A DNA stretch of 64,000 bases, from the NCBI GenBank assembly GCA_947588705.1, contig CANPYT010000006.1, positions 1 through 64,000 on the forward strand, written 5' to 3'. Both the position numbers and the translations under genes were made by a program. The notes beneath the pieces were generated by a model. It searched no databases, was not told where the DNA came from, and saw only the letters and a program-made list of their open reading frames with translations. Shown here one piece after another: positions 1 through 64,000 of this stretch. Position 1 is the stretch's first letter; each line of letters begins with the position of its first letter. This stretch comes from an uncultured Acetatifactor sp. (GTDB lineage Bacteria > Bacillota > Clostridia > Lachnospirales > Lachnospiraceae).

Positions 1-1
1 G

Positions 2-415
2 GTCAGCGGCATCCTGCTGTCCCGTACCGTTTTTTCATTTTTGGGCGTAAGAGGCGGACAGGCAGCGGCAAGGAGCGTACATATGCTGTGCGCTTATTGG
101 GGATTTGTATTTATGTCATTGCATCTTGGGCTGCACTGGTGCGTGATCGTGGGCATGGCAGGGAAGTTCATGAAGAAATCATCGAGGGCTTGCAAATGGA
201 TACTTCGCATGACAGCCGCTTTGATTGCGGTCTATGGAGTCTATGCTTTTATCAAACGGGACTTTGGGAATTATATGCTCCTGCGGTATCATTTTGTGTT
301 CTTTGATTTTGAAGAACCGCTGGCGCTGTTTTTGATGGATTATGCTGCGATCATGGGATTGTTCGTGGGGGTCGGGTATTGTATTTCAGTTCTGCTCATA
401 GGAAAAAAGAGATGA
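2..415 (+). CDS. DUF4405-like membrane protein, N-terminus cut by window edge
   Basis: The frame is open from base 2, so the gene starts before the window. What remains is about 137 residues with at least three hydrophobic segments. The first, around HMLCAYWGFVFMSLHLGLHW, carries several histidines, and the opening VSGILLSR is typical of DUF4405 four-helix membrane proteins, where paired histidines suggest b-type haem binding (family knowledge, not shown here). The protein ends in a short basic tail. Its stop overlaps the next ATG by four bases (ATGA), so the following short frame may be translationally coupled. Assignment rests on overall look, not on a search. Confidence 0.6.
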   Translation, partial: VSGILLSRTVFSFLGVRGGQAAARSVHMLCAYWGFVFMSLHLGLHWCVIVGMAGKFMKKSSRACKWILRMTAALIAVYGVYAFIKRDFGNYMLLRYHFVFFDFEEPLALFLMDYAAIMGLFVGVGYCISVLLIGKKR

Positions 416-651
416 TGGAATATGCGGAGAAACATCCGGATTTTGACATGGCAAGTATTACGGTTTTTGCTCCGGCGGACGCTTTTGAACAGTTTTCTTT
501 TGCGTCCGAACATCTTTCACACGATGCTGTTATTGAAGTGATTCTTTCCTGCATTAAGGCGTTTGAGACCATAAATGACTGCCTGGACGAGGATTACAGT
601 AAAGTTGGAGGAACAGATCAAGAGACCGGATTTCACGGTTATAGATCCTGA
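412..651 (+). CDS. Unrecognised short frame, probably part of a broken gene
   Basis: Starts at the ATG that overlaps the preceding stop codon. About 79 residues, acidic and hydrophobic without membrane segments (contains MASITVFAPADAFEQF). I do not recognise a family. The final residues after about base 600 look like out-of-frame translation of the next, clearly coding, frame, so the natural protein probably ended elsewhere or continued into it. The two frames together may be one disrupted gene or two unrelated remnants joined by a deletion. Confidence 0.35.
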   Translation: MMEYAEKHPDFDMASITVFAPADAFEQFSFASEHLSHDAVIEVILSCIKAFETINDCLDEDYSKVGGTDQETGFHGYRS

Positions 652-853
652 TACAGATGAGGTATGGTATTGGGAGCATTGTGGAATGATGTCTAACGCA
701 AGGTACCGCAAACGCTGGGAAGATAAAAAAGCTTTTTACGAAAAGAACGGCATAAAGGAAGGTAAGAATCTTATCGTGACCTACGATGATGAAAACGGAG
801 GGCTTGATTCTGCCTCGATAGATAAGCTTATTAAGGACACATTTGATTTATAA
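575..853 (+). pseudogene. C-terminal remnant of a helicase/nuclease-type protein
   Basis: The recognisable part begins near base 602 (KRPDFTVID) and runs through VWYWEHCGMMSNARYRKRW to an end in SIDKLIKDTFDL. This pattern (PDFT, YWEHxGM, YxxRWExK, ID at the end) is one I associate with the nuclease-like tail of large UvrD/RecD-like helicase proteins; the helicase part is absent. No RBS precedes the ATG at 575 and the upstream coding sequence is in another frame, so this is best read as a decayed or rearranged 3' end. The family recall is moderately sure; pseudogene status is inferred from the missing N-terminus. Confidence 0.5.
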
Positions 854-862
854 GGTGATGAC

Positions 863-1198
863 ATGGTTGGAAATTATCCGGTAGTTACATTATGCGGCAG
901 CACACGCTTTAAGGAGCAGTTTATAGAAGCGCAAAAGCGGCTGACTTTGGAGGGAAAGATCGTTATATCCGTAGGTCTCTTTGGGCATTCCGGAGATCAG
1001 GAAGCGTGGGATGGAATGGATGAGGGGGCGTTATCCCGGACCAAGGAAATGCTTGACGATATGCATAAGAGAAAAATAGATATGGCAGACAGTATTTTTG
1101 TGATAAATGTAGGGGGATATATCGGGGAGAGCACAAAGTCTGAAATTGCCTATGCACAAGAACATGGCAAGAAGGTTGAGTATCTGGAAGAGCCCTAA
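863..1198 (+). CDS. Nucleoside 2-deoxyribosyltransferase-like / DUF4406-type protein
   Basis: A compact 111-residue alpha/beta protein. Near the N-terminus is VTLCGSTRF, the glycine-rich nucleotide-binding turn typical of the nucleoside 2-deoxyribosyltransferase superfamily; near the C-terminus IFVINVGGYIGESTKSEIAYA supplies the usual D/N-x-GTxxE-like segment. Small stand-alone members of this family are common in Firmicute accessory regions and phages, where the substrate is usually unknown. The start lies 9 bases after the previous stop, with AAGGTGATGAC as a possible RBS. Salvage or modification of nucleotides is an inference only. Confidence 0.7.
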   Translation: MVGNYPVVTLCGSTRFKEQFIEAQKRLTLEGKIVISVGLFGHSGDQEAWDGMDEGALSRTKEMLDDMHKRKIDMADSIFVINVGGYIGESTKSEIAYAQEHGKKVEYLEEP

Positions 1199-1242
1199 AA
1201 AAGCCGTATATGGGTATTCGTATGATTATATTTAAAAAAGTG

Positions 1243-1264
1243 CAGACGGTGTCTGGATTTTTTG
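1243..1264 (+). terminator. Weak intrinsic terminator
   Basis: CAGAC-ggt-GTCTG forms a 5-bp stem followed shortly by six T. It lies 45 bases after the stop of the deoxyribosyltransferase-like gene and before the convergent lipoprotein gene. Confidence 0.4.
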
Positions 1265-1330
1265 GTAGGTATGTTTATGGGCGGCTGTAGATCGGTGCAG
1301 CTGATTTGATACGTTCCTTTTCCCTCTGTG

Positions 1331-2626
1331 TTATGGATTACATCTTTTACAAGGATCATAGCCCATAGCGATAACTTCATCCCGTGTCCCTGTGAAATAC
1401 TGCTTGTTCTTTTCACTCATCTGGTTCACGCTCGAACAGGATGGATAGTGGAATTTGTGGGTATTCGTATTCAAAACATAATCTGTGCCAGTCGGTGGCT
1501 GATCGCTTTCCTGTGGCAACTCTGTAACTGGCGGCAGGTTATCTTGTTGGGCGCTGTTCAGGTCTATTGAGCTAAAGGTATCAGCATCCTCGTTTCGCTC
1601 TACGGAAAAACTCACATTCTTTCCGTCGCTGGTGCAGATCACGTCGCCCTGCATATCTGTCCGGTAGACCTTCACATCTGCATCCCGCAACCGGCTTAGT
1701 GTTTCTTCTGACGGATGTCCGTATGAATTACCAGCTCCCACGGAGATAACGGCATATTGCGGCATGATCTCTCGTAGGAAAGGGTCTGTTGTGGAATTTG
1801 CGTTCCCATGATGTCCGACCTTCAGCACGGTGCTTTCAAGGGTATATCCGGCGTCAAGGATTTCCTGTTCTTCCTCCCGTTCTGCATCCCCGGTAAAGAG
1901 GAATGAGGTCTCGCCGTAGACGATGCGGAGTACGATGGACGTGTTATTTGGGTCATCTTCATCCGTGCTGACAGGCCCCAGTACATGAACAGCCGCGCTT
2001 CCAAGTGAAAAGCTATCCCCGGCTGTCGGAACCGTGATAGAAATTCCCTGCTTCTCCAGATAGGTGACAAAACTGTTAAAAGCCCTGCTGTCGTGGCTTG
2101 TAACGGAACAATAAGCAATACCTGCCGTCGCATAGTTCAGCGCGCCGGCAAGCCCACCAACATGGTCTTCGTGGGCATGAGTACAGACTATGTACTCCAA
2201 ATGGTCTAACGAAAGTTCTTTGAGGTAAGAGTATATCAAGCTGGAGTCTTCGGCATTACCACCGTCTATGAGCATAGCCTTACCGTCGCAAAGGACGAGG
2301 GCGGCATCCGCCTGGCCTACATCGATATAGTGGACTTCAAAGCTTGAATTTTCTGGTATCTCAGGGGATGGAGAATCCGCCGGCTCCTGGTCTTCTGTCG
2401 GTGAAGGAGAGACGGGGGTTTCCGTATTCGTTTCCGTGCTGGCCGTACTTTCATCGGATATCGATGGCGGAGGCGTTTGCCCGGTTGTGTCGTTGCTTTG
2501 AGGCGGGGTAGCTGTCTCGGTTGCGGATGCCTCTGCCTGCGTGGTGATGATGTCCTTGGATAATTCGCAGCCTGCCAGCGTAAACAGCATCGCTATGATT
2601 AACAGCATCGAAGCAAATCGTTTCAT
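1331..2626 (-). CDS. Secreted MBL-fold lipoprotein (ComEC-C-terminal-like) with a zinc-knuckle tail
   Basis: The 431-residue product starts with a lipoprotein signal (LAGC lipobox, Cys20), followed by a Ser/Thr/Pro/Glu-rich linker (about 25-95) that should span the wall. The metallo-beta-lactamase domain begins FEVHYIDVGQADA and has the metal site THAHEDHVGG (His150-His155), as in the extracellular nuclease-like domain of ComEC/Rec2. The last 45 residues (TNTHKFHYPSCSSV...DPCKRCNP) resemble the Cys-His zinc domain also seen in Ada and in secreted nucleases. A surface nuclease or phosphodiesterase is plausible; substrate unknown. RBS GGAGGGAGC precedes the ATG. Confidence 0.8.
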   Translation of the reverse strand: MKRFASMLLIIAMLFTLAGCELSKDIITTQAEASATETATPPQSNDTTGQTPPPSISDESTASTETNTETPVSPSPTEDQEPADSPSPEIPENSSFEVHYIDVGQADAALVLCDGKAMLIDGGNAEDSSLIYSYLKELSLDHLEYIVCTHAHEDHVGGLAGALNYATAGIAYCSVTSHDSRAFNSFVTYLEKQGISITVPTAGDSFSLGSAAVHVLGPVSTDEDDPNNTSIVLRIVYGETSFLFTGDAEREEEQEILDAGYTLESTVLKVGHHGNANSTTDPFLREIMPQYAVISVGAGNSYGHPSEETLSRLRDADVKVYRTDMQGDVICTSDGKNVSFSVERNEDADTFSSIDLNSAQQDNLPPVTELPQESDQPPTGTDYVLNTNTHKFHYPSCSSVNQMSEKNKQYFTGTRDEVIAMGYDPCKRCNP

Positions 2627-3151
2627 TGTAGATAGCTCCCTCCTGTTTCAGAATTTAAATCTCATTCTTCCGGCGATATCTATCTTTTTTGATATACGGC
2701 ATGGGTATAGTGTTCTATGGCCATAATAATCTCAAAGCATTTCTCCGGGTGGAAGAAAAGGGCATCATCAGTAAAGAAGTCAAAATATTATAAACATCTG
2801 TAGAACATTGTATCGCGAAACGGAGCATTAGTCAACGCGCTGTCCGGCCCGGCTCTGAAAGGTAAAATCCGTTCCGCTTTGTTCTTATTTGCTCTTATGT
2901 GGCTTTAGATCGTGATTTTTCGGCATTCGCGTTTAACCTGCCTTTTCGGAAAGATATCCATATCCGCGCGGCGCACTGGCGTGCATTCCCATTTTGCGCA
3001 TTTTGCGCATTTCCATTTTTGGGGGGTAAATATATTGTCAGGTTTTAGGGGAATATGGTACAATTGGAAAGAATCACATTCAGGGCAGTTTATCTTTTGT
3101 ATAAGCTGCTCTTTTTGTTTCTGCCCTGAATCTGATACTTTCCTAAAGAAT
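2627..3151. other. AT-rich intergenic region with a large inverted repeat
   Basis: No gene seen in about 520 bases. ATTCAGGGCAG (3078-3088) and CTGCCCTGAAT (3121-3131) are an 11-bp inverted repeat around a 32-base loop. GCGCATTTT-like direct repeats lie at 2990-3015. The region leads into the promoter/operator of a truncated WYL regulator. Confidence 0.5.
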
Positions 3152-3181
3152 TATAATAAACATGACATACAGGTGTCGTGT
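3152..3181 (+). promoter_or_regulatory. Degraded copy of the WYL-regulator promoter and operator
   Basis: TATAAT (3152-3157) is followed by ACATGACAT-acag-GTGTCGTGT (3160-3181). The same arrangement, with a perfect palindrome, stands at 10543-10572 before an intact WYL regulator. Here the right arm has two changes. Confidence 0.6.
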
Positions 3182-3217
3182 TTTGTTTGCTATGATAGAA
3201 ACGGAACGTGAGAAGCG

Positions 3218-3253
3218 ATGAAGATAGACAGGCGGATCCGGAGGAGAATCTGA
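3218..3253 (+). pseudogene. 5' fragment of a WYL-type regulator
   Basis: ATG followed by KIDRRIR and a stop after 11 codons. The first five residues (MKIDR) and the upstream 70 bases match the start of the regulator at 10609, whose N-terminus is MKIDRLIG. The rest of the gene has been lost, leaving the promoter next to the GyrI-like gene. Confidence 0.55.
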
Positions 3254-3287
3254 TTGAGATCGGATCATTTGTGAGGGAGTGATGGAG

Positions 3288-3920
3288 ATGGCATTTGATT
3301 ACAAGAAAGAATATAAGGAATTTTATCTTCCGAAAGCGACGCCGGGTATTGTGACAGTTCCCAGGATGAACTTCCTGGCGGTACGTGGAAACGGGGATCC
3401 CAATGCGGAAGGCGGAGCATATAAGGAATCTATAGGTCTTTTGTATGGTATTGCGTTTACGATCAAGATGAGCAAGAAAGGCGATCATCGGATCGATGGG
3501 TACTTTGACTATGTAGTTCCGCCGTTGGAGGGTTTCTGGTGGCAGAATGGCGTTGCCGGGATTGATTATGCTAAAAAGGAAGAGCTTCAGTGGATCTCGC
3601 TTATCCGGCTGCCGGATTTTGTCACAGGAGAAGAGTTTGAGTGGGCGATAACGGAAGCGGCGGCTAAGAAGAAGCAGGATTTTTCCAAGGTGGAATTCAT
3701 GACCTATGACGAGGGGCTTTGCGTCCAGTGTATGCATATTGGAGCGTATGATGATGAGCCTGCGACAATAGGGGAAATGCATCGGTACATGGAAGAACAG
3801 GGGTATGTGCTGGATATCAAAAATGAGAGATACCACCATGAGATTTATCTGAGCGATGCGAGAAGGGTTGTTCCGGAGAAGCTTAGAACTGTGATCCGGC
3901 ATCCGGTCAGGAGGGCGTGA
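3288..3920 (+). CDS. GyrI-like small-molecule-binding protein
   Basis: About 210 residues with no DNA-binding domain. The opening FDYKKEYKEFYLPKATPGIVTVP and the segments NFLAVRGNGDPN and MTYDEGLCVQCMHIGAYDDEPAT are characteristic of stand-alone GyrI-like domain proteins (COG4832-like), the ligand-binding fold of the SOUL/BmrR C-terminal superfamily. The end, YHHEIYLSDARRV, is also typical. I chose ATG 3288 because GAGGGAG lies 8 bases upstream; GTG 3279 and ATG 3282 are too close to it. It sits directly behind a truncated WYL regulator, a pairing that suggests it was once co-regulated with that repressor. Ligand unknown. Confidence 0.75.
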   Translation: MAFDYKKEYKEFYLPKATPGIVTVPRMNFLAVRGNGDPNAEGGAYKESIGLLYGIAFTIKMSKKGDHRIDGYFDYVVPPLEGFWWQNGVAGIDYAKKEELQWISLIRLPDFVTGEEFEWAITEAAAKKKQDFSKVEFMTYDEGLCVQCMHIGAYDDEPATIGEMHRYMEEQGYVLDIKNERYHHEIYLSDARRVVPEKLRTVIRHPVRRA

Positions 3921-3924
3921 GAGC

Positions 3925-4032
3925 ATGGAATATGTGATGGATCAGTCGTTCGGGCTTCCGGGTGTCCGGCAGATTCCAATGAAAGGCGGATATGTCTTTT
4001 ATTATAATGAGCGGATATTTGGCCAAATCTAA
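3925..4032 (+). pseudogene. N-terminal stub of a TfoX-like gene
   Basis: A 35-codon frame whose segment GVRQIPMKGGYVFYYNERIFG fits the N-terminal beta-sheet of TfoX/Sxy-like proteins (LxGVxxRxMMGxYxxYYxxKxFG). A TAA then cuts it, four bases inside the convergent regulator gene. It follows the GyrI-like gene by four bases, as if in the same operon. The rest of the domain is missing, so it is probably a remnant left by the event that brought in the acyltransferase pair. Confidence 0.5.
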
Positions 4033-4475
4033 GGCTCCGGGAAATTGCTGGTCATATAGTTCCCTGATCTAATGGCATCCGCAAGCGCGAGGAATTTTTC
4101 CGATTTCATAATTGCCAGCCCCTGCCCTTCGTCGCCAAGAACAACAAGTTGGTCGCCCGGTGATATCTCAAAAAGTTTACGAGCTTTTGCCGGAATCACA
4201 ACCTGGCCTTTATCGCCCACCGTTACAACGCCAAATAAATGTTTCCCTTTTGGCGGTAGACCCAGCCCCAGGTTCTCTTCCGGCTCATAATTGGCAAGAT
4301 CGTCAAGAGATACCTCAAAAATCTCTGCAAGCACCTTACATTTGTCCAGATCCGGCACTGTTTCGCCAGCTTCCCATTTTGCTACAGCCTGTCTCGACAC
4401 ACCGACCTTTTCCGCTATCTCTTCCTGTGTAAACCCTTTCAGCTTTCTCATTTGCAACAGATTATCCTGAAACAT
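4029..4475 (-). CDS. XRE-type HTH regulator fused to an AbrB/SpoVT swapped-hairpin domain
   Basis: 148 residues. Positions 4-60 form a Cro/C1-type HTH (LLQMRKLKGFTQEEIAEKVGVS...VAKWEAGETVPDLDKC). Positions 80-125 (GVVTVGDKGQVVIPAKARKLFEI...GDQLVVLGDE) form an AbrB/SpoVT DNA-binding domain, so the protein has two DNA-binding modules. Start at 4475 because AAGGAG lies just upstream; it overlaps the 3' end of the acyltransferase gene by 14 bases, indicating translational coupling. Likely a regulator of that acyltransferase or of itself. HTH-AbrB fusions of this type are known from Clostridia. Confidence 0.85.
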   Translation of the reverse strand: MFQDNLLQMRKLKGFTQEEIAEKVGVSRQAVAKWEAGETVPDLDKCKVLAEIFEVSLDDLANYEPEENLGLGLPPKGKHLFGVVTVGDKGQVVIPAKARKLFEISPGDQLVVLGDEGQGLAIMKSEKFLALADAIRSGNYMTSNFPEP

Positions 4476-5562
4476 CCTTTTTCTCCTTTTTGATTCCCAG
4501 AACAGCCCATCTGAAGAACGGGATTCTCGAAATGATCTCATTAAGTCCAAATCCAAACACAAAGCCGGCCGCAAGACTTAACAGATAACACACAGGCGCC
4601 GGAAATGCCCCCGGTTTCGCGATCAGCAAAGCGACGGTTGAAATTCCAAGGTAATGAAAAACATAGAGGCCAAAACTTTTTCTGCTCATCCATTTTGTAA
4701 AACGATTGCCGCGATCGCCAAACCGTGCCATTCCGGAAAGCACAGCCAGTGAGCCAAAATATGCACAGGCCGCATACAGCGGATTTCTATTTACCGGCTC
4801 ATCCGCATAATTGGCTCCGGCACTAAAATACCGTGCAGAAAAGATCACACAGGCCAAGACCCCTGCCACGATCAAAAGAATGGCATATCTCTTCAGCTTT
4901 TCCATCACTTCATCATTGGAAAACACATAATATCCAAGGATAAAGAAAACAAAGTAAAATGCGATCCTATATACCGATATGACTGGTGTATTAAGAATCT
5001 GCGCAGCCCCCCAGATCAGAAAGTAAAATAACAAAATGAGCCAAATCGGAGTCTTTGCGCCCAACTTCAAAAGCTTCCCTCTTTCAGTCTTTTTCAGAAA
5101 GACAAGTATCATGCAATACAGCCAGAGAAGCTGAATGAACCAGAGGACTCCGATGCCGGAAGCAGCCATGATCAGAAAGATCACAGGCTTCGGAACTCCC
5201 GCCGCAGCAAGCTCCGTAAATCCGCTGCCCAGCGACATGGACACATACCCCTGAACAAATTGAAACGCAAAAAGCCCTATGGTTGACGGTACAAGAAGCT
5301 TCCTTGTCCGGTTCTTTATAAATTCCCTATTTGTGTGACGCTCCAGATATAATCGGGAACTGATCCCGGAAACAAGGAACAACACCGGCATAAACCACGG
5401 GTATACCAAATACAGGAAAATATCATAAGGCTGAACCGAAGCGTTTGTGATCTTCCCGAGGCCGCCCAATATTCCCTCGGCATTGTACATGTAGAAAACG
5501 TGGTAGACCTCTACCGTCACCACCGTGACCCATCTGATATTGTCCAAATAGTATTTTCTCAT
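4462..5562 (-). CDS. Acyltransferase-3 family membrane protein
   Basis: About 366 residues with roughly ten transmembrane segments. The N-terminus RKYYLDNIRW...VEVYHVFYMYN is the usual acyltransferase-3 first helix (here with EVYH where many members have the catalytic-type H-x-x-F region), followed by a W-F-x-x-x-LFLVSGISS segment. Such enzymes O-acylate sugars, peptidoglycan or lipids. I start at 5562 since AGGTGG is 7 bases upstream; ATG 5568 is only one or two bases from it. The XRE-AbrB regulator overlaps its end. Substrate cannot be told. Confidence 0.8.
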   Translation of the reverse strand: MRKYYLDNIRWVTVVTVEVYHVFYMYNAEGILGGLGKITNASVQPYDIFLYLVYPWFMPVLFLVSGISSRLYLERHTNREFIKNRTRKLLVPSTIGLFAFQFVQGYVSMSLGSGFTELAAAGVPKPVIFLIMAASGIGVLWFIQLLWLYCMILVFLKKTERGKLLKLGAKTPIWLILLFYFLIWGAAQILNTPVISVYRIAFYFVFFILGYYVFSNDEVMEKLKRYAILLIVAGVLACVIFSARYFSAGANYADEPVNRNPLYAACAYFGSLAVLSGMARFGDRGNRFTKWMSRKSFGLYVFHYLGISTVALLIAKPGAFPAPVCYLLSLAAGFVFGFGLNEIISRIPFFRWAVLGIKKEKKDVSG

Positions 5563-5694
5563 AGACATTCCACCTTTGCAATTATTTTTAACATTATCAT
5601 AAATGCAAAGGCAGCGTATTTCCACCAAGCAAACCTGACATTTTCAGATGGATTGTGTTATGTTTCGTTGCGTTTATCAAAACTGATAGAAAAA

Positions 5695-5744
5695 GTAACA
5701 GTTCAGCCCGCGCCATTCGCAAAGCCGGTTGGCTGAACTGTTAC
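5695..5744. mobile_element. Minimal MITE copy with IS66-like ends
   Basis: 50 bp: GTAACAGTTCAGCC at 5695-5708 and its exact inverse GGCTGAACTGTTAC at 5731-5744, flanked on both sides by the 8-bp direct repeat TAGAAAAA. Its interior CCATTCGCAAAGCC is shared with the longer copies at 19.3-19.6 kb, so this is an internally deleted relative. GTAA ends and 8-bp target duplications are hallmarks of IS66 elements. Confidence 0.7.
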
Positions 5745-5899
5745 TAGAAAAATCATAAAGTTAAGAATTTCTCTTGCAATTCTCAGTATCCTATGCTAAC
5801 ATCTACTCAAAGCATATTTATTCTATTTTTTATAAAACAATTTTTTTGTCTTATGATTCTAAAAATCTATGCTTTTAAAACCAATTTACAATATTAAAA

Positions 5900-5960
5900 G
5901 CAGGAGATTTCAGAATCCAAGGACACCCATTGTTTCTCCTGCAAAACAGGAGGGGAATGA
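5900..5960 (+). promoter_or_regulatory. Leader with competing Shine-Dalgarno hairpins
   Basis: GCAGGAGA (5900-5907) can pair with TCTCCTGC (5935-5942). The latter can instead pair with the SD itself, CAGGAG (5947-5952), through a 6-bp stem with a CAAAA loop. The two pairings exclude each other, which would make translation of the Rpn gene depend on which one forms. Upstream (5745-5899) is AT-rich with no gene visible. Confidence 0.45.
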
Positions 5961-6800
5961 ATGGGAAAAATTATTTCATTGAAGTACGACTTCAGCTTTA
6001 AGTATCTGTTCCGAAACGAGGAAGTGCGGCGGCATTTCCTCAGCGATGTGCTTGAGATCCCGCTGGAAGAGATCCGCTCTGTGCGTCTGGCTGACACATA
6101 CCTGTGGAAGCGGTACAGGAAACAGAAGCAGGGCATCCTCGATGTGGTCATGGAGCTGAACGATGACAGCAAGGTGAATATCGAGCTGCAGATCGAAATG
6201 ATGTCTTACTGGGACAGGCGCAGTCTGTTCTACTGGTCAAAGATGTTCACGGAAGAGCTGCTGGCAGGGCAGAAGTATTGGAAACTGAAAAGATGTATCT
6301 GCATCAGTATCCTGGGGTTTAACCTGGACGGGCGGCCGGAATATCACAAGGTGTACCGCCTGCGGGACAGGGATGGACAGGAATTTTCGGACAGGATGGA
6401 GATCCATGTGATCGAGCTGAACAAGAAACTGAACGGTTCTAGTCGGGTGGACAACTGGATCCGGCTGTTGAATGCGTGTACGGAGGAGGAACTGGATATG
6501 TTGGAAACGGAAACGAAGAATCCGGGGATATTGGAAGCGATCAAAGAGGTCAGGGTCATGAGTCTTAGAAAGACGTTGCGAATGATATATGAGGCGAAAA
6601 TGAAGGAGATCCGCGACAGAGACGCCAGAGAGGATTATGTGTGGAATGAGGGGCGTGCGCAGGGCCTTGTCGAAGGTGAAGACAGGCTCAGGCAGCTGCA
6701 TGAAAAACTTATCGAAGATCGGCGGCTCGAGGATCTGGAAAGATCTGTAAAGGACTCTAAGTATCGGGAGCGGCTTTATAAAGAATATGGAATAAAGTAG
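5961..6800 (+). CDS. Rpn-family PD-(D/E)XK nuclease / transposase-like protein
   Basis: 279 residues. It opens with LKYDFSFKYLFRNEEVRRHFLSDVL, the signature of Rpn (recombination-promoting nuclease, PD-(D/E)XK family transposase) proteins. The catalytic core is visible as QGILDVVMEL...VNIELQIE, giving the D-(E/D)xQ/K arrangement of these nucleases. The C-terminal 100 residues are a charged coiled-coil tail ending in KYRERLYKEYGIK. The family promotes RecA-independent recombination in E. coli. The tail and 38 bases past the stop recur at 9683-10031. The leader can form an SD-masking hairpin. Confidence 0.85.
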   Translation: MGKIISLKYDFSFKYLFRNEEVRRHFLSDVLEIPLEEIRSVRLADTYLWKRYRKQKQGILDVVMELNDDSKVNIELQIEMMSYWDRRSLFYWSKMFTEELLAGQKYWKLKRCICISILGFNLDGRPEYHKVYRLRDRDGQEFSDRMEIHVIELNKKLNGSSRVDNWIRLLNACTEEELDMLETETKNPGILEAIKEVRVMSLRKTLRMIYEAKMKEIRDRDAREDYVWNEGRAQGLVEGEDRLRQLHEKLIEDRRLEDLERSVKDSKYRERLYKEYGIK

Positions 6801-6838
6801 GCCGATGCCTGTGTTTTTCTTTTTCGGTGCCGGTATAC
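6478..6838 (+). repeat. Direct repeat, copy 1 (Rpn tail)
   Basis: Near-identical to 9683-10031. It covers the last 108 codons of the Rpn gene and 38 bases beyond the stop. The second copy differs by a few substitutions and a short in-frame deletion near GRAQGLVEG. The two copies bracket the pRiA4b-domain genes. Confidence 0.9.
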
Positions 6839-6899
6839 TGTTTCCCAGTGATGTGCTGATGGACAGATGGATGAATGCATAAGGAAGGTATGGGATAAA

Positions 6900-9134
6900 A
6901 TGGCGGGATACATATTAAAAATTGTGCTGGAGGATACCCATCCTCCCGTGTGGCGTCGCGTGGTCATACCAGAGAGGATTAGTTTTTACGAATTGCATCT
7001 TGTGATCCAATGCCTTTTTGGGTGGGAAAACTATCATTTGCATAGCTTCAGCATTCCGTCGGAAGATATTTTTATTGGGGAGGAAGAAAGCTTCGGTTTT
7101 GGAAATGAAAATTATCCAGAAGCGATGACGCCTGTAGAACGCTTTTTGCTGGATTATAGTTGGATTCGATATACTTACGATTTTGGAGATGACTGGAGCC
7201 ATAAGATCATCTTTGAAAAAATAGACGAAAGCTATAAGGAAAGGTATGCAACGCTGCTTAAGGCAAAAGGAGACAATTTCGAGGAAGATACGGGAGGCGT
7301 ATGGGAAAATGGCGGGGATGGAGGAGTCCGTCGGCCTTTTGATGTTCAGGCGGTAACAGAAAGCCTGAGAAAACATGTTTTCCCGATGCACGATGGAGCA
7401 TCTTCTCATAAACGCGAATTGTCTCCGATGGAGCGCAAAATAGAGAGCTGGAAGCAATTCTGTGAAAAGAGCTTTCGGCAGGCGGAAGAGCGAGAGGACG
7501 CAAAAGGCGGAAAAGCCAGAGAAGAAAAAGTTCAGAGCAAGGACAGCGGAGACGGTGGTTATACTCAGATGATCCTTCCATTTTTGAAACAAGAGGAGCT
7601 GGAAGAGCCGGATTATGTCCTGGAGATCGTTCCCGGTACTAAAAGCTGTGCTGAACTGCTGCGCACCCTGGGCTTGCAGGAGGCTAAGGACTATTGCAAA
7701 TACCTTCAGATCCCGTATTTGGACAGCTGGACCAAAACGCAGATGACAAGCGCGGTCGCGCAGGAACTATGTGCTCATCCGGAATATGTGCTATATGTTT
7801 TGCATGAAGAGGAATTCAGGGAATATCTGCATCTGGCAGGTCTGCCGAACGGCAGGCTGGAGAAACTGCCGGAAAGAGACACGCTCATCAAGGCTTTTGA
7901 AATTGGGTTGGCGGATATCCGGGTAGAAAAGAGGAAAGGAAAAACGAGGGCGACGCTCTCGTTTGCCACGGATATTTCTCCTTTGTTATGCTCTCTGCCT
8001 GCCGCCCTCCGAAAACAGACCTATCGGGATCTGAGACGTTTTTCGGAAAAACTGAAAACGCTTGTCCTTGCGTATGGCCTGATCGATTTTGACAGTCTGA
8101 GGGGCATGTTTCAGAGTGTTTATCGTACTGTGGTTGCACGAGAGGATTTCTATCGTTATGTATACTGGCACGGGAGATTCAACGATCTGCTGCAGACCCT
8201 TTACCGGACGAATTCAGGAAAGGCGTATGCGGCGGCGATGCAGTTGGACGCGGAATACATCATGGTGAGGATGCTGTTTTATTCGAAAGGTTTAGAGTAT
8301 GTTTCTTTTTCTGAAAAGGAACTGCGTGAAATGGCCGGCAATATTTCCGAGAGAAGCGCTTGGGTAGAAGTGCTGTATGGTATTCTGGTGTATAGACTTG
8401 GGCTCTCGGGAGAAACATCAGCCGTTATTCTTGAATTCATTTTCCTGAAAGTCATAGAGGGACGGCCTCTGTCTTATGTGATAGGGAGTATGTTGCATGT
8501 ATTGCCTGTGGAGCCGGAGCTTTCTGATCTCTGCGATTTGTGGTGCGCTGCGGCAGGTCTGCTGTTGGAGCTGGAGCTGCCGATGCTGAAGGGAAGAAGC
8601 CGTCAGCAGTACGCAGAGGAAAAAAGAATCTCAGCATGGGATATTGACATGGCTGAGGGGAATAAGAAGCCTGTTCATGCAAAAGAGGGCCATATGTATG
8701 AGTTTGATTGTTCCATTCAGGAGGCGATGTTCCAGGCTGTGGGTTTTGCGGATGAGCAGGATATAAAGCGGCTAGAAACGTATCTGCAAAAGGAAAAGAT
8801 CCATTCAGAGGAATTTCTTTATCTTCTGGCCGAAGCCGATATAATCGGCTGTCGGTTCCAGGATGCGGATTCTTTGATCTGTCAGCTCAGAAAGAGCTCG
8901 TCTCGCGGGAGAAGGGGAGCTGAGGTGCTTCAGGAAAGGCTGGAGACGGGTATTGATGTGATGGATGAGCCGGAGGAAGAGGATGATTTTTACAGGGAAG
9001 TCTGGCTGCCCCCGATTTCTCAGACCTATGTCAGGGAAAATCCTAAAATAGGCAGAAATGACCCCTGCCCATGCGGGTCAGGGAAAAAATACAAAAAATG
9101 CTGTGGAAGATCCCAAGAAAGTATTATGAGATGA
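6900..9134 (+). CDS. pRiA4b ORF-3-like protein with C-terminal SEC-C zinc motif
   Basis: 744 residues. The first 120 ([18 protein letters not shown]...[11 protein letters not shown]) are a pRiA4b ORF-3 domain, also called the IS1096 passenger TnpR-like domain. The long middle (about 200-690) is mostly helical and unrecognised. The last 30 residues carry [19 protein letters not shown], the SEC-C zinc-binding motif found in SecA and many accessory proteins. ATG 6900 is preferred because AAGGAAGG lies 11 bases before it; ATG 6867 has none. Function unknown. The gene sits between two copies of the Rpn tail and is probably mobile cargo. Confidence 0.8.
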
Positions 9135-9250
9135 CAAGTGTTTTCTTGCCCTATGCTATAAGCAGGATGCCTGCCCTATTTTAAGCATTTTGTGGTAAAA
9201 TATCATAGTGAAAATAAGAAGTGGTATGCTAGAGTAAAAAGGAGGAGCAC

Positions 9251-9676
9251 ATGATGAAGAAAAAATATACATTGAAGGTATTTCCGGCAGGGGCTGGAAG
9301 GGAGGTTTACCGGGTAATTGAAATATCGGGCGAGCATTCACTGGATGATTTATGTGGGGTAATTCTGTCGGCTTTTGGTTTTATAGATGAACATCTGTAT
9401 GAATTCTGCATGGATAACAGGATGTATAGTAAGTATAGTTATCAGTCGGATCCGGAAAATGGTGAACCTTCAACAAAAGTAAAACTTGATAAAATAGGTC
9501 TTGTGATGAAGCAAAAATTTTCTCTTCACTATGATTTTGGGGATGACTGGATGTTTACAATTACGGTACAAAACATAACAGAGACAGCAGAAAAGATTGC
9601 CCCTAATGTGATCAAAGAAAAAGGTTCCATAGAACAATATCCAGAGTGGGATGAAGAGGAAGACGATTACGAATAA
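9251..9676 (+). CDS. Single-domain pRiA4b ORF-3-like protein
   Basis: 141 residues formed by one pRiA4b domain: YTLKVFPAGAGREVYRVIEI at the start, then LDDLCGVILSAFGF and the signature LHYDFGDDWMFTITV. It lacks the long middle and SEC-C parts of the gene before it and ends in an acidic tail (EWDEEEDDYE). A strong RBS (AAAGGAGGAGCAC) precedes ATG 9251. Its TAA overlaps the ATG of the truncated Rpn tail (TAATG). Function unknown. Confidence 0.75.
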   Translation: MMKKKYTLKVFPAGAGREVYRVIEISGEHSLDDLCGVILSAFGFIDEHLYEFCMDNRMYSKYSYQSDPENGEPSTKVKLDKIGLVMKQKFSLHYDFGDDWMFTITVQNITETAEKIAPNVIKEKGSIEQYPEWDEEEDDYE

Positions 9677-9993
9677 TGCTTAGTACGGAGGAGGAACTGG
9701 ATATGTTGGAAATGGAAACGAAGAATCCGGGGATATTGGAAGCGATCAAAGAGGTCAGGGTCATGAGTCTTAGAAAGACGTTGCGAATGATATATGAGGC
9801 GAAAATGAAGGAGATTCGCGACAGAGACGCCAGAGAGGATTATGTGTGGAATGAGGGGCGTCGTGCAGGTGAAGACAGGCTCGGGCAGCTGCATGAAAAA
9901 CTTATCGAAGATCGGCGGCTCAAGGACCTGGAAAGATCTGTAAAGGACTCTAAGTATCGGGAGCGGCTTTATAAAGAGTATGGAATAAAGTAG
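9676..9993 (+). pseudogene. Truncated second Rpn copy (C-terminal tail only)
   Basis: The frame reproduces the last 100 residues of the Rpn nuclease at 5961 with few changes (TETK to MEMETK region; GRAQGLVEGEDRLRQ shortened to GRRAGEDRLGQ). The nuclease core is absent, so it cannot be catalytic. Its start is joined to the preceding stop, so it may still be translated as a free coiled-coil tail. Confidence 0.8.
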
Positions 9994-10031
9994 GCCGATG
10001 CCTGTGTTTTTCTTTTTCGGTGCCGGTATAC
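9683..10031 (+). repeat. Direct repeat, copy 2 (Rpn tail)
   Basis: Second copy of 6478-6838. Homology begins at GTACGGAGGAGG and ends at TGCCGGTATAC, after which the sequences part. Confidence 0.9.
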
Positions 10032-10150
10032 CCAGTGGGAACGTTAGGAAAAGTCTGCTGGATTTATAGAGGCGAAGGATGATATTAGCGAACAAAGCTT
10101 ATCGGTAAGTCGGGAGAGGGTTCTGCAACGGCTAACGGGGAGGGATTCCA

Positions 10151-10285
10151 GTGAGAGGATTGTTTCCCGAGGCAGTAAAGTCCGAAGCAGTAAAGTCCGA
10201 AACAGTAAAGTCCGAGGCAGGATGGATCAGCCTGGAGGATGCGAAGAAGATATATGCGGAGAAGATATATGCGGAGAAGATATAG
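10151..10285 (+). CDS. Possible 44-residue repeat peptide
   Basis: GTG start 7 bases after GGGGAGGG. The frame reads VRGLFPEAVKSEAVKSE, one more VKSE unit, then SLEDAKKIYAEKIYAEKI and TAG. Both repeat types have 15-base periods, so copy-number changes keep the frame. Good RBS but no recognisable family; could equally be a chance reading of a repeat. Confidence 0.3.
   Translation: MRGLFPEAVKSEAVKSETVKSEAGWISLEDAKKIYAEKIYAEKI
10169..10281 (+). repeat. Two 15-bp tandem repeats
   Basis: GAAGCAGTAAAGTCC-like units repeat about 3.5 times (10169-10223), then AAGATATATGCGGAG units about three times (10239-10281). Confidence 0.85.
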
Positions 10286-10542
10286 GAATGGCGGCTGACA
10301 GGGATGATTCTCTGTTGGCCGTTGTTTTTTTCTGCGGGCAGTGAGCCAAGCGGACGTGCTTGCACATCTATTTGGCAACTGCCGCAAGGGGCGTTGTGTG
10401 CCAGTGACATACGTTCAGCGCTGACCGAAGCGGAGCGTAGGCCCAATACTCTGCCCTTTGGAGCGAACGGACTAAGAACAAGCTAAGTCATGTCGTGCAG
10501 CTTGCTTCGGGGGATTTGATTTTCAGGAAAAAAGGAAATTGG

Positions 10543-10572
10543 TATAATAAACATGACATATAGATGTCATGT
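10543..10572 (+). promoter_or_regulatory. Promoter and perfect palindromic operator of the WYL regulator
   Basis: An extended -10 (TGGTATAAT; hexamer 10543-10548) is followed at once by ACATGACAT-ATAG-ATGTCATGT (10551-10572), a perfect 9-bp inverted repeat lying over the expected transcription start. YafY/WYL regulators bind such dyads, so autorepression is likely. A mutated copy stands at 3152-3181. Confidence 0.7.
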
Positions 10573-10608
10573 TGAGTTTGCTATGATAAGAATGGGACGG
10601 GAAAAGTT

Positions 10609-11535
10609 ATGAAGATAGACAGGCTGATCGGGATATTGTCGGTCTTGCTGCAGGAAGAAAAGACAACTGCGCCTGAGCTGGCGGAGAAGTTTGAGGTTTC
10701 AAGAAGAACGATAAACCGGGATATCGAGGATCTCTGCAAAGCGGGGATCCCAATCAGAACGGTACAGGGAACAGGCGGCGGCATCCGTATCATGGACGGA
10801 TACCGGATGGACAGGCGGCTTTTGACATCAAAGGATATGCAGATGATCCTTGCGGGGCTTAGGAGCCTTGACAGCGTGAGCGGCAGCAGATATTACAGCC
10901 AGCTGATGGAAAAGCTGCAGGCAGGCTCTTCAAAATTTGTAAGCGGCAGGGATTTTATGCTGATCGATCTGTCTTCCTGGTATAAGGGCGCCCTCGCCCC
11001 GAAAATAGAGATGATACAGGACGCCATTGAGAACAGGCGGCTGCTTGGTTTCAGGTACTATGCTCCGTCGGGGGAGAGTATCCGGACGATCGAGCCATAT
11101 TATCTGGTATATAAATGGACAAGTTGGTATGTATGGGGCTGGTGCGGGAAACGCAAAGATTTTCGGCTGTTTAAGCTGAACCGCATGGAGCAGTTGTCTG
11201 TTTCGGATAATACCTTTGTGTGCCGGGAGGTATCGATGCCGGATCTGTCCAATGAAAAGATATTTCCGGGAGGCATCAGGGTGAAGGCTCTTTTTGATCC
11301 GGATGTGAAGTGGCGTCTGGTGGAAGAGTTTGGCCCCAGCTGCTTTACCGAGACGGATGACGGGCGCCTGCTTTTTCAGGCAGATTATACGGATAGGGAG
11401 AATCTTATTACATGGATCCTGACCTTCGGGGAAAAGGCGGAGGTGCTGGAACCGGCGGAAGTGCGGGAGAGGATCTGCCATATAGCGGAGGCTATGGGGA
11501 AAACTTATGGGAGGGACCAATCATATGAAGTATGA
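10609..11535 (+). CDS. HTH-11/WYL-domain transcriptional regulator
   Basis: 308 residues. Residues 5-60 form a DeoR/YafY-type winged helix (LIGILSVLLQEEKTTAPELAEKFEVSRRTINRDIEDL). A WYL domain spans about 130-215 (RLLGFRYYAPSGE...RTIEPYYLVYKWTSWYVWGWC), followed by a WCX-type C-terminal region. WYL domains sense nucleic-acid or nucleotide ligands in several phage-defence and DNA-damage regulators. The palindrome just upstream fits autoregulation. The gene overlaps the next one by 11 bases, so the two are co-translated. Confidence 0.9.
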   Translation: MKIDRLIGILSVLLQEEKTTAPELAEKFEVSRRTINRDIEDLCKAGIPIRTVQGTGGGIRIMDGYRMDRRLLTSKDMQMILAGLRSLDSVSGSRYYSQLMEKLQAGSSKFVSGRDFMLIDLSSWYKGALAPKIEMIQDAIENRRLLGFRYYAPSGESIRTIEPYYLVYKWTSWYVWGWCGKRKDFRLFKLNRMEQLSVSDNTFVCREVSMPDLSNEKIFPGGIRVKALFDPDVKWRLVEEFGPSCFTETDDGRLLFQADYTDRENLITWILTFGEKAEVLEPAEVRERICHIAEAMGKTYGRDQSYEV

Positions 11536-12178
11536 ATGGCTGGACGAGTATCTGATGGAAAAACCGGGTGTGACCAGAGATCTGCAAAAGGACTGGAACT
11601 GGATGCGGTATCAGATCGGCGGGAAAATGTTTGCCGCGGTGTGCATGGACTGGAATGGCAATCCTTATTATATTACGCTGAAACTGGAGCCGCTGGAGGG
11701 CGATTTCCTGCGGAGGCAGTATGAGGATATCATTCCCGGCTATTATATGAACAAAATGCACTGGAATTCGGTGAAAGCCGACGGCAATGTGCCGGATGAT
11801 CTTCTGAAAGACCTGTTGGATCAGTCCTATCGGATCGTACTGGGAAGCCTGAGCAGGAAAAAGCAGAAAGAAATTCTGGAGACAGCAGAAAAGGACGGCC
11901 TGATCAGTTGCTGCGGTGCGGATTGTGCCGCCTGCTATTGTTATGGGGAAATGTGTCAAGGCTGCAATACGGTATGCGGGAAGGTATTCCATGCGCCGGA
12001 GGGAAAGGAATGTCCTATTTATGCCTGCTGCAGGATTCAAAACGGCTTTTCTTCCTGCGGTGAGTGCGGAAAGATTCCCTGCGGGTTGATCTTGGGAACG
12101 AGGGATCCGAGTTTGTCTGAAGAGGAATTTATGCAGACAGTGTCAGACAGAGTAAACCGGCTGAAGGGGAGGCGATGA
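11525..12178 (+). CDS. MmcQ/YjbR-like plus DUF3795-type Cys-rich protein
   Basis: 217 residues in two parts. Residues 1-110 (WLDEYLMEKPGVTRDLQKDWNW...FAAVC) resemble the MmcQ/YjbR fold. Residues 120-190 are cysteine-rich (ISCCGADCAACYCYGEMCQGC...ECPIYACC...CGECGKIPCG), fitting DUF3795, a likely metal- or cluster-binding domain. ATG 11525 is chosen because GGGAGGG lies 9 bases upstream; it overlaps the WYL gene's stop. Such DUF3795 genes often follow WYL or MerR regulators. Function unknown. Confidence 0.75.
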   Translation: MKYEWLDEYLMEKPGVTRDLQKDWNWMRYQIGGKMFAAVCMDWNGNPYYITLKLEPLEGDFLRRQYEDIIPGYYMNKMHWNSVKADGNVPDDLLKDLLDQSYRIVLGSLSRKKQKEILETAEKDGLISCCGADCAACYCYGEMCQGCNTVCGKVFHAPEGKECPIYACCRIQNGFSSCGECGKIPCGLILGTRDPSLSEEEFMQTVSDRVNRLKGRR

Positions 12179-12239
12179 AAATGACAATATCTCGTTTGCC
12201 AGGGCTTTTTTGAGGTCAATTTTGATGGCGATTCGCCCC

Positions 12240-12268
12240 TTGACGCGTTACAAAAGATAATCTATAAT
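12240..12268 (+). promoter_or_regulatory. Sigma-A promoter of the yicC operon
   Basis: TTGACG (12240-12245), 17-bp spacer, perfect TATAAT (12263-12268), 48 bases before the yicC start codon. Confidence 0.85.
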
Positions 12269-12315
12269 AAAATGAAGTGTGGCAATGTTATTCCATTGCC
12301 CGGATGGGGGTCCAG

Positions 12316-13194
12316 ATGATAAAAAGCATGACGGGTTTCGGCAGATGCGAAATCGTCGAGAACAGCAGGAAGATCACGGTAGAGATGAAATCAGTGAATC
12401 ATCGCTATCTGGATGTGAATATCAAGATGCCAAAAGCGCTGAGTTACTTTGAGTCCGCTATCCGTGGGGAACTGAAAAATTATATTGCCCGCGGCAAGGT
12501 GGATGTGTTTATCACCTATGAAGATCTCTCGGAAAAGACGTCTTCTGTCCGCTATAACCGCCAGGTGGCGGCGGAATACCTGGGCTACCTCCGGCAGATG
12601 GCGGAAGAGTTTGGGCTGGAAGACGATATCCGCGTTTCGACTCTGTCAAAATGTCCGGAAGTCCTTACGATGGAGGAAGCCGGGACGGACGAAGAAGAAC
12701 TCTGGAAGGAGCTTCAGAAGGCGATCCAGGGGGCGGCGGGGATATTTGTGGAATCCCGGGTCGCGGAGGGAGAACATCTCCGGGTCGATCTGACGGAAAA
12801 GCTGGACGGTATGCTGGAACTTGTGGATCATATTGCGGAGCGCTCGCCAAAGATGCTGGAGGAATACCGGCGGAAACTGGAAGAGAAGGTGCGGGAGCTT
12901 TTGCAGGACACAGCCGTGGACGAAAGCAGGCTCCTGACGGAGGTCACAATCTTTGCCGACAGGGTCTGTGTGGACGAGGAGATCGTCCGGCTGCGGAGCC
13001 ACATCGGGATCACGAAGGCAACGCTGACAGAGGGCGGCTCCATAGGGCGGAAGCTGGATTTTATCGCCCAGGAGATGAACCGGGAGGCAAATACTATCCT
13101 GTCAAAGGCGAATGACCTGGAAATCTCCAACTATGCCATTGAGCTTAAGACGGAGATCGAAAAAGTTCGGGAACAGATCCAGAATATTGAGTAG
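12316..13194 (+). CDS. yicC: YicC-family endoribonuclease
   Basis: 292 residues starting MIKSMTGFGR, the invariant YicC opening, with VEMKSVNHRYLDV next and LEISNYAIELKTEIEKVREQIQN at the end. YicC proteins (YloC in Bacillus) are oligomeric endoribonucleases that act on RNA ends and small RNAs. ATG 12316 with GGGGG upstream is chosen over the longer frame from 12277. It leads a conserved Clostridia cluster with remA, gmk and rpoZ, driven by the promoter at 12240. Confidence 0.92.
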   Translation: MIKSMTGFGRCEIVENSRKITVEMKSVNHRYLDVNIKMPKALSYFESAIRGELKNYIARGKVDVFITYEDLSEKTSSVRYNRQVAAEYLGYLRQMAEEFGLEDDIRVSTLSKCPEVLTMEEAGTDEEELWKELQKAIQGAAGIFVESRVAEGEHLRVDLTEKLDGMLELVDHIAERSPKMLEEYRRKLEEKVRELLQDTAVDESRLLTEVTIFADRVCVDEEIVRLRSHIGITKATLTEGGSIGRKLDFIAQEMNREANTILSKANDLEISNYAIELKTEIEKVREQIQNIE

Positions 13195-13241
13195 GGCTGT
13201 GACCGGTCGCATGAAAAACGGAAAGGTTGGGAAGCGGCAGA

Positions 13242-13511
13242 ATGCTGATTCATATCGGATTTGGAAATATTGTGAATACGGCTAAGATCATCGCTATCGT
13301 CAGCCCCGATGCGGCTCCCATAAAGCGTCTGGTGCAGAACGCAAAGGAGAAAGGGCTGGCTGTCGATGCCACTCAGGGGAGAAAGACCAAGGCGGTCCTG
13401 GTCATGGAGAATAACCAAGTGGTTTTGTCCGCGCTGCTTCCGGAGACGATAGCGGGCCGTGTGCAGTCTCTGCGGGGGGAAGACGCGGAGCGGATGGAAG
13501 AGGAAGAATAG
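13242..13511 (+). CDS. remA: RemA-like DNA-binding protein (DUF370)
   Basis: 89 residues starting LIHIGFGNIVNTAKIIAIVSPDAAPIKRL, diagnostic for the RemA/YlzA family; TQGRKTKAVLVMENNQVVLSALLPETI completes the fold. In Bacillus subtilis RemA forms DNA-wrapping oligomers that activate biofilm matrix genes and affect osmoprotection. The place between yicC and gmk is conserved across Firmicutes. ATG 13242 is used rather than an upstream alternative. Confidence 0.92.
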   Translation: MLIHIGFGNIVNTAKIIAIVSPDAAPIKRLVQNAKEKGLAVDATQGRKTKAVLVMENNQVVLSALLPETIAGRVQSLRGEDAERMEEEE

Positions 13512-13541
13512 AGAGTTTAAGAGGGTTTAGGTGAGGAAAAT

Positions 13542-14177
13542 ATGGAACAGAAAGGGATCTTAATGGTTTTGTCCGGTTTTTCCGGGGCAGGGAAGGGAAC
13601 GTTAGTGAAGGCGCTGCTGAAAAAGTACGGGAATTATGCGCTGTCCATCTCCATGACCACTCGTGCGCCTAGGGAGGGGGAACAAAACGGCGTAGAATAT
13701 TTTTTCACCGATAAGAAACACTTTGAGGAGACTATCAAGCAGAACGGCCTGATCGAGTATGCGCCATACTGTGGGAATTACTATGGAACGCCCAGGGCGT
13801 ATGTGGAGGAGCAGATGGCCGCCGGCAAAAATGTGATTCTGGAGATCGAGCTCCAGGGGGCCTTGAAGATCAAAGAAAAATTTCCTGAGAGCCTGCTGAT
13901 TTTTGTGACGCCGCCCAGCGCGGAGGAGCTGAGGCGCAGGCTGGAGAAGAGGGGCACTGAGAGCCCGGAAGTGATCGCCCGGAGGCTGGCCCGGGCTGCG
14001 GAGGAATCAGAAGGCGTGGAAGCCTATGATTATATTGTGGTAAACGATGACCTGGATGTGTGCGTGGAGGAGATCCACAGGCTTGTGGAGGCCGCACGCA
14101 GGGCACCGGTCAGGCAAAGGGAATTCATAAATGAAATCAGAAAGGAACTGAAAAGTTTCGTGAAAGGAGTAGAATAA
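13542..14177 (+). CDS. gmk: Guanylate kinase
   Basis: 211 residues. P-loop at GFSGAGKGT (about 12-20), then SISMTTRAPREGEQNGVEYFF (GMP-binding) and a lid region with RRRLEKRGTES. Phosphorylates GMP to GDP in nucleotide supply. Its stop is followed two bases later by rpoZ, with the RBS AAAGGAG inside the gmk end. Confidence 0.96.
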   Translation: MEQKGILMVLSGFSGAGKGTLVKALLKKYGNYALSISMTTRAPREGEQNGVEYFFTDKKHFEETIKQNGLIEYAPYCGNYYGTPRAYVEEQMAAGKNVILEIELQGALKIKEKFPESLLIFVTPPSAEELRRRLEKRGTESPEVIARRLARAAEESEGVEAYDYIVVNDDLDVCVEEIHRLVEAARRAPVRQREFINEIRKELKSFVKGVE

Positions 14178-14178
14178 T

Positions 14179-14412
14179 ATGTTACATCCCTCTTATTCTG
14201 ACCTGATGAAGGTGGTAAACAGTGAAGTGGAGCCCGGCGAGGCGCCGGTAGTAAACAGCCGGTATTCGATCGTGATGGCTACGTCAAAAAGGGCGCGTCA
14301 GATCATTTCCGGCGAGGAGCCGCTGGTGGAAGGAAAAGACAGAAAGGCGCTCTCCGTGGCGGTGGAGGAATTGAACCAGGGAAAGATCAAAATCCTTGGC
14401 GACGAGGAATAG
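14179..14412 (+). CDS. rpoZ: RNA polymerase omega subunit
   Basis: 77 residues with PSYSDLMKVVN near the start and VNSRYSIVMATSKRARQII, the conserved omega core that contacts beta-prime. It promotes polymerase assembly. RBS AAAGGAG is 9 bases before ATG. Lies after gmk as usual. Confidence 0.95.
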   Translation: MLHPSYSDLMKVVNSEVEPGEAPVVNSRYSIVMATSKRARQIISGEEPLVEGKDRKALSVAVEELNQGKIKILGDEE

Positions 14413-14466
14413 GACGCCGTATCCCGCCACCGGGCGGCTTTACGGCGCGTGATATCGGGAGCAAGG

Positions 14467-14487
14467 CAGCCGGCGGATGGCCGGCTG
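14467..14487 (+). other. GC-rich stem-loop between rpoZ and rimO
   Basis: CAGCCGGC (14467-14474) pairs with GCCGGCTG (14480-14487) over a five-base loop. No T-run follows, so it may be an attenuating or processing hairpin rather than a terminator. Confidence 0.5.
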
Positions 14488-14511
14488 TCTTAAGTTATCG
14501 GAAGGGTTTTT

Positions 14512-15840
14512 ATGAAAATACTGTTTGTATCTCTGGGCTGTGACAAGAATCTGGTGGATACGGAGATGATGCTGGGGCTGCTCCGGGAGAAAGGGTATTC
14601 CTTTACGGATGATGAAGAGGAAGCGGATATCGCCGTGGTGAACACCTGCTGTTTTATCGGAGACGCCAAGGAGGAGAGCATTGACACGCTGCTGGAGCTG
14701 GGCGGGAGGAAGAAGGCGGGCAGGCTGAAATGCCTGATCGCTGCCGGATGCCTTGCCCAGCGTTACCGGGAGGAGATTCAGAAAGAAATCCCGGAAGTGG
14801 ACGCTGTGGTGGGAACTATGGCGATAGAGGAGATCGGCGCCGCCGTGGAGGAGGCATTGGCAGGGCGGGGACGGGCCCATTACAGGGATCTGGATTCTCC
14901 CCCCGCGGTCGTGCAAAACCGGATCGTGACTACAGGAGGGCATTTCGCCTACCTGAAGATCGCGGAGGGCTGCGGCAAGCGCTGTTCCTATTGCATCATT
15001 CCCAAGGTCAGGGGGAATTACAGAAGCGTACCAATGGAAGCGCTGATATCCCAGGCGGAAAAGCTGGCGGCGGAAGGGGTCAGGGAGCTGATCCTGGTGG
15101 CCCAGGAGACAACGCTGTACGGCGTGGATCTGTACGGGGAGAAGCGGCTGCCTGAACTGCTGCGCAGGCTGGCCGCAATCAGCGGGATCTACTGGATCCG
15201 GCTCCTTTACTGTTACCCGGAGGAGCTCACGGATGAACTGGTGGAAACCATAGCGGCGGAACCAAAGGTATGCCATTACCTGGATATTCCCATCCAACAT
15301 GCCTCCGACCGTGTGCTGCGCCGCATGGGGAGGCGGACTAATCAGGAGGAGCTGCGCCGGCGGATACGGGAGCTCAGGGCCCGGATACCGGATATTTGCC
15401 TGCGGACGACACTGATCAGCGGGTTTCCGGGGGAGACCCAGGAGGATCATGAGGAACTGTATCGTTTTGTAAATGAGATGGAATTTGACAGGCTGGGGGT
15501 GTTTCCCTATTCCCAGGAGGAAGGCACCGTAGCGGCGGAGCTGCCGGAGCAGGTTCCGGACTCCTTGAAGGAGAGCAGGCGTCAGGAATTGATGGAGCTG
15601 CAGCAGGCCATAGCTTTTGAGAAAGCGGAGGATATGGTGGGCCGGGTGCTCACGGTGATGGTGGAGGGAAAGGTAGCCGACGAGGATGTGTATGTGACAC
15701 GGACCTACCGGGATGCGCCCAATGTGGACGGGTATCTGTTCCTGAACACCACGGCGGCCCTGATGACGGGGGATTTTGTGAAAGTGCTGGTCACGGATTC
15801 CAACGAATATGATCTGATAGGAGAGATATATCATGAGTAA
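14512..15840 (+). CDS. rimO: Ribosomal protein S12 methylthiotransferase
   Basis: 442 residues. An N-terminal MTTase domain (KILFVSLGCDKNLVDTEMM; further Cys in NTCCFIGDA and AAGCLAQRY) binds one cluster; the radical SAM motif is AEGCGKRCSYCIIPKVRG (CxxxCxxC); a TRAM domain ends the protein. SLGCDKNLVDxE rather than GCQMN separates RimO from MiaB. It adds a methylthio group to the S12 aspartate. Overlaps pgsA by 8 bases. Confidence 0.95.
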   Translation: MKILFVSLGCDKNLVDTEMMLGLLREKGYSFTDDEEEADIAVVNTCCFIGDAKEESIDTLLELGGRKKAGRLKCLIAAGCLAQRYREEIQKEIPEVDAVVGTMAIEEIGAAVEEALAGRGRAHYRDLDSPPAVVQNRIVTTGGHFAYLKIAEGCGKRCSYCIIPKVRGNYRSVPMEALISQAEKLAAEGVRELILVAQETTLYGVDLYGEKRLPELLRRLAAISGIYWIRLLYCYPEELTDELVETIAAEPKVCHYLDIPIQHASDRVLRRMGRRTNQEELRRRIRELRARIPDICLRTTLISGFPGETQEDHEELYRFVNEMEFDRLGVFPYSQEEGTVAAELPEQVPDSLKESRRQELMELQQAIAFEKAEDMVGRVLTVMVEGKVADEDVYVTRTYRDAPNVDGYLFLNTTAALMTGDFVKVLVTDSNEYDLIGEIYHE

Positions 15841-16408
15841 AATGAATTTGCCAAATAAGCTGACGATTTTCCGGGTGATCCTCATTGTGCCTTTTGTGGT
15901 GCTTCTGCTGGGAGGAAATGCGGGATGGTTTGGAAGCAACGTGATGATCCCCAATGTGACTGCACTGGTCATTTTTATTGTGGCCAGCCTCACGGACCTG
16001 GCGGACGGCAAGATCGCAAGGAAATACAACATGGTCACAAACTTTGGAAAGTTTATGGATCCCCTGGCGGATAAGCTTTTAGTCTGTTCCGCGCTGATCG
16101 CGCTGGTGGAGATGGGGCGGATCCCAGCTTGGGCGGTGATCCTGATTATTGCCAGGGAGTTTATCATCAGCGGGTTCCGCCTGGTGGCCTCCGATAATGG
16201 GGTTGTCATCGCAGCCAGCTATTGGGGAAAATTTAAGACGACTTTCCAGATGGTGATGGTGTGCCTGATGATGGTCAATGTGCCCGGATGGATCGGATGG
16301 CTTGACGCGTTGACTCAGATAGTCATGTGGATCGCGCTGGTATTGACTGTGGTGTCACTTGCGGATTATCTTGTGAAGAACAAAAATGTTTTGAAGGAGC
16401 AGAGATAG
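15833..16408 (+). CDS. pgsA: CDP-diacylglycerol-glycerol-3-phosphate 3-phosphatidyltransferase
   Basis: 191 residues, multi-pass membrane protein. The CDP-alcohol phosphatidyltransferase motif is intact: DLADGKIARKY then GKFMDPLADKLL (D-x2-DG-x2-AR...G-x3-D-x3-D). Makes phosphatidylglycerol-phosphate. MNLPNKLTIFRV is the usual N-terminus. Its substrate comes from CdsA, encoded in this window at 49.9 kb. Confidence 0.95.
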   Translation: MSKMNLPNKLTIFRVILIVPFVVLLLGGNAGWFGSNVMIPNVTALVIFIVASLTDLADGKIARKYNMVTNFGKFMDPLADKLLVCSALIALVEMGRIPAWAVILIIAREFIISGFRLVASDNGVVIAASYWGKFKTTFQMVMVCLMMVNVPGWIGWLDALTQIVMWIALVLTVVSLADYLVKNKNVLKEQR

Positions 16409-16421
16409 GGGGCAGGAACGG

Positions 16422-17024
16422 ATGGAGTGGATGAAAGGAAAGGTTTTGAGCGGGCCTGGCAGGGCGCAGGAGGAAAAGCGGCAGGGCGCGGGATCCTGCG
16501 GAGCAGGGAAGCGGGGCGCGGAGGGCGGCTGTGCGGGAGACGGCGGCGCCCTGGAGAAGAAGGCAGTAGAGCGCCTTGCCGCCAGGGGGTATACCGTCAC
16601 CTGCGCAGAGTCCTGTACCGGCGGCCTGCTCTCCGGAAGGCTTGTCAATGTGCCGGGAGTGTCCGACGTGTACCGTGTGGGCTTTGTCACTTATTCGAAC
16701 CGGGCCAAGCACAGGATCCTGAAGGTGAGGAACAGAACGCTGAGAAGATTTGGCGCGGTGAGCCCGCAGACCGCCCGGGAGATGGCGTTGGGGGCGGCGC
16801 GGGCGGCGGGAGCGGATGCGGCGCTGGCGGTCACGGGTATTGCCGGGCCGGACGGAGGTACGGAAAAGAAGCCCGTAGGGCTGGTGTATATCGGATGCAG
16901 CGTCAGAGGGAAGGTCACTGTGAGGAGGTACCTTTTTTCCGGCAGCCGCAGGCAGGTGCGGGATGCCTCTGTCACGGCGGCCCTTCGGCTTTTGTGCCGG
17001 TGCCTGAAGGAAGCGGGGCGGTGA
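16422..17024 (+). CDS. CinA C-terminal-domain nicotinamide-nucleotide amidase-like protein
   Basis: 200 residues. Residues 45-200 are the PncC/CinA C-terminal domain: GYTVTCAESCTGGLLSGRL, GFVTYSNRAKHRIL, VSPQTAREMA, AVTGIAGPDGGTEKKPVGLVYIG. It deamidates NMN to nicotinate mononucleotide in pyridine-nucleotide recycling. The CinA MoCF-like N-terminal domain is absent; instead there is a 40-residue Gly/Ala/Lys-rich head of unknown use, which could be untranslated if a later start is used, although no later ATG fits well. Adjacent to recA as cinA often is. Confidence 0.88.
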   Translation: MEWMKGKVLSGPGRAQEEKRQGAGSCGAGKRGAEGGCAGDGGALEKKAVERLAARGYTVTCAESCTGGLLSGRLVNVPGVSDVYRVGFVTYSNRAKHRILKVRNRTLRRFGAVSPQTAREMALGAARAAGADAALAVTGIAGPDGGTEKKPVGLVYIGCSVRGKVTVRRYLFSGSRRQVRDASVTAALRLLCRCLKEAGR

Positions 17025-17363
17025 CCCTTTCCGCGGTCCGGCTGTGTGCCCCTCGGCCGGATCACGGTCTTTGGCCGCGTCTTTGGAGTAACGGCTGAGG
17101 GAGCGTCATTTAATGGGCAAAGTAAGTTTTTCTTGCCTGGCGGGAAAAATTGTGATAAGATTTCTATATCTGATATCTGACATTTCAAAAATGAAGGTCC
17201 GCCCCGGCGGAAACATCTTTTATTCCGGCAGTTTCGCCACAGGTTTCAGATGGATTTTGAAAGAACGGAGGTGAGACGCCTTTGAGGGAAGCTTATTGTA
17301 CATAAACCATGCTATTGTTGTATCCATAGCCGGTTCCGCGATGGACATCGGCAAAAAAGGTAG
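17025..17363. other. Intergenic region before recA
   Basis: 340 bases. It holds a possible 53-codon ORF (17113-17274) and, overlapping its stop, a strong isolated SD (GGAGGTGAG, 17267-17275) followed by TTG and only seven codons. No terminator with a T-run is evident. Confidence 0.5.
17113..17274 (+). CDS. Possible 53-residue small protein
   Basis: ATG 17113 follows GAGGGAG by 9 bases. The frame (MGKVSFSCLAGKIVIRF at the start, FRWILKERR at the end) has one short hydrophobic stretch and a basic tail. No family recognised. Codon use is less GC-biased than neighbours, so it may be a chance ORF. Confidence 0.3.
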   Translation: MGKVSFSCLAGKIVIRFLYLISDISKMKVRPGGNIFYSGSFATGFRWILKERR

Positions 17364-17420
17364 TTGACAAAACCGAACAAATGTTTTATTCTTGGATAAA
17401 CGGGATTAGAACATTTGTTC
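17364..17420 (+). promoter_or_regulatory. recA promoter with two LexA/SOS boxes
   Basis: TTGACA (17364-17369), 17-bp spacer, TATTCT (17387-17392). A perfect Firmicute SOS box GAACATTTGTTC lies at 17409-17420, and GAACAAATGTTT (17375-17386), one base off the ideal dyad, fills the spacer. LexA on both would block recA transcription. Confidence 0.85.
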
Positions 17421-17465
17421 TACAGAAAAGGATTATTACGGAAAGGGATTATAAGGAGATTTCAT

Positions 17466-18530
17466 ATGGAAAGAGAAGAAAAACTCAAAGCATTGGACGC
17501 GGCTATCAGCCAGATCGAAAAGCAGTATGGGAAAGGCGCTATCATGAAGCTGGGCGACCCATCGGCCCAGATGAACGTGGAGACGATCCCCACCGGCTCC
17601 CTGAGCCTCGATATCGCGCTGGGGCTGGGCGGCATCCCGAAGGGGAGGATCGTTGAGATCTACGGGCCGGAATCCAGCGGAAAGACTACCGTCACCCTGC
17701 ATATGATCGCGGAAGTGCAAAAGAGGGGCGGCATAGCAGGCTTTATCGACGCGGAACATGCCCTGGATCCCGTATATGCAAAGAATATCGGCGTGGACAT
17801 CGACAATCTCTATATTTCTCAGCCGGACAACGGCGAGCAGGCCATGGAGATCGCGGAGACGATGGTGCGCTCCGGGGCCATCGACATTGTGGTCGTGGAC
17901 TCTGTGGCGGCGCTGGTGCCCAAGGCGGAGATCGACGGAGATATGGGGGACAGCCACGTTGGGCTGCAGGCCCGCCTGATGTCCCAGGCGCTGCGAAAGC
18001 TGACCGCCATTATCAGCAAGTCCAATTGTACCGTGATCTTTATCAACCAGCTGCGTGAGAAGATCGGCGTTATGTTCGGCAATCCGGAGACGACCACCGG
18101 CGGCCGCGCCCTGAAATTTTACTCTTCCGTCCGCATGGACGTGCGGCGGATCGAGTCTTTAAAGCAGGGCGGAGAGGTCATCGGTAACCGCACCAGGGTA
18201 AAGGTCGTGAAAAACAAGATCGCGCCGCCCTTTAAGGAGGCGGAATTTGATATCATGTTTGGCGAGGGGATCTCCATGGTAGGCGATATCCTGGATCTGG
18301 CTGCCGACCTGGATATCATTGTAAAATCCGGGGCATGGTATGCCTACGAGGGAAATAAGATTGGCCAGGGCCGTGAAAACGCAAAACAATATCTGAAAGA
18401 GAATCCGCAGGTCTGCGCCGAAGTGGAAGCCAAGGTACGCGCCCATTACGGGTTTACCGACGGAGAGACAGCCGCCTCCGGCGGGGCACAGGCGGAAAAC
18501 GGCGGGGAAACGGCGCCCAAGGGAAAATAA
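17466..18530 (+). CDS. recA: Recombinase A
   Basis: 354 residues. Start at 17466 ([20 protein letters not shown]) with AAGGAG upstream, not the longer frame from 17415. Walker [10 protein letters not shown], the [16 protein letters not shown] segment, L1/L2 loops and [21 protein letters not shown] are all present. Drives homologous recombination and LexA cleavage. C-terminal tail is Ala/Gly-rich ([16 protein letters not shown]). Regulated by the SOS boxes immediately upstream; recX follows. Confidence 0.98.
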
Positions 18531-18550
18531 CGGAAAACGAAACGCCGTAA

Positions 18551-18600
18551 AAGAAAGCGGCAGAAAGCAGCAGAAAACAGCAGAAAGCGGCAGAAAGCAG
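18551..18600 (+). repeat. 10-bp tandem repeat in the recA-recX spacer
   Basis: Five head-to-tail copies of CAGAAAGCRG (one copy reads CAGAAAACAG). It ends 22 bases before the recX start. Confidence 0.85.
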
Positions 18601-18622
18601 AGCGACAGGAAGATCGGCAGCT

Positions 18623-19231
18623 ATGAAGATAACGCGGATAGAAGAGATGACGGGATCCCGCAGCAGGGTTTTTATTGACGGGGAATTTGCCTTTGTATTG
18701 TACAGGGGCGAACTGCGCACTTACCATATTGTGGAGGGGCAGGAGCTCTCCATGGAAGATCATGATGCCATCCTGACCCAGGTCCTGCCCCGGAGGGCAA
18801 AGCTGCGGGCGATGAATCTGCTGAAGAACAGGGAGTATACCGAAAAACAGCTCCGAGATAAACTCTGTGAGGGCGGGTATCCGGAGCAGATCGTAGAGGA
18901 GGCTCTGAGCTATGTGGAGAGTTTCCACTATATTGACGATCTGCGGTATGCGACTGCCTATATCACCTGCCATGAGGACACGCGGAGCCGGCGCAGGATT
19001 CAGCAGGATCTGCTTGGGCGCGGTATTGCGCCGGATCTTTTGGAGGAAGCCTGGCGGGAGTGGGAAGAGCAGGGCGGAAGGCAGGATGAGCAGGCCATGA
19101 TACAGGAATTGCTGCGGAAACGGGGATATGATCCGGAGACGGCCGACGGAAAAGAGAAACAGAAGCAGGGGGCTTTTTTGATGAGGCGGGGATTTTCCGG
19201 CGAGAGTGTGCGGAAGGCGCTTTTCCGATGA
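18623..19231 (+). CDS. recX: Regulatory protein RecX
   Basis: 202 residues built of three-helix repeats, with RMxxR-like features seen in ILTQVLPRRAKLRAMNLLKNREYTEKQLRDKL and EEALSYVESFHYIDDLRYA. RecX binds RecA filaments and limits them. Being downstream of recA supports the call. A short tandem repeat separates the two genes. Confidence 0.92.
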   Translation: MKITRIEEMTGSRSRVFIDGEFAFVLYRGELRTYHIVEGQELSMEDHDAILTQVLPRRAKLRAMNLLKNREYTEKQLRDKLCEGGYPEQIVEEALSYVESFHYIDDLRYATAYITCHEDTRSRRRIQQDLLGRGIAPDLLEEAWREWEEQGGRQDEQAMIQELLRKRGYDPETADGKEKQKQGAFLMRRGFSGESVRKALFR

Positions 19232-19258
19232 CGGTTCCGTTTTGCAGGGGAGCGCGTC

Positions 19259-19410
19259 AGCGCACCATTCGCAAAGCCACGCTGCCGCGCTCTCCGGCGC
19301 TGTGCGCCTGCCTTTGCTCATCAAATGGCGCTCCTTCAGCCGCCTGATTTGATGGAAAATTCGTGTAGGCACGGTTTCCCATCAAATCAGGCGGCTGGCT
19401 GAACTGTTAC
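19259..19410. mobile_element. MITE-like element, left end degraded
   Basis: Shares with the next copy the CCATTCGCAAAGCC segment, TTTGCTCAT, ATGGCGCTCC and the right terminus GGCTGAACTGTTAC (19397-19410). The left terminus is eroded. Internally, CGCCTGATTTGATGG and its inverse CCATCAAATCAGGCG make a long hairpin. Confidence 0.7.
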
Positions 19411-19431
19411 AAGATTTCGGTGAAGATTTCA

Positions 19432-19595
19432 GTAACAGTTCAGCCCGCGCCATTCGCAAAGCCGCGCTTACGCGCTTTTCGTCGCTCCGCGACTTCCTTT
19501 GCTCATGAGATGGCGCTCCCTCAGCCGCCAGACATGACGGAAAATTCGTGCGAGCACGATTTTCCGCCAAATCAGGCGGCTGGCTGAACTGTTAC
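19432..19595. mobile_element. Complete MITE-like element with 14-bp inverted termini
   Basis: 164 bp bounded by GTAACAGTTCAGCC and GGCTGAACTGTTAC, with AAGATTTCA directly on both outer sides. No ORF inside. Same family as the copies at 19259 and 5695. GTAA ends point to mobilisation by an IS66-type transposase, which is not in this window. Confidence 0.75.
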
Positions 19596-19625
19596 AAGAT
19601 TTCAACTGAAAGAAGAAATCGGTAC

Positions 19626-19654
19626 TTGACATAAGCCTGAATTGCGTATAGAAT
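19626..19654 (+). promoter_or_regulatory. Promoter of rny
   Basis: TTGACA (19626-19631), 17-bp spacer, TAGAAT (19649-19654). It starts 30 bases after the MITE. The leader of about 135 bases includes the hairpin GCCTCT-ctttc-AGAGGC (19692-19708). Confidence 0.8.
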
Positions 19655-19796
19655 TTAAGTGTTGTAAATTGCTTGTTAGAATGTTTTCAGCGCCTCTCTT
19701 TCAGAGGCATGTACATACATTCTATATAAACCGCAGGTCTGCAGCGGCCCGCGGCTAAGTGTACAATGAAAATTTAATAAGGAGGTGCTCCTGTAG

Positions 19797-21344
19797 ATGC
19801 TTATTACGATTATTGTCGCCCTTGTGGTCGCTGTGGTAGTCGCAGCCGTAACTTATCTGGCCACGGTCAATTACCAGAAGAAGTCAGCGGCAGCCACCAT
19901 CGGAAACGCGGAGGACAAGGCGAGGGAGATCATCGATGAAGCTCTGAAAACTGCGGAAGCCAAAAAGCGGGAATCTCTCCTTGAGGTCAAGGAAGAGTCC
20001 ATTCGGACTAAGAATGAGCTGGACAAGGAGATTAAGGAACGGCGGGCGGAGGCCCAGCGGTACGAGCGCAGGGTCCAGCAGAAGGAAGAGAACATCGACA
20101 AGAAAGCGGAAGCAATCGAAAAGCGTGAGAGCAGTCTGGCGGCGAGAGAGGAATCCATCAACAAGATGAAGGAAGAAGTCTCCAAGCTGAACGAGCAGCG
20201 CTTACAGGAACTGGAACGAATTTCAGGATTAACCTCTGAACAGGCAAAAGACTACTTATTGAAAATTGTTGAAGACGAAGTAAAGCATGAAACGGCCGTG
20301 ATGATCAAGGAAATGGAGAGTCGGGCCAAGGAAGAAGCAGACAAAAAGGCAAAGGAGTATGTGGTGTCCGCGATCCAGAGATGCGCGGCGGATCATGTCT
20401 CTGAGACCACTATCTCCGTTGTCCAGCTTCCCAGCGATGAGATGAAGGGAAGGATCATTGGCCGGGAGGGCCGCAACATTCGGACCCTCGAGACCATGAC
20501 AGGCGTGGATCTGATCATTGACGACACGCCGGAGGCAGTAATTCTGTCCGGTTTTGATCCGATCCGCCGCGAGGTGGCGAGGATCGCACTGGAAAAACTG
20601 ATCGTGGATGGCCGCATTCACCCCGCCAGAATCGAAGAAATGGTGGAGAAGGCTCAGAAGGAAGTGGAGATCATGATGAAGGAGGAGGGCGAGGCCGCTA
20701 CGCTGGAAGTAGGCGTACATGGCATCCACCCCGAGCTTGTCAGACTTCTGGGCAAGATGAAATTCCGGACCAGCTATGGCCAGAACGCGCTGAAGCATTC
20801 GATCGAAGTAGCGCAGCTGTCCGGGCTGCTGGCCGCGGAGATGGGATTGGACATAAGGCTTGCAAAGCGGGCCGGGCTGCTTCATGACATCGGAAAAGCG
20901 GTAGACCATGAAATGGAAGGTTCTCATATCCAGCTTGGCGTGGAGCTTTGCCGGAAATACAAGGAGAACGCAACGGTCATCAACGCTGTGGAATCTCACC
21001 ATGGCGATGTGGAACCGACATCCCTGATCGCGTGTATTGTACAAGCTGCTGATACAATATCTGCCGCGAGACCGGGAGCAAGAAGGGAGACGCTGGAGAC
21101 TTATACCAGCAGGCTGACCCAGTTAGAGGAAATAACAAACAATTTCAAAGGTGTAGAAAAATCTTTTGCTATTCAGGCAGGTCGTGAGGTTCGTGTAATG
21201 GTAGTGCCCGAGCAGATCTCTGATGCTGACATGGTGATCCTGGCCCGTGATATCTCGAAACAGATAGAGGCGGAGCTGGAGTATCCGGGTCAGATCAAGA
21301 TAAATGTGATCCGCGAGAGCCGCGTCATCGATTACGCAAAATGA
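19797..21344 (+). CDS. rny: Ribonuclease Y
   Basis: 515 residues. N-terminal membrane anchor ([20 protein letters not shown]), a long coiled coil (about 30-200), a KH domain ([24 protein letters not shown]) and an HD domain with [12 protein letters not shown]. This endonuclease starts mRNA decay at the membrane. RBS AAGGAGG precedes ATG 19797 after a 12-base spacer that can itself fold back (AGGAGGTGCTCCT). Confidence 0.97.
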
Positions 21345-21415
21345 CGCCATTTCCGGTTCAAGGCTTGAAAATGAAAATTTCATAACAACAAAACAGCCGT
21401 AAAAACGGTGTAAAA

Positions 21416-21452
21416 GGAAGGATATTCTTCATAGGAGTATCCTTTCTTTTTT
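21416..21452 (+). terminator. rny intrinsic terminator
   Basis: AAGGATA (21418-21424) pairs with TATCCTT (21439-21445) with extra pairs inside, followed by CTTTTTT. Confidence 0.8.
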
Positions 21453-21481
21453 ACTTTTTTCGATTTTCTGTCATTTTTCTC

Positions 21482-21510
21482 TTGTGTAATTTTGGTTCAT
21501 ATAGTATAGT
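21482..21510 (+). promoter_or_regulatory. Probable promoter of the aminotransferase gene
   Basis: TTGTGT, 17-bp spacer, TATAGT (21505-21510). The -35 is weak but the -10 is one base off consensus. The 140-base leader beyond it shows nothing else. Confidence 0.45.
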
Positions 21511-21648
21511 AGAGCAAGTGTATGATTGTATACGATTATGCAGGACGGGGCAAAACCGTGAAAAAAGTAAGTCAGGAGCCTTCGGCCGGACCGGCGCGGG
21601 CTTCCGGAAGGTGAAAGCGCCGCGGACGGCGGCAGAATGAGAGGAAAT

Positions 21649-22938
21649 ATGAAAGCATATCAGGAAATGAGCAGAGAAGAGCTTCAGACGCTGCGGGAGC
21701 TGCTGACGGCGGAGTACGAGGACGCAAAGAAGAAAGGGCTGAAGCTGGATATGTCAAGGGGAAAGCCGGCTGTGGCACAGCTGGACATGGGAAATGATTT
21801 TCTGGACGCTTTGAATACGGACAGTCCGCTGAAAGCCCAGGACGGGGTGGACGTCCGCAATTACGGAGACATGGACGGTATCCCCGAGGCGAAAAAGCTG
21901 ATGGGGGATATTATGGGAGTGCCGGCGGAGAATGTGGTCGTCTGCGGGAATGCCAGCCTGACCATTATGTACGATACCGTTTCCCGTTCCGTCACCCATG
22001 GAGTGCTGGGGAGTACGCCCTGGTGTAAGCTCGACAAGGTGAAATTCCTGTGTCCGGCTCCGGGATATGACAGGCATTTTGCGATCACACAGCACTTTGG
22101 GATCGAGATGATCACGGTTCCCATGACGCCCCAGGGGCCTGATATGGACATGGTGGAAAAACTGACGGCGGAGGATGACAGCATCAAGGGGATCTGGTGT
22201 GTGCCTAAATATTCCAACCCTCAGGGGTATACCTACTCGGAAGAGACAGTGCGCCGCTTTGCAAATCTGAAGCCTGCGGCACAGGATTTCAGGATCTACT
22301 GGGATAACGCTTATGCGGTACACGATCTCTATGAGGACAGGCGGGATGAGCTGGCGGAGATATTGAGCCTTTGCGCGGAGGCGGGCAATCCTGACATGGT
22401 GTACGAATTTTGTTCGACCTCCAAGATCAGTTACGCCGGCAGCGGTATTTCGGCGGTGGCGGCGTCCAAAGCAAACCTGGACGAGATCCGGAAAAGCATG
22501 AAAATCCAGACAATCGGGCACGACAAGGTAAATCAGCTGCGCCATGTGCGCTATTTCAGGGATATCAATGGTATCCGGGAGCATATGAAAAAACATGCCG
22601 CATGGATGCGGCCCAAGTTCGACGCAGTCCTGAAAGTGCTGGACGAGGAGCTGAGCGGCCTCGGCATCGGGGAATGGACGCGGCCAAACGGCGGTTATTT
22701 CATCTCCTTCGAGGCGATGGACGGCTGTGCGAAGGCGATCGTGGCAAAGTGTAAGGAGGCGGGAATGGTCTTAACCGGGGCCGGAGCTACATATCCCTAC
22801 GGCGAGGATCCGAAAGACAGCAACATCCGTATTGCGCCTTCCTTCCCCACGCCGGAGGAGATGACAAAGGCGGCAGCTCTCTTCGTGCTCTGCGTAAAAC
22901 TGGTCAGTGTAGAGAAACTGTTGGAAGAAAAGAAATAG
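21649..22938 (+). CDS. Class I aminotransferase of the Ic (Asp_aminotransf/MocR-like) subgroup
   Basis: 429 residues. KLDMSRGKPAVAQLDMG at the start and the PLP lysine in EFCSTSKISYAGSGISA are typical of the PF12897-type aspartate aminotransferase group; NPQGYTYSEE and the Asp in RIYWDNAYAVHDLY fit fold-type I. Most likely transaminates aspartate, alanine or a related amino acid. GAGAGG upstream supports ATG 21649. The near-identical start context GCGGCAGAATGAGAGGAAA also precedes pyrH. Confidence 0.85.
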   Translation: MKAYQEMSREELQTLRELLTAEYEDAKKKGLKLDMSRGKPAVAQLDMGNDFLDALNTDSPLKAQDGVDVRNYGDMDGIPEAKKLMGDIMGVPAENVVVCGNASLTIMYDTVSRSVTHGVLGSTPWCKLDKVKFLCPAPGYDRHFAITQHFGIEMITVPMTPQGPDMDMVEKLTAEDDSIKGIWCVPKYSNPQGYTYSEETVRRFANLKPAAQDFRIYWDNAYAVHDLYEDRRDELAEILSLCAEAGNPDMVYEFCSTSKISYAGSGISAVAASKANLDEIRKSMKIQTIGHDKVNQLRHVRYFRDINGIREHMKKHAAWMRPKFDAVLKVLDEELSGLGIGEWTRPNGGYFISFEAMDGCAKAIVAKCKEAGMVLTGAGATYPYGEDPKDSNIRIAPSFPTPEEMTKAAALFVLCVKLVSVEKLLEEKK

Positions 22939-22949
22939 GGCATCTGGAA

Positions 22950-23495
22950 ATGGAGAAGGACATGGAAGAATATAAGAGGCTTAACAGGGAGCTGGTGGCG
23001 AAAGGGGCTATCATAGACTATTATCAGGACACCATGCTGATCCCGAACGGAAACGTGGCAAAGTGGGACCTGATCGACCATAAGGGGGCCGCGGCTGTGG
23101 TGGCGGTCCGCAGTGACGGGAAGCTTTTGATGGTCCGCCAGTACCGGAACGCGCTGGAGCGGGAAACCCTCGAGATCCCCGCCGGCGGCCTGAACGGCCG
23201 GGAGGAGCCGACGGACCGGGCCGCCATGCGGGAACTTGAGGAAGAGACAGGTTATACCTGCGACAAGGTAGAGCTTTTAAATTCCATCTATACGACGGTG
23301 GCTTTCTGTAATGAAAAGATCGATATCTATGTGGCGAGGGATCTAAAGCCGGGGAAACAGCATCTGGACGAGGATGAGTACCTGAATGTGGAAGCCTACT
23401 CCCTTGAGGAGCTGAAGCAGATGGTGTTTGACTGCAAGATCCAGGACTCCAAGACCATCTGCGCGATCATGACCTATGCCGCGAAGTTTGGCTGA
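22950..23495 (+). CDS. NUDIX hydrolase, ADP-ribose pyrophosphatase type
   Basis: 181 residues. The Nudix box is GGLNGREEPTDRAAMRELEEETGY (read in two parts: GGLNGREEPTDRA, then AMRELEEETGY), with VVRQYRNALERETLEIPAG just before it as in NudF. Cleaves ADP-ribose or similar nucleoside diphosphates. It follows the aminotransferase by 11 bases and is convergent with nagA 23 bases on. Confidence 0.9.
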   Translation: MEKDMEEYKRLNRELVAKGAIIDYYQDTMLIPNGNVAKWDLIDHKGAAAVVAVRSDGKLLMVRQYRNALERETLEIPAGGLNGREEPTDRAAMRELEEETGYTCDKVELLNSIYTTVAFCNEKIDIYVARDLKPGKQHLDEDEYLNVEAYSLEELKQMVFDCKIQDSKTICAIMTYAAKFG

Positions 23496-23518
23496 GCCGG
23501 CGGCATTTGGCCCATGCT

Positions 23519-24646
23519 TCAGAAGGAGTGGATGACTTCGCCCTGTTGGAGCACTTTTACCAGGTTCAGGTCTTTATCTGTCAGCAGGATATCCGCCCGC
23601 TTTCCGGGGGAAAGGGAACCTGCCTGACCGTAGACGCCGATGCTTTTTGCGGGATTGGCGGTGGCTGCAGTAATGGCATCCTCCAGGGGAATGCCGAAAG
23701 CCACCGCATTTTTCATGCACTGAAACAGATTTGCCGCGGAGCCCGCGATCGTGCCGTCTGCCAGGGCAGCCCTTCCGCCGCGCACCCTTACCTGCTGCCC
23801 GCCCAGGTCATATATGCCGTCCGCCATGCCCGCGGCCCGCATAGAGTCGCTGATCAGCACGATCCTGCCGGGGAACAGCCTGAATGCGGCCCGGACGGCG
23901 CTTTCGTGCACATGGATGCCGTCGCAGATAAGCTCCGCCATACAGTCCGGCGTCTCCGACGCGGCGCCGACCAGCCCCGGCGCCCGGTGGTTCAGGGGCG
24001 GCATGGCGTTAAAGAGATGGGTCACATGGGTGGCGCCCGCCTGGAACGCCCGGCGGGCCAGGCCATAATCCGCAGAGGTGTGCCCCAGGGATACGGTGAC
24101 TTTTTTTCCGATGTCCGCGATCAGCTCCAGGGCGCCCTCCCGGTCCGGGGCCACGGTAGTCAGCAGGATCCTTCCCTTTGCGGCCTTTTGGCACGTTTCA
24201 AAAAATGCGGGATCCGGCGCGGCGATCCAGTCTTCCCTGTGGGCGCCTTTTTTCGCGGGATCCAGAAAAGGCCCCTCCATGTTGATACCCAGGACATGGG
24301 CCAGCCCCGGCCTGTCCGTAAATTCTCCTACGGTTTTAAGCACCCGCAGAAGCTTTTCCCTCGGGAGGGTCATGGTGGTGGGGCAATAGGATGTGATGCC
24401 GTTCTCCAATTCATAAGCCAGTATGCGCTCCAGGTCTTGGGGATTCCCGTCGGAAACATCCTGCCCCATGGCGCCGTGGCTGTGAATGTCTATAAGCCCC
24501 GGGAGCACCAGAAGCCCCTCGGCGGACAGGACAATTTCGTCCGATGCAGATGCCGGACAATCCGCGATCCTGCCCCCGTCCACAAAGAGGTCTTTTTTCT
24601 CCCAGCTACCGTCCTCACGGAAAACCGTTCCGCCCTTAATTATCAT
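23519..24646 (-). CDS. nagA: N-acetylglucosamine-6-phosphate deacetylase
   Basis: 375 residues, amidohydrolase fold. Metal motif IDIHSHGAMGQDV, then GITSYCPTTM, NMEGPFLDP, VSLGHTSADY, THLFNAMPPLNHRAPG and LISDSMRAAG, all characteristic of NagA. Removes acetate from GlcNAc-6-P. It overlaps nagB by 11 bases, so the two steps to fructose-6-phosphate are co-expressed. Confidence 0.96.
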   Translation of the reverse strand: MIIKGGTVFREDGSWEKKDLFVDGGRIADCPASASDEIVLSAEGLLVLPGLIDIHSHGAMGQDVSDGNPQDLERILAYELENGITSYCPTTMTLPREKLLRVLKTVGEFTDRPGLAHVLGINMEGPFLDPAKKGAHREDWIAAPDPAFFETCQKAAKGRILLTTVAPDREGALELIADIGKKVTVSLGHTSADYGLARRAFQAGATHVTHLFNAMPPLNHRAPGLVGAASETPDCMAELICDGIHVHESAVRAAFRLFPGRIVLISDSMRAAGMADGIYDLGGQQVRVRGGRAALADGTIAGSAANLFQCMKNAVAFGIPLEDAITAATANPAKSIGVYGQAGSLSPGKRADILLTDKDLNLVKVLQQGEVIHSF

Positions 24647-25400
24647 AAACCATGTCCTCCCAGCCGGTATTTTTTCGGATCAGGGAAAGGGCGGGCTCGT
24701 CTGCGATCACGGTACAGTCGTTGTGCAATTGCAGGATAGAGGCCGGAACGCCGGGCGTCACCGGCCCGAAGAAGGAGTTCCAGAGAGCGCTGGCCTTGTT
24801 TTCCCCGGAGGCCAGGAGCAGGATCTTTTTTGCCTGCATGATACTGCGGATCCCCATGGTGATGGCGTGGGTAGGAACCTGGTCCGGAGACTGGAAAAAC
24901 CGGGCGTTGCTCCGGCGGGTGGACTCCGTCAGCTCTACCAGATGCGTCTCCTTTTCAAAAGCGGCGCCGGGCTCGTTAAAGCCGATATGCCCGTTCCCGC
25001 CGATTCCCAGGAGCTGTAGGTCGATCCCGCCCAGGCCCCGGATGATCTGATTGTAGCGGGCGCATTCCGCCTGCGGATCCCCGGCGAGCCCGTCCGGAAC
25101 AAAAGTGCATTCCCTGCGGATGTTGATGTGGGAAAAGAAATTCTGATCCATAAAGTACCGGTAGCTCTGTTCCTGGGCGCCGGACAGCCCTAAGTATTCG
25201 TCCAGGTTCACGCTGACAGCCCGGGAGAAATCCACGTCTCCCTTTTGGTGCCAGTCGATGAGTTGACGGTAGGCCCCAAGGGGCGTGGAGCCTGTGGCAA
25301 GGCCCAAGACGGCGGAGGGCTTCATGATTACCTGGGCGGAGATGATGTTTGCGGCTTTCCGGCTTAAGCCGGCGTAATCCTTTGCTGCGATGAGTTTCAT
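24636..25400 (-). CDS. nagB: Glucosamine-6-phosphate deaminase
   Basis: 254 residues. GLATGSTPLGAY, SVNLDEYLGLSG, GIGGNGHIGFNEPG and the lid region are intact. Converts GlcN-6-P to fructose-6-P and ammonia. Its ATG overlaps the stop of the AraC regulator (ATGA) and its end overlaps nagA, making a three-gene operon. Confidence 0.96.
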   Translation of the reverse strand: MKLIAAKDYAGLSRKAANIISAQVIMKPSAVLGLATGSTPLGAYRQLIDWHQKGDVDFSRAVSVNLDEYLGLSGAQEQSYRYFMDQNFFSHINIRRECTFVPDGLAGDPQAECARYNQIIRGLGGIDLQLLGIGGNGHIGFNEPGAAFEKETHLVELTESTRRSNARFFQSPDQVPTHAITMGIRSIMQAKKILLLASGENKASALWNSFFGPVTPGVPASILQLHNDCTVIADEPALSLIRKNTGWEDMVYDN

Positions 25401-26311
25401 AGTCCTGTTTCCTTTCTGTAAATGGTTGAGGCCCCGCTGTTCTTCCGAAAACCGGAAGGAGAGATGTGCAGGAACTTGTTAAATGCCCTGTTAAACTGGG
25501 AAAAGCTGGTAAAGCCGCACTGGAACGCGATCTCCGTGATGGGGGCGGCCGTGGACAGCAGCAGGGTCTGCGCATTTCTCACCCGGGTCATCTGTATGTA
25601 GTCGGTCAGGGTAAATCCCGTCACTTTCTTAAACTGATGAGAGAGGTAAAAGCTGCTGATGTAAAATTTCTTTGCCAGCACATCCAGGGAGAGCTGCTCC
25701 GTGTAATGGCTGTGGATATAGGCGGTAATGCTGTAGATCTTGCTGGTGATGCTGTCAAAATCCGACCGGTTGGAGTAGCTGTTTTTGTCCCGGTAAAAGT
25801 AGATCAGGCTGAGAAATTCGATGAACCTGCCGTTGATGGAAAGCTCGGTCAGCTCGTTGGGGGACTGGGAGAGGTAATAAATATCGTTCAGCTTCTCCAG
25901 GATCTCTTTGCGGTACCTGTCCTCAAAGCGGTAGATGGGGCAGTCTCCGTTGAAGATCTCATACACATGCCGCATACAGTTCTCCAGCTGGGAGATCATG
26001 GGCGGGATGTGGAATTGGATGATCAGACGCTTGCTGGGCGCACCCTCCGGATAAGCGGTCTTGTGCAGCAGCGAGGGCCTGAGCGCCACGATGTCGCAGC
26101 AGCGCAGGTCGTACCAGACGCCGTCGATGATGTGCCCGGCCTTTTCATCCAGAAAGACGCACATCTCATAAAACTGGTGAAAGTGCTGGAACTCCATATT
26201 GATGGAATAATAACGTTCGTCATAATCAAAGAAATAAAAGAGATTTCTGCCGGGCTGGCCGATCTCAATCTTATATTGCTGTTCGTAAATCAAGGTATTG
26301 TCTATCAGCAT
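25397..26311 (-). CDS. AraC-family regulator
   Basis: 304 residues. An N-terminal cupin-like domain (about 30-130; FQHFHQFYEMCVFLDEKAGH) and a C-terminal double HTH (LSLDVLAKKFYISSFYLSHQFKKVTGFTLTDYI...EIAFQCGFTSFSQFNRAFNKF). First gene of the nag operon and divergent from the sugar importer operon, so it probably senses the imported glycan and controls both directions. RBS GGAGGAACCTGT. Confidence 0.92.
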   Translation of the reverse strand: MLIDNTLIYEQQYKIEIGQPGRNLFYFFDYDERYYSINMEFQHFHQFYEMCVFLDEKAGHIIDGVWYDLRCCDIVALRPSLLHKTAYPEGAPSKRLIIQFHIPPMISQLENCMRHVYEIFNGDCPIYRFEDRYRKEILEKLNDIYYLSQSPNELTELSINGRFIEFLSLIYFYRDKNSYSNRSDFDSITSKIYSITAYIHSHYTEQLSLDVLAKKFYISSFYLSHQFKKVTGFTLTDYIQMTRVRNAQTLLLSTAAPITEIAFQCGFTSFSQFNRAFNKFLHISPSGFRKNSGASTIYRKETGL

Positions 26312-26694
26312 ACAGGTTCCTCCGCGGGCCGCCGCTTATTTGCCCCACATTTTTGTCTCACATTTTGCCCTGCATTTTGCGGAGCCAAAGGGATATTTTG
26401 GCTTTGCACTGTAAATATTGCGTAAAATGTGCTCTGTATTTGTGTAAAGTTTACAAAAATAGAGTAGCATATTCGTAAATATTGTGCAAGTCATCAAGAG
26501 ATTTTGTGATGGAAAAGCAAAATACGCAATATTGGACGTGAAAAAAACAAGAAGCGCGTGGAATTTTCCTATAGTACCTGTTACCCTTAAGGCAGGGAAG
26601 GGAATCCCGGTTGATGTACATGAACCTAAGAACCTAAGAAACGGAACCAATGGATGTCCTTTTTGGACATGAGATCAAACTGAAGGAGGTTTTT
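26312..26694. other. Divergent control region between the AraC regulator and importer operon
   Basis: AT-rich. Contains the palindrome GTAAAGTTTAC (26443-26453), and TGTAAATATTGCG and CGTAAATATTGTG as a spaced direct repeat, possible AraC-family half-sites. No clear -35/-10 pair could be fixed. A strong SD (AAGGAGG) precedes the importer gene. Confidence 0.45.
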
Positions 26695-28737
26695 ATGAAG
26701 AAGAAAGCAAGTACAAGCAAAAAGCTTGCGGCAGTCCTGTTGACGGCGACGATGTGTATGTCCGCGCTGGCAGGCTGCGGCGGCACTCCAAAGGACGCTT
26801 CCGCCGGCGGGAACGCTGCGGAGGGTACTGAGAGCACCGGCGCAGGATCCGCCCAGGGTACGGATACCGCGGAAGGGTCGTCTTCCGCCGAAACCCAGGC
26901 AGGGGGGGCATCGGACTACAGCGAAGCGCCTATGCTGGCGGAGCTGGTGAGCGCGGGCTCGCTTCCCGCCGTGGAGGAGAGGATCCCTTCCGCGGAGGGC
27001 GTGATGGTGGAGAACGTAGAACAGGTCGGGAGCTACGGCGATGAAAATATCAAGATGGTGCTGACCGACGCCGGATGGGGAACCGGAAAGCCCATCGAGC
27101 AGGGCCTCTTCCGCTTTAACAGCGAGGGCGAGGTGGAGCCCAATGTGGCGAAGGGCTATGATGTCAACGACGACGCCACCGAGTACACCATCCATTTGAG
27201 GGAAGGCATGAAGTGGTCTGACGGCGTGGACTTTACTGCGGAAGATTGTGTCTTTTTCTATGACCACATGTGTGTGCCTGAGACCTTTGGCAAGTCTCTC
27301 TGGGATTGCTTTAAGGCATCTGACGGAAGCACTGCCACCTTTACAAAGGTAGACGATTATACCTTTACCGTTTCCTTTGATGTTCCGAAGCCCAATTTCA
27401 TCAATGAGCTGTGTATCAACGCAAAGTGGTGCTTCGCCCCCAAACATTACCATGAGACCATCCTTCCCGAGTTCATCGGCGAGGAGGCGGCTCAGGCAAA
27501 GGCTGAGGAGATGGGCTTCGCGGATGTGGCGACCATGGGCAAGGAGACCGGTTATTATTACTGGAATGTGCCCGGCGTACCTACCCTGAATCCCTGGGTC
27601 CTTTCCACGGAGCCCGGCAAGAGCGACGTGGAGGGAGACTACTTTGAGTTTGTCCGCAACCCTTATTATTGGAAGGTTGACCAGAACGGCCAGCAGCTTC
27701 CCTATGTCGATAAGATCGAATACACCAAGATCTCCGATGCCAGCCAGGTGCTGATCAAGACGCTGGCAGGGGAAGTTACGATTGCGGACGCCGGATGGAA
27801 CGACATTGAGACGCTGACGGAGAACGCGGACAGCGTCGGGTACCACATCGTACAGTGGCCCAGCAGCTCCTGGGGCCATGCGGCTTCTCAGCTGGAACTG
27901 AACCAGACCGCCCCCGACGAGGACTACAGGGCGCTGTTCCAGACCAGGGAATTCCGTCAGGCGCTGTCTATCGCTGTTGACCGCGATGAGTTCGCAAAGC
28001 TGATCTCCGACGGATGGCAGGCCGGACGTCAGGCATCCCCGGCGGAGGGCGCCCTTGGCTACAGCGAGGAGTGGGCGACCAAGTGGACGGAATATGACCC
28101 TGACGGCGCAAAGGCGCTTCTGGAGGGCCTGGGAATGGTAATGGGAAGCGATGGCTACTACGATCTGGCGGACGGCAAGGATTTTGTGCTGAATATCCTG
28201 AGCTATTCCGATTCCGGCGCGGACGACACCTATCAGGTGCTGAGCAATTACTGGAATGCCATCGGCATTAAGTCTACCTATAAGACCATGGATAAGGATA
28301 CCCTGAACAACAATATCGTCTCCAACGAATATGACGCGGTGCTGAGCCCTGTAGCGCCGGCGGAGACGGTAAGCCTGGGATTAAGGCCCGATACCCTGGT
28401 GCCCGTGAGGAATTACGCGGAGTGGTACGGCGAGGTCGGCACCTGGTACGCCAGCGGCGGAACAGAGGGGATCGCGCCTGAGGGCGATCTGCTGGAGCTC
28501 TGCAATCTGTATGACCAGCTGAAGGTTGCCGTAGGGGAGGAAGAGCGTTCCGAGATCATCGATAAGATGTACCAGCTCCATGAGGACAACATCTGGGTCA
28601 TCGGTTACATGGAGTCCGCGGCGATCCTGTTTTCCGTGGATAATGACTTTGTGAACTTCCCCGAGACAGAAATGTTCAGCGATGAATACCGCGGGCTTGG
28701 CATCGCGCACATCGACTGCTGCTTCTTTAAAAAGTAA
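26695..28737 (+). CDS. Lipoprotein substrate-binding protein, family 5 (Opp type)
   Basis: 680 residues. Signal and lipobox (MSALAGCGG), a Gly/Ser/Thr-rich linker to about 75, then an SBP_bac_5 domain (LREGMKWSDGVDFTAEDCVFFYD; REFRQALSIAVDRDEF). ATG 26695 follows AAGGAGG by 8 bases. Longer than usual (about 550). Family 5 proteins bind peptides or, in glycan loci such as this one, oligosaccharides; position next to nagAB, GH88/105 and GH38 suggests a glycan ligand. Confidence 0.92.
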   Translation: MKKKASTSKKLAAVLLTATMCMSALAGCGGTPKDASAGGNAAEGTESTGAGSAQGTDTAEGSSSAETQAGGASDYSEAPMLAELVSAGSLPAVEERIPSAEGVMVENVEQVGSYGDENIKMVLTDAGWGTGKPIEQGLFRFNSEGEVEPNVAKGYDVNDDATEYTIHLREGMKWSDGVDFTAEDCVFFYDHMCVPETFGKSLWDCFKASDGSTATFTKVDDYTFTVSFDVPKPNFINELCINAKWCFAPKHYHETILPEFIGEEAAQAKAEEMGFADVATMGKETGYYYWNVPGVPTLNPWVLSTEPGKSDVEGDYFEFVRNPYYWKVDQNGQQLPYVDKIEYTKISDASQVLIKTLAGEVTIADAGWNDIETLTENADSVGYHIVQWPSSSWGHAASQLELNQTAPDEDYRALFQTREFRQALSIAVDRDEFAKLISDGWQAGRQASPAEGALGYSEEWATKWTEYDPDGAKALLEGLGMVMGSDGYYDLADGKDFVLNILSYSDSGADDTYQVLSNYWNAIGIKSTYKTMDKDTLNNNIVSNEYDAVLSPVAPAETVSLGLRPDTLVPVRNYAEWYGEVGTWYASGGTEGIAPEGDLLELCNLYDQLKVAVGEEERSEIIDKMYQLHEDNIWVIGYMESAAILFSVDNDFVNFPETEMFSDEYRGLGIAHIDCCFFKK

Positions 28738-28771
28738 AACATAACATATCGGCCCGAAAAACAGGCGTTGA

Positions 28772-28819
28772 GAGAAAGGCAGATCTCCTTTTCACCTGGA
28801 AAGGAAATCTGCCTTTCTC
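28772..28819 (+). promoter_or_regulatory. Intra-operon stem-loop after the binding-protein gene
   Basis: Perfect 13-bp inverted repeat GAGAAAGGCAGAT / ATCTGCCTTTCTC with a 22-base loop. No T-run follows. Such hairpins stabilise the upstream mRNA so that more binding protein than permease is made. Confidence 0.7.
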
Positions 28820-28849
28820 ATAAAAAGCATAGAAAGGTGAGTTTGAATT

Positions 28850-29848
28850 ATGTGGAAATATGTCGGAAAAAGGATCTTAATGTTCATTCCCACCATCCTC
28901 ATCATCTCTTTTGTGGTCTTTTTTATCATGCAGCTTCCGAAAGGCGATTATGTGAGCAGCTATATCGCCAGGATGCAGGCGGAGGGCGAGGTATTTACGC
29001 AGGAGGACATCGCCGCCCTGCGGGCGCAGTACGGTTTGGACAAAAACTGGGTGATGCGCTATTTCGACTGGGTATTCAAAATCATCACCAAGGGTGATTT
29101 CGGATATTCCTTTGCTTACGGAAGGCCCGTATGGAGTGTGATCATGGATCGGCTGGGGATCACCATCGCCGTGTCGCTGACGATCATGGCGTTTACCTAC
29201 CTGGTGTCCATACCGATCGGCATCTACAGCGCCCTGCATCAGTATTCGCCGGGGGATTATATTTTTACCGCCATCGGCTTTTTGGGAATGGCCACGCCAA
29301 ATTTCCTGCTGGCGATCATCCTGATGTATCTGTCGTTTACCTGGACGGGGGATCCCCTTTTGGGCCTGTTCTCCAATGAAATGCTCCAGGAGGGGATCCA
29401 TCTATACAACTTTGGGGAGTTCCTTCAGAGGATGATCATTCCCACGATCGTCATTGGCACGGCGGGTACCTGCGGGGTCATCCGTACTGTCCGGGCACAG
29501 ATGCTGGATGAGCTGTCCAGGCAGTATGCCCTGACGGCCCGGGCAAAGGGCGTGTCGGAGGCAACTATCGTCTATAAATATTGCCTCCGGGCGGCGCTGA
29601 ACCCGGTCGCAAGCGGACTGGCCGGGTCTCTTTCCAGTATTTTCTCCGGTTCTACTATTTCGGCGATCGTGATGAACCTGTCTATCCAGGGCCCTGTGCT
29701 CTATGAGGCGCTGAAGACGCAGGATACCTATCTTGCGGGCACCATTCTGATGACTCAGGCAGTGCTGGTGGTCATCGGTACGCTGCTGTCGGATATCCTG
29801 CTGGCATGGCTGGATCCCAGGATCCGTTTTGAGAGGAAGAGGAGTTAA
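28850..29848 (+). CDS. ABC importer permease, OppB/DppB type
   Basis: 332 residues, six transmembrane segments. N-terminus KYVGKRILMFIPTILIISFVVFF, a periplasmic-side loop with LRAQYGLDKNWVMRYFDW, and the EAA-type cytoplasmic loop (LDELSRQYALTARAKGVSE). Forms the channel with the next gene product. RBS AAAGGTGAG. Confidence 0.93.
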   Translation: MWKYVGKRILMFIPTILIISFVVFFIMQLPKGDYVSSYIARMQAEGEVFTQEDIAALRAQYGLDKNWVMRYFDWVFKIITKGDFGYSFAYGRPVWSVIMDRLGITIAVSLTIMAFTYLVSIPIGIYSALHQYSPGDYIFTAIGFLGMATPNFLLAIILMYLSFTWTGDPLLGLFSNEMLQEGIHLYNFGEFLQRMIIPTIVIGTAGTCGVIRTVRAQMLDELSRQYALTARAKGVSEATIVYKYCLRAALNPVASGLAGSLSSIFSGSTISAIVMNLSIQGPVLYEALKTQDTYLAGTILMTQAVLVVIGTLLSDILLAWLDPRIRFERKRS

Positions 29849-29851
29849 CTC

Positions 29852-30979
29852 ATGAGTTTATGGAAAAAGAAAAAGAAATCGGACGAGGACTATTATCTTG
29901 CCTCCCAATGGACCCTCATGGGACGCAAACTCATGCACCATAAGCTGGCGAAGTTCAGCATCGTTCTGCTGGCGGTCCTCTATGTCCTGGCGCTGTTTGC
30001 CCCTTTTGTCGCGCCTTACGGGCTGAACGATTATGACAGCAATTATAAAAACAGCGCGCCCACCAAGATCCATTGGGTGGACGAAAACGGAAAATTTACA
30101 GGCCCTTACGTCTATAAGATGACCTATGTCAACAACCGGGAGACTTTTAAGCGGGAGTGGGCGGAGGACACCAGTGAAAAATTCTTTTTGAGATTCTTTG
30201 CAAAGGGAAGGGAATATAAGCTCTTTGGGTTCCTCCCCTGCAGCAGGCATCTCTTTGAGGTGGAGGGAGAAAACGGCGGGACCGGCGCAAAGATCCTGCT
30301 GTTGGGCGCGGATAACCTGGGGAACGACCTGTTTTCCCGTATTTTGTACGGCAGCCAGATCTCCCTGACGATCCCCTTTGCGGGAACCCTGATCAGCTTT
30401 GTGCTGGGCATCGTCCTTGGCGGTATCTCCGGCTACTTTGGCGGCGCCGTGGATACGGCGATCCAGAGGATCATTGAGGTGCTGACGGCGCTTCCCACCA
30501 TCCCCCTCTGGATGGCGCTTTCCGCGGCGATCCCCGCGGATGTGCCGGTGCCCGCCATGTACCTGAGCATTACGGTGATCATTTCTTTTATCTCCTGGAC
30601 GGGGCTTGCCCGGACGGTCCGCGGCAAATTCATTTCCCTGCGGAATGAGGAATTTGTGATGGCCGCCCAGGTCGCGGGCGTCAGCCCCTTCCGGATCATG
30701 ACAAAGCACCTGGTACCGGGCTTTATGAGCTACCTGATCGTCAATCTGACGCTGGGTATCCCCAGCATGATCATCGGTGAGACTTCCATGAGCTTTTTGG
30801 GCCTGGGTATGCGGGCGCCCGCTACCAGCTGGGGCGTACTGCTGCAGGAGGCGCAGGATATCACCAGTATCGCACAGTACCCCTGGAGGCTGATCCCGCT
30901 GATCGCGGTGATCATCACCGTCCTGGCCTTCAACTTTCTGGGAGACGGGCTCAGGGACGCGGCGGACCCTTACAAGTAA
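29852..30979 (+). CDS. ABC importer permease, OppC/DppC type
   Basis: 375 residues. N-terminal cytoplasmic segment, first membrane helix LAKFSIVLLAVLYVLALFAPF, then an enlarged extracytoplasmic loop of about 110 residues before the remaining five helices. EAA loop at SLRNEEFVMAAQVAGVSPFR. The large loop is found in a subset of OppC proteins that work with long binding proteins. RBS GAGGAG. Confidence 0.92.
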   Translation: MSLWKKKKKSDEDYYLASQWTLMGRKLMHHKLAKFSIVLLAVLYVLALFAPFVAPYGLNDYDSNYKNSAPTKIHWVDENGKFTGPYVYKMTYVNNRETFKREWAEDTSEKFFLRFFAKGREYKLFGFLPCSRHLFEVEGENGGTGAKILLLGADNLGNDLFSRILYGSQISLTIPFAGTLISFVLGIVLGGISGYFGGAVDTAIQRIIEVLTALPTIPLWMALSAAIPADVPVPAMYLSITVIISFISWTGLARTVRGKFISLRNEEFVMAAQVAGVSPFRIMTKHLVPGFMSYLIVNLTLGIPSMIIGETSMSFLGLGMRAPATSWGVLLQEAQDITSIAQYPWRLIPLIAVIITVLAFNFLGDGLRDAADPYK

Positions 30980-31000
30980 GCGGCAGGATAGGAGATCGAT

Positions 31001-32077
31001 ATGGAAGAAAAAAAGATAGAGAACGACGGAAAGGATATTGTGCTGGACGTCAGGGACCTGCGGATCAACATTGAGATGGACGAGGGAACGCTCACCGCTG
31101 TGCGGGGCGTGAACTTCAGCATCAAAAAGGGGGAGACCCTGGGCCTTGTGGGGGAATCCGGCTGCGGGAAAAGCCTGACCAGCAAAGCCATCCTTGGAAT
31201 CAATGAAAAAAAGTGTAAGACCACGGGCCAGATCGTTTTTGACACCGACGGGCGGGGAATGGTGGATCTTTTGAGCCTGAGCCCCAAGGGGAAGGAGATC
31301 CGCCAGGTCCGGGGCAAACAGATCTCCATGGTGTTCCAGGAGCCCATGGTGGCGTTTTCCCCGCTCTACACCATCGGAAACCAGATCAACGAGTGCACCC
31401 GCCTCCATATTACGAAGGACAGGAAAAAGTCCAGGGAGATCTCCCTGGAAATGATGAAAAAGGTGGGGATCGCCAACGCGGAGAAGCGCTATGACCAGTA
31501 TCCCCACGAGTTTTCCGGCGGTATGCTGCAACGTGCGCTGATCGCCATGGCGCTGGTGTGCAACCCAAAGCTGCTGATCGCGGATGAGCCGACCACGGCC
31601 CTGGATGTGACGATCCAGGCCCAGATCCTGGAGCTGATGAAGGAGCTGCAGAAGGATCTGAATATGGCGATCCTTTTTATCACGCATGACCTGGGCACGG
31701 TGGCGGCTATGTGTGACCGGGTGGCGGTAATGTATCTGGGAAAGATCGTGGAGATCGCGCCGGTAAAGGACATTTACGCGGCTCCCGCCCACCCCTATAC
31801 CCAGGGGCTTATCGGCTCGGTACATAAGATCGGCACCAAAAAGGAGGAGCGGCTGTTCTCCATTGAGGGCACGGTGCCGCTGGCGCTGAATCTTCCGCCC
31901 GGATGCGGGTTTTATGAGAGGTGCGGCAAGCGGATCGAGGGCGTTTGTAATGTGAAGGAGCCGGAGCTTACGGAGCTGAGCGACGGCCATGCGGTGGCAT
32001 GCCATCTCTGCGGCGGCTGCCAGGGCTGCGCTTTCGGCGCAAACAGCGGAGAGGAGGCGAAAAAGGATGCCGAATAA
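31001..32077 (+). CDS. ABC importer ATPase, OppD type
   Basis: 358 residues. Walker A GESGCGKS, signature FSGGMLQRALIAMAL, Walker B LLIADEPTTALD, switch ITHDLGTV. The C-terminal oligopeptide-transporter extension has the Cys-rich GCGFYERCGKR...CNVKEPEL, expected to bind an iron-sulphur cluster in this family. Overlaps the next gene by 11 bases. Confidence 0.93.
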   Translation: MEEKKIENDGKDIVLDVRDLRINIEMDEGTLTAVRGVNFSIKKGETLGLVGESGCGKSLTSKAILGINEKKCKTTGQIVFDTDGRGMVDLLSLSPKGKEIRQVRGKQISMVFQEPMVAFSPLYTIGNQINECTRLHITKDRKKSREISLEMMKKVGIANAEKRYDQYPHEFSGGMLQRALIAMALVCNPKLLIADEPTTALDVTIQAQILELMKELQKDLNMAILFITHDLGTVAAMCDRVAVMYLGKIVEIAPVKDIYAAPAHPYTQGLIGSVHKIGTKKEERLFSIEGTVPLALNLPPGCGFYERCGKRIEGVCNVKEPELTELSDGHAVACHLCGGCQGCAFGANSGEEAKKDAE

Positions 32078-33107
32078 CAAAAGATCCATATTGGAGATCA
32101 ACCATCTGACCAAGGACTTTCCTTCCAAAAAGGTTTGTGTCCACGCCGTCTCCGATGTGAGTTTCCAGATAAACGAGGGAGAGACCGTCGGTATTGTAGG
32201 GGAGTCCGGCTGCGGCAAGACCACTATGGGACGATGCGTGGTGCGGGCCATCCCCGCCACTTCGGGGGAGGTCATCTATTATCCCGAAAAGGGGGAGCCC
32301 GTGGACTTCCTGACCATCGACAAAAACCGTATGAAGGAGCTGCGGAAGGATATCCAGATGATCTTCCAGAATCCCTATTCCTCCCTGGATCCCAGGATGA
32401 CGGTCCTGGATATCATCAAGGAACCGCTCACGGCCAATTTCCCCGGCATGAGCAAGGCGGAAATGGAAGAGAAGGTAATGGATATTGCGGGGAAGGTGGG
32501 GCTGAATGTCAGTTATCTGAAGCGCTACCCCCACGCGTTTTCCGGCGGCCAGAGACAGCGTATCGGGATTGCCCGGGCGCTGGTGTTAAAGCCCAGGGTC
32601 ATCGTGTGCGATGAGGCGGTCTCCGCCCTTGACGTGTCCATCCAGGCCCAGGTGATCAATCTGTTAAAGGATCTGCAGCGGGAAATGAACCTGACTTATA
32701 TTTTTATTTCCCATGACCTGTCGGTAGTGGAACATATATCCGATAAAGTAGGTGTCATGTATCTGGGGAGGATGGTGGAGTATGCCGAGACGGAAGCTCT
32801 GTTTTCCCGGCCCAGACATCCCTACACGGAAGCCCTGATGTCGGCCGTCCCGGTGGCGGATCCCGATGTGAAGATGGATCGGATCCCTCTGATGGGGGAG
32901 ATCCCGAATCCCGCCAACCCTCCAAGCGGCTGCTATTTTCATACCAGGTGCCGCTGCTGCCAGCAGAAATGTAAGGAAGTGATGCCGGAGTACCGGGAAG
33001 TGGAGCCCGGGCATTTTGTGGCATGTCATTACGCGGAGGAGTGGGAGCTGAGAGGCTTTCATTATGAGGAAGAAGTGCAGGGGGAACAGAAAAACAGACA
33101 GGGGTAG
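32067..33107 (+). CDS. ABC importer ATPase, OppF type
   Basis: 346 residues from ATG 32067 (GGAGGCG upstream). Walker A GESGCGKTT, QMIFQNPYSSLDPRM, signature FSGGQRQRIGIARAL, Walker B VIVCDEAVSALDVS, and the C-terminal PPSGCYFHTRCRCCQQKC. Partner of the preceding ATPase. The longer frame from 31989 lies inside the previous gene and is not used. Confidence 0.93.
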   Translation: MPNNKRSILEINHLTKDFPSKKVCVHAVSDVSFQINEGETVGIVGESGCGKTTMGRCVVRAIPATSGEVIYYPEKGEPVDFLTIDKNRMKELRKDIQMIFQNPYSSLDPRMTVLDIIKEPLTANFPGMSKAEMEEKVMDIAGKVGLNVSYLKRYPHAFSGGQRQRIGIARALVLKPRVIVCDEAVSALDVSIQAQVINLLKDLQREMNLTYIFISHDLSVVEHISDKVGVMYLGRMVEYAETEALFSRPRHPYTEALMSAVPVADPDVKMDRIPLMGEIPNPANPPSGCYFHTRCRCCQQKCKEVMPEYREVEPGHFVACHYAEEWELRGFHYEEEVQGEQKNRQG

Positions 33108-33116
33108 AGAGAAAGC

Positions 33117-34739
33117 ATGAGTAAGAACCTGATTATTTTTACGGACAGCGGAGACACCATTATCGATGAGGGAAGCCAGGTTTACGACGAAAACGGCATT
33201 GTCGCCAGGGCGGACTTCATTCCCCAGGCGGGGGAGGTGCTCCGGGCCCTCCATGAGGAGGGATACCGTATCGCGCTGGTAGCCGACGGGGAATGGGAAT
33301 CCTTCCAGAACGTCTACCGGGAAAACGGGATGGGAGACTGCTTTGAGCAGTGGATCGTGTCCGAGGTGGTAGGGGAACAGAAGCCCGCAAGGAGCATGTT
33401 TGAGACGGCTATGGAAAAAATGCGCCTGACGGAGCAGGACAAATCCCGGATCGTCATGGTGGGAAACAACCTGAAAAAGGATGTGGCCGGCGCGAACCGG
33501 TTTGGGATCACTTCCATCTGGCTGGACTGGTCCCCCCGATATTTCCACAGTGTGGAGGAGCCGGACTGGCAGCCGGATTACACGGTGAAATCGCCCGGGG
33601 AACTGAAACGGCTGATCGATGCGCTGGAGACGAAGGCTGAGGACCGCCGGAGGCTCCTGGAGGAAGTGGACGGCAAGCTGGAAAAGGCCATGGAGGCGTT
33701 TACGCCTATCCTATATGAGACGGACGACGCTTTCCTGAAAAATATGGAGAGTCACAACCTGGCTGGGGATGACGTTTCCAAATACCGATATTGGGAGTGG
33801 CCCCAGGGCGTGGGGCTTTACGGCCTATGGAAGCTGTTTTGCTACCAGAAGAAGGACAGTTACCTGGAAACGCTGAAAAAATATTATGACCGGCAGATCG
33901 AGATCGGATTTCCATCCCTGAACGTGAACACCGCCGCGCCCTACCTGGCCATGTCCTTCCTGGCGGAATACACCGGGGAGGAAAAATACATGGAGCCCTG
34001 TGTCCAGGCTGCCCGCAGGATCATGGAGAGCTTCCCAAGGACGCAGGAGGGCGGCTTCCAGCATATCACTTCGGATTCCGTCAATTTCCAGGAGCTTTGG
34101 GACGATACCCTCTATATGACCGTGCTGTTTCTGGCAAACATGGGGCGGATCCTGAAGGATGAGGCCATGGCGCAGGAGGCCCAGTACCAGTTCCTGCTTC
34201 ACGAAAAGTACCTCAGCGACAAGGTCAGCGGCCTATGGTACCACGGCTGGACCTTTCTGGAAAAGCATAATTTCGCGGGGGCGTTCTGGGGCCGGGGAAA
34301 CTGCTGGATCACCATGGCTATTCCGGAATTTCTCTCCATAAGCGACTGCGGCGGGCCGGTGAGGAAGTATCTGACCGCCGCGCTGAACAGGCAGATAGAG
34401 AGCCTGAAAAAATACCAGTCCGAAAACGGGATGTGGCACACGCTGGTGGACGATGAGAGCTCCTACCTGGAGGCCAGCGCCACATGCGGCTTCGCGTATG
34501 GCATTTTGAAGGCGGTGAAGGACGGCCTGACGGATCCCTCTTACCTGGAGGTGGCGGAGAAGGCGCTGCGCCCGGTCATGGACTGCATCTCCCCGGAGGG
34601 AGTGGTAAAGCAGGTTTCCTACGGTACGCCAATGGGGCGTACCAGCAAAGATTTTTACAAAGAGATCGCGCTGAAGCCCATGCCTTATGGGCAGGCGCTG
34701 GCTATGCTGTTCCTGATGGAATACAGGAGCATGGCGTAA
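33117..34739 (+). CDS. HAD-like hydrolase fused to GH88/GH105 unsaturated uronyl hydrolase
   Basis: 540 residues. Residues 1-165 resemble a HAD hydrolase (FTDSGDTIIDEG as a modified DxDxT/V motif I; KPARSMFETAMEKM; VMVGNNLKKDVAGANRFG as motif IV). Residues 190-540 form an alpha/alpha barrel: YWEWPQGVGLYGLWKLF, WDDTLYMTVLFLA (likely catalytic Asp about 329-330), WGRGNCWITMAIPE, all seen in GH105/GH88. The HAD nucleophile appears as D-S-G, so phosphatase activity is uncertain. Role inferred: removes unsaturated uronic acids left by a lyase from imported oligosaccharides; no signal peptide. Confidence 0.8.
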   Translation: MSKNLIIFTDSGDTIIDEGSQVYDENGIVARADFIPQAGEVLRALHEEGYRIALVADGEWESFQNVYRENGMGDCFEQWIVSEVVGEQKPARSMFETAMEKMRLTEQDKSRIVMVGNNLKKDVAGANRFGITSIWLDWSPRYFHSVEEPDWQPDYTVKSPGELKRLIDALETKAEDRRRLLEEVDGKLEKAMEAFTPILYETDDAFLKNMESHNLAGDDVSKYRYWEWPQGVGLYGLWKLFCYQKKDSYLETLKKYYDRQIEIGFPSLNVNTAAPYLAMSFLAEYTGEEKYMEPCVQAARRIMESFPRTQEGGFQHITSDSVNFQELWDDTLYMTVLFLANMGRILKDEAMAQEAQYQFLLHEKYLSDKVSGLWYHGWTFLEKHNFAGAFWGRGNCWITMAIPEFLSISDCGGPVRKYLTAALNRQIESLKKYQSENGMWHTLVDDESSYLEASATCGFAYGILKAVKDGLTDPSYLEVAEKALRPVMDCISPEGVVKQVSYGTPMGRTSKDFYKEIALKPMPYGQALAMLFLMEYRSMA

Positions 34740-34819
34740 GACTGGCGGCGGGGCAAACGCGCGGGAGAGGGGAGATTTTTGCGCCGGGCCGCATACAGGA
34801 AGCGGATGGAGGTATCTGG

Positions 34820-37800
34820 ATGAAGCTGGGAAGACAGTGGGATAGGCGGCTTGAGATATGGGATGAGGCTTTTTTGCCAAACCTTTACCGGCAGCTGGGG
34901 GAGGTGGAGCTCTCCGCGTTCACGACCATGGAACATATCCGCCTGGAACAGGCCCGAGGGGAAGAGTTCCGGCCCTTCCCGCCGGGCACCCGCTGGGGGG
35001 AGAAGTGGCAGTACGGCTGGGTGAGGGGAAGGGTGGAGCTGCCCCCGCAGGCGCGGGGGCAGCGGATCCTGCTGCACCTGGGCGCCGGCCCGGAAATGCT
35101 GGTGTATATAAACGGCCGGGAGGCGGGCTCAATAGACCGGCAGCATTTTTACGTGGAGCTGACGCCCTGCGCAAATCCCGGGGATACGTTTGAGGTCTAC
35201 GCGGAGGTCTACGCCGGACACGGCATCCGGCCGGAAAACGGAGGCATTTATGCCAGGGATGATGTGCCGGTGCCGGAGCCTCCGCTTTTTCAGTGCACCG
35301 TTAAGGAAAGCCATTTTGGGGTGTGGGATCAGGAGCTCTTTGCTGTATACGCGGATTATCATACCCTTTACGGGGTGTGGAAAGCGCTGCCCCAGGAGGA
35401 CCTCCGGGGAATGAAGATCGGCCGTGCCCTGCAGGATTTTACCTGCGCGGCGGATTTTGAGGCGGCGTATCCCCGCAGGCGGGAGAGCATCCTGCGGGCG
35501 GGGGAGGGCCTGAAGCCCCTGCTGCGGGAGACGAACGGCCCCACTGTGCCGGAATATACCGTGTTTGGCCAGTCCCATATCGACCTGGCCTGGCTGTGGA
35601 CCCTGGAAGAGACAAAGCGAAAGGCGGCCAGGACATACTCGACCCAGCTGGGGCTGATGGAGCGCTACCCCGGGTATCGTTTCCTGCTCTGCGAGCCGGC
35701 CCTGGTGGAGAACCTGAAGCGGTATTACCCGGACTTATACGAAAGGGTGCGGGAGAAGGTGCGCCGGGGGCAGATCGTGGCGGATGGGGCGGTGTACGTG
35801 GAAAGCGATACCAACCTTCCCCAGGGAGAGAGCCTGATCCGGCAGTTTGTCCTGGGAAAGCGCTGGTTCCGGGATGAGCTTGGCGTAGATTCCCAGGTGG
35901 CCTGGATGCCGGATACCTTTGGATTCTCCGGCGCCCTGCCCCAGATCATGAAGGGGTGCCGGGTGTCTTATTTTGCCACCCAGAAGCTGCTGCGCAGCGA
36001 CCCGGAAAGCGAGCCCTTTCCCTATAACCTGTTCTGGTGGGAGGGGATTGACGGCACCAGGGTGCTGGCCCATGTCTATAAGAAAAACAACGCGGTATTT
36101 TCTCCCGAGGATCTGGTGCAGCGCTGGGAAAGGGACCGGAACCAGAAGGAGGATATCGACGGGCTCATGTATCCATTCGGCTATGGAGACGGGGGCGGAG
36201 GCCCTACGGAGCTGATGGTGGAGAGCTGCCTCCGATGTGAGGACCTGGAGGGGCTGCCAAGATGCCGGATGGGATCGCCGCTGGACTTTTTCCGCCGTGC
36301 GGAAAAGGAAACGGTGGAGAATGTCTATTACGGGGAGCTGTACCTTGCCTGGCACCGGGGAACCTATTCTTCCCAGGCCCGCCTGAAGCGGAAAATGCGC
36401 CGGACAGAGTTTGCGCTGCGGGAGACGGAATACCTTGCGGGGCTGCTGCGCCTTGCGGGGAAGGAAGACCCGGATCTGCCTGTGGAGGAAAGGCTGGAAG
36501 AACTCTGGAAGATAGTCCTGGTGCGGCAGTTTCACGATATCATGCCCGGCGCGTCCATCCAGCGGGTCAACGAGGAGGCGATGGAGGCCCTGGAACAGGC
36601 GGAGGCGGAGTGCCGCAGCCTTTCCCGGAAGCTTTTGGAGCGGCTGGCGGACGGCCCCGCCGCGTTCAATTCCCTGAGCTGGGACCGGCCCTGGAGGAAG
36701 GGAATGCTTCCCGGCTGCGGCTATGTGCGGCTGACGCCGGAGGAAGCGGGCGGCGGGCAGGAGGATGAGCCGCCTGCAGACTGGGAACCGGAGCCCGCGG
36801 GGATTCCCTGGGGGCAGCAGGCGCCCGGAACGATGGACGGTGCCGGGGGAGAGGCAGGCGGGCTGCGCTGGGGCTGGACGGCGGATCAAAAGCTGTGGGT
36901 CGCAAACAGCCGCTACCGGGCATGTGTAAACAGCCTGGGCCAGATAGAGAGCTTGACCGACCCGGTCACCGAGTTTGAATATGCGGCGGGCCCCCTGAAC
37001 CGGCTGCGGCTGTACCGGGATGTGAATGTGGACTACGACGCCTGGGAGCTTGGCCGGATGTACCAGCGGGCGGAAGAGCCCCTTACGGGCAGGGTCGTCC
37101 TGGAGACAAAGGCGTCGGGAGAAGGGTTTTCTGTCATCGTAAACAGAGAGGAAGAATATTTCAGCCTGCGCCAGATGATCTGCTTTGGCGCGGATACGCC
37201 GAGGATCGACTTCCGGACGCAGGTGACCTGGCGGGAGCGGCATAGGATCCTGAAAGCGGATTTCCCCACGGCGGTGTTTACCAGGGAAGTCCTGGAGGAG
37301 ATCCCCTTTGGCTGCATTAAGCGCCCCACCCACCGCTCCCGGCGGTATGAGCGGGATCTGTATGAGACCAGCCACCACAAATACGCGGCCCTAACCGACG
37401 GCGCCAACGGCCTTGCAGTGCTCAACGACGGCAGATATGGGATCTCCGCGGCGGACAGCCGGCTATCCCTGACCTTGCTGCGGGCTCCGGTGATCCCGGA
37501 TATGAACGCGGACCAGGGCCTGCACTGCTTTACCTATTCTGTCATGCCCTTCCGGGGGCCTTTTTCGGAGAGCGGGGTGGTACAGGAAGCCTACGGGTGT
37601 AATGTGCCTGTGACGGTTGCAGGGAAGGGCGGCCTGGGGAAAGAGGCGGTGTGCTTTTTCCGACTGGAGAGGGGACGCTGTATCCTGGAGACATGCAAGC
37701 CCGCCATGGACGTGAAAAACGGCGTTGTCCTGCGGCTGTATGAGCCCTACGGACAGGGCGGAACAGACTGGCTGCGGGTTCCAGCGTGGGTAAAGCGGGC

Positions 37801-37912
37801 GTATTCCTGCAACATGCTGGAAGAGAGGGACAGGGAGCTTTCCCTGGAGGAGCACAGCCTGAAGCTTACCTTCCGGCCCTTTGAGATCCTGACGGTGCTG
37901 CTTCTGCTGTAG
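34820..37912 (+). CDS. Alpha-mannosidase, GH38
   Basis: 1030 residues, no signal peptide. Zinc and catalytic motifs are intact: GQSHIDLAWLW (His253, Asp255), WMPDTFGFSG (nucleophile Asp365), QFHDIMPGASI (His572). An N-terminal carbohydrate-binding-like beta domain precedes the core and beta-sandwich domains follow. ATG 34820 has GGAGG 7 bases upstream; the same frame is open further left only because it shadows the previous gene. Cleaves alpha-mannosides, here probably intracellularly. A 39-residue Gly/Pro/Glu-rich insertion near 650-690 is unusual. Confidence 0.92.
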   Translation: MKLGRQWDRRLEIWDEAFLPNLYRQLGEVELSAFTTMEHIRLEQARGEEFRPFPPGTRWGEKWQYGWVRGRVELPPQARGQRILLHLGAGPEMLVYINGREAGSIDRQHFYVELTPCANPGDTFEVYAEVYAGHGIRPENGGIYARDDVPVPEPPLFQCTVKESHFGVWDQELFAVYADYHTLYGVWKALPQEDLRGMKIGRALQDFTCAADFEAAYPRRRESILRAGEGLKPLLRETNGPTVPEYTVFGQSHIDLAWLWTLEETKRKAARTYSTQLGLMERYPGYRFLLCEPALVENLKRYYPDLYERVREKVRRGQIVADGAVYVESDTNLPQGESLIRQFVLGKRWFRDELGVDSQVAWMPDTFGFSGALPQIMKGCRVSYFATQKLLRSDPESEPFPYNLFWWEGIDGTRVLAHVYKKNNAVFSPEDLVQRWERDRNQKEDIDGLMYPFGYGDGGGGPTELMVESCLRCEDLEGLPRCRMGSPLDFFRRAEKETVENVYYGELYLAWHRGTYSSQARLKRKMRRTEFALRETEYLAGLLRLAGKEDPDLPVEERLEELWKIVLVRQFHDIMPGASIQRVNEEAMEALEQAEAECRSLSRKLLERLADGPAAFNSLSWDRPWRKGMLPGCGYVRLTPEEAGGGQEDEPPADWEPEPAGIPWGQQAPGTMDGAGGEAGGLRWGWTADQKLWVANSRYRACVNSLGQIESLTDPVTEFEYAAGPLNRLRLYRDVNVDYDAWELGRMYQRAEEPLTGRVVLETKASGEGFSVIVNREEEYFSLRQMICFGADTPRIDFRTQVTWRERHRILKADFPTAVFTREVLEEIPFGCIKRPTHRSRRYERDLYETSHHKYAALTDGANGLAVLNDGRYGISAADSRLSLTLLRAPVIPDMNADQGLHCFTYSVMPFRGPFSESGVVQEAYGCNVPVTVAGKGGLGKEAVCFFRLERGRCILETCKPAMDVKNGVVLRLYEPYGQGGTDWLRVPAWVKRAYSCNMLEERDRELSLEEHSLKLTFRPFEILTVLLLL

Positions 37913-38150
37913 GGCGGAAATCATTTTGCGCCCGGCCGCGGGCCGGACGGCGGGCTCGTTATGCGCAGGGATCGGCGCGGAAATAGGGAATGTGAAAAGG
38001 AAACTTTCAAATATTGAATATTGATAAGAGAAAAAACAAAAGAGAAAAGAGAGAAAAAAGAAGAGAGAAAAAAGAAGAGAGAAAAAAGAAGAGAGAAAAA
38101 AGAAAAGAGAAAAGAGAAAAGAGGTGCTGAGGAGCACTGGGGGTATAATT
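37913..38150. other. Operon spacer with purine-only tandem repeat
   Basis: From 38038 to 38124 the top strand is purine only. GAGAGAAAAAAGAA is repeated four times without error (38049-38104). A GC-rich dyad (GCCCGGCCGCGGGCCGG) stands near 37930-37947. No gene seen. Confidence 0.8.
38049..38104 (+). repeat. Four perfect 14-bp purine repeats
   Basis: Unit GAGAGAAAAAAGAA, four copies, inside an 87-base polypurine tract 47 bases before the next start codon. Slippage-prone and possibly triplex-forming. Confidence 0.9.
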
Positions 38151-39818
38151 ATGGAAAAACATTACTGGAAGATGGTACGGGACACAGAGGACAGGGTGTT
38201 GAGATCCCTGCAGATTCAGGTGTTGGAGGAGGACAGCCCGAGATACGGCGGCTTTTATGAGGACAACGGCATTGTCCAGGCCAAGTTTTCTATTTACAGG
38301 GTGGCCTCCATGACGGCGGCCTATTGCAACAGTGACACCAGATATTATCAGAGCGAAAAGGTGCTTAAGCGTATTCTGCTGGGGCTGGACTATATCAGGA
38401 GGGTGCAGCATGAGAACGGGCTTTTTGACTATGTGACCTGCAACTTCTACTCCGCGCCGGACACGGCGTTTTGTGTGAAGAAGCTGCTGCCGGTATGCCA
38501 GTACCTGCGCGGCAGGCGGGACGGAGAGGGCCTGGCCCAGGGGGAGCGGGAGATTTTTGACAGGCTGGAGGAGATCGTGCGAAAGGGCGCGGAGGGCCTT
38601 CTGGAGGGCGGTTTCCACACCCCCAACCACCGCTGGGCCATCGCCTCCGTGTTGATGACCTGCGCAAAGCTCTTTGAGGACCGGGCCATGGAAGAGGCGG
38701 CGGGCCTTTATCTGCGGGAGGGGATCGACTGCAACGAGGACGGGGAATTTGCGGAGAGATCCGCGGGAAATTATAACCGCATCAACAATGACGCTATGAT
38801 CATGCTCTCCAGGGCCACGGGGGATCCCGCTTATGAGCGCCATGCCATTAGGAACCTCTGGATGATGCTGACTTACTGGGAGCCGGACGGCAGCGTATTT
38901 ACCGCAAACTCTACCCGGTTTGACAAGGACAGGCTGATCTACCCCAAGGATTATTACTTGGAATATCTTGAGATGGGGATGAAGTACCAGATCCCGGAAT
39001 TTCTGCAGATGTGCAACACGCTCTTTGAGATCGTGGACCAGAAGCATATTACCTCCCCGGATTTCCTGATCTGGTTTATGTTATATCCCGGTTTCCGCGG
39101 CCTGGAGGCGGAGGGCGGCTATGTGCGGCCTGATTTTCACAGGTATTACCGGGAATCCGGGATCGCCAGGGCGCAGCAGGGCCGGTTCACTTACACGGTG
39201 ATGAAGGGAAGATCCAATTTCTTTTATCTGCACAACGGCACCATGAAGGTGGAGATGAAGGTGGCGGGCAGCTTTTGTGAGCACCGGGCTTTCCGGGGGG
39301 AAACGATGGAGCAGCTTCCTTCCGGCGCGTACCATCTCGCCCAGACCATGCGGGGCTGGTATTATCTGCCCTTTGCCGAAAAGCCCGAGACAAGCGACTG
39401 GTGGAAGATGGACAATGCCTCCCGGGAGAAAAAGCTGGGCCCGGATATGCAGATCGACGTATGGGTGCGGGAAGCGGAGGACGGCGTGGACATACAGGTA
39501 AAGACCTCCGGCGTGGAGGGGGCGCCATGGCGGATCGAGCTGGCGTTCTCCGGCGTGGATTTCCTGACCAATGAATATATGGACCTGCCGCTGACGGGCA
39601 GCGAGGTGCTGGTGGTAAAGCAGGGCTATACGGAGGTGTCCAACGGCAGGGACGCGATGATACTGGGCCCCTGCTTTGGGGAGCACCATTTTACAGAGGG
39701 AAAAGAGGACAGCGAGGCTAAGACCCCGGGGGCGGCCACCCTGTATCTCACGGCCTATACGCCCTTTGACCGGACCATTGAGATACGGAACAAGAGGAGC
39801 GTGTTTGAACGACAATGA
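38151..39818 (+). CDS. Alpha/alpha-toroid polysaccharide-lyase-like protein
   Basis: 555 residues, no signal peptide. The first 330 residues are helical with toroid-like repeats and the conserved-looking FHTPNHRWAIASVLM and ERSAGNYNRINNDAMIMLSRATGD. The rest is beta-rich (MKGRSNFFYLHNGTMKVEMKVAG...). This two-domain layout and the NHRW and NYNR motifs resemble heparinase II/III-type lyases, but I cannot place it in a numbered family. Context (uronyl hydrolase, nagAB) supports action on uronic-acid-containing glycans. ATG 38151 chosen; ends overlapping the MFS gene by four bases. Confidence 0.6.
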   Translation: MEKHYWKMVRDTEDRVLRSLQIQVLEEDSPRYGGFYEDNGIVQAKFSIYRVASMTAAYCNSDTRYYQSEKVLKRILLGLDYIRRVQHENGLFDYVTCNFYSAPDTAFCVKKLLPVCQYLRGRRDGEGLAQGEREIFDRLEEIVRKGAEGLLEGGFHTPNHRWAIASVLMTCAKLFEDRAMEEAAGLYLREGIDCNEDGEFAERSAGNYNRINNDAMIMLSRATGDPAYERHAIRNLWMMLTYWEPDGSVFTANSTRFDKDRLIYPKDYYLEYLEMGMKYQIPEFLQMCNTLFEIVDQKHITSPDFLIWFMLYPGFRGLEAEGGYVRPDFHRYYRESGIARAQQGRFTYTVMKGRSNFFYLHNGTMKVEMKVAGSFCEHRAFRGETMEQLPSGAYHLAQTMRGWYYLPFAEKPETSDWWKMDNASREKKLGPDMQIDVWVREAEDGVDIQVKTSGVEGAPWRIELAFSGVDFLTNEYMDLPLTGSEVLVVKQGYTEVSNGRDAMILGPCFGEHHFTEGKEDSEAKTPGAATLYLTAYTPFDRTIEIRNKRSVFERQ

Positions 39819-41047
39819 GAAGGGAAGGGAATCGGACGGGGCAGGAAGCTGCCCGAAAGGCGCTTGTGCTGGCGGTCTTTATGCTGATCATGGTCGGCCT
39901 TGGGATCAGCGATTCGAACCGGGGCGTGTTTTCCGCCGTCTTTGAGCGGGATCTGGGATTGTCGAAGCCCCGGCTCTCCCTGATCGTTACGGTGAGCTAT
40001 GTGGGGAACCTGCTGTTTATGCTCTTTGGGGGGCGGGCTGTGGACCGGGTGAAGAAAAAGACGGCCTGCCTCGGGATCCTGGGGCTGTGGACCCTGGCCC
40101 AGGGCCTGTTCTTCTTTACAGACAGTTACGCCTGCCTGCTCGCCGGTATGTTTATCAGCATGGGGGCTTCCACCCTGATGAATACCATGCTGAATATCCT
40201 GTCTCCCTATTTCTTTGGCGCCATGGCCGGGCTGTATGTGAACGTGCTGTTTTTTGTGCAGGGCATTGGCACCAGCGGGAACCAGAAGCTGACGGGTACG
40301 CTGGCGGACAGCTACGGGGATTACCGCGCACTGTGCGGGATCCTTGGGATCGGCGGCCTGGTCTGCCTGGCCCTGCTGTCCTTTGTGGGATTTGAGGGCG
40401 CGGAAGGGGAAAGGAACGGCAAAAGCGGCGGGTCCGGGCAGATCCCCCGGGCGGGGCGGACCAAAGCCTCCGTTAAGGGCATAGGGGGAATGACCCTGGC
40501 CATGGGACTGGTGTTCGGGTTCTATTTTGTGGCGGAGCACGGTATCATGAACTGGTGGGCGATGTACTGTAGCCAGGGGCTTGGGCTGAGCGGCAGTCGG
40601 GCCAGCACCAGCGTGTCCCTGTTTTTCGGCACGATGACGCTTGGCCGGCTGGTGATGGCCCCGCTGGTACAGCGGCTTGGCAGCGGGCGCAGTATCGTCC
40701 TCCTGGGCGGCCTGGGAAGCGCGGTGTATGTGGCGGGGGTGCTGATGGGAGCTTCCGGGATCTGGCTGCTTGGGCTGAGCGGCATCGGCATTTCCATCAT
40801 CTATCCCACGATCGTCTTATTCCTGCAGGAGCTGTTCCCGCAGGAGACGATCGCCACGGCCACCGGAGCGGTGATCAGCGTGGGAACGCTGTTCGACATT
40901 GGCTTTAACGGCGTGTTCGGCAGCCTGGTGGAGGCTGTGGGGTTTGGGGTCTGCCGGGTGATCTTTCCGGCGGCGATGCTGTTGTTTTACGCGGGTTTTT
41001 TGTGGATTTACAGAAGGCAGGGAGGCCATTTTGCCAAAGCGGGCTGA
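39815..41047 (+). CDS. MFS transporter
   Basis: 410 residues, about 12 membrane segments with a cytoplasmic loop after the sixth (GAEGERNGKSGGSGQ). The loop GGRAVDRVKKKTACLG matches the MFS 2-3 loop (GxxxDRxxxxR/K). Coupled to the lyase-like gene by ATGA, so it probably carries a monosaccharide or disaccharide from the same pathway. Substrate unknown. Confidence 0.85.
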   Translation: MRREGNRTGQEAARKALVLAVFMLIMVGLGISDSNRGVFSAVFERDLGLSKPRLSLIVTVSYVGNLLFMLFGGRAVDRVKKKTACLGILGLWTLAQGLFFFTDSYACLLAGMFISMGASTLMNTMLNILSPYFFGAMAGLYVNVLFFVQGIGTSGNQKLTGTLADSYGDYRALCGILGIGGLVCLALLSFVGFEGAEGERNGKSGGSGQIPRAGRTKASVKGIGGMTLAMGLVFGFYFVAEHGIMNWWAMYCSQGLGLSGSRASTSVSLFFGTMTLGRLVMAPLVQRLGSGRSIVLLGGLGSAVYVAGVLMGASGIWLLGLSGIGISIIYPTIVLFLQELFPQETIATATGAVISVGTLFDIGFNGVFGSLVEAVGFGVCRVIFPAAMLLFYAGFLWIYRRQGGHFAKAG

Positions 41048-41113
41048 AACTCTGGCGGGCTTTGGGCCGTTCCGCTGCCGGAGGGAGAGACCGTTCGCGG
41101 CGGACGGGGAGGT

Positions 41114-42757
41114 ATGAGAGTGAAGATGGTTGAAATACTGGAGCAGATGAATACGGAGACAGAGGTACTCCTGACCCTGTCGATCATTCTGTTTGCCGGT
41201 TTTATTCTGACAAGGCTGACCAATACGCTGAACATGCCAAAGGTCAGCGGATATATCCTGGCGGGCATCCTCATCGGCCCTTATATGCTGGATCTGATCC
41301 CCGGCGAAATGATCCGGAAGATGGGCTTTATCAGCGATGTGGCGCTGGCGTTCATTTCTTTTGGGGTAGGTAAATTCTTTAAGAAGGAGGTGCTCCTCAG
41401 CACCGGGAAACGGATCGTGGTTATTACCATCAGCGAGGCTCTGGCGGCAGGAGTCCTGGTGACGTTTGGCCTGAAATTTATTTTCCGGCTGGACTGGGAA
41501 TTTGCGCTGATCCTGGGCGCGATCTCAACAGCCACCGCCCCGGCCAGCACCATGATGACCATAAACCAGTATAAGGCCAAGGGGGAGTTTGTCAACACGC
41601 TGCTGCAGGTGGTAGCCCTGGACGATGTGGTCTGCCTTTTGGTATTCAGCGTGGTCTCCGCGGTGATCAACGGGCTGGCCGCCGGCAGGCTGGCGCTGTC
41701 GGATGTGGCCTGGCCGGTCTTTTACAATTTCCTGGCCGTGGCGTTGGGCATATTCTGTGGTTATTTCCTGAGCCGCCTGCTGGTCATCCCCACCAGAAGC
41801 CGGGACAACCGGCTGATACTTGTTATCGCCATGCTGCTGGGGCTGGCGGGGTTGTGCAGCGCCCTTGACATTTCTCCGCTGCTGTCCTGCATGGTATTCG
41901 GGGCCGTGTATATCAATCTCACAAGAGACAAAAAGCTCTTCCGCCAGATCAATAACTTTGCGCCGCCGATCATGTCCATGTTTTTTGTGGTGTCGGGCAT
42001 GAATCTGGACATCAATGCCCTGAAGACCGTGGGAGCCATCGGGGTGAGCTATTTCCTGATCCGCATCGTGGGGAAATACCTGGGGGCCTACCTAAGCTGT
42101 ACCGCCGTGAAGACCAGCCGGGAGATCCGCAATTATATAGGGCTGGCCCTGGTGCCCCAGGCCGGCGTGGCCATCGGGCTGGCGTTCCTGGGCCAGCGGC
42201 TGCTGCCGGAGGACACGGGGAAATTCATGCTGACCATCATCCTTTCCTCCTCGGTGCTCTACGAGATGGTGGGGCCTTTATGTGCCAAGGCCGCCCTGTT
42301 CCTCTCCGGCAGCATCCAGAGGCAGGGCAGTGAGGAAAGCGGCGAGCCGGAGGACGGGGAAGTTTCCGAAACGGACACATCGGAGGAAAGAGGACAGGAG
42401 GATATGGATCCGGCGGAGCCGGGGGCAACGGAGGGCATAGACCCGGCGGAAAGCGGAGCGCTTCGGAGGACGCGGGAAGAGGGCGGGCCGGTATCGGAAG
42501 GGCTGCCGGGGAAATCTTCCAAAAAGAAGGGAAAGAAAAAAGGAAAGCCCGCACCGGGGGAGCCCGCCCACGCGGACCCGGAGGATGAGCTGACTACCGG
42601 ACTTCTCGAACTGAGGGAATACAACAAGGGCGTGGATGAGCGGGATGACGACGATCCAGAGCGCATCGTCAGGCATCATAAGCCTCAGAAGAGCAAAAAG
42701 CGTTCCGAAAAGGAAAAAGCGGGCCAGTCTTCCGCCAAAGGGCCCCGGCCGGAATGA
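41114..42757 (+). CDS. CPA2-type cation:proton antiporter with long charged tail
   Basis: 547 residues. Residues 15-400 form about 12 membrane helices with CPA2 features (MPKVSGYILAGILIGPYML; LGAISTATAPASTMM; VALDDVVCLLVFS, where DD is the ion-binding pair). The last 145 residues are soluble: first Glu/Pro-rich, then Lys-rich (SSKKKGKKKGKP), ending in SSAKGPRPE. The tail is not a TrkA-N domain and its role is unknown. GTG 41120 has better RBS spacing than ATG 41114, so the true start may be two codons on. Confidence 0.85.
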   Translation: MRVKMVEILEQMNTETEVLLTLSIILFAGFILTRLTNTLNMPKVSGYILAGILIGPYMLDLIPGEMIRKMGFISDVALAFISFGVGKFFKKEVLLSTGKRIVVITISEALAAGVLVTFGLKFIFRLDWEFALILGAISTATAPASTMMTINQYKAKGEFVNTLLQVVALDDVVCLLVFSVVSAVINGLAAGRLALSDVAWPVFYNFLAVALGIFCGYFLSRLLVIPTRSRDNRLILVIAMLLGLAGLCSALDISPLLSCMVFGAVYINLTRDKKLFRQINNFAPPIMSMFFVVSGMNLDINALKTVGAIGVSYFLIRIVGKYLGAYLSCTAVKTSREIRNYIGLALVPQAGVAIGLAFLGQRLLPEDTGKFMLTIILSSSVLYEMVGPLCAKAALFLSGSIQRQGSEESGEPEDGEVSETDTSEERGQEDMDPAEPGATEGIDPAESGALRRTREEGGPVSEGLPGKSSKKKGKKKGKPAPGEPAHADPEDELTTGLLELREYNKGVDERDDDDPERIVRHHKPQKSKKRSEKEKAGQSSAKGPRPE

Positions 42758-42863
42758 GAGAAAAAACGGAATGAGAGACAAAAAACCGGAATGAGAGATG
42801 AAAGCCGGAATGGGAGAAAAAACCAGAATGAGAGACAAAATGACTCAATGGGAGACAAAATGG
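42749..42863 (+). repeat. 18-20 bp tandem repeat after the antiporter gene
   Basis: About six imperfect copies of CCGGAATGAGAGACAAAA. The first copy includes the last codons and stop of the antiporter gene. No ORF continues through it. Confidence 0.85.
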
Positions 42864-42958
42864 TCTGGAAGAGGGAAGGGCCATGTCTAAAGTCCGGCCG
42901 GCCCGCATACATTTGAAAAGAGAACAGGCCATTGGGCGCGGTAAAGCGGGGGTTTGAC

Positions 42959-43564
42959 ATGAGGCTGCGGATAGGAAAGACGTGGAAACAGGGGGCAAGG
43001 CTTCCTGTGGCCCCTATTTTTTGTGTCAGTCTTATTGCCGGGATACTGGCGATGAACATCGGAAAGAACATCCTGCTGGAGAATACGGGATTGTTTGACG
43101 AATCTACTCTCTATGCCATGAAATATATGGCGCTTGACAGTGACGCCCTGTTTTCTTATGTCCTGAGGGAGCGCCTTCTGGGCATCCTGATACTTACAGT
43201 GCTCTCTACCACCTACCTGGGGCTGGCGGTGTGCGCCGGGACCGTAATCTGGTACGGGATGGCCGCGGGAGGTTTTCTGGCGGCGCTGATGATCCGTTAC
43301 GGAATAAAAGGGTTCTTCCTGGCGATAGCCGCCGTGTTTCCCCATTATCTTGTATATGTGCCGATGTTCGTGGCGCTGCTGGCCTGGTGTGAGACGATCT
43401 ACCGGGGGATCTATCACCAGGCCATAAATTTTCGGGAGGACAAAACGGTCCTCCCGAAAAAGCTGGCTCGGCTGGCCTGTATCTTCCTGGCGGCCGTGGG
43501 GGCCTGCATACTGGAAGCCTATGTCAATCCCCCGATCCTGTTAAGCTACCTGCGGGTGTTCTGA
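42959..43564 (+). CDS. spoIIM: Stage II sporulation protein M
   Basis: 201 residues with five or six membrane helices (FCVSLIAGILAMNIGKNIL; LTVLSTTYLGLAVCAGTVIWYG). In Bacillus SpoIIM is part of the DMP complex that scaffolds SpoIID and SpoIIP during engulfment. ATG 42959 (GGGGG upstream) preferred over TTG 42932. Separated from the antiporter by the tandem repeat and so perhaps transcribed with it. Confidence 0.88.
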   Translation: MRLRIGKTWKQGARLPVAPIFCVSLIAGILAMNIGKNILLENTGLFDESTLYAMKYMALDSDALFSYVLRERLLGILILTVLSTTYLGLAVCAGTVIWYGMAAGGFLAALMIRYGIKGFFLAIAAVFPHYLVYVPMFVALLAWCETIYRGIYHQAINFREDKTVLPKKLARLACIFLAAVGACILEAYVNPPILLSYLRVF

Positions 43565-43598
43565 GCGGGCAGGGCGTTCCCGCCTGGATCCGGCGGGA

Positions 43599-44627
43599 TC
43601 ACTCATACTCGGCGATGTCGTAAATCAGACGTTCCGAATCTTCCCATCCCAGGCAGGGATCCGTGATGGATTTCCCGTATACCCCGCCGCCTACCTTCTG
43701 GCAGCCCTCCTCGATGTAACTTTCTACCATCACGCCCTTTACAAGGCCGTGGATCTCTTTGTTCAGCTTTCGGCTGTGCATGACTTCTTTCACGATCCGG
43801 ATCTGCTGCTCAAACTGTTTCCCGGAATTGGAATGGTTGGAGTCGATGACACAGGCCGGGTTTTTCAGGTCCATTTTATGATACATTTCAAGCAGCAGGT
43901 TCAGATCCTCGTAGTGGTAGTTGGGGATATTGTTTCCGTGTTTGTTTGTGGCCCCCCGAAGCACCGTGTGGGTCAGCTCGTTCCCGGTGGTGTTTACTTC
44001 CCAGCCCCGGTAAATAAAGGAATGGGCGTGCTGGGCGGCATATACGGAATTTAACATCACGGACAGATCGCCGCTGGTGGGATTTTTCATGCCGGCGGCC
44101 ACGTCGAAGCCGCTGACCGTCAGCCGGTGCTGCTGATCCTCCACAGAGCGGGCGCCGATGGCCACATAAGACAGGATATCGGACACATACCGCCAGTTTT
44201 CAGGATACAGCATCTCGTCCGCCGCCGTGAGGCCGGATTCCTGGATGGCTCGGATGTGCATTTTCCTCATGGCAACCAGGCCCGCGAGGAAATCCGGCTT
44301 TTTTTCCGGGTCAGGCTGATGTACCATGCCCTTGTATCCCTCCCCGGTGGTGCGGGGCTTGTTGGTATAGATCCTGGGGATCAGGATCAGTTTGTCCTTT
44401 ACCTTTTCGTTTACCTTGGCCAGCCGGTTGATGTAGTCGCAGACGGAATCTTCGTTGTCGGCGGAACAGGGGCCGATGATCACAAGGAATTTATCGCTTT
44501 TCCCGGTGATCACGTCCGTGATCTCCGCGTCGCGGGCCTCCTTGATCTTTACAAGTTCAGGAGGAAGCGGGTATTCGCCGCGGATCTCGTCCGGTGTAGG
44601 CAGTTTTTTTACAAATTCAAAACTCAT
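43599..44627 (-). CDS. Class I 3-deoxy-7-phosphoheptulonate synthase
   Basis: 342 residues. LVIIGPCSADNEDSVCDYINRLA, IPRIYTNKPRTTGEGYKGM, IGARSVEDQQHRLTVSGFDVAAGMKNPTSGD (given in parts: IGARSVEDQQHR and MKNPTSGD) and ACVIDSNHSNSGKQFEQQ match the AroF/G/H type. Condenses PEP and erythrose-4-phosphate, first step of the shikimate pathway. A strong promoter precedes it; the paralog type (Phe, Tyr or Trp sensitive) cannot be told. Confidence 0.95.
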   Translation of the reverse strand: MSFEFVKKLPTPDEIRGEYPLPPELVKIKEARDAEITDVITGKSDKFLVIIGPCSADNEDSVCDYINRLAKVNEKVKDKLILIPRIYTNKPRTTGEGYKGMVHQPDPEKKPDFLAGLVAMRKMHIRAIQESGLTAADEMLYPENWRYVSDILSYVAIGARSVEDQQHRLTVSGFDVAAGMKNPTSGDLSVMLNSVYAAQHAHSFIYRGWEVNTTGNELTHTVLRGATNKHGNNIPNYHYEDLNLLLEMYHKMDLKNPACVIDSNHSNSGKQFEQQIRIVKEVMHSRKLNKEIHGLVKGVMVESYIEEGCQKVGGGVYGKSITDPCLGWEDSERLIYDIAEYE

Positions 44628-44660
44628 TTTTCGCAGTCACGTTCCTTTCCATGGTGAAAG

Positions 44661-44682
44661 CCGGCTGCAGAGCCGGTTTTTT
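44661..44682. other. Hairpin in the DAHP synthase leader
   Basis: CCGGCT-gcag-AGCCGG with TTTTTT after it on the top strand, so it looks like a terminator in the rightward direction, although no rightward gene ends there. In the leftward transcript it is a leader hairpin. Confidence 0.45.
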
Positions 44683-44698
44683 GCTTTGGCTTTTGTCA

Positions 44699-44727
44699 AT
44701 TATAGTATAAGAAAACGAATTGTGCAA
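44699..44727 (-). promoter_or_regulatory. Promoter of the DAHP synthase gene
   Basis: On the minus strand TTGCAC, 17-bp spacer, perfect TATAAT (44704-44699). Confidence 0.85.
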
Positions 44728-44773
44728 GATTTTAAGTATTTTGTATTTTTATCTTTCCCAAAAATGAGGAATA

Positions 44774-44782
44774 TGCTATACT
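44774..44782 (+). promoter_or_regulatory. Extended -10 promoter of the deacetylase gene
   Basis: TGCTATACT; TATACT at 44777-44782, 37 bases before the ATG. No good -35. Confidence 0.55.
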
Positions 44783-44818
44783 AAAGTCTGAAAGTCTAAA
44801 AAGAGATCAGGTGAAGAT

Positions 44819-45958
44819 ATGTCAGGAGAGCATGTGCGGTCTGCGGAAAGCAGGCGAAGGCGTATCCAACGACTGAAAAAAAGCATTGTCCTGGCGCTGC
44901 TTCTGTTTATTTCCGTACCGGCCGTGCTGTGCGCGTTCCTGTTTGTTAAAGTGCGCGGCATGGACAGGGAGATGGGGAAGCTGGCCGGACAGGTAGAGCT
45001 TCTGACAGAGGAGACCGCGGCACAGCGGGAGATGCTGCAGGAACTGCTGGACCACATGCAGACCACTGTGCAGGTAGGGCAGGAAGAAAACATAGCCGGG
45101 CGGGAACTGGAAGGATATGAGCTGGAGCCCCCGGCAGAGGAGGGGCAGGGCGAAGAGGAGCCGGAAGCAGAAAGCCCGGAGGCAGAAAGCCCGGAGGCAG
45201 AAAGCCCGGAAACAGAAAGCCTGGAGGCAGAGGGCGCGGAGGCGTCTCCTGCTCATAAGGTCTATCTGACCTTTGACGATGGGCCAAGCTCAAATACAGA
45301 AGAGATCCTGGACATCCTGGATCAGTATGGGGTGAAGGCAACCTTTTTCGTGGTGGGAAAGGAAGGAGACTGGGCGGAGGAAGCCCTGGCGGATATTGTA
45401 AGGCGGGGGCACAGCCTCGGTATGCATTCTTACACCCATAAGTACGCGGAAATTTACCAGTCGCTGGAGGATTTTGCCGAGGACTTTGTGAAGCTGAGGG
45501 AATACCTGGAGGATGTGACCGGAGTCACAAGCGGGATCTATCGGTTTCCCGGGGGCAGCTCTAATACCGTCAGCGATGTGGACATGCATGAGTTCGCGGC
45601 ATATTTGGAAAGCTGGGATGTACGTTTCTTTGACTGGAACGTATCCTCCGGGGACGGGGGCAGGAAGCTCTTGACCGTGGATGAGCTGGTGGAAAATTCC
45701 CTGGAAGGGATCTCAAATCGAGAGACCTCGATCATCCTGCTGCACGATGCTGCGGGGAAAACGACTACGGTGGAGGCGCTGCCGGAGATAATCGAAAAGA
45801 TCCAGGCGATGGAGGATACCGTGATCCTGCCTATTACGGAGGACACGGAACCGGTTCAGCATATACACATGGAAGGCTTTCTTCCCATGGAGGAAGATGA
45901 GGCCCTGGAAGACGGGATCTCTGATGAAGAAAACGGAAGCAGAATAGCGGAAGAATAG
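44819..45958 (+). CDS. Membrane-anchored polysaccharide (peptidoglycan) deacetylase
   Basis: 379 residues. One N-terminal membrane helix (IVLALLLFISVPAVLCAFLFV), a coiled-coil stretch, an acidic linker with five SPEAE-type pentapeptides (about 115-139), and a NodB domain: LTFDDGPSSNT (Asp about 153), SLGMHSYTHKYAEI (metal HxxxH) and IYRFPGGSSN. Expected to remove acetyl groups from wall glycans outside the cell. A short Glu-rich tail follows. The bactofilin gene begins 18 bases later, so the two are probably co-transcribed. Confidence 0.88.
   Translation: MSGEHVRSAESRRRRIQRLKKSIVLALLLFISVPAVLCAFLFVKVRGMDREMGKLAGQVELLTEETAAQREMLQELLDHMQTTVQVGQEENIAGRELEGYELEPPAEEGQGEEEPEAESPEAESPEAESPETESLEAEGAEASPAHKVYLTFDDGPSSNTEEILDILDQYGVKATFFVVGKEGDWAEEALADIVRRGHSLGMHSYTHKYAEIYQSLEDFAEDFVKLREYLEDVTGVTSGIYRFPGGSSNTVSDVDMHEFAAYLESWDVRFFDWNVSSGDGGRKLLTVDELVENSLEGISNRETSIILLHDAAGKTTTVEALPEIIEKIQAMEDTVILPITEDTEPVQHIHMEGFLPMEEDEALEDGISDEENGSRIAEE
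45161..45235 (+). repeat. 15-bp coding tandem repeat in the deacetylase linker
   Basis: Five copies of CCGGAGGCAGAAAGC, coding PEAES. Copies 2 and 3 are identical. Confidence 0.9.
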
Positions 45959-45976
45959 AATGGAGGGTGATTTATC

Positions 45977-47716
45977 ATGGGTTTTTTTTCGGACTTGAGG
46001 GAGGATCTGTCGCAGGCCGTGAATGAACTGATGCCGGATGAGCAGTCCAGGGAAAAGCGGCAGCAAAAAGAAAGCCCGGTTCAGCCTGTAAATGAAAGCC
46101 CGGCGGCGCCGGAGCCGGATGCGGAGAAAGGAACCGATACGGAACGGAAATTGTCGCTGAATGAAATGCTTGAGAATCTCGACGATTTTCAGCTGCCGGA
46201 GATGGAGCCGGAGCAGCAGAAACCCGTGCAGGAAACGGTCGAGCCGGAGGATTCGGATATGGCGGCGCTGCTGGAGCAGATGATCGGTGAGATCCCGAAC
46301 ACGCCTATGGAAAGCGCTTCTGAATTTCCCATGGGGGAGGACATCCCCGTGGGGGATGGGGTCCCAATGGGAGGAGAAATTCCAATGGGAGCAGAAATTC
46401 CAATGGGAGAGGAAACTCCCATGGGAGGCGAAATTTCAATGGGAGAGGAAACTCCCATAGGAGAAGGAACATCTGCGGGATCAGATATTTCTGCGGAAGA
46501 GGATATCCCCACGGAAGAAGGATTCTCTATGGGATCCCTTATGGAGGCGAAGACCTTCATGGAGGAAGAAGCACCAATGGGAGCAGAAATTCCAATGGGA
46601 GCAGAAACATCTGTGGAAGAGGGAATTTCTATGGGAGAGGAAGCCTCTCTGGAAGAGAAAACTCCCGTGGAAGAAAGTTTCATGGAATTAGAAGCCCCCA
46701 ATGAAGAGGGAACATCTATGGAATTAGAAGCTTCTCCGGAAGAGGCATCTATGGAGGGAGAGATTTCCATGGAAGGAGAAACTTCCATGAAAGGAGAAAG
46801 TTCCCTGGAAGAAGTTTCCATGGAAGGAGAGATTTCCATGGAAGAAGAAATTTCCATGGAAGGAGAAATTTCCATGGAAAAACAAATCCCCGAGGAAGAG
46901 GAAACGCCCATGGCGGAAGGAGCTTTCCGGGAAGAAGAAATACCTGTGGAAGAGGAGATCCCCACGGGGGAGGAAATTCTCGGGGAGGAGGCGGCCATGA
47001 GGCAGGAGGCATCTATGAAGGAAGAGAGTCTGGCGGAAGAGGGCCTGGCGGCGGAAAGCATGTCTGCGGAGGAATCTTTTGCGGACGGGGAGGCTTTCGG
47101 CCTGACGGAAGAGGCCGCGCCGGGCGCCGGAGAATATGGCGAGGAACAGCAAGAAGATCAGCAGGATCAGAATGAAGAGAGTAAAGGAGCAGAGAAGGAC
47201 ATGGAAATCAGCAACAGTGAAAGAATTGCAGTGGACGAGACATCTGTCATCACAGAAGGTATGATGGTCACAGGCGATATTTTCTCGGAGGGGTCCATCG
47301 ACGTGGTCGGAACCGTGAACGGCAACATTGACGCCTATGGGAAATTAAATATCACCGGCCATATCAACGGCAATTCCAAAGCTTCGGAAATCTATGCGGA
47401 GAGCGCGAAGATCAACGGTGAGGTAATCAGCGAGGGCGCGGTGAAGATCGGCGCAAGTTCCGTGGTCATCGGCAATATTTCCGCAACCAGCGCCGCCATC
47501 GCGGGAGCTGTGAAGGGAGATATCGATGTGAGGGGCCCTGTGATCTTAGACGCTTCCGCCATCGTGATGGGAAATATCAAGTCGAAATCCGTACAGATCA
47601 ACAACGGCGCTGTGATCGAGGGCATGTGCTCGCAGTGCTATGCGGATGTAAGCCCTACCGCTTTCTTCGACGACTATAAGCCGGAGCCCTCCCCCCGCAA
47701 AGGCAAGGCAAAATAA
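45977..47716 (+). CDS. Bactofilin with a long hexapeptide-repeat arm
   Basis: 579 residues. An amphipathic start (GFFSDLREDLSQAVNEL) could touch the membrane. Residues about 115-345 are a degenerate hexapeptide repeat (EIPMGA, ETPMGG, EISMEG and variants), strongly acidic. Residues 415-550 are a typical bactofilin beta-helix (MMVTGDIFSEGSIDVVGTVN; INGEVISEGAVKIG), the polymer-forming core. Bactofilins usually have short disordered ends, so an arm of more than 300 residues is exceptional. Bactofilins position wall enzymes; the deacetylase upstream is the natural candidate. RBS GGAGGGTGA. Confidence 0.88.
   Translation: MGFFSDLREDLSQAVNELMPDEQSREKRQQKESPVQPVNESPAAPEPDAEKGTDTERKLSLNEMLENLDDFQLPEMEPEQQKPVQETVEPEDSDMAALLEQMIGEIPNTPMESASEFPMGEDIPVGDGVPMGGEIPMGAEIPMGEETPMGGEISMGEETPIGEGTSAGSDISAEEDIPTEEGFSMGSLMEAKTFMEEEAPMGAEIPMGAETSVEEGISMGEEASLEEKTPVEESFMELEAPNEEGTSMELEASPEEASMEGEISMEGETSMKGESSLEEVSMEGEISMEEEISMEGEISMEKQIPEEEETPMAEGAFREEEIPVEEEIPTGEEILGEEAAMRQEASMKEESLAEEGLAAESMSAEESFADGEAFGLTEEAAPGAGEYGEEQQEDQQDQNEESKGAEKDMEISNSERIAVDETSVITEGMMVTGDIFSEGSIDVVGTVNGNIDAYGKLNITGHINGNSKASEIYAESAKINGEVISEGAVKIGASSVVIGNISATSAAIAGAVKGDIDVRGPVILDASAIVMGNIKSKSVQINNGAVIEGMCSQCYADVSPTAFFDDYKPEPSPRKGKAK
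46320..46990 (+). repeat. 18-bp-based coding repeat in the bactofilin arm
   Basis: About 35 degenerate hexacodon units. The first part is built on CCAATGGGAGCAGAAATT-like units, the later part on TCCATGGAAGGAGAGATT-like units, so there were at least two rounds of local expansion. Confidence 0.85.
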
Positions 47717-47755
47717 GTGGGATCAGGCCGTAGGCGCGGCAGAATGAGAGGAAAC

Positions 47756-48460
47756 ATGCAGAGAATATTATTGAAGCTCAGCGGCGAGGCCCTGGCGGGC
47801 GAGAAAAAGACAGGATTCGATGAAGAGACCGTGCGGAAGGTGGCGCTGCAGGTAAAGACGCTGACGGAGGACGGTTTTCAGATAGGGATCGTGATCGGCG
47901 GCGGAAACTTCTGGCGGGGGCGTACCAGCGAGAACATAGACCGCACCAAGGCGGATCAGATCGGGATGCTGGCCACGGTGATGAACTGTATTTACGTGTC
48001 GGAGATCTTTCGCTCTGTTGGGATGCGCACCGACATTATGACCCCGTTTGAGTGCGGTTCCTTTACGAAGCTCTTTTCCAAGGACCGGGCCAACAAGTAT
48101 TTTGAGCAGGGGCGGGTAGTATTTTTTGCCGGAGGCACAGGCCATCCTTATTTTTCCACGGACACCGGCGTCGTGCTGCGGGCCGTGGAGGTGGAGGCGG
48201 ACGTGATCCTGCTTGCCAAGTCCATCGACGGCGTTTATGACGACGATCCCAACAAGAATCCGGCGGCCAGGAAGTATGACCAGGTATCGATTGACGAGGT
48301 CATCGCGAAGAACCTGCAGGTGGTGGACATGACAGCTTCTATTCTGGCCAGGGACAATAAAATGCCCATGTGGGTGTTTGGGCTGAATGAGGAAAACAGC
48401 ATAGTAAATACATTGAAGGGCCGGTTCAACGGCACCAAGGTCACGGTTTCGGCCGAATAA
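47756..48460 (+). CDS. pyrH: UMP kinase
   Basis: 234 residues. [33 protein letters not shown]-like [15 protein letters not shown] and [17 protein letters not shown] are the hallmarks of bacterial hexameric PyrH. Makes UDP for nucleotide and wall precursors. ATG 47756 is used with GAGAGG upstream. First gene of the conserved pyrH-frr-uppS-cdsA-dxr-rseP run. Confidence 0.96.
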
Positions 48461-48485
48461 GCATAAGGGAGAGAGGGAAAGCCAT

Positions 48486-49037
48486 ATGGATGCAAGATTA
48501 GAGCAGTATGATGTCAGGATGAAAAAGGCATGGGAGTATCTGGAGGCGGATTACGCCGCCATCCGTGCCGGACGGGCAAATCCCCATGTGCTGGACAAGA
48601 TCCGTGTGAATTATTACGGTACGCCTACTCCGATCCAGCAGGTGGGCAACATCACGGTTCCGGAGGCGCGTGTCATTCAGATCGCACCCTGGGAGAAATC
48701 CCTGATCAAGGAGATCGAAAAGGCGATCCAGGCTTCTGATGTCGGGATCAACCCTTCCAATGACGGCAGCGTGATCCGTCTCGTCTTTCCTGAACTCACG
48801 GAGGAGCGCAGGAAGGATCTGGTGAAGGACGTAAAGAAAAAGGCGGAGGAGGCCAAGGTGGCTGTCCGCAATATCCGGCGAGACGGCAACGACGCCCTCA
48901 AAAAGCTGGCGAAAGCGGAGACCTCCGAGGACGATGTCAAGCAGATGGAGGAGCAGCTGCAGAAACTTACCGATAAGTACATCAAGGAGATCGACGCCCT
49001 GATGGAGACCAAATCCAAGGAGATCATGACCGTCTGA
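48486..49037 (+). CDS. frr: Ribosome recycling factor
   Basis: 183 residues. [27 protein letters not shown] and the basic C-terminal three-helix bundle ([15 protein letters not shown]) match RRF. Splits post-termination ribosomes with EF-G. RBS GAGAGGG. Confidence 0.97.
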
Positions 49038-49054
49038 GCGCGGACTGGAGGGAT

Positions 49055-49120
49055 GGCCTTTCAGGAAGCTTTACCGGGGGAGTGGAGAGGTGTTCCGCTC
49101 CCCCGATGCGCTGAAAGGCC
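49055..49120 (+). promoter_or_regulatory. Two-tier stem-loop between frr and uppS
   Basis: Outer arms GGCCTTTCAG (49055-49064) / CTGAAAGGCC (49111-49120); inner arms CGGGGGAG (49075-49082) / CTCCCCCG (49098-49105). Both perfect. No T-run, and the uppS SD follows 6 bases later, so it may act as attenuator, mRNA stabiliser or processing site. Confidence 0.75.
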
Positions 49121-49136
49121 GGAAAGGGAACAGGCT

Positions 49137-49856
49137 ATGAGCGAAGAACTGAAAATGCCGCGTCATGTGGCGATCATTCTGGACGGCAACGGCAGATGGG
49201 CCAAGGCCAGACATATGCCCCGAAACTATGGCCATGCCCAGGGAGCCAAGACAGTGGAGGTGATCTGTGAAGAGGCATATAAAATGGGGATCCAGTATCT
49301 GACGGTCTATGCCTTTTCCACGGAGAACTGGAACCGCCCTCAGGACGAGGTGGACGCCCTGATGAAGCTGCTGCGGGATTACATGAAGAACTGCCTGAAG
49401 ACGGCGGAAAAGAACCGCATGTGTGTGCGCGTGATAGGGGATAAGACAAGGCTGGATGAGGATATCCGGGTCAGGATAGGGGAATTGGAGGAGGCCACGA
49501 AGAACAATGACGGCCTTCACTTCCAGATCGCCATCAACTACGGGGGAAGGGACGAGATCGTGAGAGCGGCGAGGAAGCTGGCGGAGCGGGCGGCGGCCGG
49601 TGAGCTGGGGCCGGAGGCGATAACGGAGGAGACCGTGGGCGGATTTCTGGATACCGCGGGGATCCCGGACCCGGACCTGCTGATCCGCACCTGTAATGAG
49701 CAGCGGATCTCCAATTTCCTTCTCTGGCAGCTGGCTTATACGGAATTTTACTTTACGCCGGTCCCATGGCCCGATTTCACCAGGGAAGAATTGGTAAAAG
49801 CTGTGGAGGCATATAATCAAAGAGACAGAAGGTACGGGGGATTAAAGGAGGAGTAG
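49137..49856 (+). CDS. uppS: Isoprenyl (undecaprenyl) diphosphate synthase
   Basis: 239 residues. PRHVAIILDGNGRWAKARHMPRN, YAFSTENWNRP, FQIAINYGGRDEI and DLLIRTCNEQRISNFLLWQ are diagnostic. LLIRTCNE has Cys where most have SGE/GGE-type residues (usual RTSGE), a small deviation. Makes the C55 lipid carrier for wall synthesis. ATG 49137 rather than the longer frame that crosses the hairpin. Confidence 0.95.
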   Translation: MSEELKMPRHVAIILDGNGRWAKARHMPRNYGHAQGAKTVEVICEEAYKMGIQYLTVYAFSTENWNRPQDEVDALMKLLRDYMKNCLKTAEKNRMCVRVIGDKTRLDEDIRVRIGELEEATKNNDGLHFQIAINYGGRDEIVRAARKLAERAAAGELGPEAITEETVGGFLDTAGIPDPDLLIRTCNEQRISNFLLWQLAYTEFYFTPVPWPDFTREELVKAVEAYNQRDRRYGGLKEE

Positions 49857-49860
49857 CGCT

Positions 49861-50724
49861 ATGTTTTGGACCAGACTGGCCAGCGGTATCGTGCTGGTGA
49901 TCGTTGCCCTGGGCGCTTTAAGTTTTGGCAATATTTTTCTGGCCCTGACCCTGTGGGCCCTTTCGCTTGTGGCGCTGCGGGAGCTGACAAAGGCGTTGAA
50001 GTGCGGAACTGACCCCAAAAGGCTGAACCTGCTGGAGATCCTGGGGATGGCGGGGGTTACGGCCTATTACCTTGCGCTGTTTTTCACGCGCAGCCATACG
50101 ATCCTGATCTTATGCATCGTGGGAGTCTTTATGCTGGAAATGCTGGCCTATGTAGTGACTTTTCCAAAATTCCGGGCGGAACAGGTGACGGCGGTGGTAT
50201 TCTCCTTCCTCTATGCGCCGGTCATGCTTTCCTTTATCTACCTGACGAGGGAGCAGGGGGCGGGGATCTACATAGTGTGGATGATCCTGATCAGCTCCTG
50301 GGGCTGATCAGGATCATCCACACTATGTAGATCCTGGGGCTGCGATACCTGCGCTTACGTGGTGGGAAAGCTGATCGGCAGAAAGAAGATCTTCCCGGTG
50401 CTCAGCCCCAAGAAATCCCTGGAGGGCTGTATCGGGGGGATCCTGGGCGCGGCTCTCCTGGGATGGCTCTACGGCCATTTCTATGTGGAGAACGCTTTTC
50501 CGGAAAAGAACGTGAGCCTGTTGATCGCGCTTATCTGCGGCGTGGGCGCCGTCATGAGCATGGTGGGGGACCTGGCGGCCTCCGCCATCAAACGGAACAG
50601 CGAGATCAAGGATTACGGCAGGCTGATCCCGGGGCACGGCGGGGTCATGGACCGCTTTGACAGCGTGATCGTCACGGCGCCGATGATCTACTTCCTGGCA
50701 TTGTTGCTCCTGGCGGTGGAATAA
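49861..50724 (+). pseudogene. cdsA: Phosphatidate cytidylyltransferase interrupted by an inverted self-copy
   Basis: The frame runs ISSWG, then TGA, then SGSSTLCRSWG, then CDTCAYVVGKLIGRKKIF and on to the end. CdsA normally reads ISSWGCDTCAY without a break. The extra 36 bases (50305-50340) are the reverse complement of the 30 bases at 50264-50293 plus a repeated CCTGGGGC. Without them the protein is 275 residues, normal for CdsA, with the signature GRLIPGHGGVMDRFDS intact. Because CdsA is essential, I suspect a recent mutation in part of the population, an assembly fault, or readthrough. Start ATG 49861. Confidence 0.85.
50264..50334. repeat. 30-bp perfect inverted repeat with 11-base loop in cdsA
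   Basis: Left arm 50264-50293, loop GCTCCTGGGGC, right arm 50305-50334. The following CCTGGGGC repeats the loop end, the footprint of a template switch during replication. Confidence 0.95.
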
Positions 50725-50804
50725 GGAAACGGAAGAAAGCCCCGCCATGGGGCGGGGAGAGGAAAGGCCGCCGGGCGGGAGCGGAAGGAAGGGATGGGAA
50801 CAGG

Positions 50805-51962
50805 ATGGACAAATGCAGGAAAATCGCCATATTAGGCTCTACCGGTTCTATAGGGACGCAGACCCTGGATGTGGTGCGGGGCAACCCGGAGCTGAAGGTG
50901 GAGGCGCTGGCCGCCGGGACCAATGTGGAAAAGCTGGAGGCCCAGGTCAGGGAATTTCACCCGGCGGTGGCGGGCATGTGGTCGGAGAAGGCGGCGGCTG
51001 ACCTTCGGGCGCGGCTCTCCGATCTGGACGTGAAAGTGGTAGCCGGCATGGAAGGGCTATTAGAGATCGCGGCTTTGCCACAAAGCCAGGTATTGGTCAC
51101 AGCCATTGTGGGAATGCTTGGTATCAGGCCCACCATAGCGGCCATTGAGGCCGGCAAGGATATCGCCCTGGCCAACAAGGAGACGCTGGTCACGGCAGGG
51201 CATCTGATCATGCCCCTGGCGCGGAAGAAGGGCGTTTCCATCCTGCCTGTGGACAGTGAGCACAGCGCCATCTTTCAGGCTCTGAACGGCGAGCCGCGGG
51301 AGAGGGTGGAGAAGATCCTGCTGACCGCGTCGGGCGGCCCGTTCCGGGGGAAGACGCGGCGGCAGCTGTCGGAGGTGCAGGTGGAGGACGCGCTGAAGCA
51401 CCCTAACTGGTCCATGGGCCGGAAGATCACGGTGGATTCCGCCACCTTAGTGAATAAGGGGCTGGAGGTCATGGAGGCCAGGTGGCTGTTCGGCGTGGGC
51501 CTGGATCAGATCCAGGTGATCGTGCATCCTCAGAGCATCATCCATTCCGCGGTACAGTTCGTGGACGGGGCGATAATAGCCCAGCTTGGGATGCCGGACA
51601 TGAAGCTCCCGATCCAGTACGCGCTGTTCTATCCGGACCGGAGGCCCATGGCCGGAAAGCGGGTGGATTTCTTTGAATTGGGGCAGCTGACTTTTGAAAG
51701 GCCGGATCCGGACAACTTTCCGGGGCTCAGGCTGGCTTATGAGGCGGCGCGTCAGGGCGGCAGTATGCCGACGGTCTTTAACGCCGCCAACGAAAGGGCA
51801 GTGGCTTTGTTCCTTGACAGAAAGATCTCCTTCCTGCAGATATCGGAGTTGATCGGAGACGCCATGGAGCGGCATGCTGCGATACCTGAGCCGACTGTGG
51901 ACCAGATCCTGGAGACGGAGGCGCAGACCTATGAGTATATCTCGGGAAGGATAGATCGCTGA
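50805..51962 (+). CDS. dxr: 1-deoxy-D-xylulose 5-phosphate reductoisomerase
   Basis: 385 residues. NADPH-binding ILGSTGSIGTQTLDVV, ANKETLVTAGHL, LPVDSEHSAIFQ and LTASGGPFRGK are invariant Dxr motifs. Second step of the MEP isoprenoid pathway, supplying UppS encoded upstream. Its stop overlaps the rseP ATG (TGATG). Confidence 0.97.
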   Translation: MDKCRKIAILGSTGSIGTQTLDVVRGNPELKVEALAAGTNVEKLEAQVREFHPAVAGMWSEKAAADLRARLSDLDVKVVAGMEGLLEIAALPQSQVLVTAIVGMLGIRPTIAAIEAGKDIALANKETLVTAGHLIMPLARKKGVSILPVDSEHSAIFQALNGEPRERVEKILLTASGGPFRGKTRRQLSEVQVEDALKHPNWSMGRKITVDSATLVNKGLEVMEARWLFGVGLDQIQVIVHPQSIIHSAVQFVDGAIIAQLGMPDMKLPIQYALFYPDRRPMAGKRVDFFELGQLTFERPDPDNFPGLRLAYEAARQGGSMPTVFNAANERAVALFLDRKISFLQISELIGDAMERHAAIPEPTVDQILETEAQTYEYISGRIDR

Positions 51963-53029
51963 TGGTAACATTGATATGGTTTATTGTGATATTTGGCGTG
52001 GTCGTTATCGCCCATGAATTTGGCCATTTCCTTTTGGCTAAGGCAAACGGCATCCATGTAGTAGAATTTGCGGTGGGGATGGGGCCCAACCTTGTGTCGG
52101 TGAAAAAGGGAGACACCAAATACTCCCTGAAGCTGTTCCCCATCGGCGGCGCCTGCATGTTTGAGGGGGAAGACGGCCTGAACGAAAAGGAAGGGGAACC
52201 GGGGGAGGGGTCTTTCCTGAAAGCGCCGGTATGGGGAAGGATCTCCACCGTCGTCGCGGGCCCGTTCTTTAACTTTATCCTGGCGTTTGTCATCGCGTTC
52301 ATCATGGTGAACATGTCCGACGTGATTGCCATTCGCGACCCGGTGGCATCCCAGGTGGTGGAGGGCGGCGGAGCCGAGGCGGCCGGCCTTCAGGACGGGG
52401 ATGTGATCGTCTCCCTGAACGGGGAGAGGATACGGCTGTATCAGGAGATCTCCCTGTATATGCAGGCAACTTACCGGGGCGGCGCCCTGAAAGTGGTTTA
52501 TGAGCGGAACGGCCAGAGATACACCACCACGCTGACGCCCCAGTATGACCAGGCTTCGGGGATCTATATGCTGGGGGTGGCGAACGCTGACTTTGTGGAG
52601 CCGAAGGGTATGGAAGTTTTCCGCTATGCCTGGTATGAGATGCGTTATTCCGTAAAGGCTACCTACAAAAGCCTTGGGATGCTGCTCCGGGGCCGTGTGG
52701 GCCGGGAGGATGTGGCAGGGCCTGTGGGGATCGCCGTGAACGTTGTCGGCAAGACGTATGAGACCGCCAAGGATTACGGCTGGCAGAGCGTGGTCTTAAG
52801 TATGCTGAACATTACGTTGATGCTCTCGGTAAACCTGGGAATCCTGAACCTGCTCCCCGTGCCGGCGCTGGACGGCGGGAGGCTGGTGTTCCTGCTGGTG
52901 GAGGTGATACGGGGCAAGCCGGTTCCGCCGGAAAAGGAGGGGCTTGTCCACTTTGTAGGTTTTCTGTTCTTTATGGTATTGATGGTGGTGGTTTTCTTTA
53001 ACGATCTGGCAAATATCTTTTTTCACTGA
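51962..53029 (+). CDS. rseP: RseP/MmpA-family site-2 metalloprotease
   Basis: 355 residues. HEFGH (about 19-23) in the first membrane helix and NLLPVPALDGGRL near the end form the zinc site; a PDZ domain lies between (GLQDGDVIVSLNGERI). Cleaves membrane-embedded anti-sigma factors or signal peptides. Last gene of the conserved block. Confidence 0.95.
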   Translation: MVTLIWFIVIFGVVVIAHEFGHFLLAKANGIHVVEFAVGMGPNLVSVKKGDTKYSLKLFPIGGACMFEGEDGLNEKEGEPGEGSFLKAPVWGRISTVVAGPFFNFILAFVIAFIMVNMSDVIAIRDPVASQVVEGGGAEAAGLQDGDVIVSLNGERIRLYQEISLYMQATYRGGALKVVYERNGQRYTTTLTPQYDQASGIYMLGVANADFVEPKGMEVFRYAWYEMRYSVKATYKSLGMLLRGRVGREDVAGPVGIAVNVVGKTYETAKDYGWQSVVLSMLNITLMLSVNLGILNLLPVPALDGGRLVFLLVEVIRGKPVPPEKEGLVHFVGFLFFMVLMVVVFFNDLANIFFH

Positions 53030-53075
53030 GGTATCTTATTTCAGGATTTCAGGTTTTCTTCGCCCTTTCAGCTTT

Positions 53076-53118
53076 TTAAGCGTCCTGTCCGGGAAATTTT
53101 CCCGGAGGGAACGCTTAA
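53076..53118 (+). promoter_or_regulatory. Two-tier hairpin after rseP
   Basis: Outer TTAAGCGT (53076-53083) / ACGCTTAA (53111-53118); inner TCCGGGAAA / TTTCCCGGA. Stable, but not followed by a T-run. Could end or protect the long operon message. Confidence 0.65.
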
Positions 53119-53325
53119 GGCATCAAAAACAAATCCAAAAAGAAATCCAAAGTAAATCAAAAGTGAACCAAAAAGCAAATCAAAAGAAATCCGAAATAAA
53201 TCAAAAAGTGAATTAAAAAAGCAAATCAAAAAAGTAAATCAAAAGAAATCCAAAATAAATCCAAAATAAATCCAAAACCAAATCAAACAATCCAAAATAA
53301 ATCAAAAACAATCAGAGTAGATAAC
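53119..53325 (+). repeat. A-rich degenerate 11-13 bp tandem repeat
   Basis: About 16-18 copies of AAATCCAAAAT/AAATCAAAAG-like units fill the spacer between rseP and the next gene. No C-to-T stop-free frame or gene is present. Confidence 0.85.
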
Positions 53326-53342
53326 GGAAACAGGAGGATATT

Positions 53343-54029
53343 TTGCCTATGGTCCATCAGACGGCGGCGTACTGGCAGCGCACCCAAAATCACAGCGCCT
53401 TGCTTCTCCAGCAATACAGGTCCGGTTCCTGCCCGGTCTCTTTGATCGCGGTCTGTTCCGGCGGCAGCGAGGCTCAGGGCAGGGCCGGAGCTTATATTAC
53501 GGAACAGATGCTGCAGTGGTTTCGGGGCCTGCCCTTTCAAAAGTTGGCGCGAAGCCCGGAAAAACAGGTATCCGCGCTGAAAGGGGAGCTGGCGGGGTTT
53601 ATGGCCCGGCGGAACCGGGAGCTGGTATCCTGCGGGCTCCTGGAGCCGGGAGAACCCCTTCCTCTCTCCGGCATGATGTGTGTGGAGGAAAGTTTCCTGA
53701 TCTTTCGGCAGGGAAGACAGGAGATCTATCTGCTGAACAAAGCGTTTGGCCGCGGCAGTGTGCAGGAACTGGGGAGGGAGCTTGGCCCGGCGGGAGAAGC
53801 GAAGGCGCTGGCGCTGGAACAGGGAGTCCTGCAAAAGGATGTAGGGCTTTTGTTCGCCACCACGGCCTTTGCCCGGGTGCAGCGGGGAGAAGACCTGAGA
53901 GAATGCCTTTATGTGGAGGAACTGGGGACGGAGGAGCAGCTTGACAGGAGACTGCGCGAGCTTGGGGAAAGAGGCGAGGCCCTGGGCGGACGGGACATGG
54001 GGGCGGTGCTCTTTCTGGCAAGGCCGTAA
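53343..54029 (+). CDS. Degenerate PP2C-like protein
   Basis: 228 residues from TTG 53343 (AGGAGG 5 bases before); ATG 53349 is the alternative. The order HQTAAYWQRTQNHS, SLIAVCSGGSEAQGRAGAYIT, FLIFRQGRQEIYLLN and a C-terminal RDMGAVLFL follows the PP2C fold (N-terminal DxN region, VxDGMGG, GDSR, DN-xT). The metal-binding aspartate of DGMGG is replaced (CSGGS) and other Asp residues are missing, so phosphatase activity is doubtful. It stands just before a Ser/Thr kinase, as active phosphatases do. Assignment is by pattern only. Confidence 0.5.
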   Translation: MPMVHQTAAYWQRTQNHSALLLQQYRSGSCPVSLIAVCSGGSEAQGRAGAYITEQMLQWFRGLPFQKLARSPEKQVSALKGELAGFMARRNRELVSCGLLEPGEPLPLSGMMCVEESFLIFRQGRQEIYLLNKAFGRGSVQELGRELGPAGEAKALALEQGVLQKDVGLLFATTAFARVQRGEDLRECLYVEELGTEEQLDRRLRELGERGEALGGRDMGAVLFLARP

Positions 54030-54078
54030 GCAGAACCGGGAGATAAAAAGCAGAGCCGAAAAACAAAAAGCAGGACCA
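54028..54078 (+). repeat. Short AAAAAGCAGAGCCG-type tandem repeat
   Basis: Three imperfect copies (AAGCAGAACC, AAGCAGAGCC, AAGCAGGACC, 17-19 bases apart) in the spacer before the kinase gene. Confidence 0.6.
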
Positions 54079-54101
54079 AGACACGGATGGGAGGGATCAG
54101 G

Positions 54102-54986
54102 ATGGAACAGGCCGCCGCAGATGAGGACAGGAGAGGGCGGAATCAGACAGAAAAGAGACTGACGGACAAGGCGGAAGGCCGGGCGGAGGCCGCGGCCCTG
54201 CGGGAACAGGGATGGGATGTGGTGCGCCTGCTGGGGCAGGGGGCGTTCTCCCGGGTGTTTCTGGTAAAGGGCGGCGCGGCGGGGGAGCTTTTGGCCTGCA
54301 AGGTATCGCGGCGGCGGGAATTGCTCTGCCGGGAGGGGAGGCTTTTGGAAAAGACTTCCCATCCCCTGTTTCCGGCCTTCGGGAACCTGTGGGAGAGGGG
54401 AGACAGAGCCTTTCTCCTTATGGAGTATGTCCCGGGGGAATGCCTGGAGGCGCACCTGAGGCGGCGCGGCAGATTTTCCGAGGCACAGGCCGCGAGGGTA
54501 GGGATGGAGCTTGCGGAAGGGCTGCGCTTTTTGCATCAGATGCCGGAACCCGTCCTGTTTCGGGATGTGAAACCGGCCAATATCATGATACGCCAGGACG
54601 GGAGGGCGAAGCTACTGGATATGGGCTGCGCGTGGGAGCCGGGGCGTCCGGCGGACGCTGTGGCCGGAACGCCGGGCTATGGGGCGCCGGAGCAGTTCAT
54701 ATCCGGCGCCGTTTTGTCCTGCGCCTGCGATGTGTACGGATTAGGGCGCGTCCTGGAGGCCATGGCCGGAAAAGGATGCGGGGGAGGGCTTGGCAGGTTG
54801 ATAGCTTCCTGCACGGCGCCGGATCCGGGAAGGCGGCCGCCCGACATGCAGGGGGTCATGGCAGCCCTGGCGCCGCTGTGCCGGAAGGGCAAAAAGGGAG
54901 AAGGCGTTTCGGGGAAAGGGGGATCCCGGGGAGACTCTGCGGTCTGCCTGAAAAATATTTGGGAGAGCAGGTATAAAAATACTTGA
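54102..54986 (+). CDS. Soluble Ser/Thr protein kinase
   Basis: 294 residues. GQGAFSRVF is the glycine loop, Lys67 in LLACKVSRR the ATP lysine, [11 protein letters not shown] the catalytic loop (Phe for His in HRD; Asp155, Asn160), LLDMGCAW the DFG-equivalent (DMG), and [12 protein letters not shown] the activation segment. It has no membrane helix or PASTA domain, unlike PrkC. The tail after 255 is basic and Gly-rich. ATG 54102 has GGGAGGG 7 bases upstream. Likely active; targets unknown; paired with the PP2C-like gene. Confidence 0.85.
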
Positions 54987-55011
54987 GTTTTGCCTTTCAA
55001 TTCAGTATACT
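54983..55011 (+). promoter_or_regulatory. Promoter of the transaldolase gene
   Basis: TTGAGT (54983-54988), 17-bp spacer, TATACT (55006-55011). It overlaps the end of the kinase gene. Confidence 0.75.
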
Positions 55012-55063
55012 GGGATCAGAACAAATTTGTGCGCGAGCACACCAGACGAAAGGAGATTTGGCT

Positions 55064-55717
55064 ATGCGTTTTTTTATTGACACCGCAAAGGTAGAAGACA
55101 TCAGGAAGGCTAACGATATGGGAGTGATCTGTGGCGTTACCACCAACCCTTCCCTGATCGCAAAAGAGGGAAGAGTATTTGAAGAGGTGATCGCGGAGAT
55201 CGCGTCCATTGTTGACGGCCCTATCAGCGGTGAGGTGAAGGCAACTACAGTTGACGCGGAGGGCATGATCAAAGAGGGCAGGGAGATCGCAAAGATCCAT
55301 CCCAATATGGTCGTAAAGATCCCTATGACCGTGGAGGGCCTGAAGGCATGCAAAGTTCTCTCCGCAGAGGGCATAAAGACCAACGTGACCCTGATCTTCA
55401 GCGCAAACCAGGCGCTGCTGGCAGCGAGGGCAGGGGCTACATACGTGTCTCCTTTCCTGGGGCGTCTCGACGACATCAGCCAGAGAGGCGTAGACCTGAT
55501 CAGAGAGATCTCCGATATTTTTGCAGTGACCGATATCGACACCCAGATCATCGCCGCAAGCGTCCGCAATCCCATCCATGTGACGGACTGCGCCCTGGCG
55601 GGAGCTGATATAGCCACCGTTCCCTACGCCGTTATAGAGCAGATGGTAAAGCATCCTCTGACCGACGCGGGCATTGCAAAGTTCCAGGCCGATTACAGGG
55701 CAGTGTTTGGCGATTAA
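55064..55717 (+). CDS. Transaldolase / fructose-6-phosphate aldolase-like protein (TalC)
   Basis: 217 residues, the short MipB/TalC form. [42 protein letters not shown] (Schiff-base lysine) and [13 protein letters not shown] are typical. Works in the non-oxidative pentose phosphate route or as F6P aldolase. ATG 55064 with AAAGGAG upstream; own promoter and terminator. Confidence 0.93.
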
Positions 55718-55748
55718 AACGGATACAGCGACCCTGCGGGAAGAAAAA

Positions 55749-55786
55749 GAGGGCCAGGCATATTGCCTGGCCCTCCCTTTTTTTCG
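55749..55786. terminator. Bidirectional terminator
   Basis: GAGGGCCAGGCA / TGCCTGGCCCTC, 12-bp stem, followed by CCTTTTTTTC on the top strand and preceded by AAAAA (T-run for the opposite strand). Serves the transaldolase gene and the convergent spore-protein gene. Confidence 0.92.
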
Positions 55787-55811
55787 ATCCGTCATGTCAG
55801 CTCGGGGAGCC

Positions 55812-56012
55812 TTACTTCATCTGCTCTTCCTGCTTCTTGATCATACGCCGAACCATCTCGCCGCCGATGGAACCTGCCTCACGGGAAGTGAGGTCGCCGT
55901 TGTATCCCTCTTTCAGGTTTACACCCAGCTCGGATGCCACCTCGGTCTTGAAACGATCCATAGCTGCCTTTGCTTCAGGCACTTCTACTTTATTGCTTCT
56001 GTTACCGGACAT
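55812..56012 (-). CDS. Alpha/beta-type small acid-soluble spore protein
   Basis: 66 residues. EAKAAMDRFKTEVASELGV contains the GPR protease site (TEVASE), and LTSREAGSIGGEMVRRMI is the second conserved DNA-binding segment. These proteins coat spore DNA. ATG 56012 is chosen since GGAGGTG lies 8 bases upstream. Shows, with spoIIM, that the organism sporulates. Confidence 0.95.
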   Translation of the reverse strand: MSGNRSNKVEVPEAKAAMDRFKTEVASELGVNLKEGYNGDLTSREAGSIGGEMVRRMIKKQEEQMK

Positions 56013-56050
56013 TATTTTCACCTCCAATACTTTTTTATTTTCTCTATCTT

Positions 56051-56126
56051 CAAGATAAGTGCCGCCGCACTTATCCTGAAGTCCTCAGTTTAAGCGCCTG
56101 CTGCGACTTATCTTGGTTTTATTATG
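56051..56126 (-). promoter_or_regulatory. Spore-protein leader with competing helices and sporulation-type -10
   Basis: On the minus strand CATAATA (56126-56120) fits the -10 of sigma-G/F promoters (CATnnTA). The leader then contains CAAGATAAGT, GATAAGTGC and GCACTTATCTTG; the last can pair with either of the first two, giving exclusive folds. Confidence 0.45.
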
Positions 56127-56272
56127 GCCCTGGGAAAAGAAAATATGTTGGAAACTTTTGGCGCAAAAAAGTAGCCGTATATTCTGATTTATGATAGAAT
56201 CTTTATGACAAAAATCTTTGGACCGGCTTGAAAAGGTTTCGGGAAAATATCAGCGAAACGGGAGGTGTCAGG

Positions 56273-58084
56273 ATGCTTTACCATGTGGGGAACATGCTTT
56301 TTAAACTGCGGGAAAAGATGGGGGTGTCCCAGGAATGGCTTGGAAGGGGCCTGACGGACAAGGCGGAGCTGTCGCGCCTGGAAAACGGCGGGAAAGAGGC
56401 GGACCGCTTTCTGATAGCGGCTTTATTCCAAAGGCTTGGGAAATCCGCCGACAAATTTGAAATGGCCGTGTCAGGGGAGGAATACCGTCTGCTCCTGCTG
56501 CACAGCCTGGTACTGGAGAAGCTGACGGAAAAGGATTATGCCATGGCGGCCTTATTTCTGGAAGAATACCAGGCCCAGCCGGATAGCGGGAAGCCCCTGC
56601 ACAGGCAGTTTGTGCTGGAGCAGAAAGCGCTTTTGGATTACTGCGTAGGGGGAGACGCGGAGCTCTGCCGCCAGGGCCTGGTCCAAGCGCTGGAAGTCAC
56701 TTTCCCGGAATGGAGAGAGGAAGGGTGGAGAGGGTACAGCCTGTGCACACAGGAGGTTCAGATCCTGCTCCTGTTATTATGGGTGACGGCGGAGGCAGGG
56801 GAGGGAAAGCCTGTCCGGAGGAGGCTGGAGGAACTCCTGTCCTACCTGTCCGAGAAATATACGGACCAGGAAGCGCTTGCGGAGGTCTATCCCCAGTGCG
56901 CGTGGCTCTTGGCCAGGGAATGCCTCCGGGGAGCGGATTACGGGCAGGCGCAGGATGCCTGCAGCCGGGGATTAAAGTGCCTTGCGGCGAGCGGAACGAG
57001 TACCCTGCTCGACCGGCTGTCGGAAATCCAGAAAACCTGCTTGGAGAAACTGGGACAGGACGAAAAGATACCCCAGGCGGAACAGGTACGCCAGGCAGCC
57101 CTGTTTCTTTATGAGATAACGGGAAGTGACGTGCCGGACGACATGACAAATTTGCTGGCTGCCGGCTGCAGGAACGAATTATTGATCGACAGGGAGCTCT
57201 TGAAAGATTTAAGGCTGTCCCAGGGCATGTCTCAGCAGGAACTCAGCGACGGCATATGCAGCTGGGAGACATTGTCCAGGATCGAAAGCGGCAGGCGGAA
57301 GCCTAACCGGAAAAATCTCTATAAAATGTACGAAAGGCTGAGCCTGAGCCGGGAAAACTATTATAGTTATGTCCTGGCAGACGATTATGAGGTATATGAA
57401 AAGGCGTACCTTAATTTTGACAAGAATAAAAGCGTGGAGGAGAGAGAAGCCATTCTGAAAGACCTTGAAAAGAGTCTGGACGTCACGGTACCGATAAATA
57501 AGCAGTTCTTAGAAGGGAACAGGCTGCTGTTAGCCATCCGGAAAAAAGAGATAGAGGAAGATCTGGCGATTGAGAAATTAAGTGAAGTCCTGCGGTACAC
57601 CATGAAGGACTATGACGGAACAGTGTACAGGGCTCCTTTTCGGGAGGAGTGTGTCCTCCTGAACCGGATCGCGCTGTGTTTAAAGCATTCCGGCCGGGTG
57701 GAGGAGGCAATTCAGATCTGGAAACAGATATTGGATAAGTATAATGAAAGCGCGGTGGCAGACCAGGACCATTTTACAAACAGGGTGTTGATCGGCATTA
57801 ATTACACTGGCGCCCTGGAGGTGTGCGGTTTTCTGGAAGAAGCGGAAAAACAGGCGCTCTCCGGTATCCGGCTGTCCCTTAGAGGGCAGAAAGGGGATGT
57901 GGCAGGGAGCATACTGGCGAACCTGTCCTGTGTCTATGAAAAAAGCCAGATGCCGGGGGCGGAGGAGCTATGTCAGAAAAGCTTTTGGTACAGCTATGTA
58001 CTGCTGCGCTTTTACGGCCAGGAAAAAGATGCCCGGCTCGTGAAAAATTATTATGATAAGAAATTTGGCGATCCGCTTATATAA
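56273..58084 (+). CDS. Double-HTH, helical-repeat regulator (RRNPP-like)
   Basis: 603 residues. An N-terminal XRE HTH (VGNMLFKLREKMGVSQEWLG...AELSRLENG, 1-55) is followed by helical repeats (about 65-290). A second HTH (LLKDLRLSQGMSQQELSDG...WETLSRIESGRRKPN, about 305-355) is followed by another helical region to the end (TPR-like pairs such as LNRIALCLKHSGRVEEAIQIWKQIL, given here in part: GRVEEAIQIWKQIL). Each half resembles a PlcR/Rgg-type peptide-sensing regulator, so this looks like an internal duplication. GGGAGGTG supports ATG 56273. It is followed at once by a convergent tiny ORF and then the exporter operon, likely targets. Confidence 0.8.
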   Translation: MLYHVGNMLFKLREKMGVSQEWLGRGLTDKAELSRLENGGKEADRFLIAALFQRLGKSADKFEMAVSGEEYRLLLLHSLVLEKLTEKDYAMAALFLEEYQAQPDSGKPLHRQFVLEQKALLDYCVGGDAELCRQGLVQALEVTFPEWREEGWRGYSLCTQEVQILLLLLWVTAEAGEGKPVRRRLEELLSYLSEKYTDQEALAEVYPQCAWLLARECLRGADYGQAQDACSRGLKCLAASGTSTLLDRLSEIQKTCLEKLGQDEKIPQAEQVRQAALFLYEITGSDVPDDMTNLLAAGCRNELLIDRELLKDLRLSQGMSQQELSDGICSWETLSRIESGRRKPNRKNLYKMYERLSLSRENYYSYVLADDYEVYEKAYLNFDKNKSVEEREAILKDLEKSLDVTVPINKQFLEGNRLLLAIRKKEIEEDLAIEKLSEVLRYTMKDYDGTVYRAPFREECVLLNRIALCLKHSGRVEEAIQIWKQILDKYNESAVADQDHFTNRVLIGINYTGALEVCGFLEEAEKQALSGIRLSLRGQKGDVAGSILANLSCVYEKSQMPGAEELCQKSFWYSYVLLRFYGQEKDARLVKNYYDKKFGDPLI

Positions 58085-58183
58085 TCAAAACTCGATGGAG
58101 TCGTCCTCTACCACATCGCAAGTTGTTAATGTATTTTCCAAAGGTGCTTTTTGAGAGGACATGCCTGTCCAAGGTGATAGCAT
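58085..58183 (-). CDS. Candidate signalling peptide, 25 or 32 residues
   Basis: A short minus-strand frame starting at ATG 58183 or ATG 58162 and ending in CDVVEDDSIEF. Its stop directly abuts the regulator's stop. A TATAAT with 17-bp spacing to TGTACA lies upstream on the same strand, at the edge of the palindrome. The acidic end followed by IEF recalls mature PapR (LPFEF), the ligand of PlcR, but there is no signal peptide, so export would need the neighbouring ABC transporter. The single Cys could be modified. Weak RBS and small size keep confidence low. Confidence 0.4.
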   Translation of the reverse strand: MLSPWTGMSSQKAPLENTLTTCDVVEDDSIEF

Positions 58184-58200
58184 TATCTACATATTGAGAG

Positions 58201-58253
58201 AAATCCCTGTAGATCAAAACGCTATCCGCTCATTATACAGTGTGCAGGGATTT
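58201..58253. repeat. 9-bp inverted repeat around the peptide promoter -10
   Basis: AAATCCCTG (58201-58209) and CAGGGATTT (58245-58253). The right arm is in the -35/-10 spacer of the leftward promoter, the left arm just after its start point. Confidence 0.8.
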
Positions 58254-58336
58254 ATGTACATGACGTTTTTTGAAACTTTTTTCTAAAAAATGTTTCAAAA
58301 AACGTCATGTACAAACGCAATAAACTGTTGTAAGAT
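58232..58336. promoter_or_regulatory. Divergent promoters sharing one large palindrome
   Basis: TGTACATGACGTTTTTTGAA (start of the 22-bp left arm, 58255-58276) is exactly mirrored at 58292-58313. The outer six bases of each arm, TGTACA, act as -35: leftward, 17 bp to TATAAT (58237-58232); rightward, 17 bp to TAAGAT (58331-58336). The 15-base centre is AT-only apart from one C. Confidence 0.75.
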
Positions 58337-58370
58337 ATAAAAGTCGCAGAAAACGGGATGGAATTAAAAA

Positions 58371-58396
58371 CAAGCTGAATCATGCCTCACAGCTTG
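58371..58396 (+). other. 26-base stem-loop motif in the exporter leader
   Basis: CAAGCT-14 bases-AGCTTG, with TCATG in the loop. The sequence at 10479-10504 has the same stem, spacing and TCATG, 20 of 26 bases equal. It ends 25 bases before the exporter start codon. Confidence 0.5.
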
Positions 58397-58421
58397 ATTT
58401 GGCTAGAAGGAGAAACGTGAT

Positions 58422-60182
58422 ATGAAAAAAAAGAAATCTCCCGGCGTATGGCTGGGGATCAGGAGAGTGTTCCGACTCTCGCCGGGGCTGGCAGCGGCAT
58501 TTTGCTGTATCAAGGTGCTTTACGGTATCCTGCCGGCGGTTTATGTGGTGCTGTACGGCAAGTTTATCGACGATATCCTGGCCTTTTACGGAGGCGGGAT
58601 AGCCATGAGCCAGGTGGCGTACAGCGCGGTCCCGCTGTTCCTGGTGATGCTGTTCCAGTATGCCGGAAACAGTCTCGACGGCTATATCCAGCTGAAATGC
58701 AATCTTCAGGTGTCACAGAAGGAAGCGACGGCGTTCATGGATAAGTGCGTGAAGATTCCTTATGGCCTGACGGAGGACAGCGGATTTCGGGATCTGATGT
58801 ACAGCGTATCCCAGGGGAAGAATCAGTATGTTTTTGGCAGCCTGGTCTATATGGCCGGCTTTTTGGAGCTTATGCTGAACATGCTGGGCATCCTGCTCGT
58901 GATCTTCCGGTATTCCTGGCAAAGTGCGCTGGTGGTGCTGGTCTGCTTTATCCCGATCATGCTGGTGTCCTCCCGCGGAGGGAAAGAGGATTACGAGGCT
59001 TTTGAGCGGTATCAGGCGGCGGAGCGGCGCCTTAACAGTTATGAGGAGGCGCTGACCTCGCAGCAGTACGCGGATGACAGGATGGTTTTTCGCTATACGA
59101 AATTTTTCGTGGAAAAATGGAAGAAGAAATTTGACGAGGCCACCGATATTTTCCTGGGGGCCAGGCGCAAAAGCTTTACTTCCGTAAAGATCACCAGCGT
59201 ACTGATCGAGGTGATCCTGCTGTTTGTGGCGGGCGTTTTGATCTATATCACGCTTCACGGACGTATGACGATGGGCGTGTGTACCATGCTGATCACACAG
59301 CTTTTGTCTATGGCCAACCGTCTGACCTGGAATCTGTATATGTATCTCCATGAGCTGTTTTCCTGCCGCAGTTATATGGCTTCCTATGCCAAGTTTTACG
59401 CAGCCCCGGAGATGCCCGCGAAGGAAAAGTCCGTGGACAGGGTGGAAACCATAGAGTTTAGGAACGTCAGCTTCCGCTATGGGGAGGATCTGCCGTATGT
59501 GCTGAAAGATCTTTCCTTCCGGCTGGATGCGGATAAGTCCTATTCGCTGGTGGGAGAAAACGGCGCGGGAAAGACAACGGTCATGAAGCTGCTCTCGGGC
59601 ATGTACGATTCCTACGAGGGGAGCATAAAGATCAACGGCACGGAGCTGCGGGAACTGTCAAACCTGAACCAGGTGTTCTCCGTTATGTTCCAGGATTACG
59701 CGCGTTATGAGCTGAGCCTGCGCGACAATCTGTTTTTGGGGAGCCCGTCGGACGACGGCAGGGCGAAGGAGCTGATGGAGACGCTGAAGCTGGATCTGTC
59801 GCAGCAGCTGGGCCAGGAGGGCCTGGACGCCCAGGTGGGCCGGCTGGCAGGCGAAAACCGGGATTTTTCGGGAGGGCAGTGGCAGCGTATCGCCATGGCA
59901 CGGGCTCTGGTGCATCCGGGCAGCTTTTTCCTGCTGGATGAGCCGACTGCGGCGCTGGACCCTTCCGCGGAGAGCGCGATCTACCGGGATTTCCAGAAGC
60001 TGCTCGAGGGAAGGCCGGCTCTTTTGATCACCCACAGGCTGGGGGCGGCCAGGCTTTCGGATGAGATCCTGGTATTGCAGGAAGGCAGCCTGCGGGAGCG
60101 GGGAACCCATGAGGAACTTTTGGAACAGGGCGGCATCTATGCCCAGATGTTTGAAGGGCAGAAAGGATGGTACGAGGATTGA
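58422..60182 (+). CDS. ABC exporter half-transporter (first subunit)
   Basis: 586 residues: six-helix membrane domain (about 1-320) plus ATPase. Walker A GENGAGKTT (about 378), signature DFSGGQWQRIAMARAL, Walker B FFLLDEPTAALD, H-loop LLITHRLGAARL. Type IV exporter fold, as in peptide, lipid and drug exporters; no C39 peptidase domain. AGAAGGAG precedes ATG 58422. Overlaps the second subunit, so the two probably form a heterodimer. Confidence 0.92.
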   Translation: MKKKKSPGVWLGIRRVFRLSPGLAAAFCCIKVLYGILPAVYVVLYGKFIDDILAFYGGGIAMSQVAYSAVPLFLVMLFQYAGNSLDGYIQLKCNLQVSQKEATAFMDKCVKIPYGLTEDSGFRDLMYSVSQGKNQYVFGSLVYMAGFLELMLNMLGILLVIFRYSWQSALVVLVCFIPIMLVSSRGGKEDYEAFERYQAAERRLNSYEEALTSQQYADDRMVFRYTKFFVEKWKKKFDEATDIFLGARRKSFTSVKITSVLIEVILLFVAGVLIYITLHGRMTMGVCTMLITQLLSMANRLTWNLYMYLHELFSCRSYMASYAKFYAAPEMPAKEKSVDRVETIEFRNVSFRYGEDLPYVLKDLSFRLDADKSYSLVGENGAGKTTVMKLLSGMYDSYEGSIKINGTELRELSNLNQVFSVMFQDYARYELSLRDNLFLGSPSDDGRAKELMETLKLDLSQQLGQEGLDAQVGRLAGENRDFSGGQWQRIAMARALVHPGSFFLLDEPTAALDPSAESAIYRDFQKLLEGRPALLITHRLGAARLSDEILVLQEGSLRERGTHEELLEQGGIYAQMFEGQKGWYED

Positions 60183-61927
60183 AAGGGAAATTTCGATATA
60201 TTTGGGAAGAAATGGGCCGGATGCTGCGGGTCTCAAAGGGATGTGCGGCAGCGGTGATCGCAGTACATATCGTGTCGGCCCTGGCCGGGCTGGGTTATAC
60301 GGTGGCCCTGAACCGACTTTTTGAGGCGATCTTAGGCGGGAGCTGGGGCAGCGGTGTCCTGGCGGCGTTTTTTGGCCTGTGCGCCATGCTGCTCACCCGG
60401 GATATTTTAAACGGTGTCAGCAATTACATGACTTCCTGGCAGGAGATGAAGGTACAGAAGGGCTATATGGTCTCCTTTTTTGAGAAAGTGGACGGACTGG
60501 GGGCGGAGCGCCTGCAGGATCCGAAGGTCCTGGACATGGTGAACAGCGCCAGGAACGGCAGGGAAGCCAGCGCGGAATTTCTGATCCATGCGGAACTGAC
60601 GGCAGGGTATTATTTTCTGTATTTTGTGTTCCTGATGGTCTATCTGTACAGGATGCACTGGCTTTTGGCGGTGGTGATCCTGGCGGCTTATATTCCTTCC
60701 GTGTTTACTTATCGGCAGAAGCATAAGGTCAGTATCCAGACGGACGAAGAGGCGGCCCGTTACAGGAGGACGCGGGAGGCATGTTTTGACTATGTGACGG
60801 ATCCGAAATTTTTTAAGGAGAGCCGTTTCTGGGGTGCGGAGAAAATGCTGCAGGGCAGGTACCAGGAGGCGGGAGACCGGTTCCGGAGCTGTTATCTGCG
60901 CAGCTTCCGGCGTCAGAATCTTCGTGATCTGGTGTGCAGCCTGTTTTACGTCGTGGGATTCGGCGTTGTGCTGGCCGCCCTGTGCTATCTGGTGCGTATC
61001 CAGGCGGTATCCGGCGCGGAGGTGGCTACCGTGCTGACCGTTGTGCTGGCGATATACAGCGAGATGGATGAGCTGATGAACTTCCATATAGCGGGCATGG
61101 CTGAGAATCTGAGCGGCCTCTATTACATGAACAAACTGCGGGAGACAGGGAGCGAAGACGGGGAGGAGACCCTGGATGGAAAAGGATACCAGGTGGAGCT
61201 GAGAGGGGTCAGCTTTTCCTATCCTGACGCGGAACAGCCGGCCCTGCAGGGGATCGACCTGAATATCCGCAACGGAGAGCTGATCGCCATAGTAGGGGAG
61301 AACGGTTCCGGCAAGACGACGCTGTCTAAGCTTTTGTGCGGCCTGTACAGGCCCTCCGAAGGAACTATGGCCATCAACGGCAGGAACAGGATGCGTCTGA
61401 AGAGAGACACGGTACTAAAGCGGGTATCGGCGGTGTTCCAGAATGTGAACCGTTATCCGCTGACGATCCGGGAGAATCTATGCCTGGCCGACGGGTCGAT
61501 GGAGGAAGCGGATATGAAGCGGCTGGCGGATTTCGCGGATATTTCGGGAAAGGCGGCGCAGGAGGAACAGGGGTATGACACGCTGCTTTCCAGGGAGTTT
61601 GGGGGAGTGGACTGGTCCGGCGGCCTGTGGCAGCGGCTTGCTATCGCGCGGGCGGCGGGAAAGAAATGTGATTTCTTTGTCTTTGACGAGCCTACGGCGG
61701 CCATCGACCCGCTGGAAGAGCTGGATATCATGAAGCGCATGGCGCAGTTTGCCGAGGGGAAGAGCGCCGTGCTGGTGACCCACAGGATCGGGGCCGCCCG
61801 GCTGGCTGACCGGATCCTGGTCATGGCCGGCGGCAGGATCTGCGAGACGGGCACCCATGAGGAGCTTCTGGCCCTCGGCGGCGAATATGCCCGGATGTAC
61901 CAGGAGCAGAAACAGTGGTATGAATGA
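60167..61927 (+). CDS. ABC exporter half-transporter (second subunit)
   Basis: 586 residues, same layout as the previous gene. Walker A GENGSGKTT (about 377), signature VDWSGGLWQRLAIARA, Walker B FFVFDEPTAAIDP, H-loop VLVTHRIGAARL. ATG 60167 lies inside the end of the first subunit gene. In Walker B the Glu is kept in both subunits, so both ATP sites could be active. Proposed cargo: the peptide encoded at 58085-58183. Confidence 0.92.
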   Translation: MVRGLKGKFRYIWEEMGRMLRVSKGCAAAVIAVHIVSALAGLGYTVALNRLFEAILGGSWGSGVLAAFFGLCAMLLTRDILNGVSNYMTSWQEMKVQKGYMVSFFEKVDGLGAERLQDPKVLDMVNSARNGREASAEFLIHAELTAGYYFLYFVFLMVYLYRMHWLLAVVILAAYIPSVFTYRQKHKVSIQTDEEAARYRRTREACFDYVTDPKFFKESRFWGAEKMLQGRYQEAGDRFRSCYLRSFRRQNLRDLVCSLFYVVGFGVVLAALCYLVRIQAVSGAEVATVLTVVLAIYSEMDELMNFHIAGMAENLSGLYYMNKLRETGSEDGEETLDGKGYQVELRGVSFSYPDAEQPALQGIDLNIRNGELIAIVGENGSGKTTLSKLLCGLYRPSEGTMAINGRNRMRLKRDTVLKRVSAVFQNVNRYPLTIRENLCLADGSMEEADMKRLADFADISGKAAQEEQGYDTLLSREFGGVDWSGGLWQRLAIARAAGKKCDFFVFDEPTAAIDPLEELDIMKRMAQFAEGKSAVLVTHRIGAARLADRILVMAGGRICETGTHEELLALGGEYARMYQEQKQWYE

Positions 61928-61935
61928 AAAAGTGT

Positions 61936-61964
61936 TTGTCATTTTGGGTTTCCTGTGGTATAAT
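61936..61964 (+). promoter_or_regulatory. Promoter of tig
   Basis: TTGTCA (61936-61941), 17-bp spacer, extended -10 TGGTATAAT (hexamer 61959-61964). Confidence 0.85.
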
Positions 61965-62050
61965 CTTTAAATGACTGTGGCTTTGTTCTGTCTTCGCAGC
62001 GGGACAGATGAGATAGATGGTGCACAGACGATTGAAGGAGGAAACGTGGA

Positions 62051-63436
62051 ATGAGTTTACAAGTGGAAAAATCAGAGCACAACATGGCGAAACTGACCAT
62101 TGAGGTGCCCGCTGAAGAGCTGGAGAAAGCCATCGAAGGAGCATATCAGAAGAGCAGAAACAAGATCAGCATCCCCGGCTTTCGCAAAGGCAAGGCGCCC
62201 CGGAAGCTGATCGAGCAAATGTACGGCAAGGATATTTTTTATGAGGATGCCGCCAACGCGCTGATCCCTGAAGTATACGACAGGGAAGTGGAAGAATGCA
62301 CGGAAAAGATTGTCTCTTCGCCCAAGTTTGACGTGGTCCAGATGGAGGCCGGAAAACCCTTTATCTTTACCGCCGAGGTGGCGCTGAAGCCTTCGGTGAC
62401 CCTTGGAAAGTATAAGGGCGTGAAGGTGGAGAAGCCGGATACGGAAGTGACGGAGGAGGAAGTGACCGCCGAGATCGACGGGGAGAGGGAGAAGAATGCC
62501 CGCATCCTGGACGTAACGGACAGGACAGTGAAGGAAGGGGATATTGCGACCATCGATTTTGAGGGATTCGTGGACGGAACCGCGTTCGAGGGCGGAAAGG
62601 GTACGGATTATCCTCTGACCATCGGCTCCCATGCGTTTATCCCGGGCTTTGAGGAGGCCCTGGTAGGCGCGGAGATCGGCAGGGAGATCGACGTGGATGT
62701 GACATTCCCCGAGAATTATCAGGCGGCGGATCTGGCCGGGAAGGCTGCCGTGTTCAAGTGCACTGTGAAGAAACTCCAGGAAAGGCTGCTGCCGGAGCTG
62801 GACGAGGATTTTGTGGGCGAGGTCTCCGACGAGAGCGACACGGTGGAGGAGTACCGGGAGGAGATCCGGAAGAAGGTTTCCGAGAGAAAGGCTTCTATCG
62901 CCAGGGAACGGAAGGAGGAGGAAGCCATCGACGCGGTGGTCGCGGAAGCGGAGATGGACATCCCCGACGCCATGGTGGAGACGCAGCAGAGGCAGATGCT
63001 GCAGGAGTATAGCCAGAGGCTTCAGTCACAGGGCATTTCCATTCAACAGTACATGCAGTTTACCGGCGAGACGGCCCAGAGCCTTATGGAGCAGCTGAAG
63101 CCCCAGGCGACGAAGCGGATCCAGTCGAGGCTTGTGCTTGAGGCGGTAGCGGCGGCTGAGAACCTGACGGCTTCCAAGGAAGAGTATGAAGAAGAGATCA
63201 AGGCCATGGGGGAAGTTTACCAGATGGAGCCCGACCAGGTCAAAGTGATCTTAGGGGAAAAGGGCGTCGAGCAGGTGATGGAGGATCTTGCCGTGAGAAA
63301 AGCGGCGGATTTCATCGTGGACAATGCAAAAGAGGGCAAGCCCGCGGCGAAGAAGAGCGCAAAAAAGGCAAAAGAAGCAAAAGAGGCCGACAATGTCGAC
63401 AATGCCGGGGATACGGCAGAAAACGCGGAAGAGTGA
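62051..63436 (+). CDS. tig: Trigger factor
   Basis: 461 residues. N-terminal ribosome-binding domain with GFRKGKAPRKLIEQMYG, a central FKBP-type prolyl isomerase (ATIDFEGFVDGTAFEGG...PGFEEALVGAEIG) and a helical chaperone domain. The tail is Lys/Ala then acidic (AKKAKEAKEADN...). Folds new proteins at the ribosome exit. Usual neighbour of clpP. Confidence 0.97.
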   Translation: MSLQVEKSEHNMAKLTIEVPAEELEKAIEGAYQKSRNKISIPGFRKGKAPRKLIEQMYGKDIFYEDAANALIPEVYDREVEECTEKIVSSPKFDVVQMEAGKPFIFTAEVALKPSVTLGKYKGVKVEKPDTEVTEEEVTAEIDGEREKNARILDVTDRTVKEGDIATIDFEGFVDGTAFEGGKGTDYPLTIGSHAFIPGFEEALVGAEIGREIDVDVTFPENYQAADLAGKAAVFKCTVKKLQERLLPELDEDFVGEVSDESDTVEEYREEIRKKVSERKASIARERKEEEAIDAVVAEAEMDIPDAMVETQQRQMLQEYSQRLQSQGISIQQYMQFTGETAQSLMEQLKPQATKRIQSRLVLEAVAAAENLTASKEEYEEEIKAMGEVYQMEPDQVKVILGEKGVEQVMEDLAVRKAADFIVDNAKEGKPAAKKSAKKAKEAKEADNVDNAGDTAENAEE

Positions 63437-63477
63437 TCTTTGCTTTTTCAGGAGAAAACTCCGGGAAGGGAACGGAC

Positions 63478-63505
63478 GCGGCTGTGCCATGTGGGGCGCA
63501 GCCGC
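63478..63505 (+). terminator. Hairpin after tig
   Basis: GCGGCTG / CAGCCGC, 7-bp stem with 14-base loop, no T-run; partial terminator at best. Confidence 0.35.
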
Positions 63506-63565
63506 TGTATTATCCTGGGACAAATCTGACTTCTATTAATTTTTTCTTAAATCCAGCGTTTCGCA

Positions 63566-63594
63566 TTGAAAATTCAAGGAAACTGGGATATGAT
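63566..63594 (+). promoter_or_regulatory. Promoter of clpP
   Basis: TTGAAA (63566-63571), 17-bp spacer, TATGAT (63589-63594). No CtsR heptamer repeat was noticed nearby. Confidence 0.75.
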
Positions 63595-63645
63595 GTGTAA
63601 TGAGATTTTATTGTCTGGAAAAAACAGGAAACGGAGGGATTTCAG

Positions 63646-64000
63646 ATGAGTTTGGTGCCTTATGTCATTGAACAGACCAGCAAGGGAGAAAGGTCCTATG
63701 ATATATACTCCCGCCTTTTAAAGGATAGAATCATATTTTTGGGAGAAGAGGTGAATGATACTTCTGCCAGTATCGTGGTGGCGCAGCTGTTGTTCCTGGA
63801 GGCGGAAGACCCTGAGAAGGATATCCATCTTTATATCAACAGCCCGGGAGGCGTTATCACGGCGGGCATGGCGATCTATGACACCATGAATTATATCAAG
63901 TGCGACGTGTCCACGGTGTGTATCGGCATGGCGGCCAGCATGGGTGCTTTTCTGCTTGCGGGCGGCGCAAAGGGAAAGCGTTTCGCCCTGCCAAACGCGG
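63646..64000 (+). CDS. clpP: ATP-dependent Clp protease proteolytic subunit, C-terminus cut by window edge
   Basis: The first 118 residues: [32 protein letters not shown] (shown in part: [19 protein letters not shown]), [21 protein letters not shown], and the serine nucleophile in [16 protein letters not shown]. Forms the 14-mer chamber used by ClpX and ClpC. RBS GGAGGG. The His and Asp of the triad lie past the edge. Confidence 0.96.

Follow-up and report, generated by a model that had tools for sequence, protein, structure and literature searches.

Palindromic operators, such as the one proposed here, are also found in PlcR systems; PlcR contacts its peptide PapR through Asn159 and Asn201. 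In RapJ, Asn225 makes a backbone contact (PMC3601965, section cited). According to the parts of PMC10075063 used here, the validated RRNPP receptors, Qsr/Qsp included, span 285–473 residues; the word stem "Lachno" is absent from the main text of that paper, and Streptococcus is the sole entry for the RRNPP receptor in the table of PMC10626739. In the open-licence literature, bioRxiv preprints aside, no description of RRNPP signalling in Lachnospiraceae was found. Lachnospiraceae are major gut bacteria and, as sequence comparison suggests, harbour a sizeable group of tandem-fused double peptide-sensing regulators that seems not to have been described before. The locus in the window (the whole 64,000-nucleotide stretch of DNA analysed) is quite probably a peptide-sensing switch of the PlcR/RRNPP type with two whole receptor modules in one chain. 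Its features are as follows.

56273..58084, forward strand: double-module regulator, HTH1-TPR1-HTH2-TPR2, 603 residues (sequence, Pfam, hhalign, AlphaFold2)
56285..56443, forward strand: HTH1, residues about 5–57 (Pfam HTH_3; predicted helices within 4–54)
56474..57142, forward strand: TPR-like repeat 1, residues about 68–290
57185..57343, forward strand: HTH2, residues about 305–357 (Pfam HTH_3; strongest operator covariation of the two HTHs)
57374..58066, forward strand: TPR repeat 2, PlcR-like, residues about 368–598, with N409, N464 and N510
58085..58183, reverse strand: short ORF, 32 codons (25 from an internal ATG), probable propeptide homologue (sequence, tail similarity)
58232..58260, reverse strand: promoter-like site into the short ORF, TGTACA-17-TATAAT, with the -35 inside the palindrome arm
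58255..58313, no strand: palindromic putative operator, class A, with ACATGACGTTTTTTGAAA arms
58308..58336, forward strand: promoter-like site into the exporter genes, TGTACA (58308–58313)-17-TAAGAT (58331–58336)
58422..60182, forward strand: ABC exporter half-transporter A, 586 residues, putative regulated output
60167..61927, forward strand: ABC exporter half-transporter B, 586 residues, overlapping A by 16 nt

The regulator consists of two complete HTH+TPR modules in tandem, as the original prediction had proposed for this 603-residue protein. Pfam finds two HTH_3 stretches, with RNPP_C/TPR matches that are weak and below the cut-off, and hhalign aligns the N-terminal half to the C-terminal half with a probability of 99.9 across 270 columns. 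The computed AlphaFold2 model (mean pLDDT 91.9, pTM 0.90) and its PDB matches display the C-terminal TPR or TPR-like solenoid of RRNPP(A) receptors. PlcR is the nearest solved structure and the best match of the C-terminal half in both sequence and fold, while Rgg2 aligns to positions 1–101 of the regulator profile, the HTH1 region. TPR-like repeat 1 contains Leu at the positions matching N464 and N510 of the C-terminal half. The HTH+TPR architecture is PlcR-like, but the module is duplicated instead of single as in the PlcR subfamily. RRNPP(A) receptors are delimited in the cited part of PMC10075063 at about 250–500 residues and one module; with 603 residues and two modules, the regulator is therefore filed as a variant and not as a classical member.

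Most relatives of the double regulator are from Lachnospiraceae. The tree was built from 32 of the 73 doubles, and one old fusion appears to explain all 32. The loci analysed are part of all regulator matches. In two genome screens, the best four and the best three candidates per genome were scored. Regulators of less than 500 residues were dropped (L024, a contig-edge fragment; the singles L036 and L037; a 295-residue frame in L060), as were L038–L046, short copies of loci present in longer form; L113, with no open frame found, and L115, a 53-residue match in a Planctomycetaceae MAG, were left out. The counts over 77 loci omit four duplicate loci and two loci with less than 300 nt downstream. 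A phage origin was considered and rejected, with no relative in a single-protein scan of viral contigs for short exact patterns, which detects close relatives only; likewise, no regulator relative was found in plasmids. Four "phage" matches to the regulator are faecal records of 4.1–6.5 kb, and the two inspected are marked UNVERIFIED; the best, L150, has neighbours of chromosomal appearance on visual inspection, and the rule used identifies no propeptide and no palindrome there.

By the rule used, a short ORF that is convergent with the regulator and has a Sec-type leader, encoding an adjacent small propeptide of 10–100 residues, ends near the regulator stop in 57 of the 77 related loci, compared to 10 of 591 control genes. 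This control figure is inflated, since two of these 10 are family regulators themselves. Cultured relatives with an intact propeptide include Anaerocolumna aminovalerica DSM 1283 and Velocimicrobium porci. Signal sequences were called by a rule on hydrophobicity and charge, not by SignalP. Most relatives examined have the RRNPP-like arrangement that had been anticipated, with a peptide gene at the 3' end of the regulator. The propeptide tails are net negative in 46 of 58 family members; of the acidic-IEF ending that had been expected to be conserved, only the acidity holds.

In the window, the ORF of 25–32 codons described as pointing at the regulator and touching its stop is present, the two stops directly adjoining and the genes convergent. 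Convergent ATG ORFs of 25–60 codons ending within 10 nt of the stop accompany 6 of 43 genes in the window, and the tiny ORF by itself is within chance expectation. It becomes credible through the relatives only: the propeptide of L087, the locus with the most closely related regulator, ends in a matching tail, with 0 of 2000 shuffles as good, and against the best of all 58 family tails 6 of 2000 shuffles were as good. The acidic tail TCDVVEDDSIEF is kept, with no signal sequence and no clear Shine-Dalgarno, and the product is hydrophilic with a tail charge of -5, in contrast to the short hydrophobic pheromones of Rgg/SHP systems. Judged by its C-terminal tail, the short ORF is a propeptide homologue without leader; consequently, the locus resembles a receptor that has no secreted signal of its own. 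An assembly error could account for the missing leader, because the contig contains at least one fold-back that resembles an artefact (50264–50334).

The large palindrome reported between peptide and exporter is also present, with 28-nt, AT-rich arms that are 96% complementary and a 3-nt loop. It scores 25, whereas 400 dinucleotide-shuffled versions of this intergenic region reach 11 at best. A long palindrome lies within 450 nt in 46 of the 77 related loci and beside 35 of 591 control genes. The original expectation that homologues would carry both elements therefore stands for most of them, and fails for the ORF in 20 of 77 loci (by the rule used) and for the palindrome, at a score of at least 14, in 31 of 77. 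In the family, the palindrome sits between two divergent promoters, with -10 boxes often 20 nt off its edges; this geometry was counted for 46 of 57 palindromes and operator-class covariation for 45, the rest having no recognised edge motif, with edge motifs picked after viewing the sequences and one of the 46 having a mis-set edge (span 4). The -10 box on the short-ORF side of the operator in the window keeps the 20-nt distance to the palindrome edge that the relatives show, and the exporter-side TAAGAT is weak (4/6 consensus). In partial tests across loci, corrected for relatedness via TPR identity only, the palindrome sequence covaries much more strongly with the C-terminal HTH than with the N-terminal one. 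Promoter geometry and covariation support the palindrome as a predicted operator shared between the propeptide and target promoters, in line with the earlier reading. In the genome (91.7% complete), the core pattern is matched exactly once, and single arms with up to two mismatches are hardly commoner than a reversed control (25 and 20 matches); a regulon elsewhere in the genome was thus rejected on both searches.

In the proposed mechanism, the C-terminal module would be the one that senses peptide and reads DNA, with HTH2 reading the 18-nt palindrome arms and the peptide likely bound in the C-terminal TPR groove. The diverged N-terminal module probably contributes an additional DNA contact, an assembly surface, or both. 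An operator between divergent promoters would place the propeptide gene and the output operon under joint control. In most relatives examined, the propeptide with its Sec-type leader would presumably be processed outside the cell and brought back in by an oligopeptide permease (PF00496 proteins are present in the genome of the window), and binding to the receptor would close an autoregulatory loop. We infer import, peptide binding, the direction of regulation and the role of the exporter as output. In the window, the output would be the two-gene ABC exporter, and the propeptide gene retains its promoter and acidic tail; since its leader is lost, this copy has probably ceased to respond to a self-made secreted signal.

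The outputs differ across relatives and include radical-SAM peptide clusters, ABC exporters and secreted proteins, most genes in the place of the exporter being non-exporters (177 target proteins listed, 85 of them hand-picked for closer analysis). The two overlapping ABC genes that had been described are present, but their proposed role in exporting the peptide is not supported: as the propeptides of relatives come with leaders of their own, a regulated output is a better reading of the pair than a pheromone exporter. A search on half A showed no conservation with the regulator, which was missing within flanks of up to 1.5 kb at the 11 other loci of its nearest homologues in the genus.

A quick alignment of all 79 loci contains N409 in 67, N464 in 41 and N510 in 46, and the Asn triad holds in the branch of the window but not throughout the family. 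N510 shows no association with the presence of a propeptide (37/62 versus 9/17, p 0.78) and was rejected as a marker of it. All three residues are kept in 28 of 62 loci with a propeptide and in 6 of 17 without (the window, L089, L098, L106, L108 and L112). For these counts and for the exporter association below, four loci were scored intact by hand.

An orphan receptor that has lost its own signal may instead sense the peptides of neighbours and switch on the exporter, for example as protection against a neighbour's toxic peptide. We regard this as possible but rather unlikely. Among the six propeptide-less loci that keep N409, N464 and N510 are three of the four with an ABC exporter as first target; an intact propeptide is missing in 4 of 5 exporter-first loci compared to 10 of 61 others (Fisher p 0.006), and several relatives place the same switch beside radical-SAM peptide maturases. 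However, this association is small and post hoc, and relies on a motif-based call of ABC proteins, which missed L049 although its first target, viewed by eye, is an ABC ATPase. Furthermore, 11 of the 17 propeptide-less loci are without the full Asn set, L098 is a near-copy of L106, and N510 is similarly frequent with and without a propeptide. Extended to the family, the idea would be that Lachnospiraceae have double-headed quorum receptors in which one module reads signal and operator and the second is accessory, some copies, that of the window included, having no signal of their own while keeping pocket and operator, so as to eavesdrop on neighbours and switch on an exporter instead of a peptide product; this is offered tentatively, and we doubt it in that full form.

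Export of a leaderless peptide by the adjacent ABC pair, as by PptAB for Rgg pheromones, with re-entry and an altered grip of the regulator on the palindrome, is improbable. The window ORF does keep a promoter and conserved tail without a Sec leader, the exporter sits across the operator from it, and the cited parts of PMC10518010 and PMC7564271 describe leaderless pheromones and PptAB export of Rgg peptides, respectively. Against this, most propeptides of relatives have leaders of their own (57/77) and outputs are varied, mostly non-exporters; the window ORF is without a good Shine-Dalgarno and encodes a hydrophilic, acidic product unlike SHPs; L089, L112 and L027, with ABC targets too, have no recognisable intact peptide; and no such regulator was seen within flanks of up to 1.5 kb at the 11 other half A loci. 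A double-HTH protein that senses no peptide and answers a small molecule or drug pumped out by the ABC pair is very doubtful. Although the exporter is the only intact output in the window and TPR proteins may have other ligands, the coupling to convergent leader-bearing propeptides across the family and the proximity to PlcR in fold and sequence argue for a peptide. A reading of the palindrome as terminator or RNA hairpin, with the short ORF as noise, is barely credible, for while bare convergent ORFs are fairly common (6/43 genes), divergent -10 boxes lie at a fixed 20 nt from both palindrome edges, the arm sequence covaries with HTH2, the ORF tail is homologous to that of L087, the palindrome has no Rfam match, and its arms are AT-rich.

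With the PlcR-type double switch as the preferred reading, the family would supply dozens of testable sets of pheromone, receptor and operator together with the output genes, radical-SAM peptide clusters among them. Two modules fused by nature, with recognition mainly in the second HTH, would be a clean case for the evolution of operator specificity. Whole families can escape a search tool that sets a length cut-off, as a 500-residue receptor limit would miss the doubles.

The locus resembles PlcR-PapR of the Bacillus cereus group in the small propeptide encoded beside a receptor that is the best match of the C-terminal half, and PapR7 (ADLPFEF) also ends acidic/aromatic. It differs in that PlcR is a single module (293-residue chain), whereas here two modules are accompanied by 18-nt operator arms and a convergent propeptide, in the window a leaderless remnant, that would share one operator with the output. 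Rgg/SHP and ComR/ComS of streptococci have a similar HTH+TPR-like fold and an adjoining peptide gene, and are tied to radical-SAM peptides (RaS-RiPPs; PMC13361665, in part); theirs are single modules with short hydrophobic pheromones, PptAB export and no Sec leader (PMC7564271, in part). Qsr/Qsp of Clostridium acetobutylicum are likewise clostridial RRNPP regulators beside leader-bearing peptide precursors, but their peptide gene follows the regulator, and the sections of PMC7376267 cited here describe an HTH motif and TPR domains with no mention of a doubled module. The 21 novel RRNPP subfamilies of RRNPP_detector also combine a small Sec-exported propeptide with a TPR receptor as direct neighbours, although the default receptor window of 250–500 residues given in the cited part of PMC10075063 would exclude doubles of 590–720 residues.

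The locus in the window has the following layout.

56273–58084, plus strand: regulator, 603 aa
58085–58183, minus strand: short ORF, 32 codons, its stop abutting the regulator stop
58255–58313: palindrome, 59 bp
58422–60182, plus strand: ABC half-transporter gene, first of an overlapping pair
60167–61927, plus strand: ABC half-transporter gene, second of the pair
from 62051, beyond the ABC genes: trigger factor-like frame, by eye

The palindrome is far beyond chance, with a score of 25 against a best of 11 in 400 shuffles. A search of the 2.88-Mb genome assembly for its core pattern gave a single exact match. A second window palindrome (19337–19397, score 20) differs from this one. The short ORF, taken alone, is not beyond chance, as such a neighbour is found beside 6/43 window genes. 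Ser/Thr-kinase-like motifs were seen by eye in the protein at 54087–54986, upstream of the regulator. An oligopeptide-binding protein (PF00496; 26650–28737) and a permease-like frame (by eye; 28850–29848) form a candidate peptide import route in the same window.

Surroundings of relatives were selected on regulator similarity alone. The propeptide rule describes a convergent ATG ORF of 25–110 codons, ending between −60 and +150 nt relative to the regulator's stop, with a basic start, a hydrophobic stretch and a Shine-Dalgarno sequence. Such an ORF was found at 57/77 loci, compared to 10/591 of the remaining genes in these stretches, and two of those ten are family regulators themselves. The propeptides have a median length of 54 aa, a stop at −3 relative to the regulator stop in 32/58, and net negative charge over the last 15 residues in 46/58 tails. 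A palindrome scoring at least 14 lies within 450 nt downstream at 46/77 loci versus 35/591 controls, and propeptide and palindrome (at least 12) occur jointly at 37/77 versus 1/591. The short ORF and palindrome sought beside homologues in the original prediction are thus present at most loci, with exceptions for each under the rules used.

The window short ORF itself falls outside this rule. No hydrophobic leader was seen by eye in three frames between promoter and tail, and no good Shine-Dalgarno was found. Its tail can be aligned to that of the propeptide at L087, the locus with the closest regulator of the named-genome scan (48% identity), as PLENTLTTCDVVEDD versus PGEGDVSTCDLIEQD. The score of 44 was matched by 0/2000 shuffles, and by 6/2000 against the best of 58 tails; two other frames scored 12 and 16 against the L087 tail. 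This match indicates that the short ORF originally proposed is a real propeptide homologue without a leader. A perfect inverted repeat of ~32 bp (50264–50334) lies in a cdsA-like frame (by eye; 49861–50307), which ends early at the repeat, and looks like a fold-back assembly artefact. Given this artefact-like duplication in the contig, the missing leader is possibly due to assembly error.

Promoter geometry was anchored on the palindrome edge for 46 of 57 palindromes, with the −10 criterion a TATAAT-like box (at least 5/6) 19–21 nt outside the edge. Such boxes flank 38/46 palindromes on the propeptide side (shuffled flanks: mean 3.6, maximum 8), 20/46 on the target side (mean 2.8, maximum 10), and 18 on both. 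The window has TATAAT (58237–58232) on the propeptide side and a weak TAAGAT (58331–58336) on the target side, and both −35 positions are taken up by the palindrome arm ends, TGTACA. The box spacing and the arm ends at −35 predict a single operator placed between divergent promoters of signal and output. Arms compared over the outer 18 nt each at 45 loci fall into four classes, the operator class, edge and motif choices being post hoc, made with the sequences already in view.

Table. Operator arm classes
Class A: CCATGACGTTTT.GGAAA, 27 loci
Class B: CAAGGGACAGAGTTGT, 11 loci
Class C: CCATAACAAAA.TGGCAC, 5 loci
Class D: CAATGCCCAAA..TGTCA, 2 loci

Corrected for both TPR regions and HTH1, HTH2 similarity correlates with operator similarity (partial r 0.59, 0/400 permutations; 0.55 and 0.59 once dereplicated to 34 and 26 loci), compared to just 0.09–0.15 for HTH1 (31, 16 and 69 of 400 permutations). 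Within class A alone, both domains have a part, with values of 0.61 for HTH2 and 0.37 for HTH1 (0/400 each). We read HTH2 as the probable main specific contact with the operator, and HTH1 as secondary.

In a 27-row alignment of closer relatives, N409 (27/27), N464 (24/27) and N510 (27/27) are conserved. N464 and N510 align with PlcR Asn159 and Asn201, which we take to hold PapR, and a second alignment repeats the N510 match. The N half has Leu at the N464 and N510 equivalents (25/27 and 16/27). In RapJ, Asn225 is documented as a backbone-holding residue (PMC3601965). A quick alignment of all 79 loci retains N409 in 67, N464 in 41 and N510 in 46, and N510 shows no association with propeptide possession; the peptide-pocket argument from these residues is therefore strong for the window's branch only. 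All three Asn are kept at 28/62 loci with a propeptide versus 6/17 without an intact one (the window's own and relatives' loci L089, L098, L106, L108 and L112).

Among 85 target-side proteins, hand-picked out of 177, matches include ABC_tran (20), ABC_membrane (10), Radical_SAM (7) and FtsX (3). Several resemble RiPP-type radical-SAM maturases by family, with scores that all stay below the NCBIfam equivalog cut-offs; one protein is ThiF-like. The ABC exporter pair is the putative output in the window. An intact propeptide is missing at 4/5 loci with an ABC exporter first, as called by a motif rule, versus 10/61 others (Fisher p 0.006, a post hoc comparison). These exporter-first loci, with the Asn kept in 6/17, raise the possibility that receptors of the window's branch listen to others' signals. 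Two relatives' loci, L056 and L072, carry target-side tandem repeats of similar secreted proteins or lipoproteins, beyond the propeptide region.

The regulator profile matches at E≤1e-60 in 18/299 sampled genomes of the same family, across both modules in 16 of them (window's own included), and phylum-wide at E≤1e-50 in 1/398, the window's own. In the genus, matches at E≤1e-5 occur in 35/101 genomes, single-module relatives included. The named-genome scan gave 29 loci, one a mere 53-residue match in a Planctomycetaceae MAG; the others include Roseburia hominis An869, Anaerocolumna aminovalerica, Velocimicrobium porci, many Lachnospiraceae MAGs and a handful of records whose titles go no further than Clostridia, Eubacteriales or Clostridiales. 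For two genera, membership in Lachnospiraceae was confirmed. The same regulator turns up in G024 and G122, both from the window's family, as well as in the A. aminovalerica and R. hominis records, which makes Lachnospiraceae the probable family of the window. In a tree of 32 doubles cut into halves and 12 single-module relatives, the N halves and the C halves each group in a clade of their own (100/95 and 93/91, respectively), for which a single old fusion followed by long divergence would be the simplest history.

The window's genome also encodes a single-module relative (L037; 314 aa, 7407–8351), directly followed by an ABC exporter-like gene (by eye, 8521–10227); neither propeptide nor palindrome was found there under the rule used. 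At another locus, L050, two doubles lie within 17 kb (2491–4362 and 10786–12630), and both have a propeptide of their own; after the second come a small ORF for a Cys-containing peptide and two ABC genes. The faecal record MT837868.1, titled 'Bacteriophage sp.' and marked UNVERIFIED, contains a 627-aa double (1876–3759) with neighbouring genes of bacterial appearance, and is probably not phage.

The default receptor length of the large RRNPP_detector survey is given in its text as 250–500 aa (PMC10075063), so doubles would be passed over. A second survey places RRNPPA genes in a number of Firmicutes genera, which with one exception belong to Bacilli. No description of RRNPP in Lachnospiraceae, or with two HTH, was found in the open-licence literature. 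Given this length limit and literature result, we regard the doubles as an undescribed RRNPP/PlcR-type variant. Their double regulator departs from classical members in length and module number, and the window copy lacks a secretable signal of its own; in its predicted working the system is a non-classical RRNPP/PlcR-like switch.
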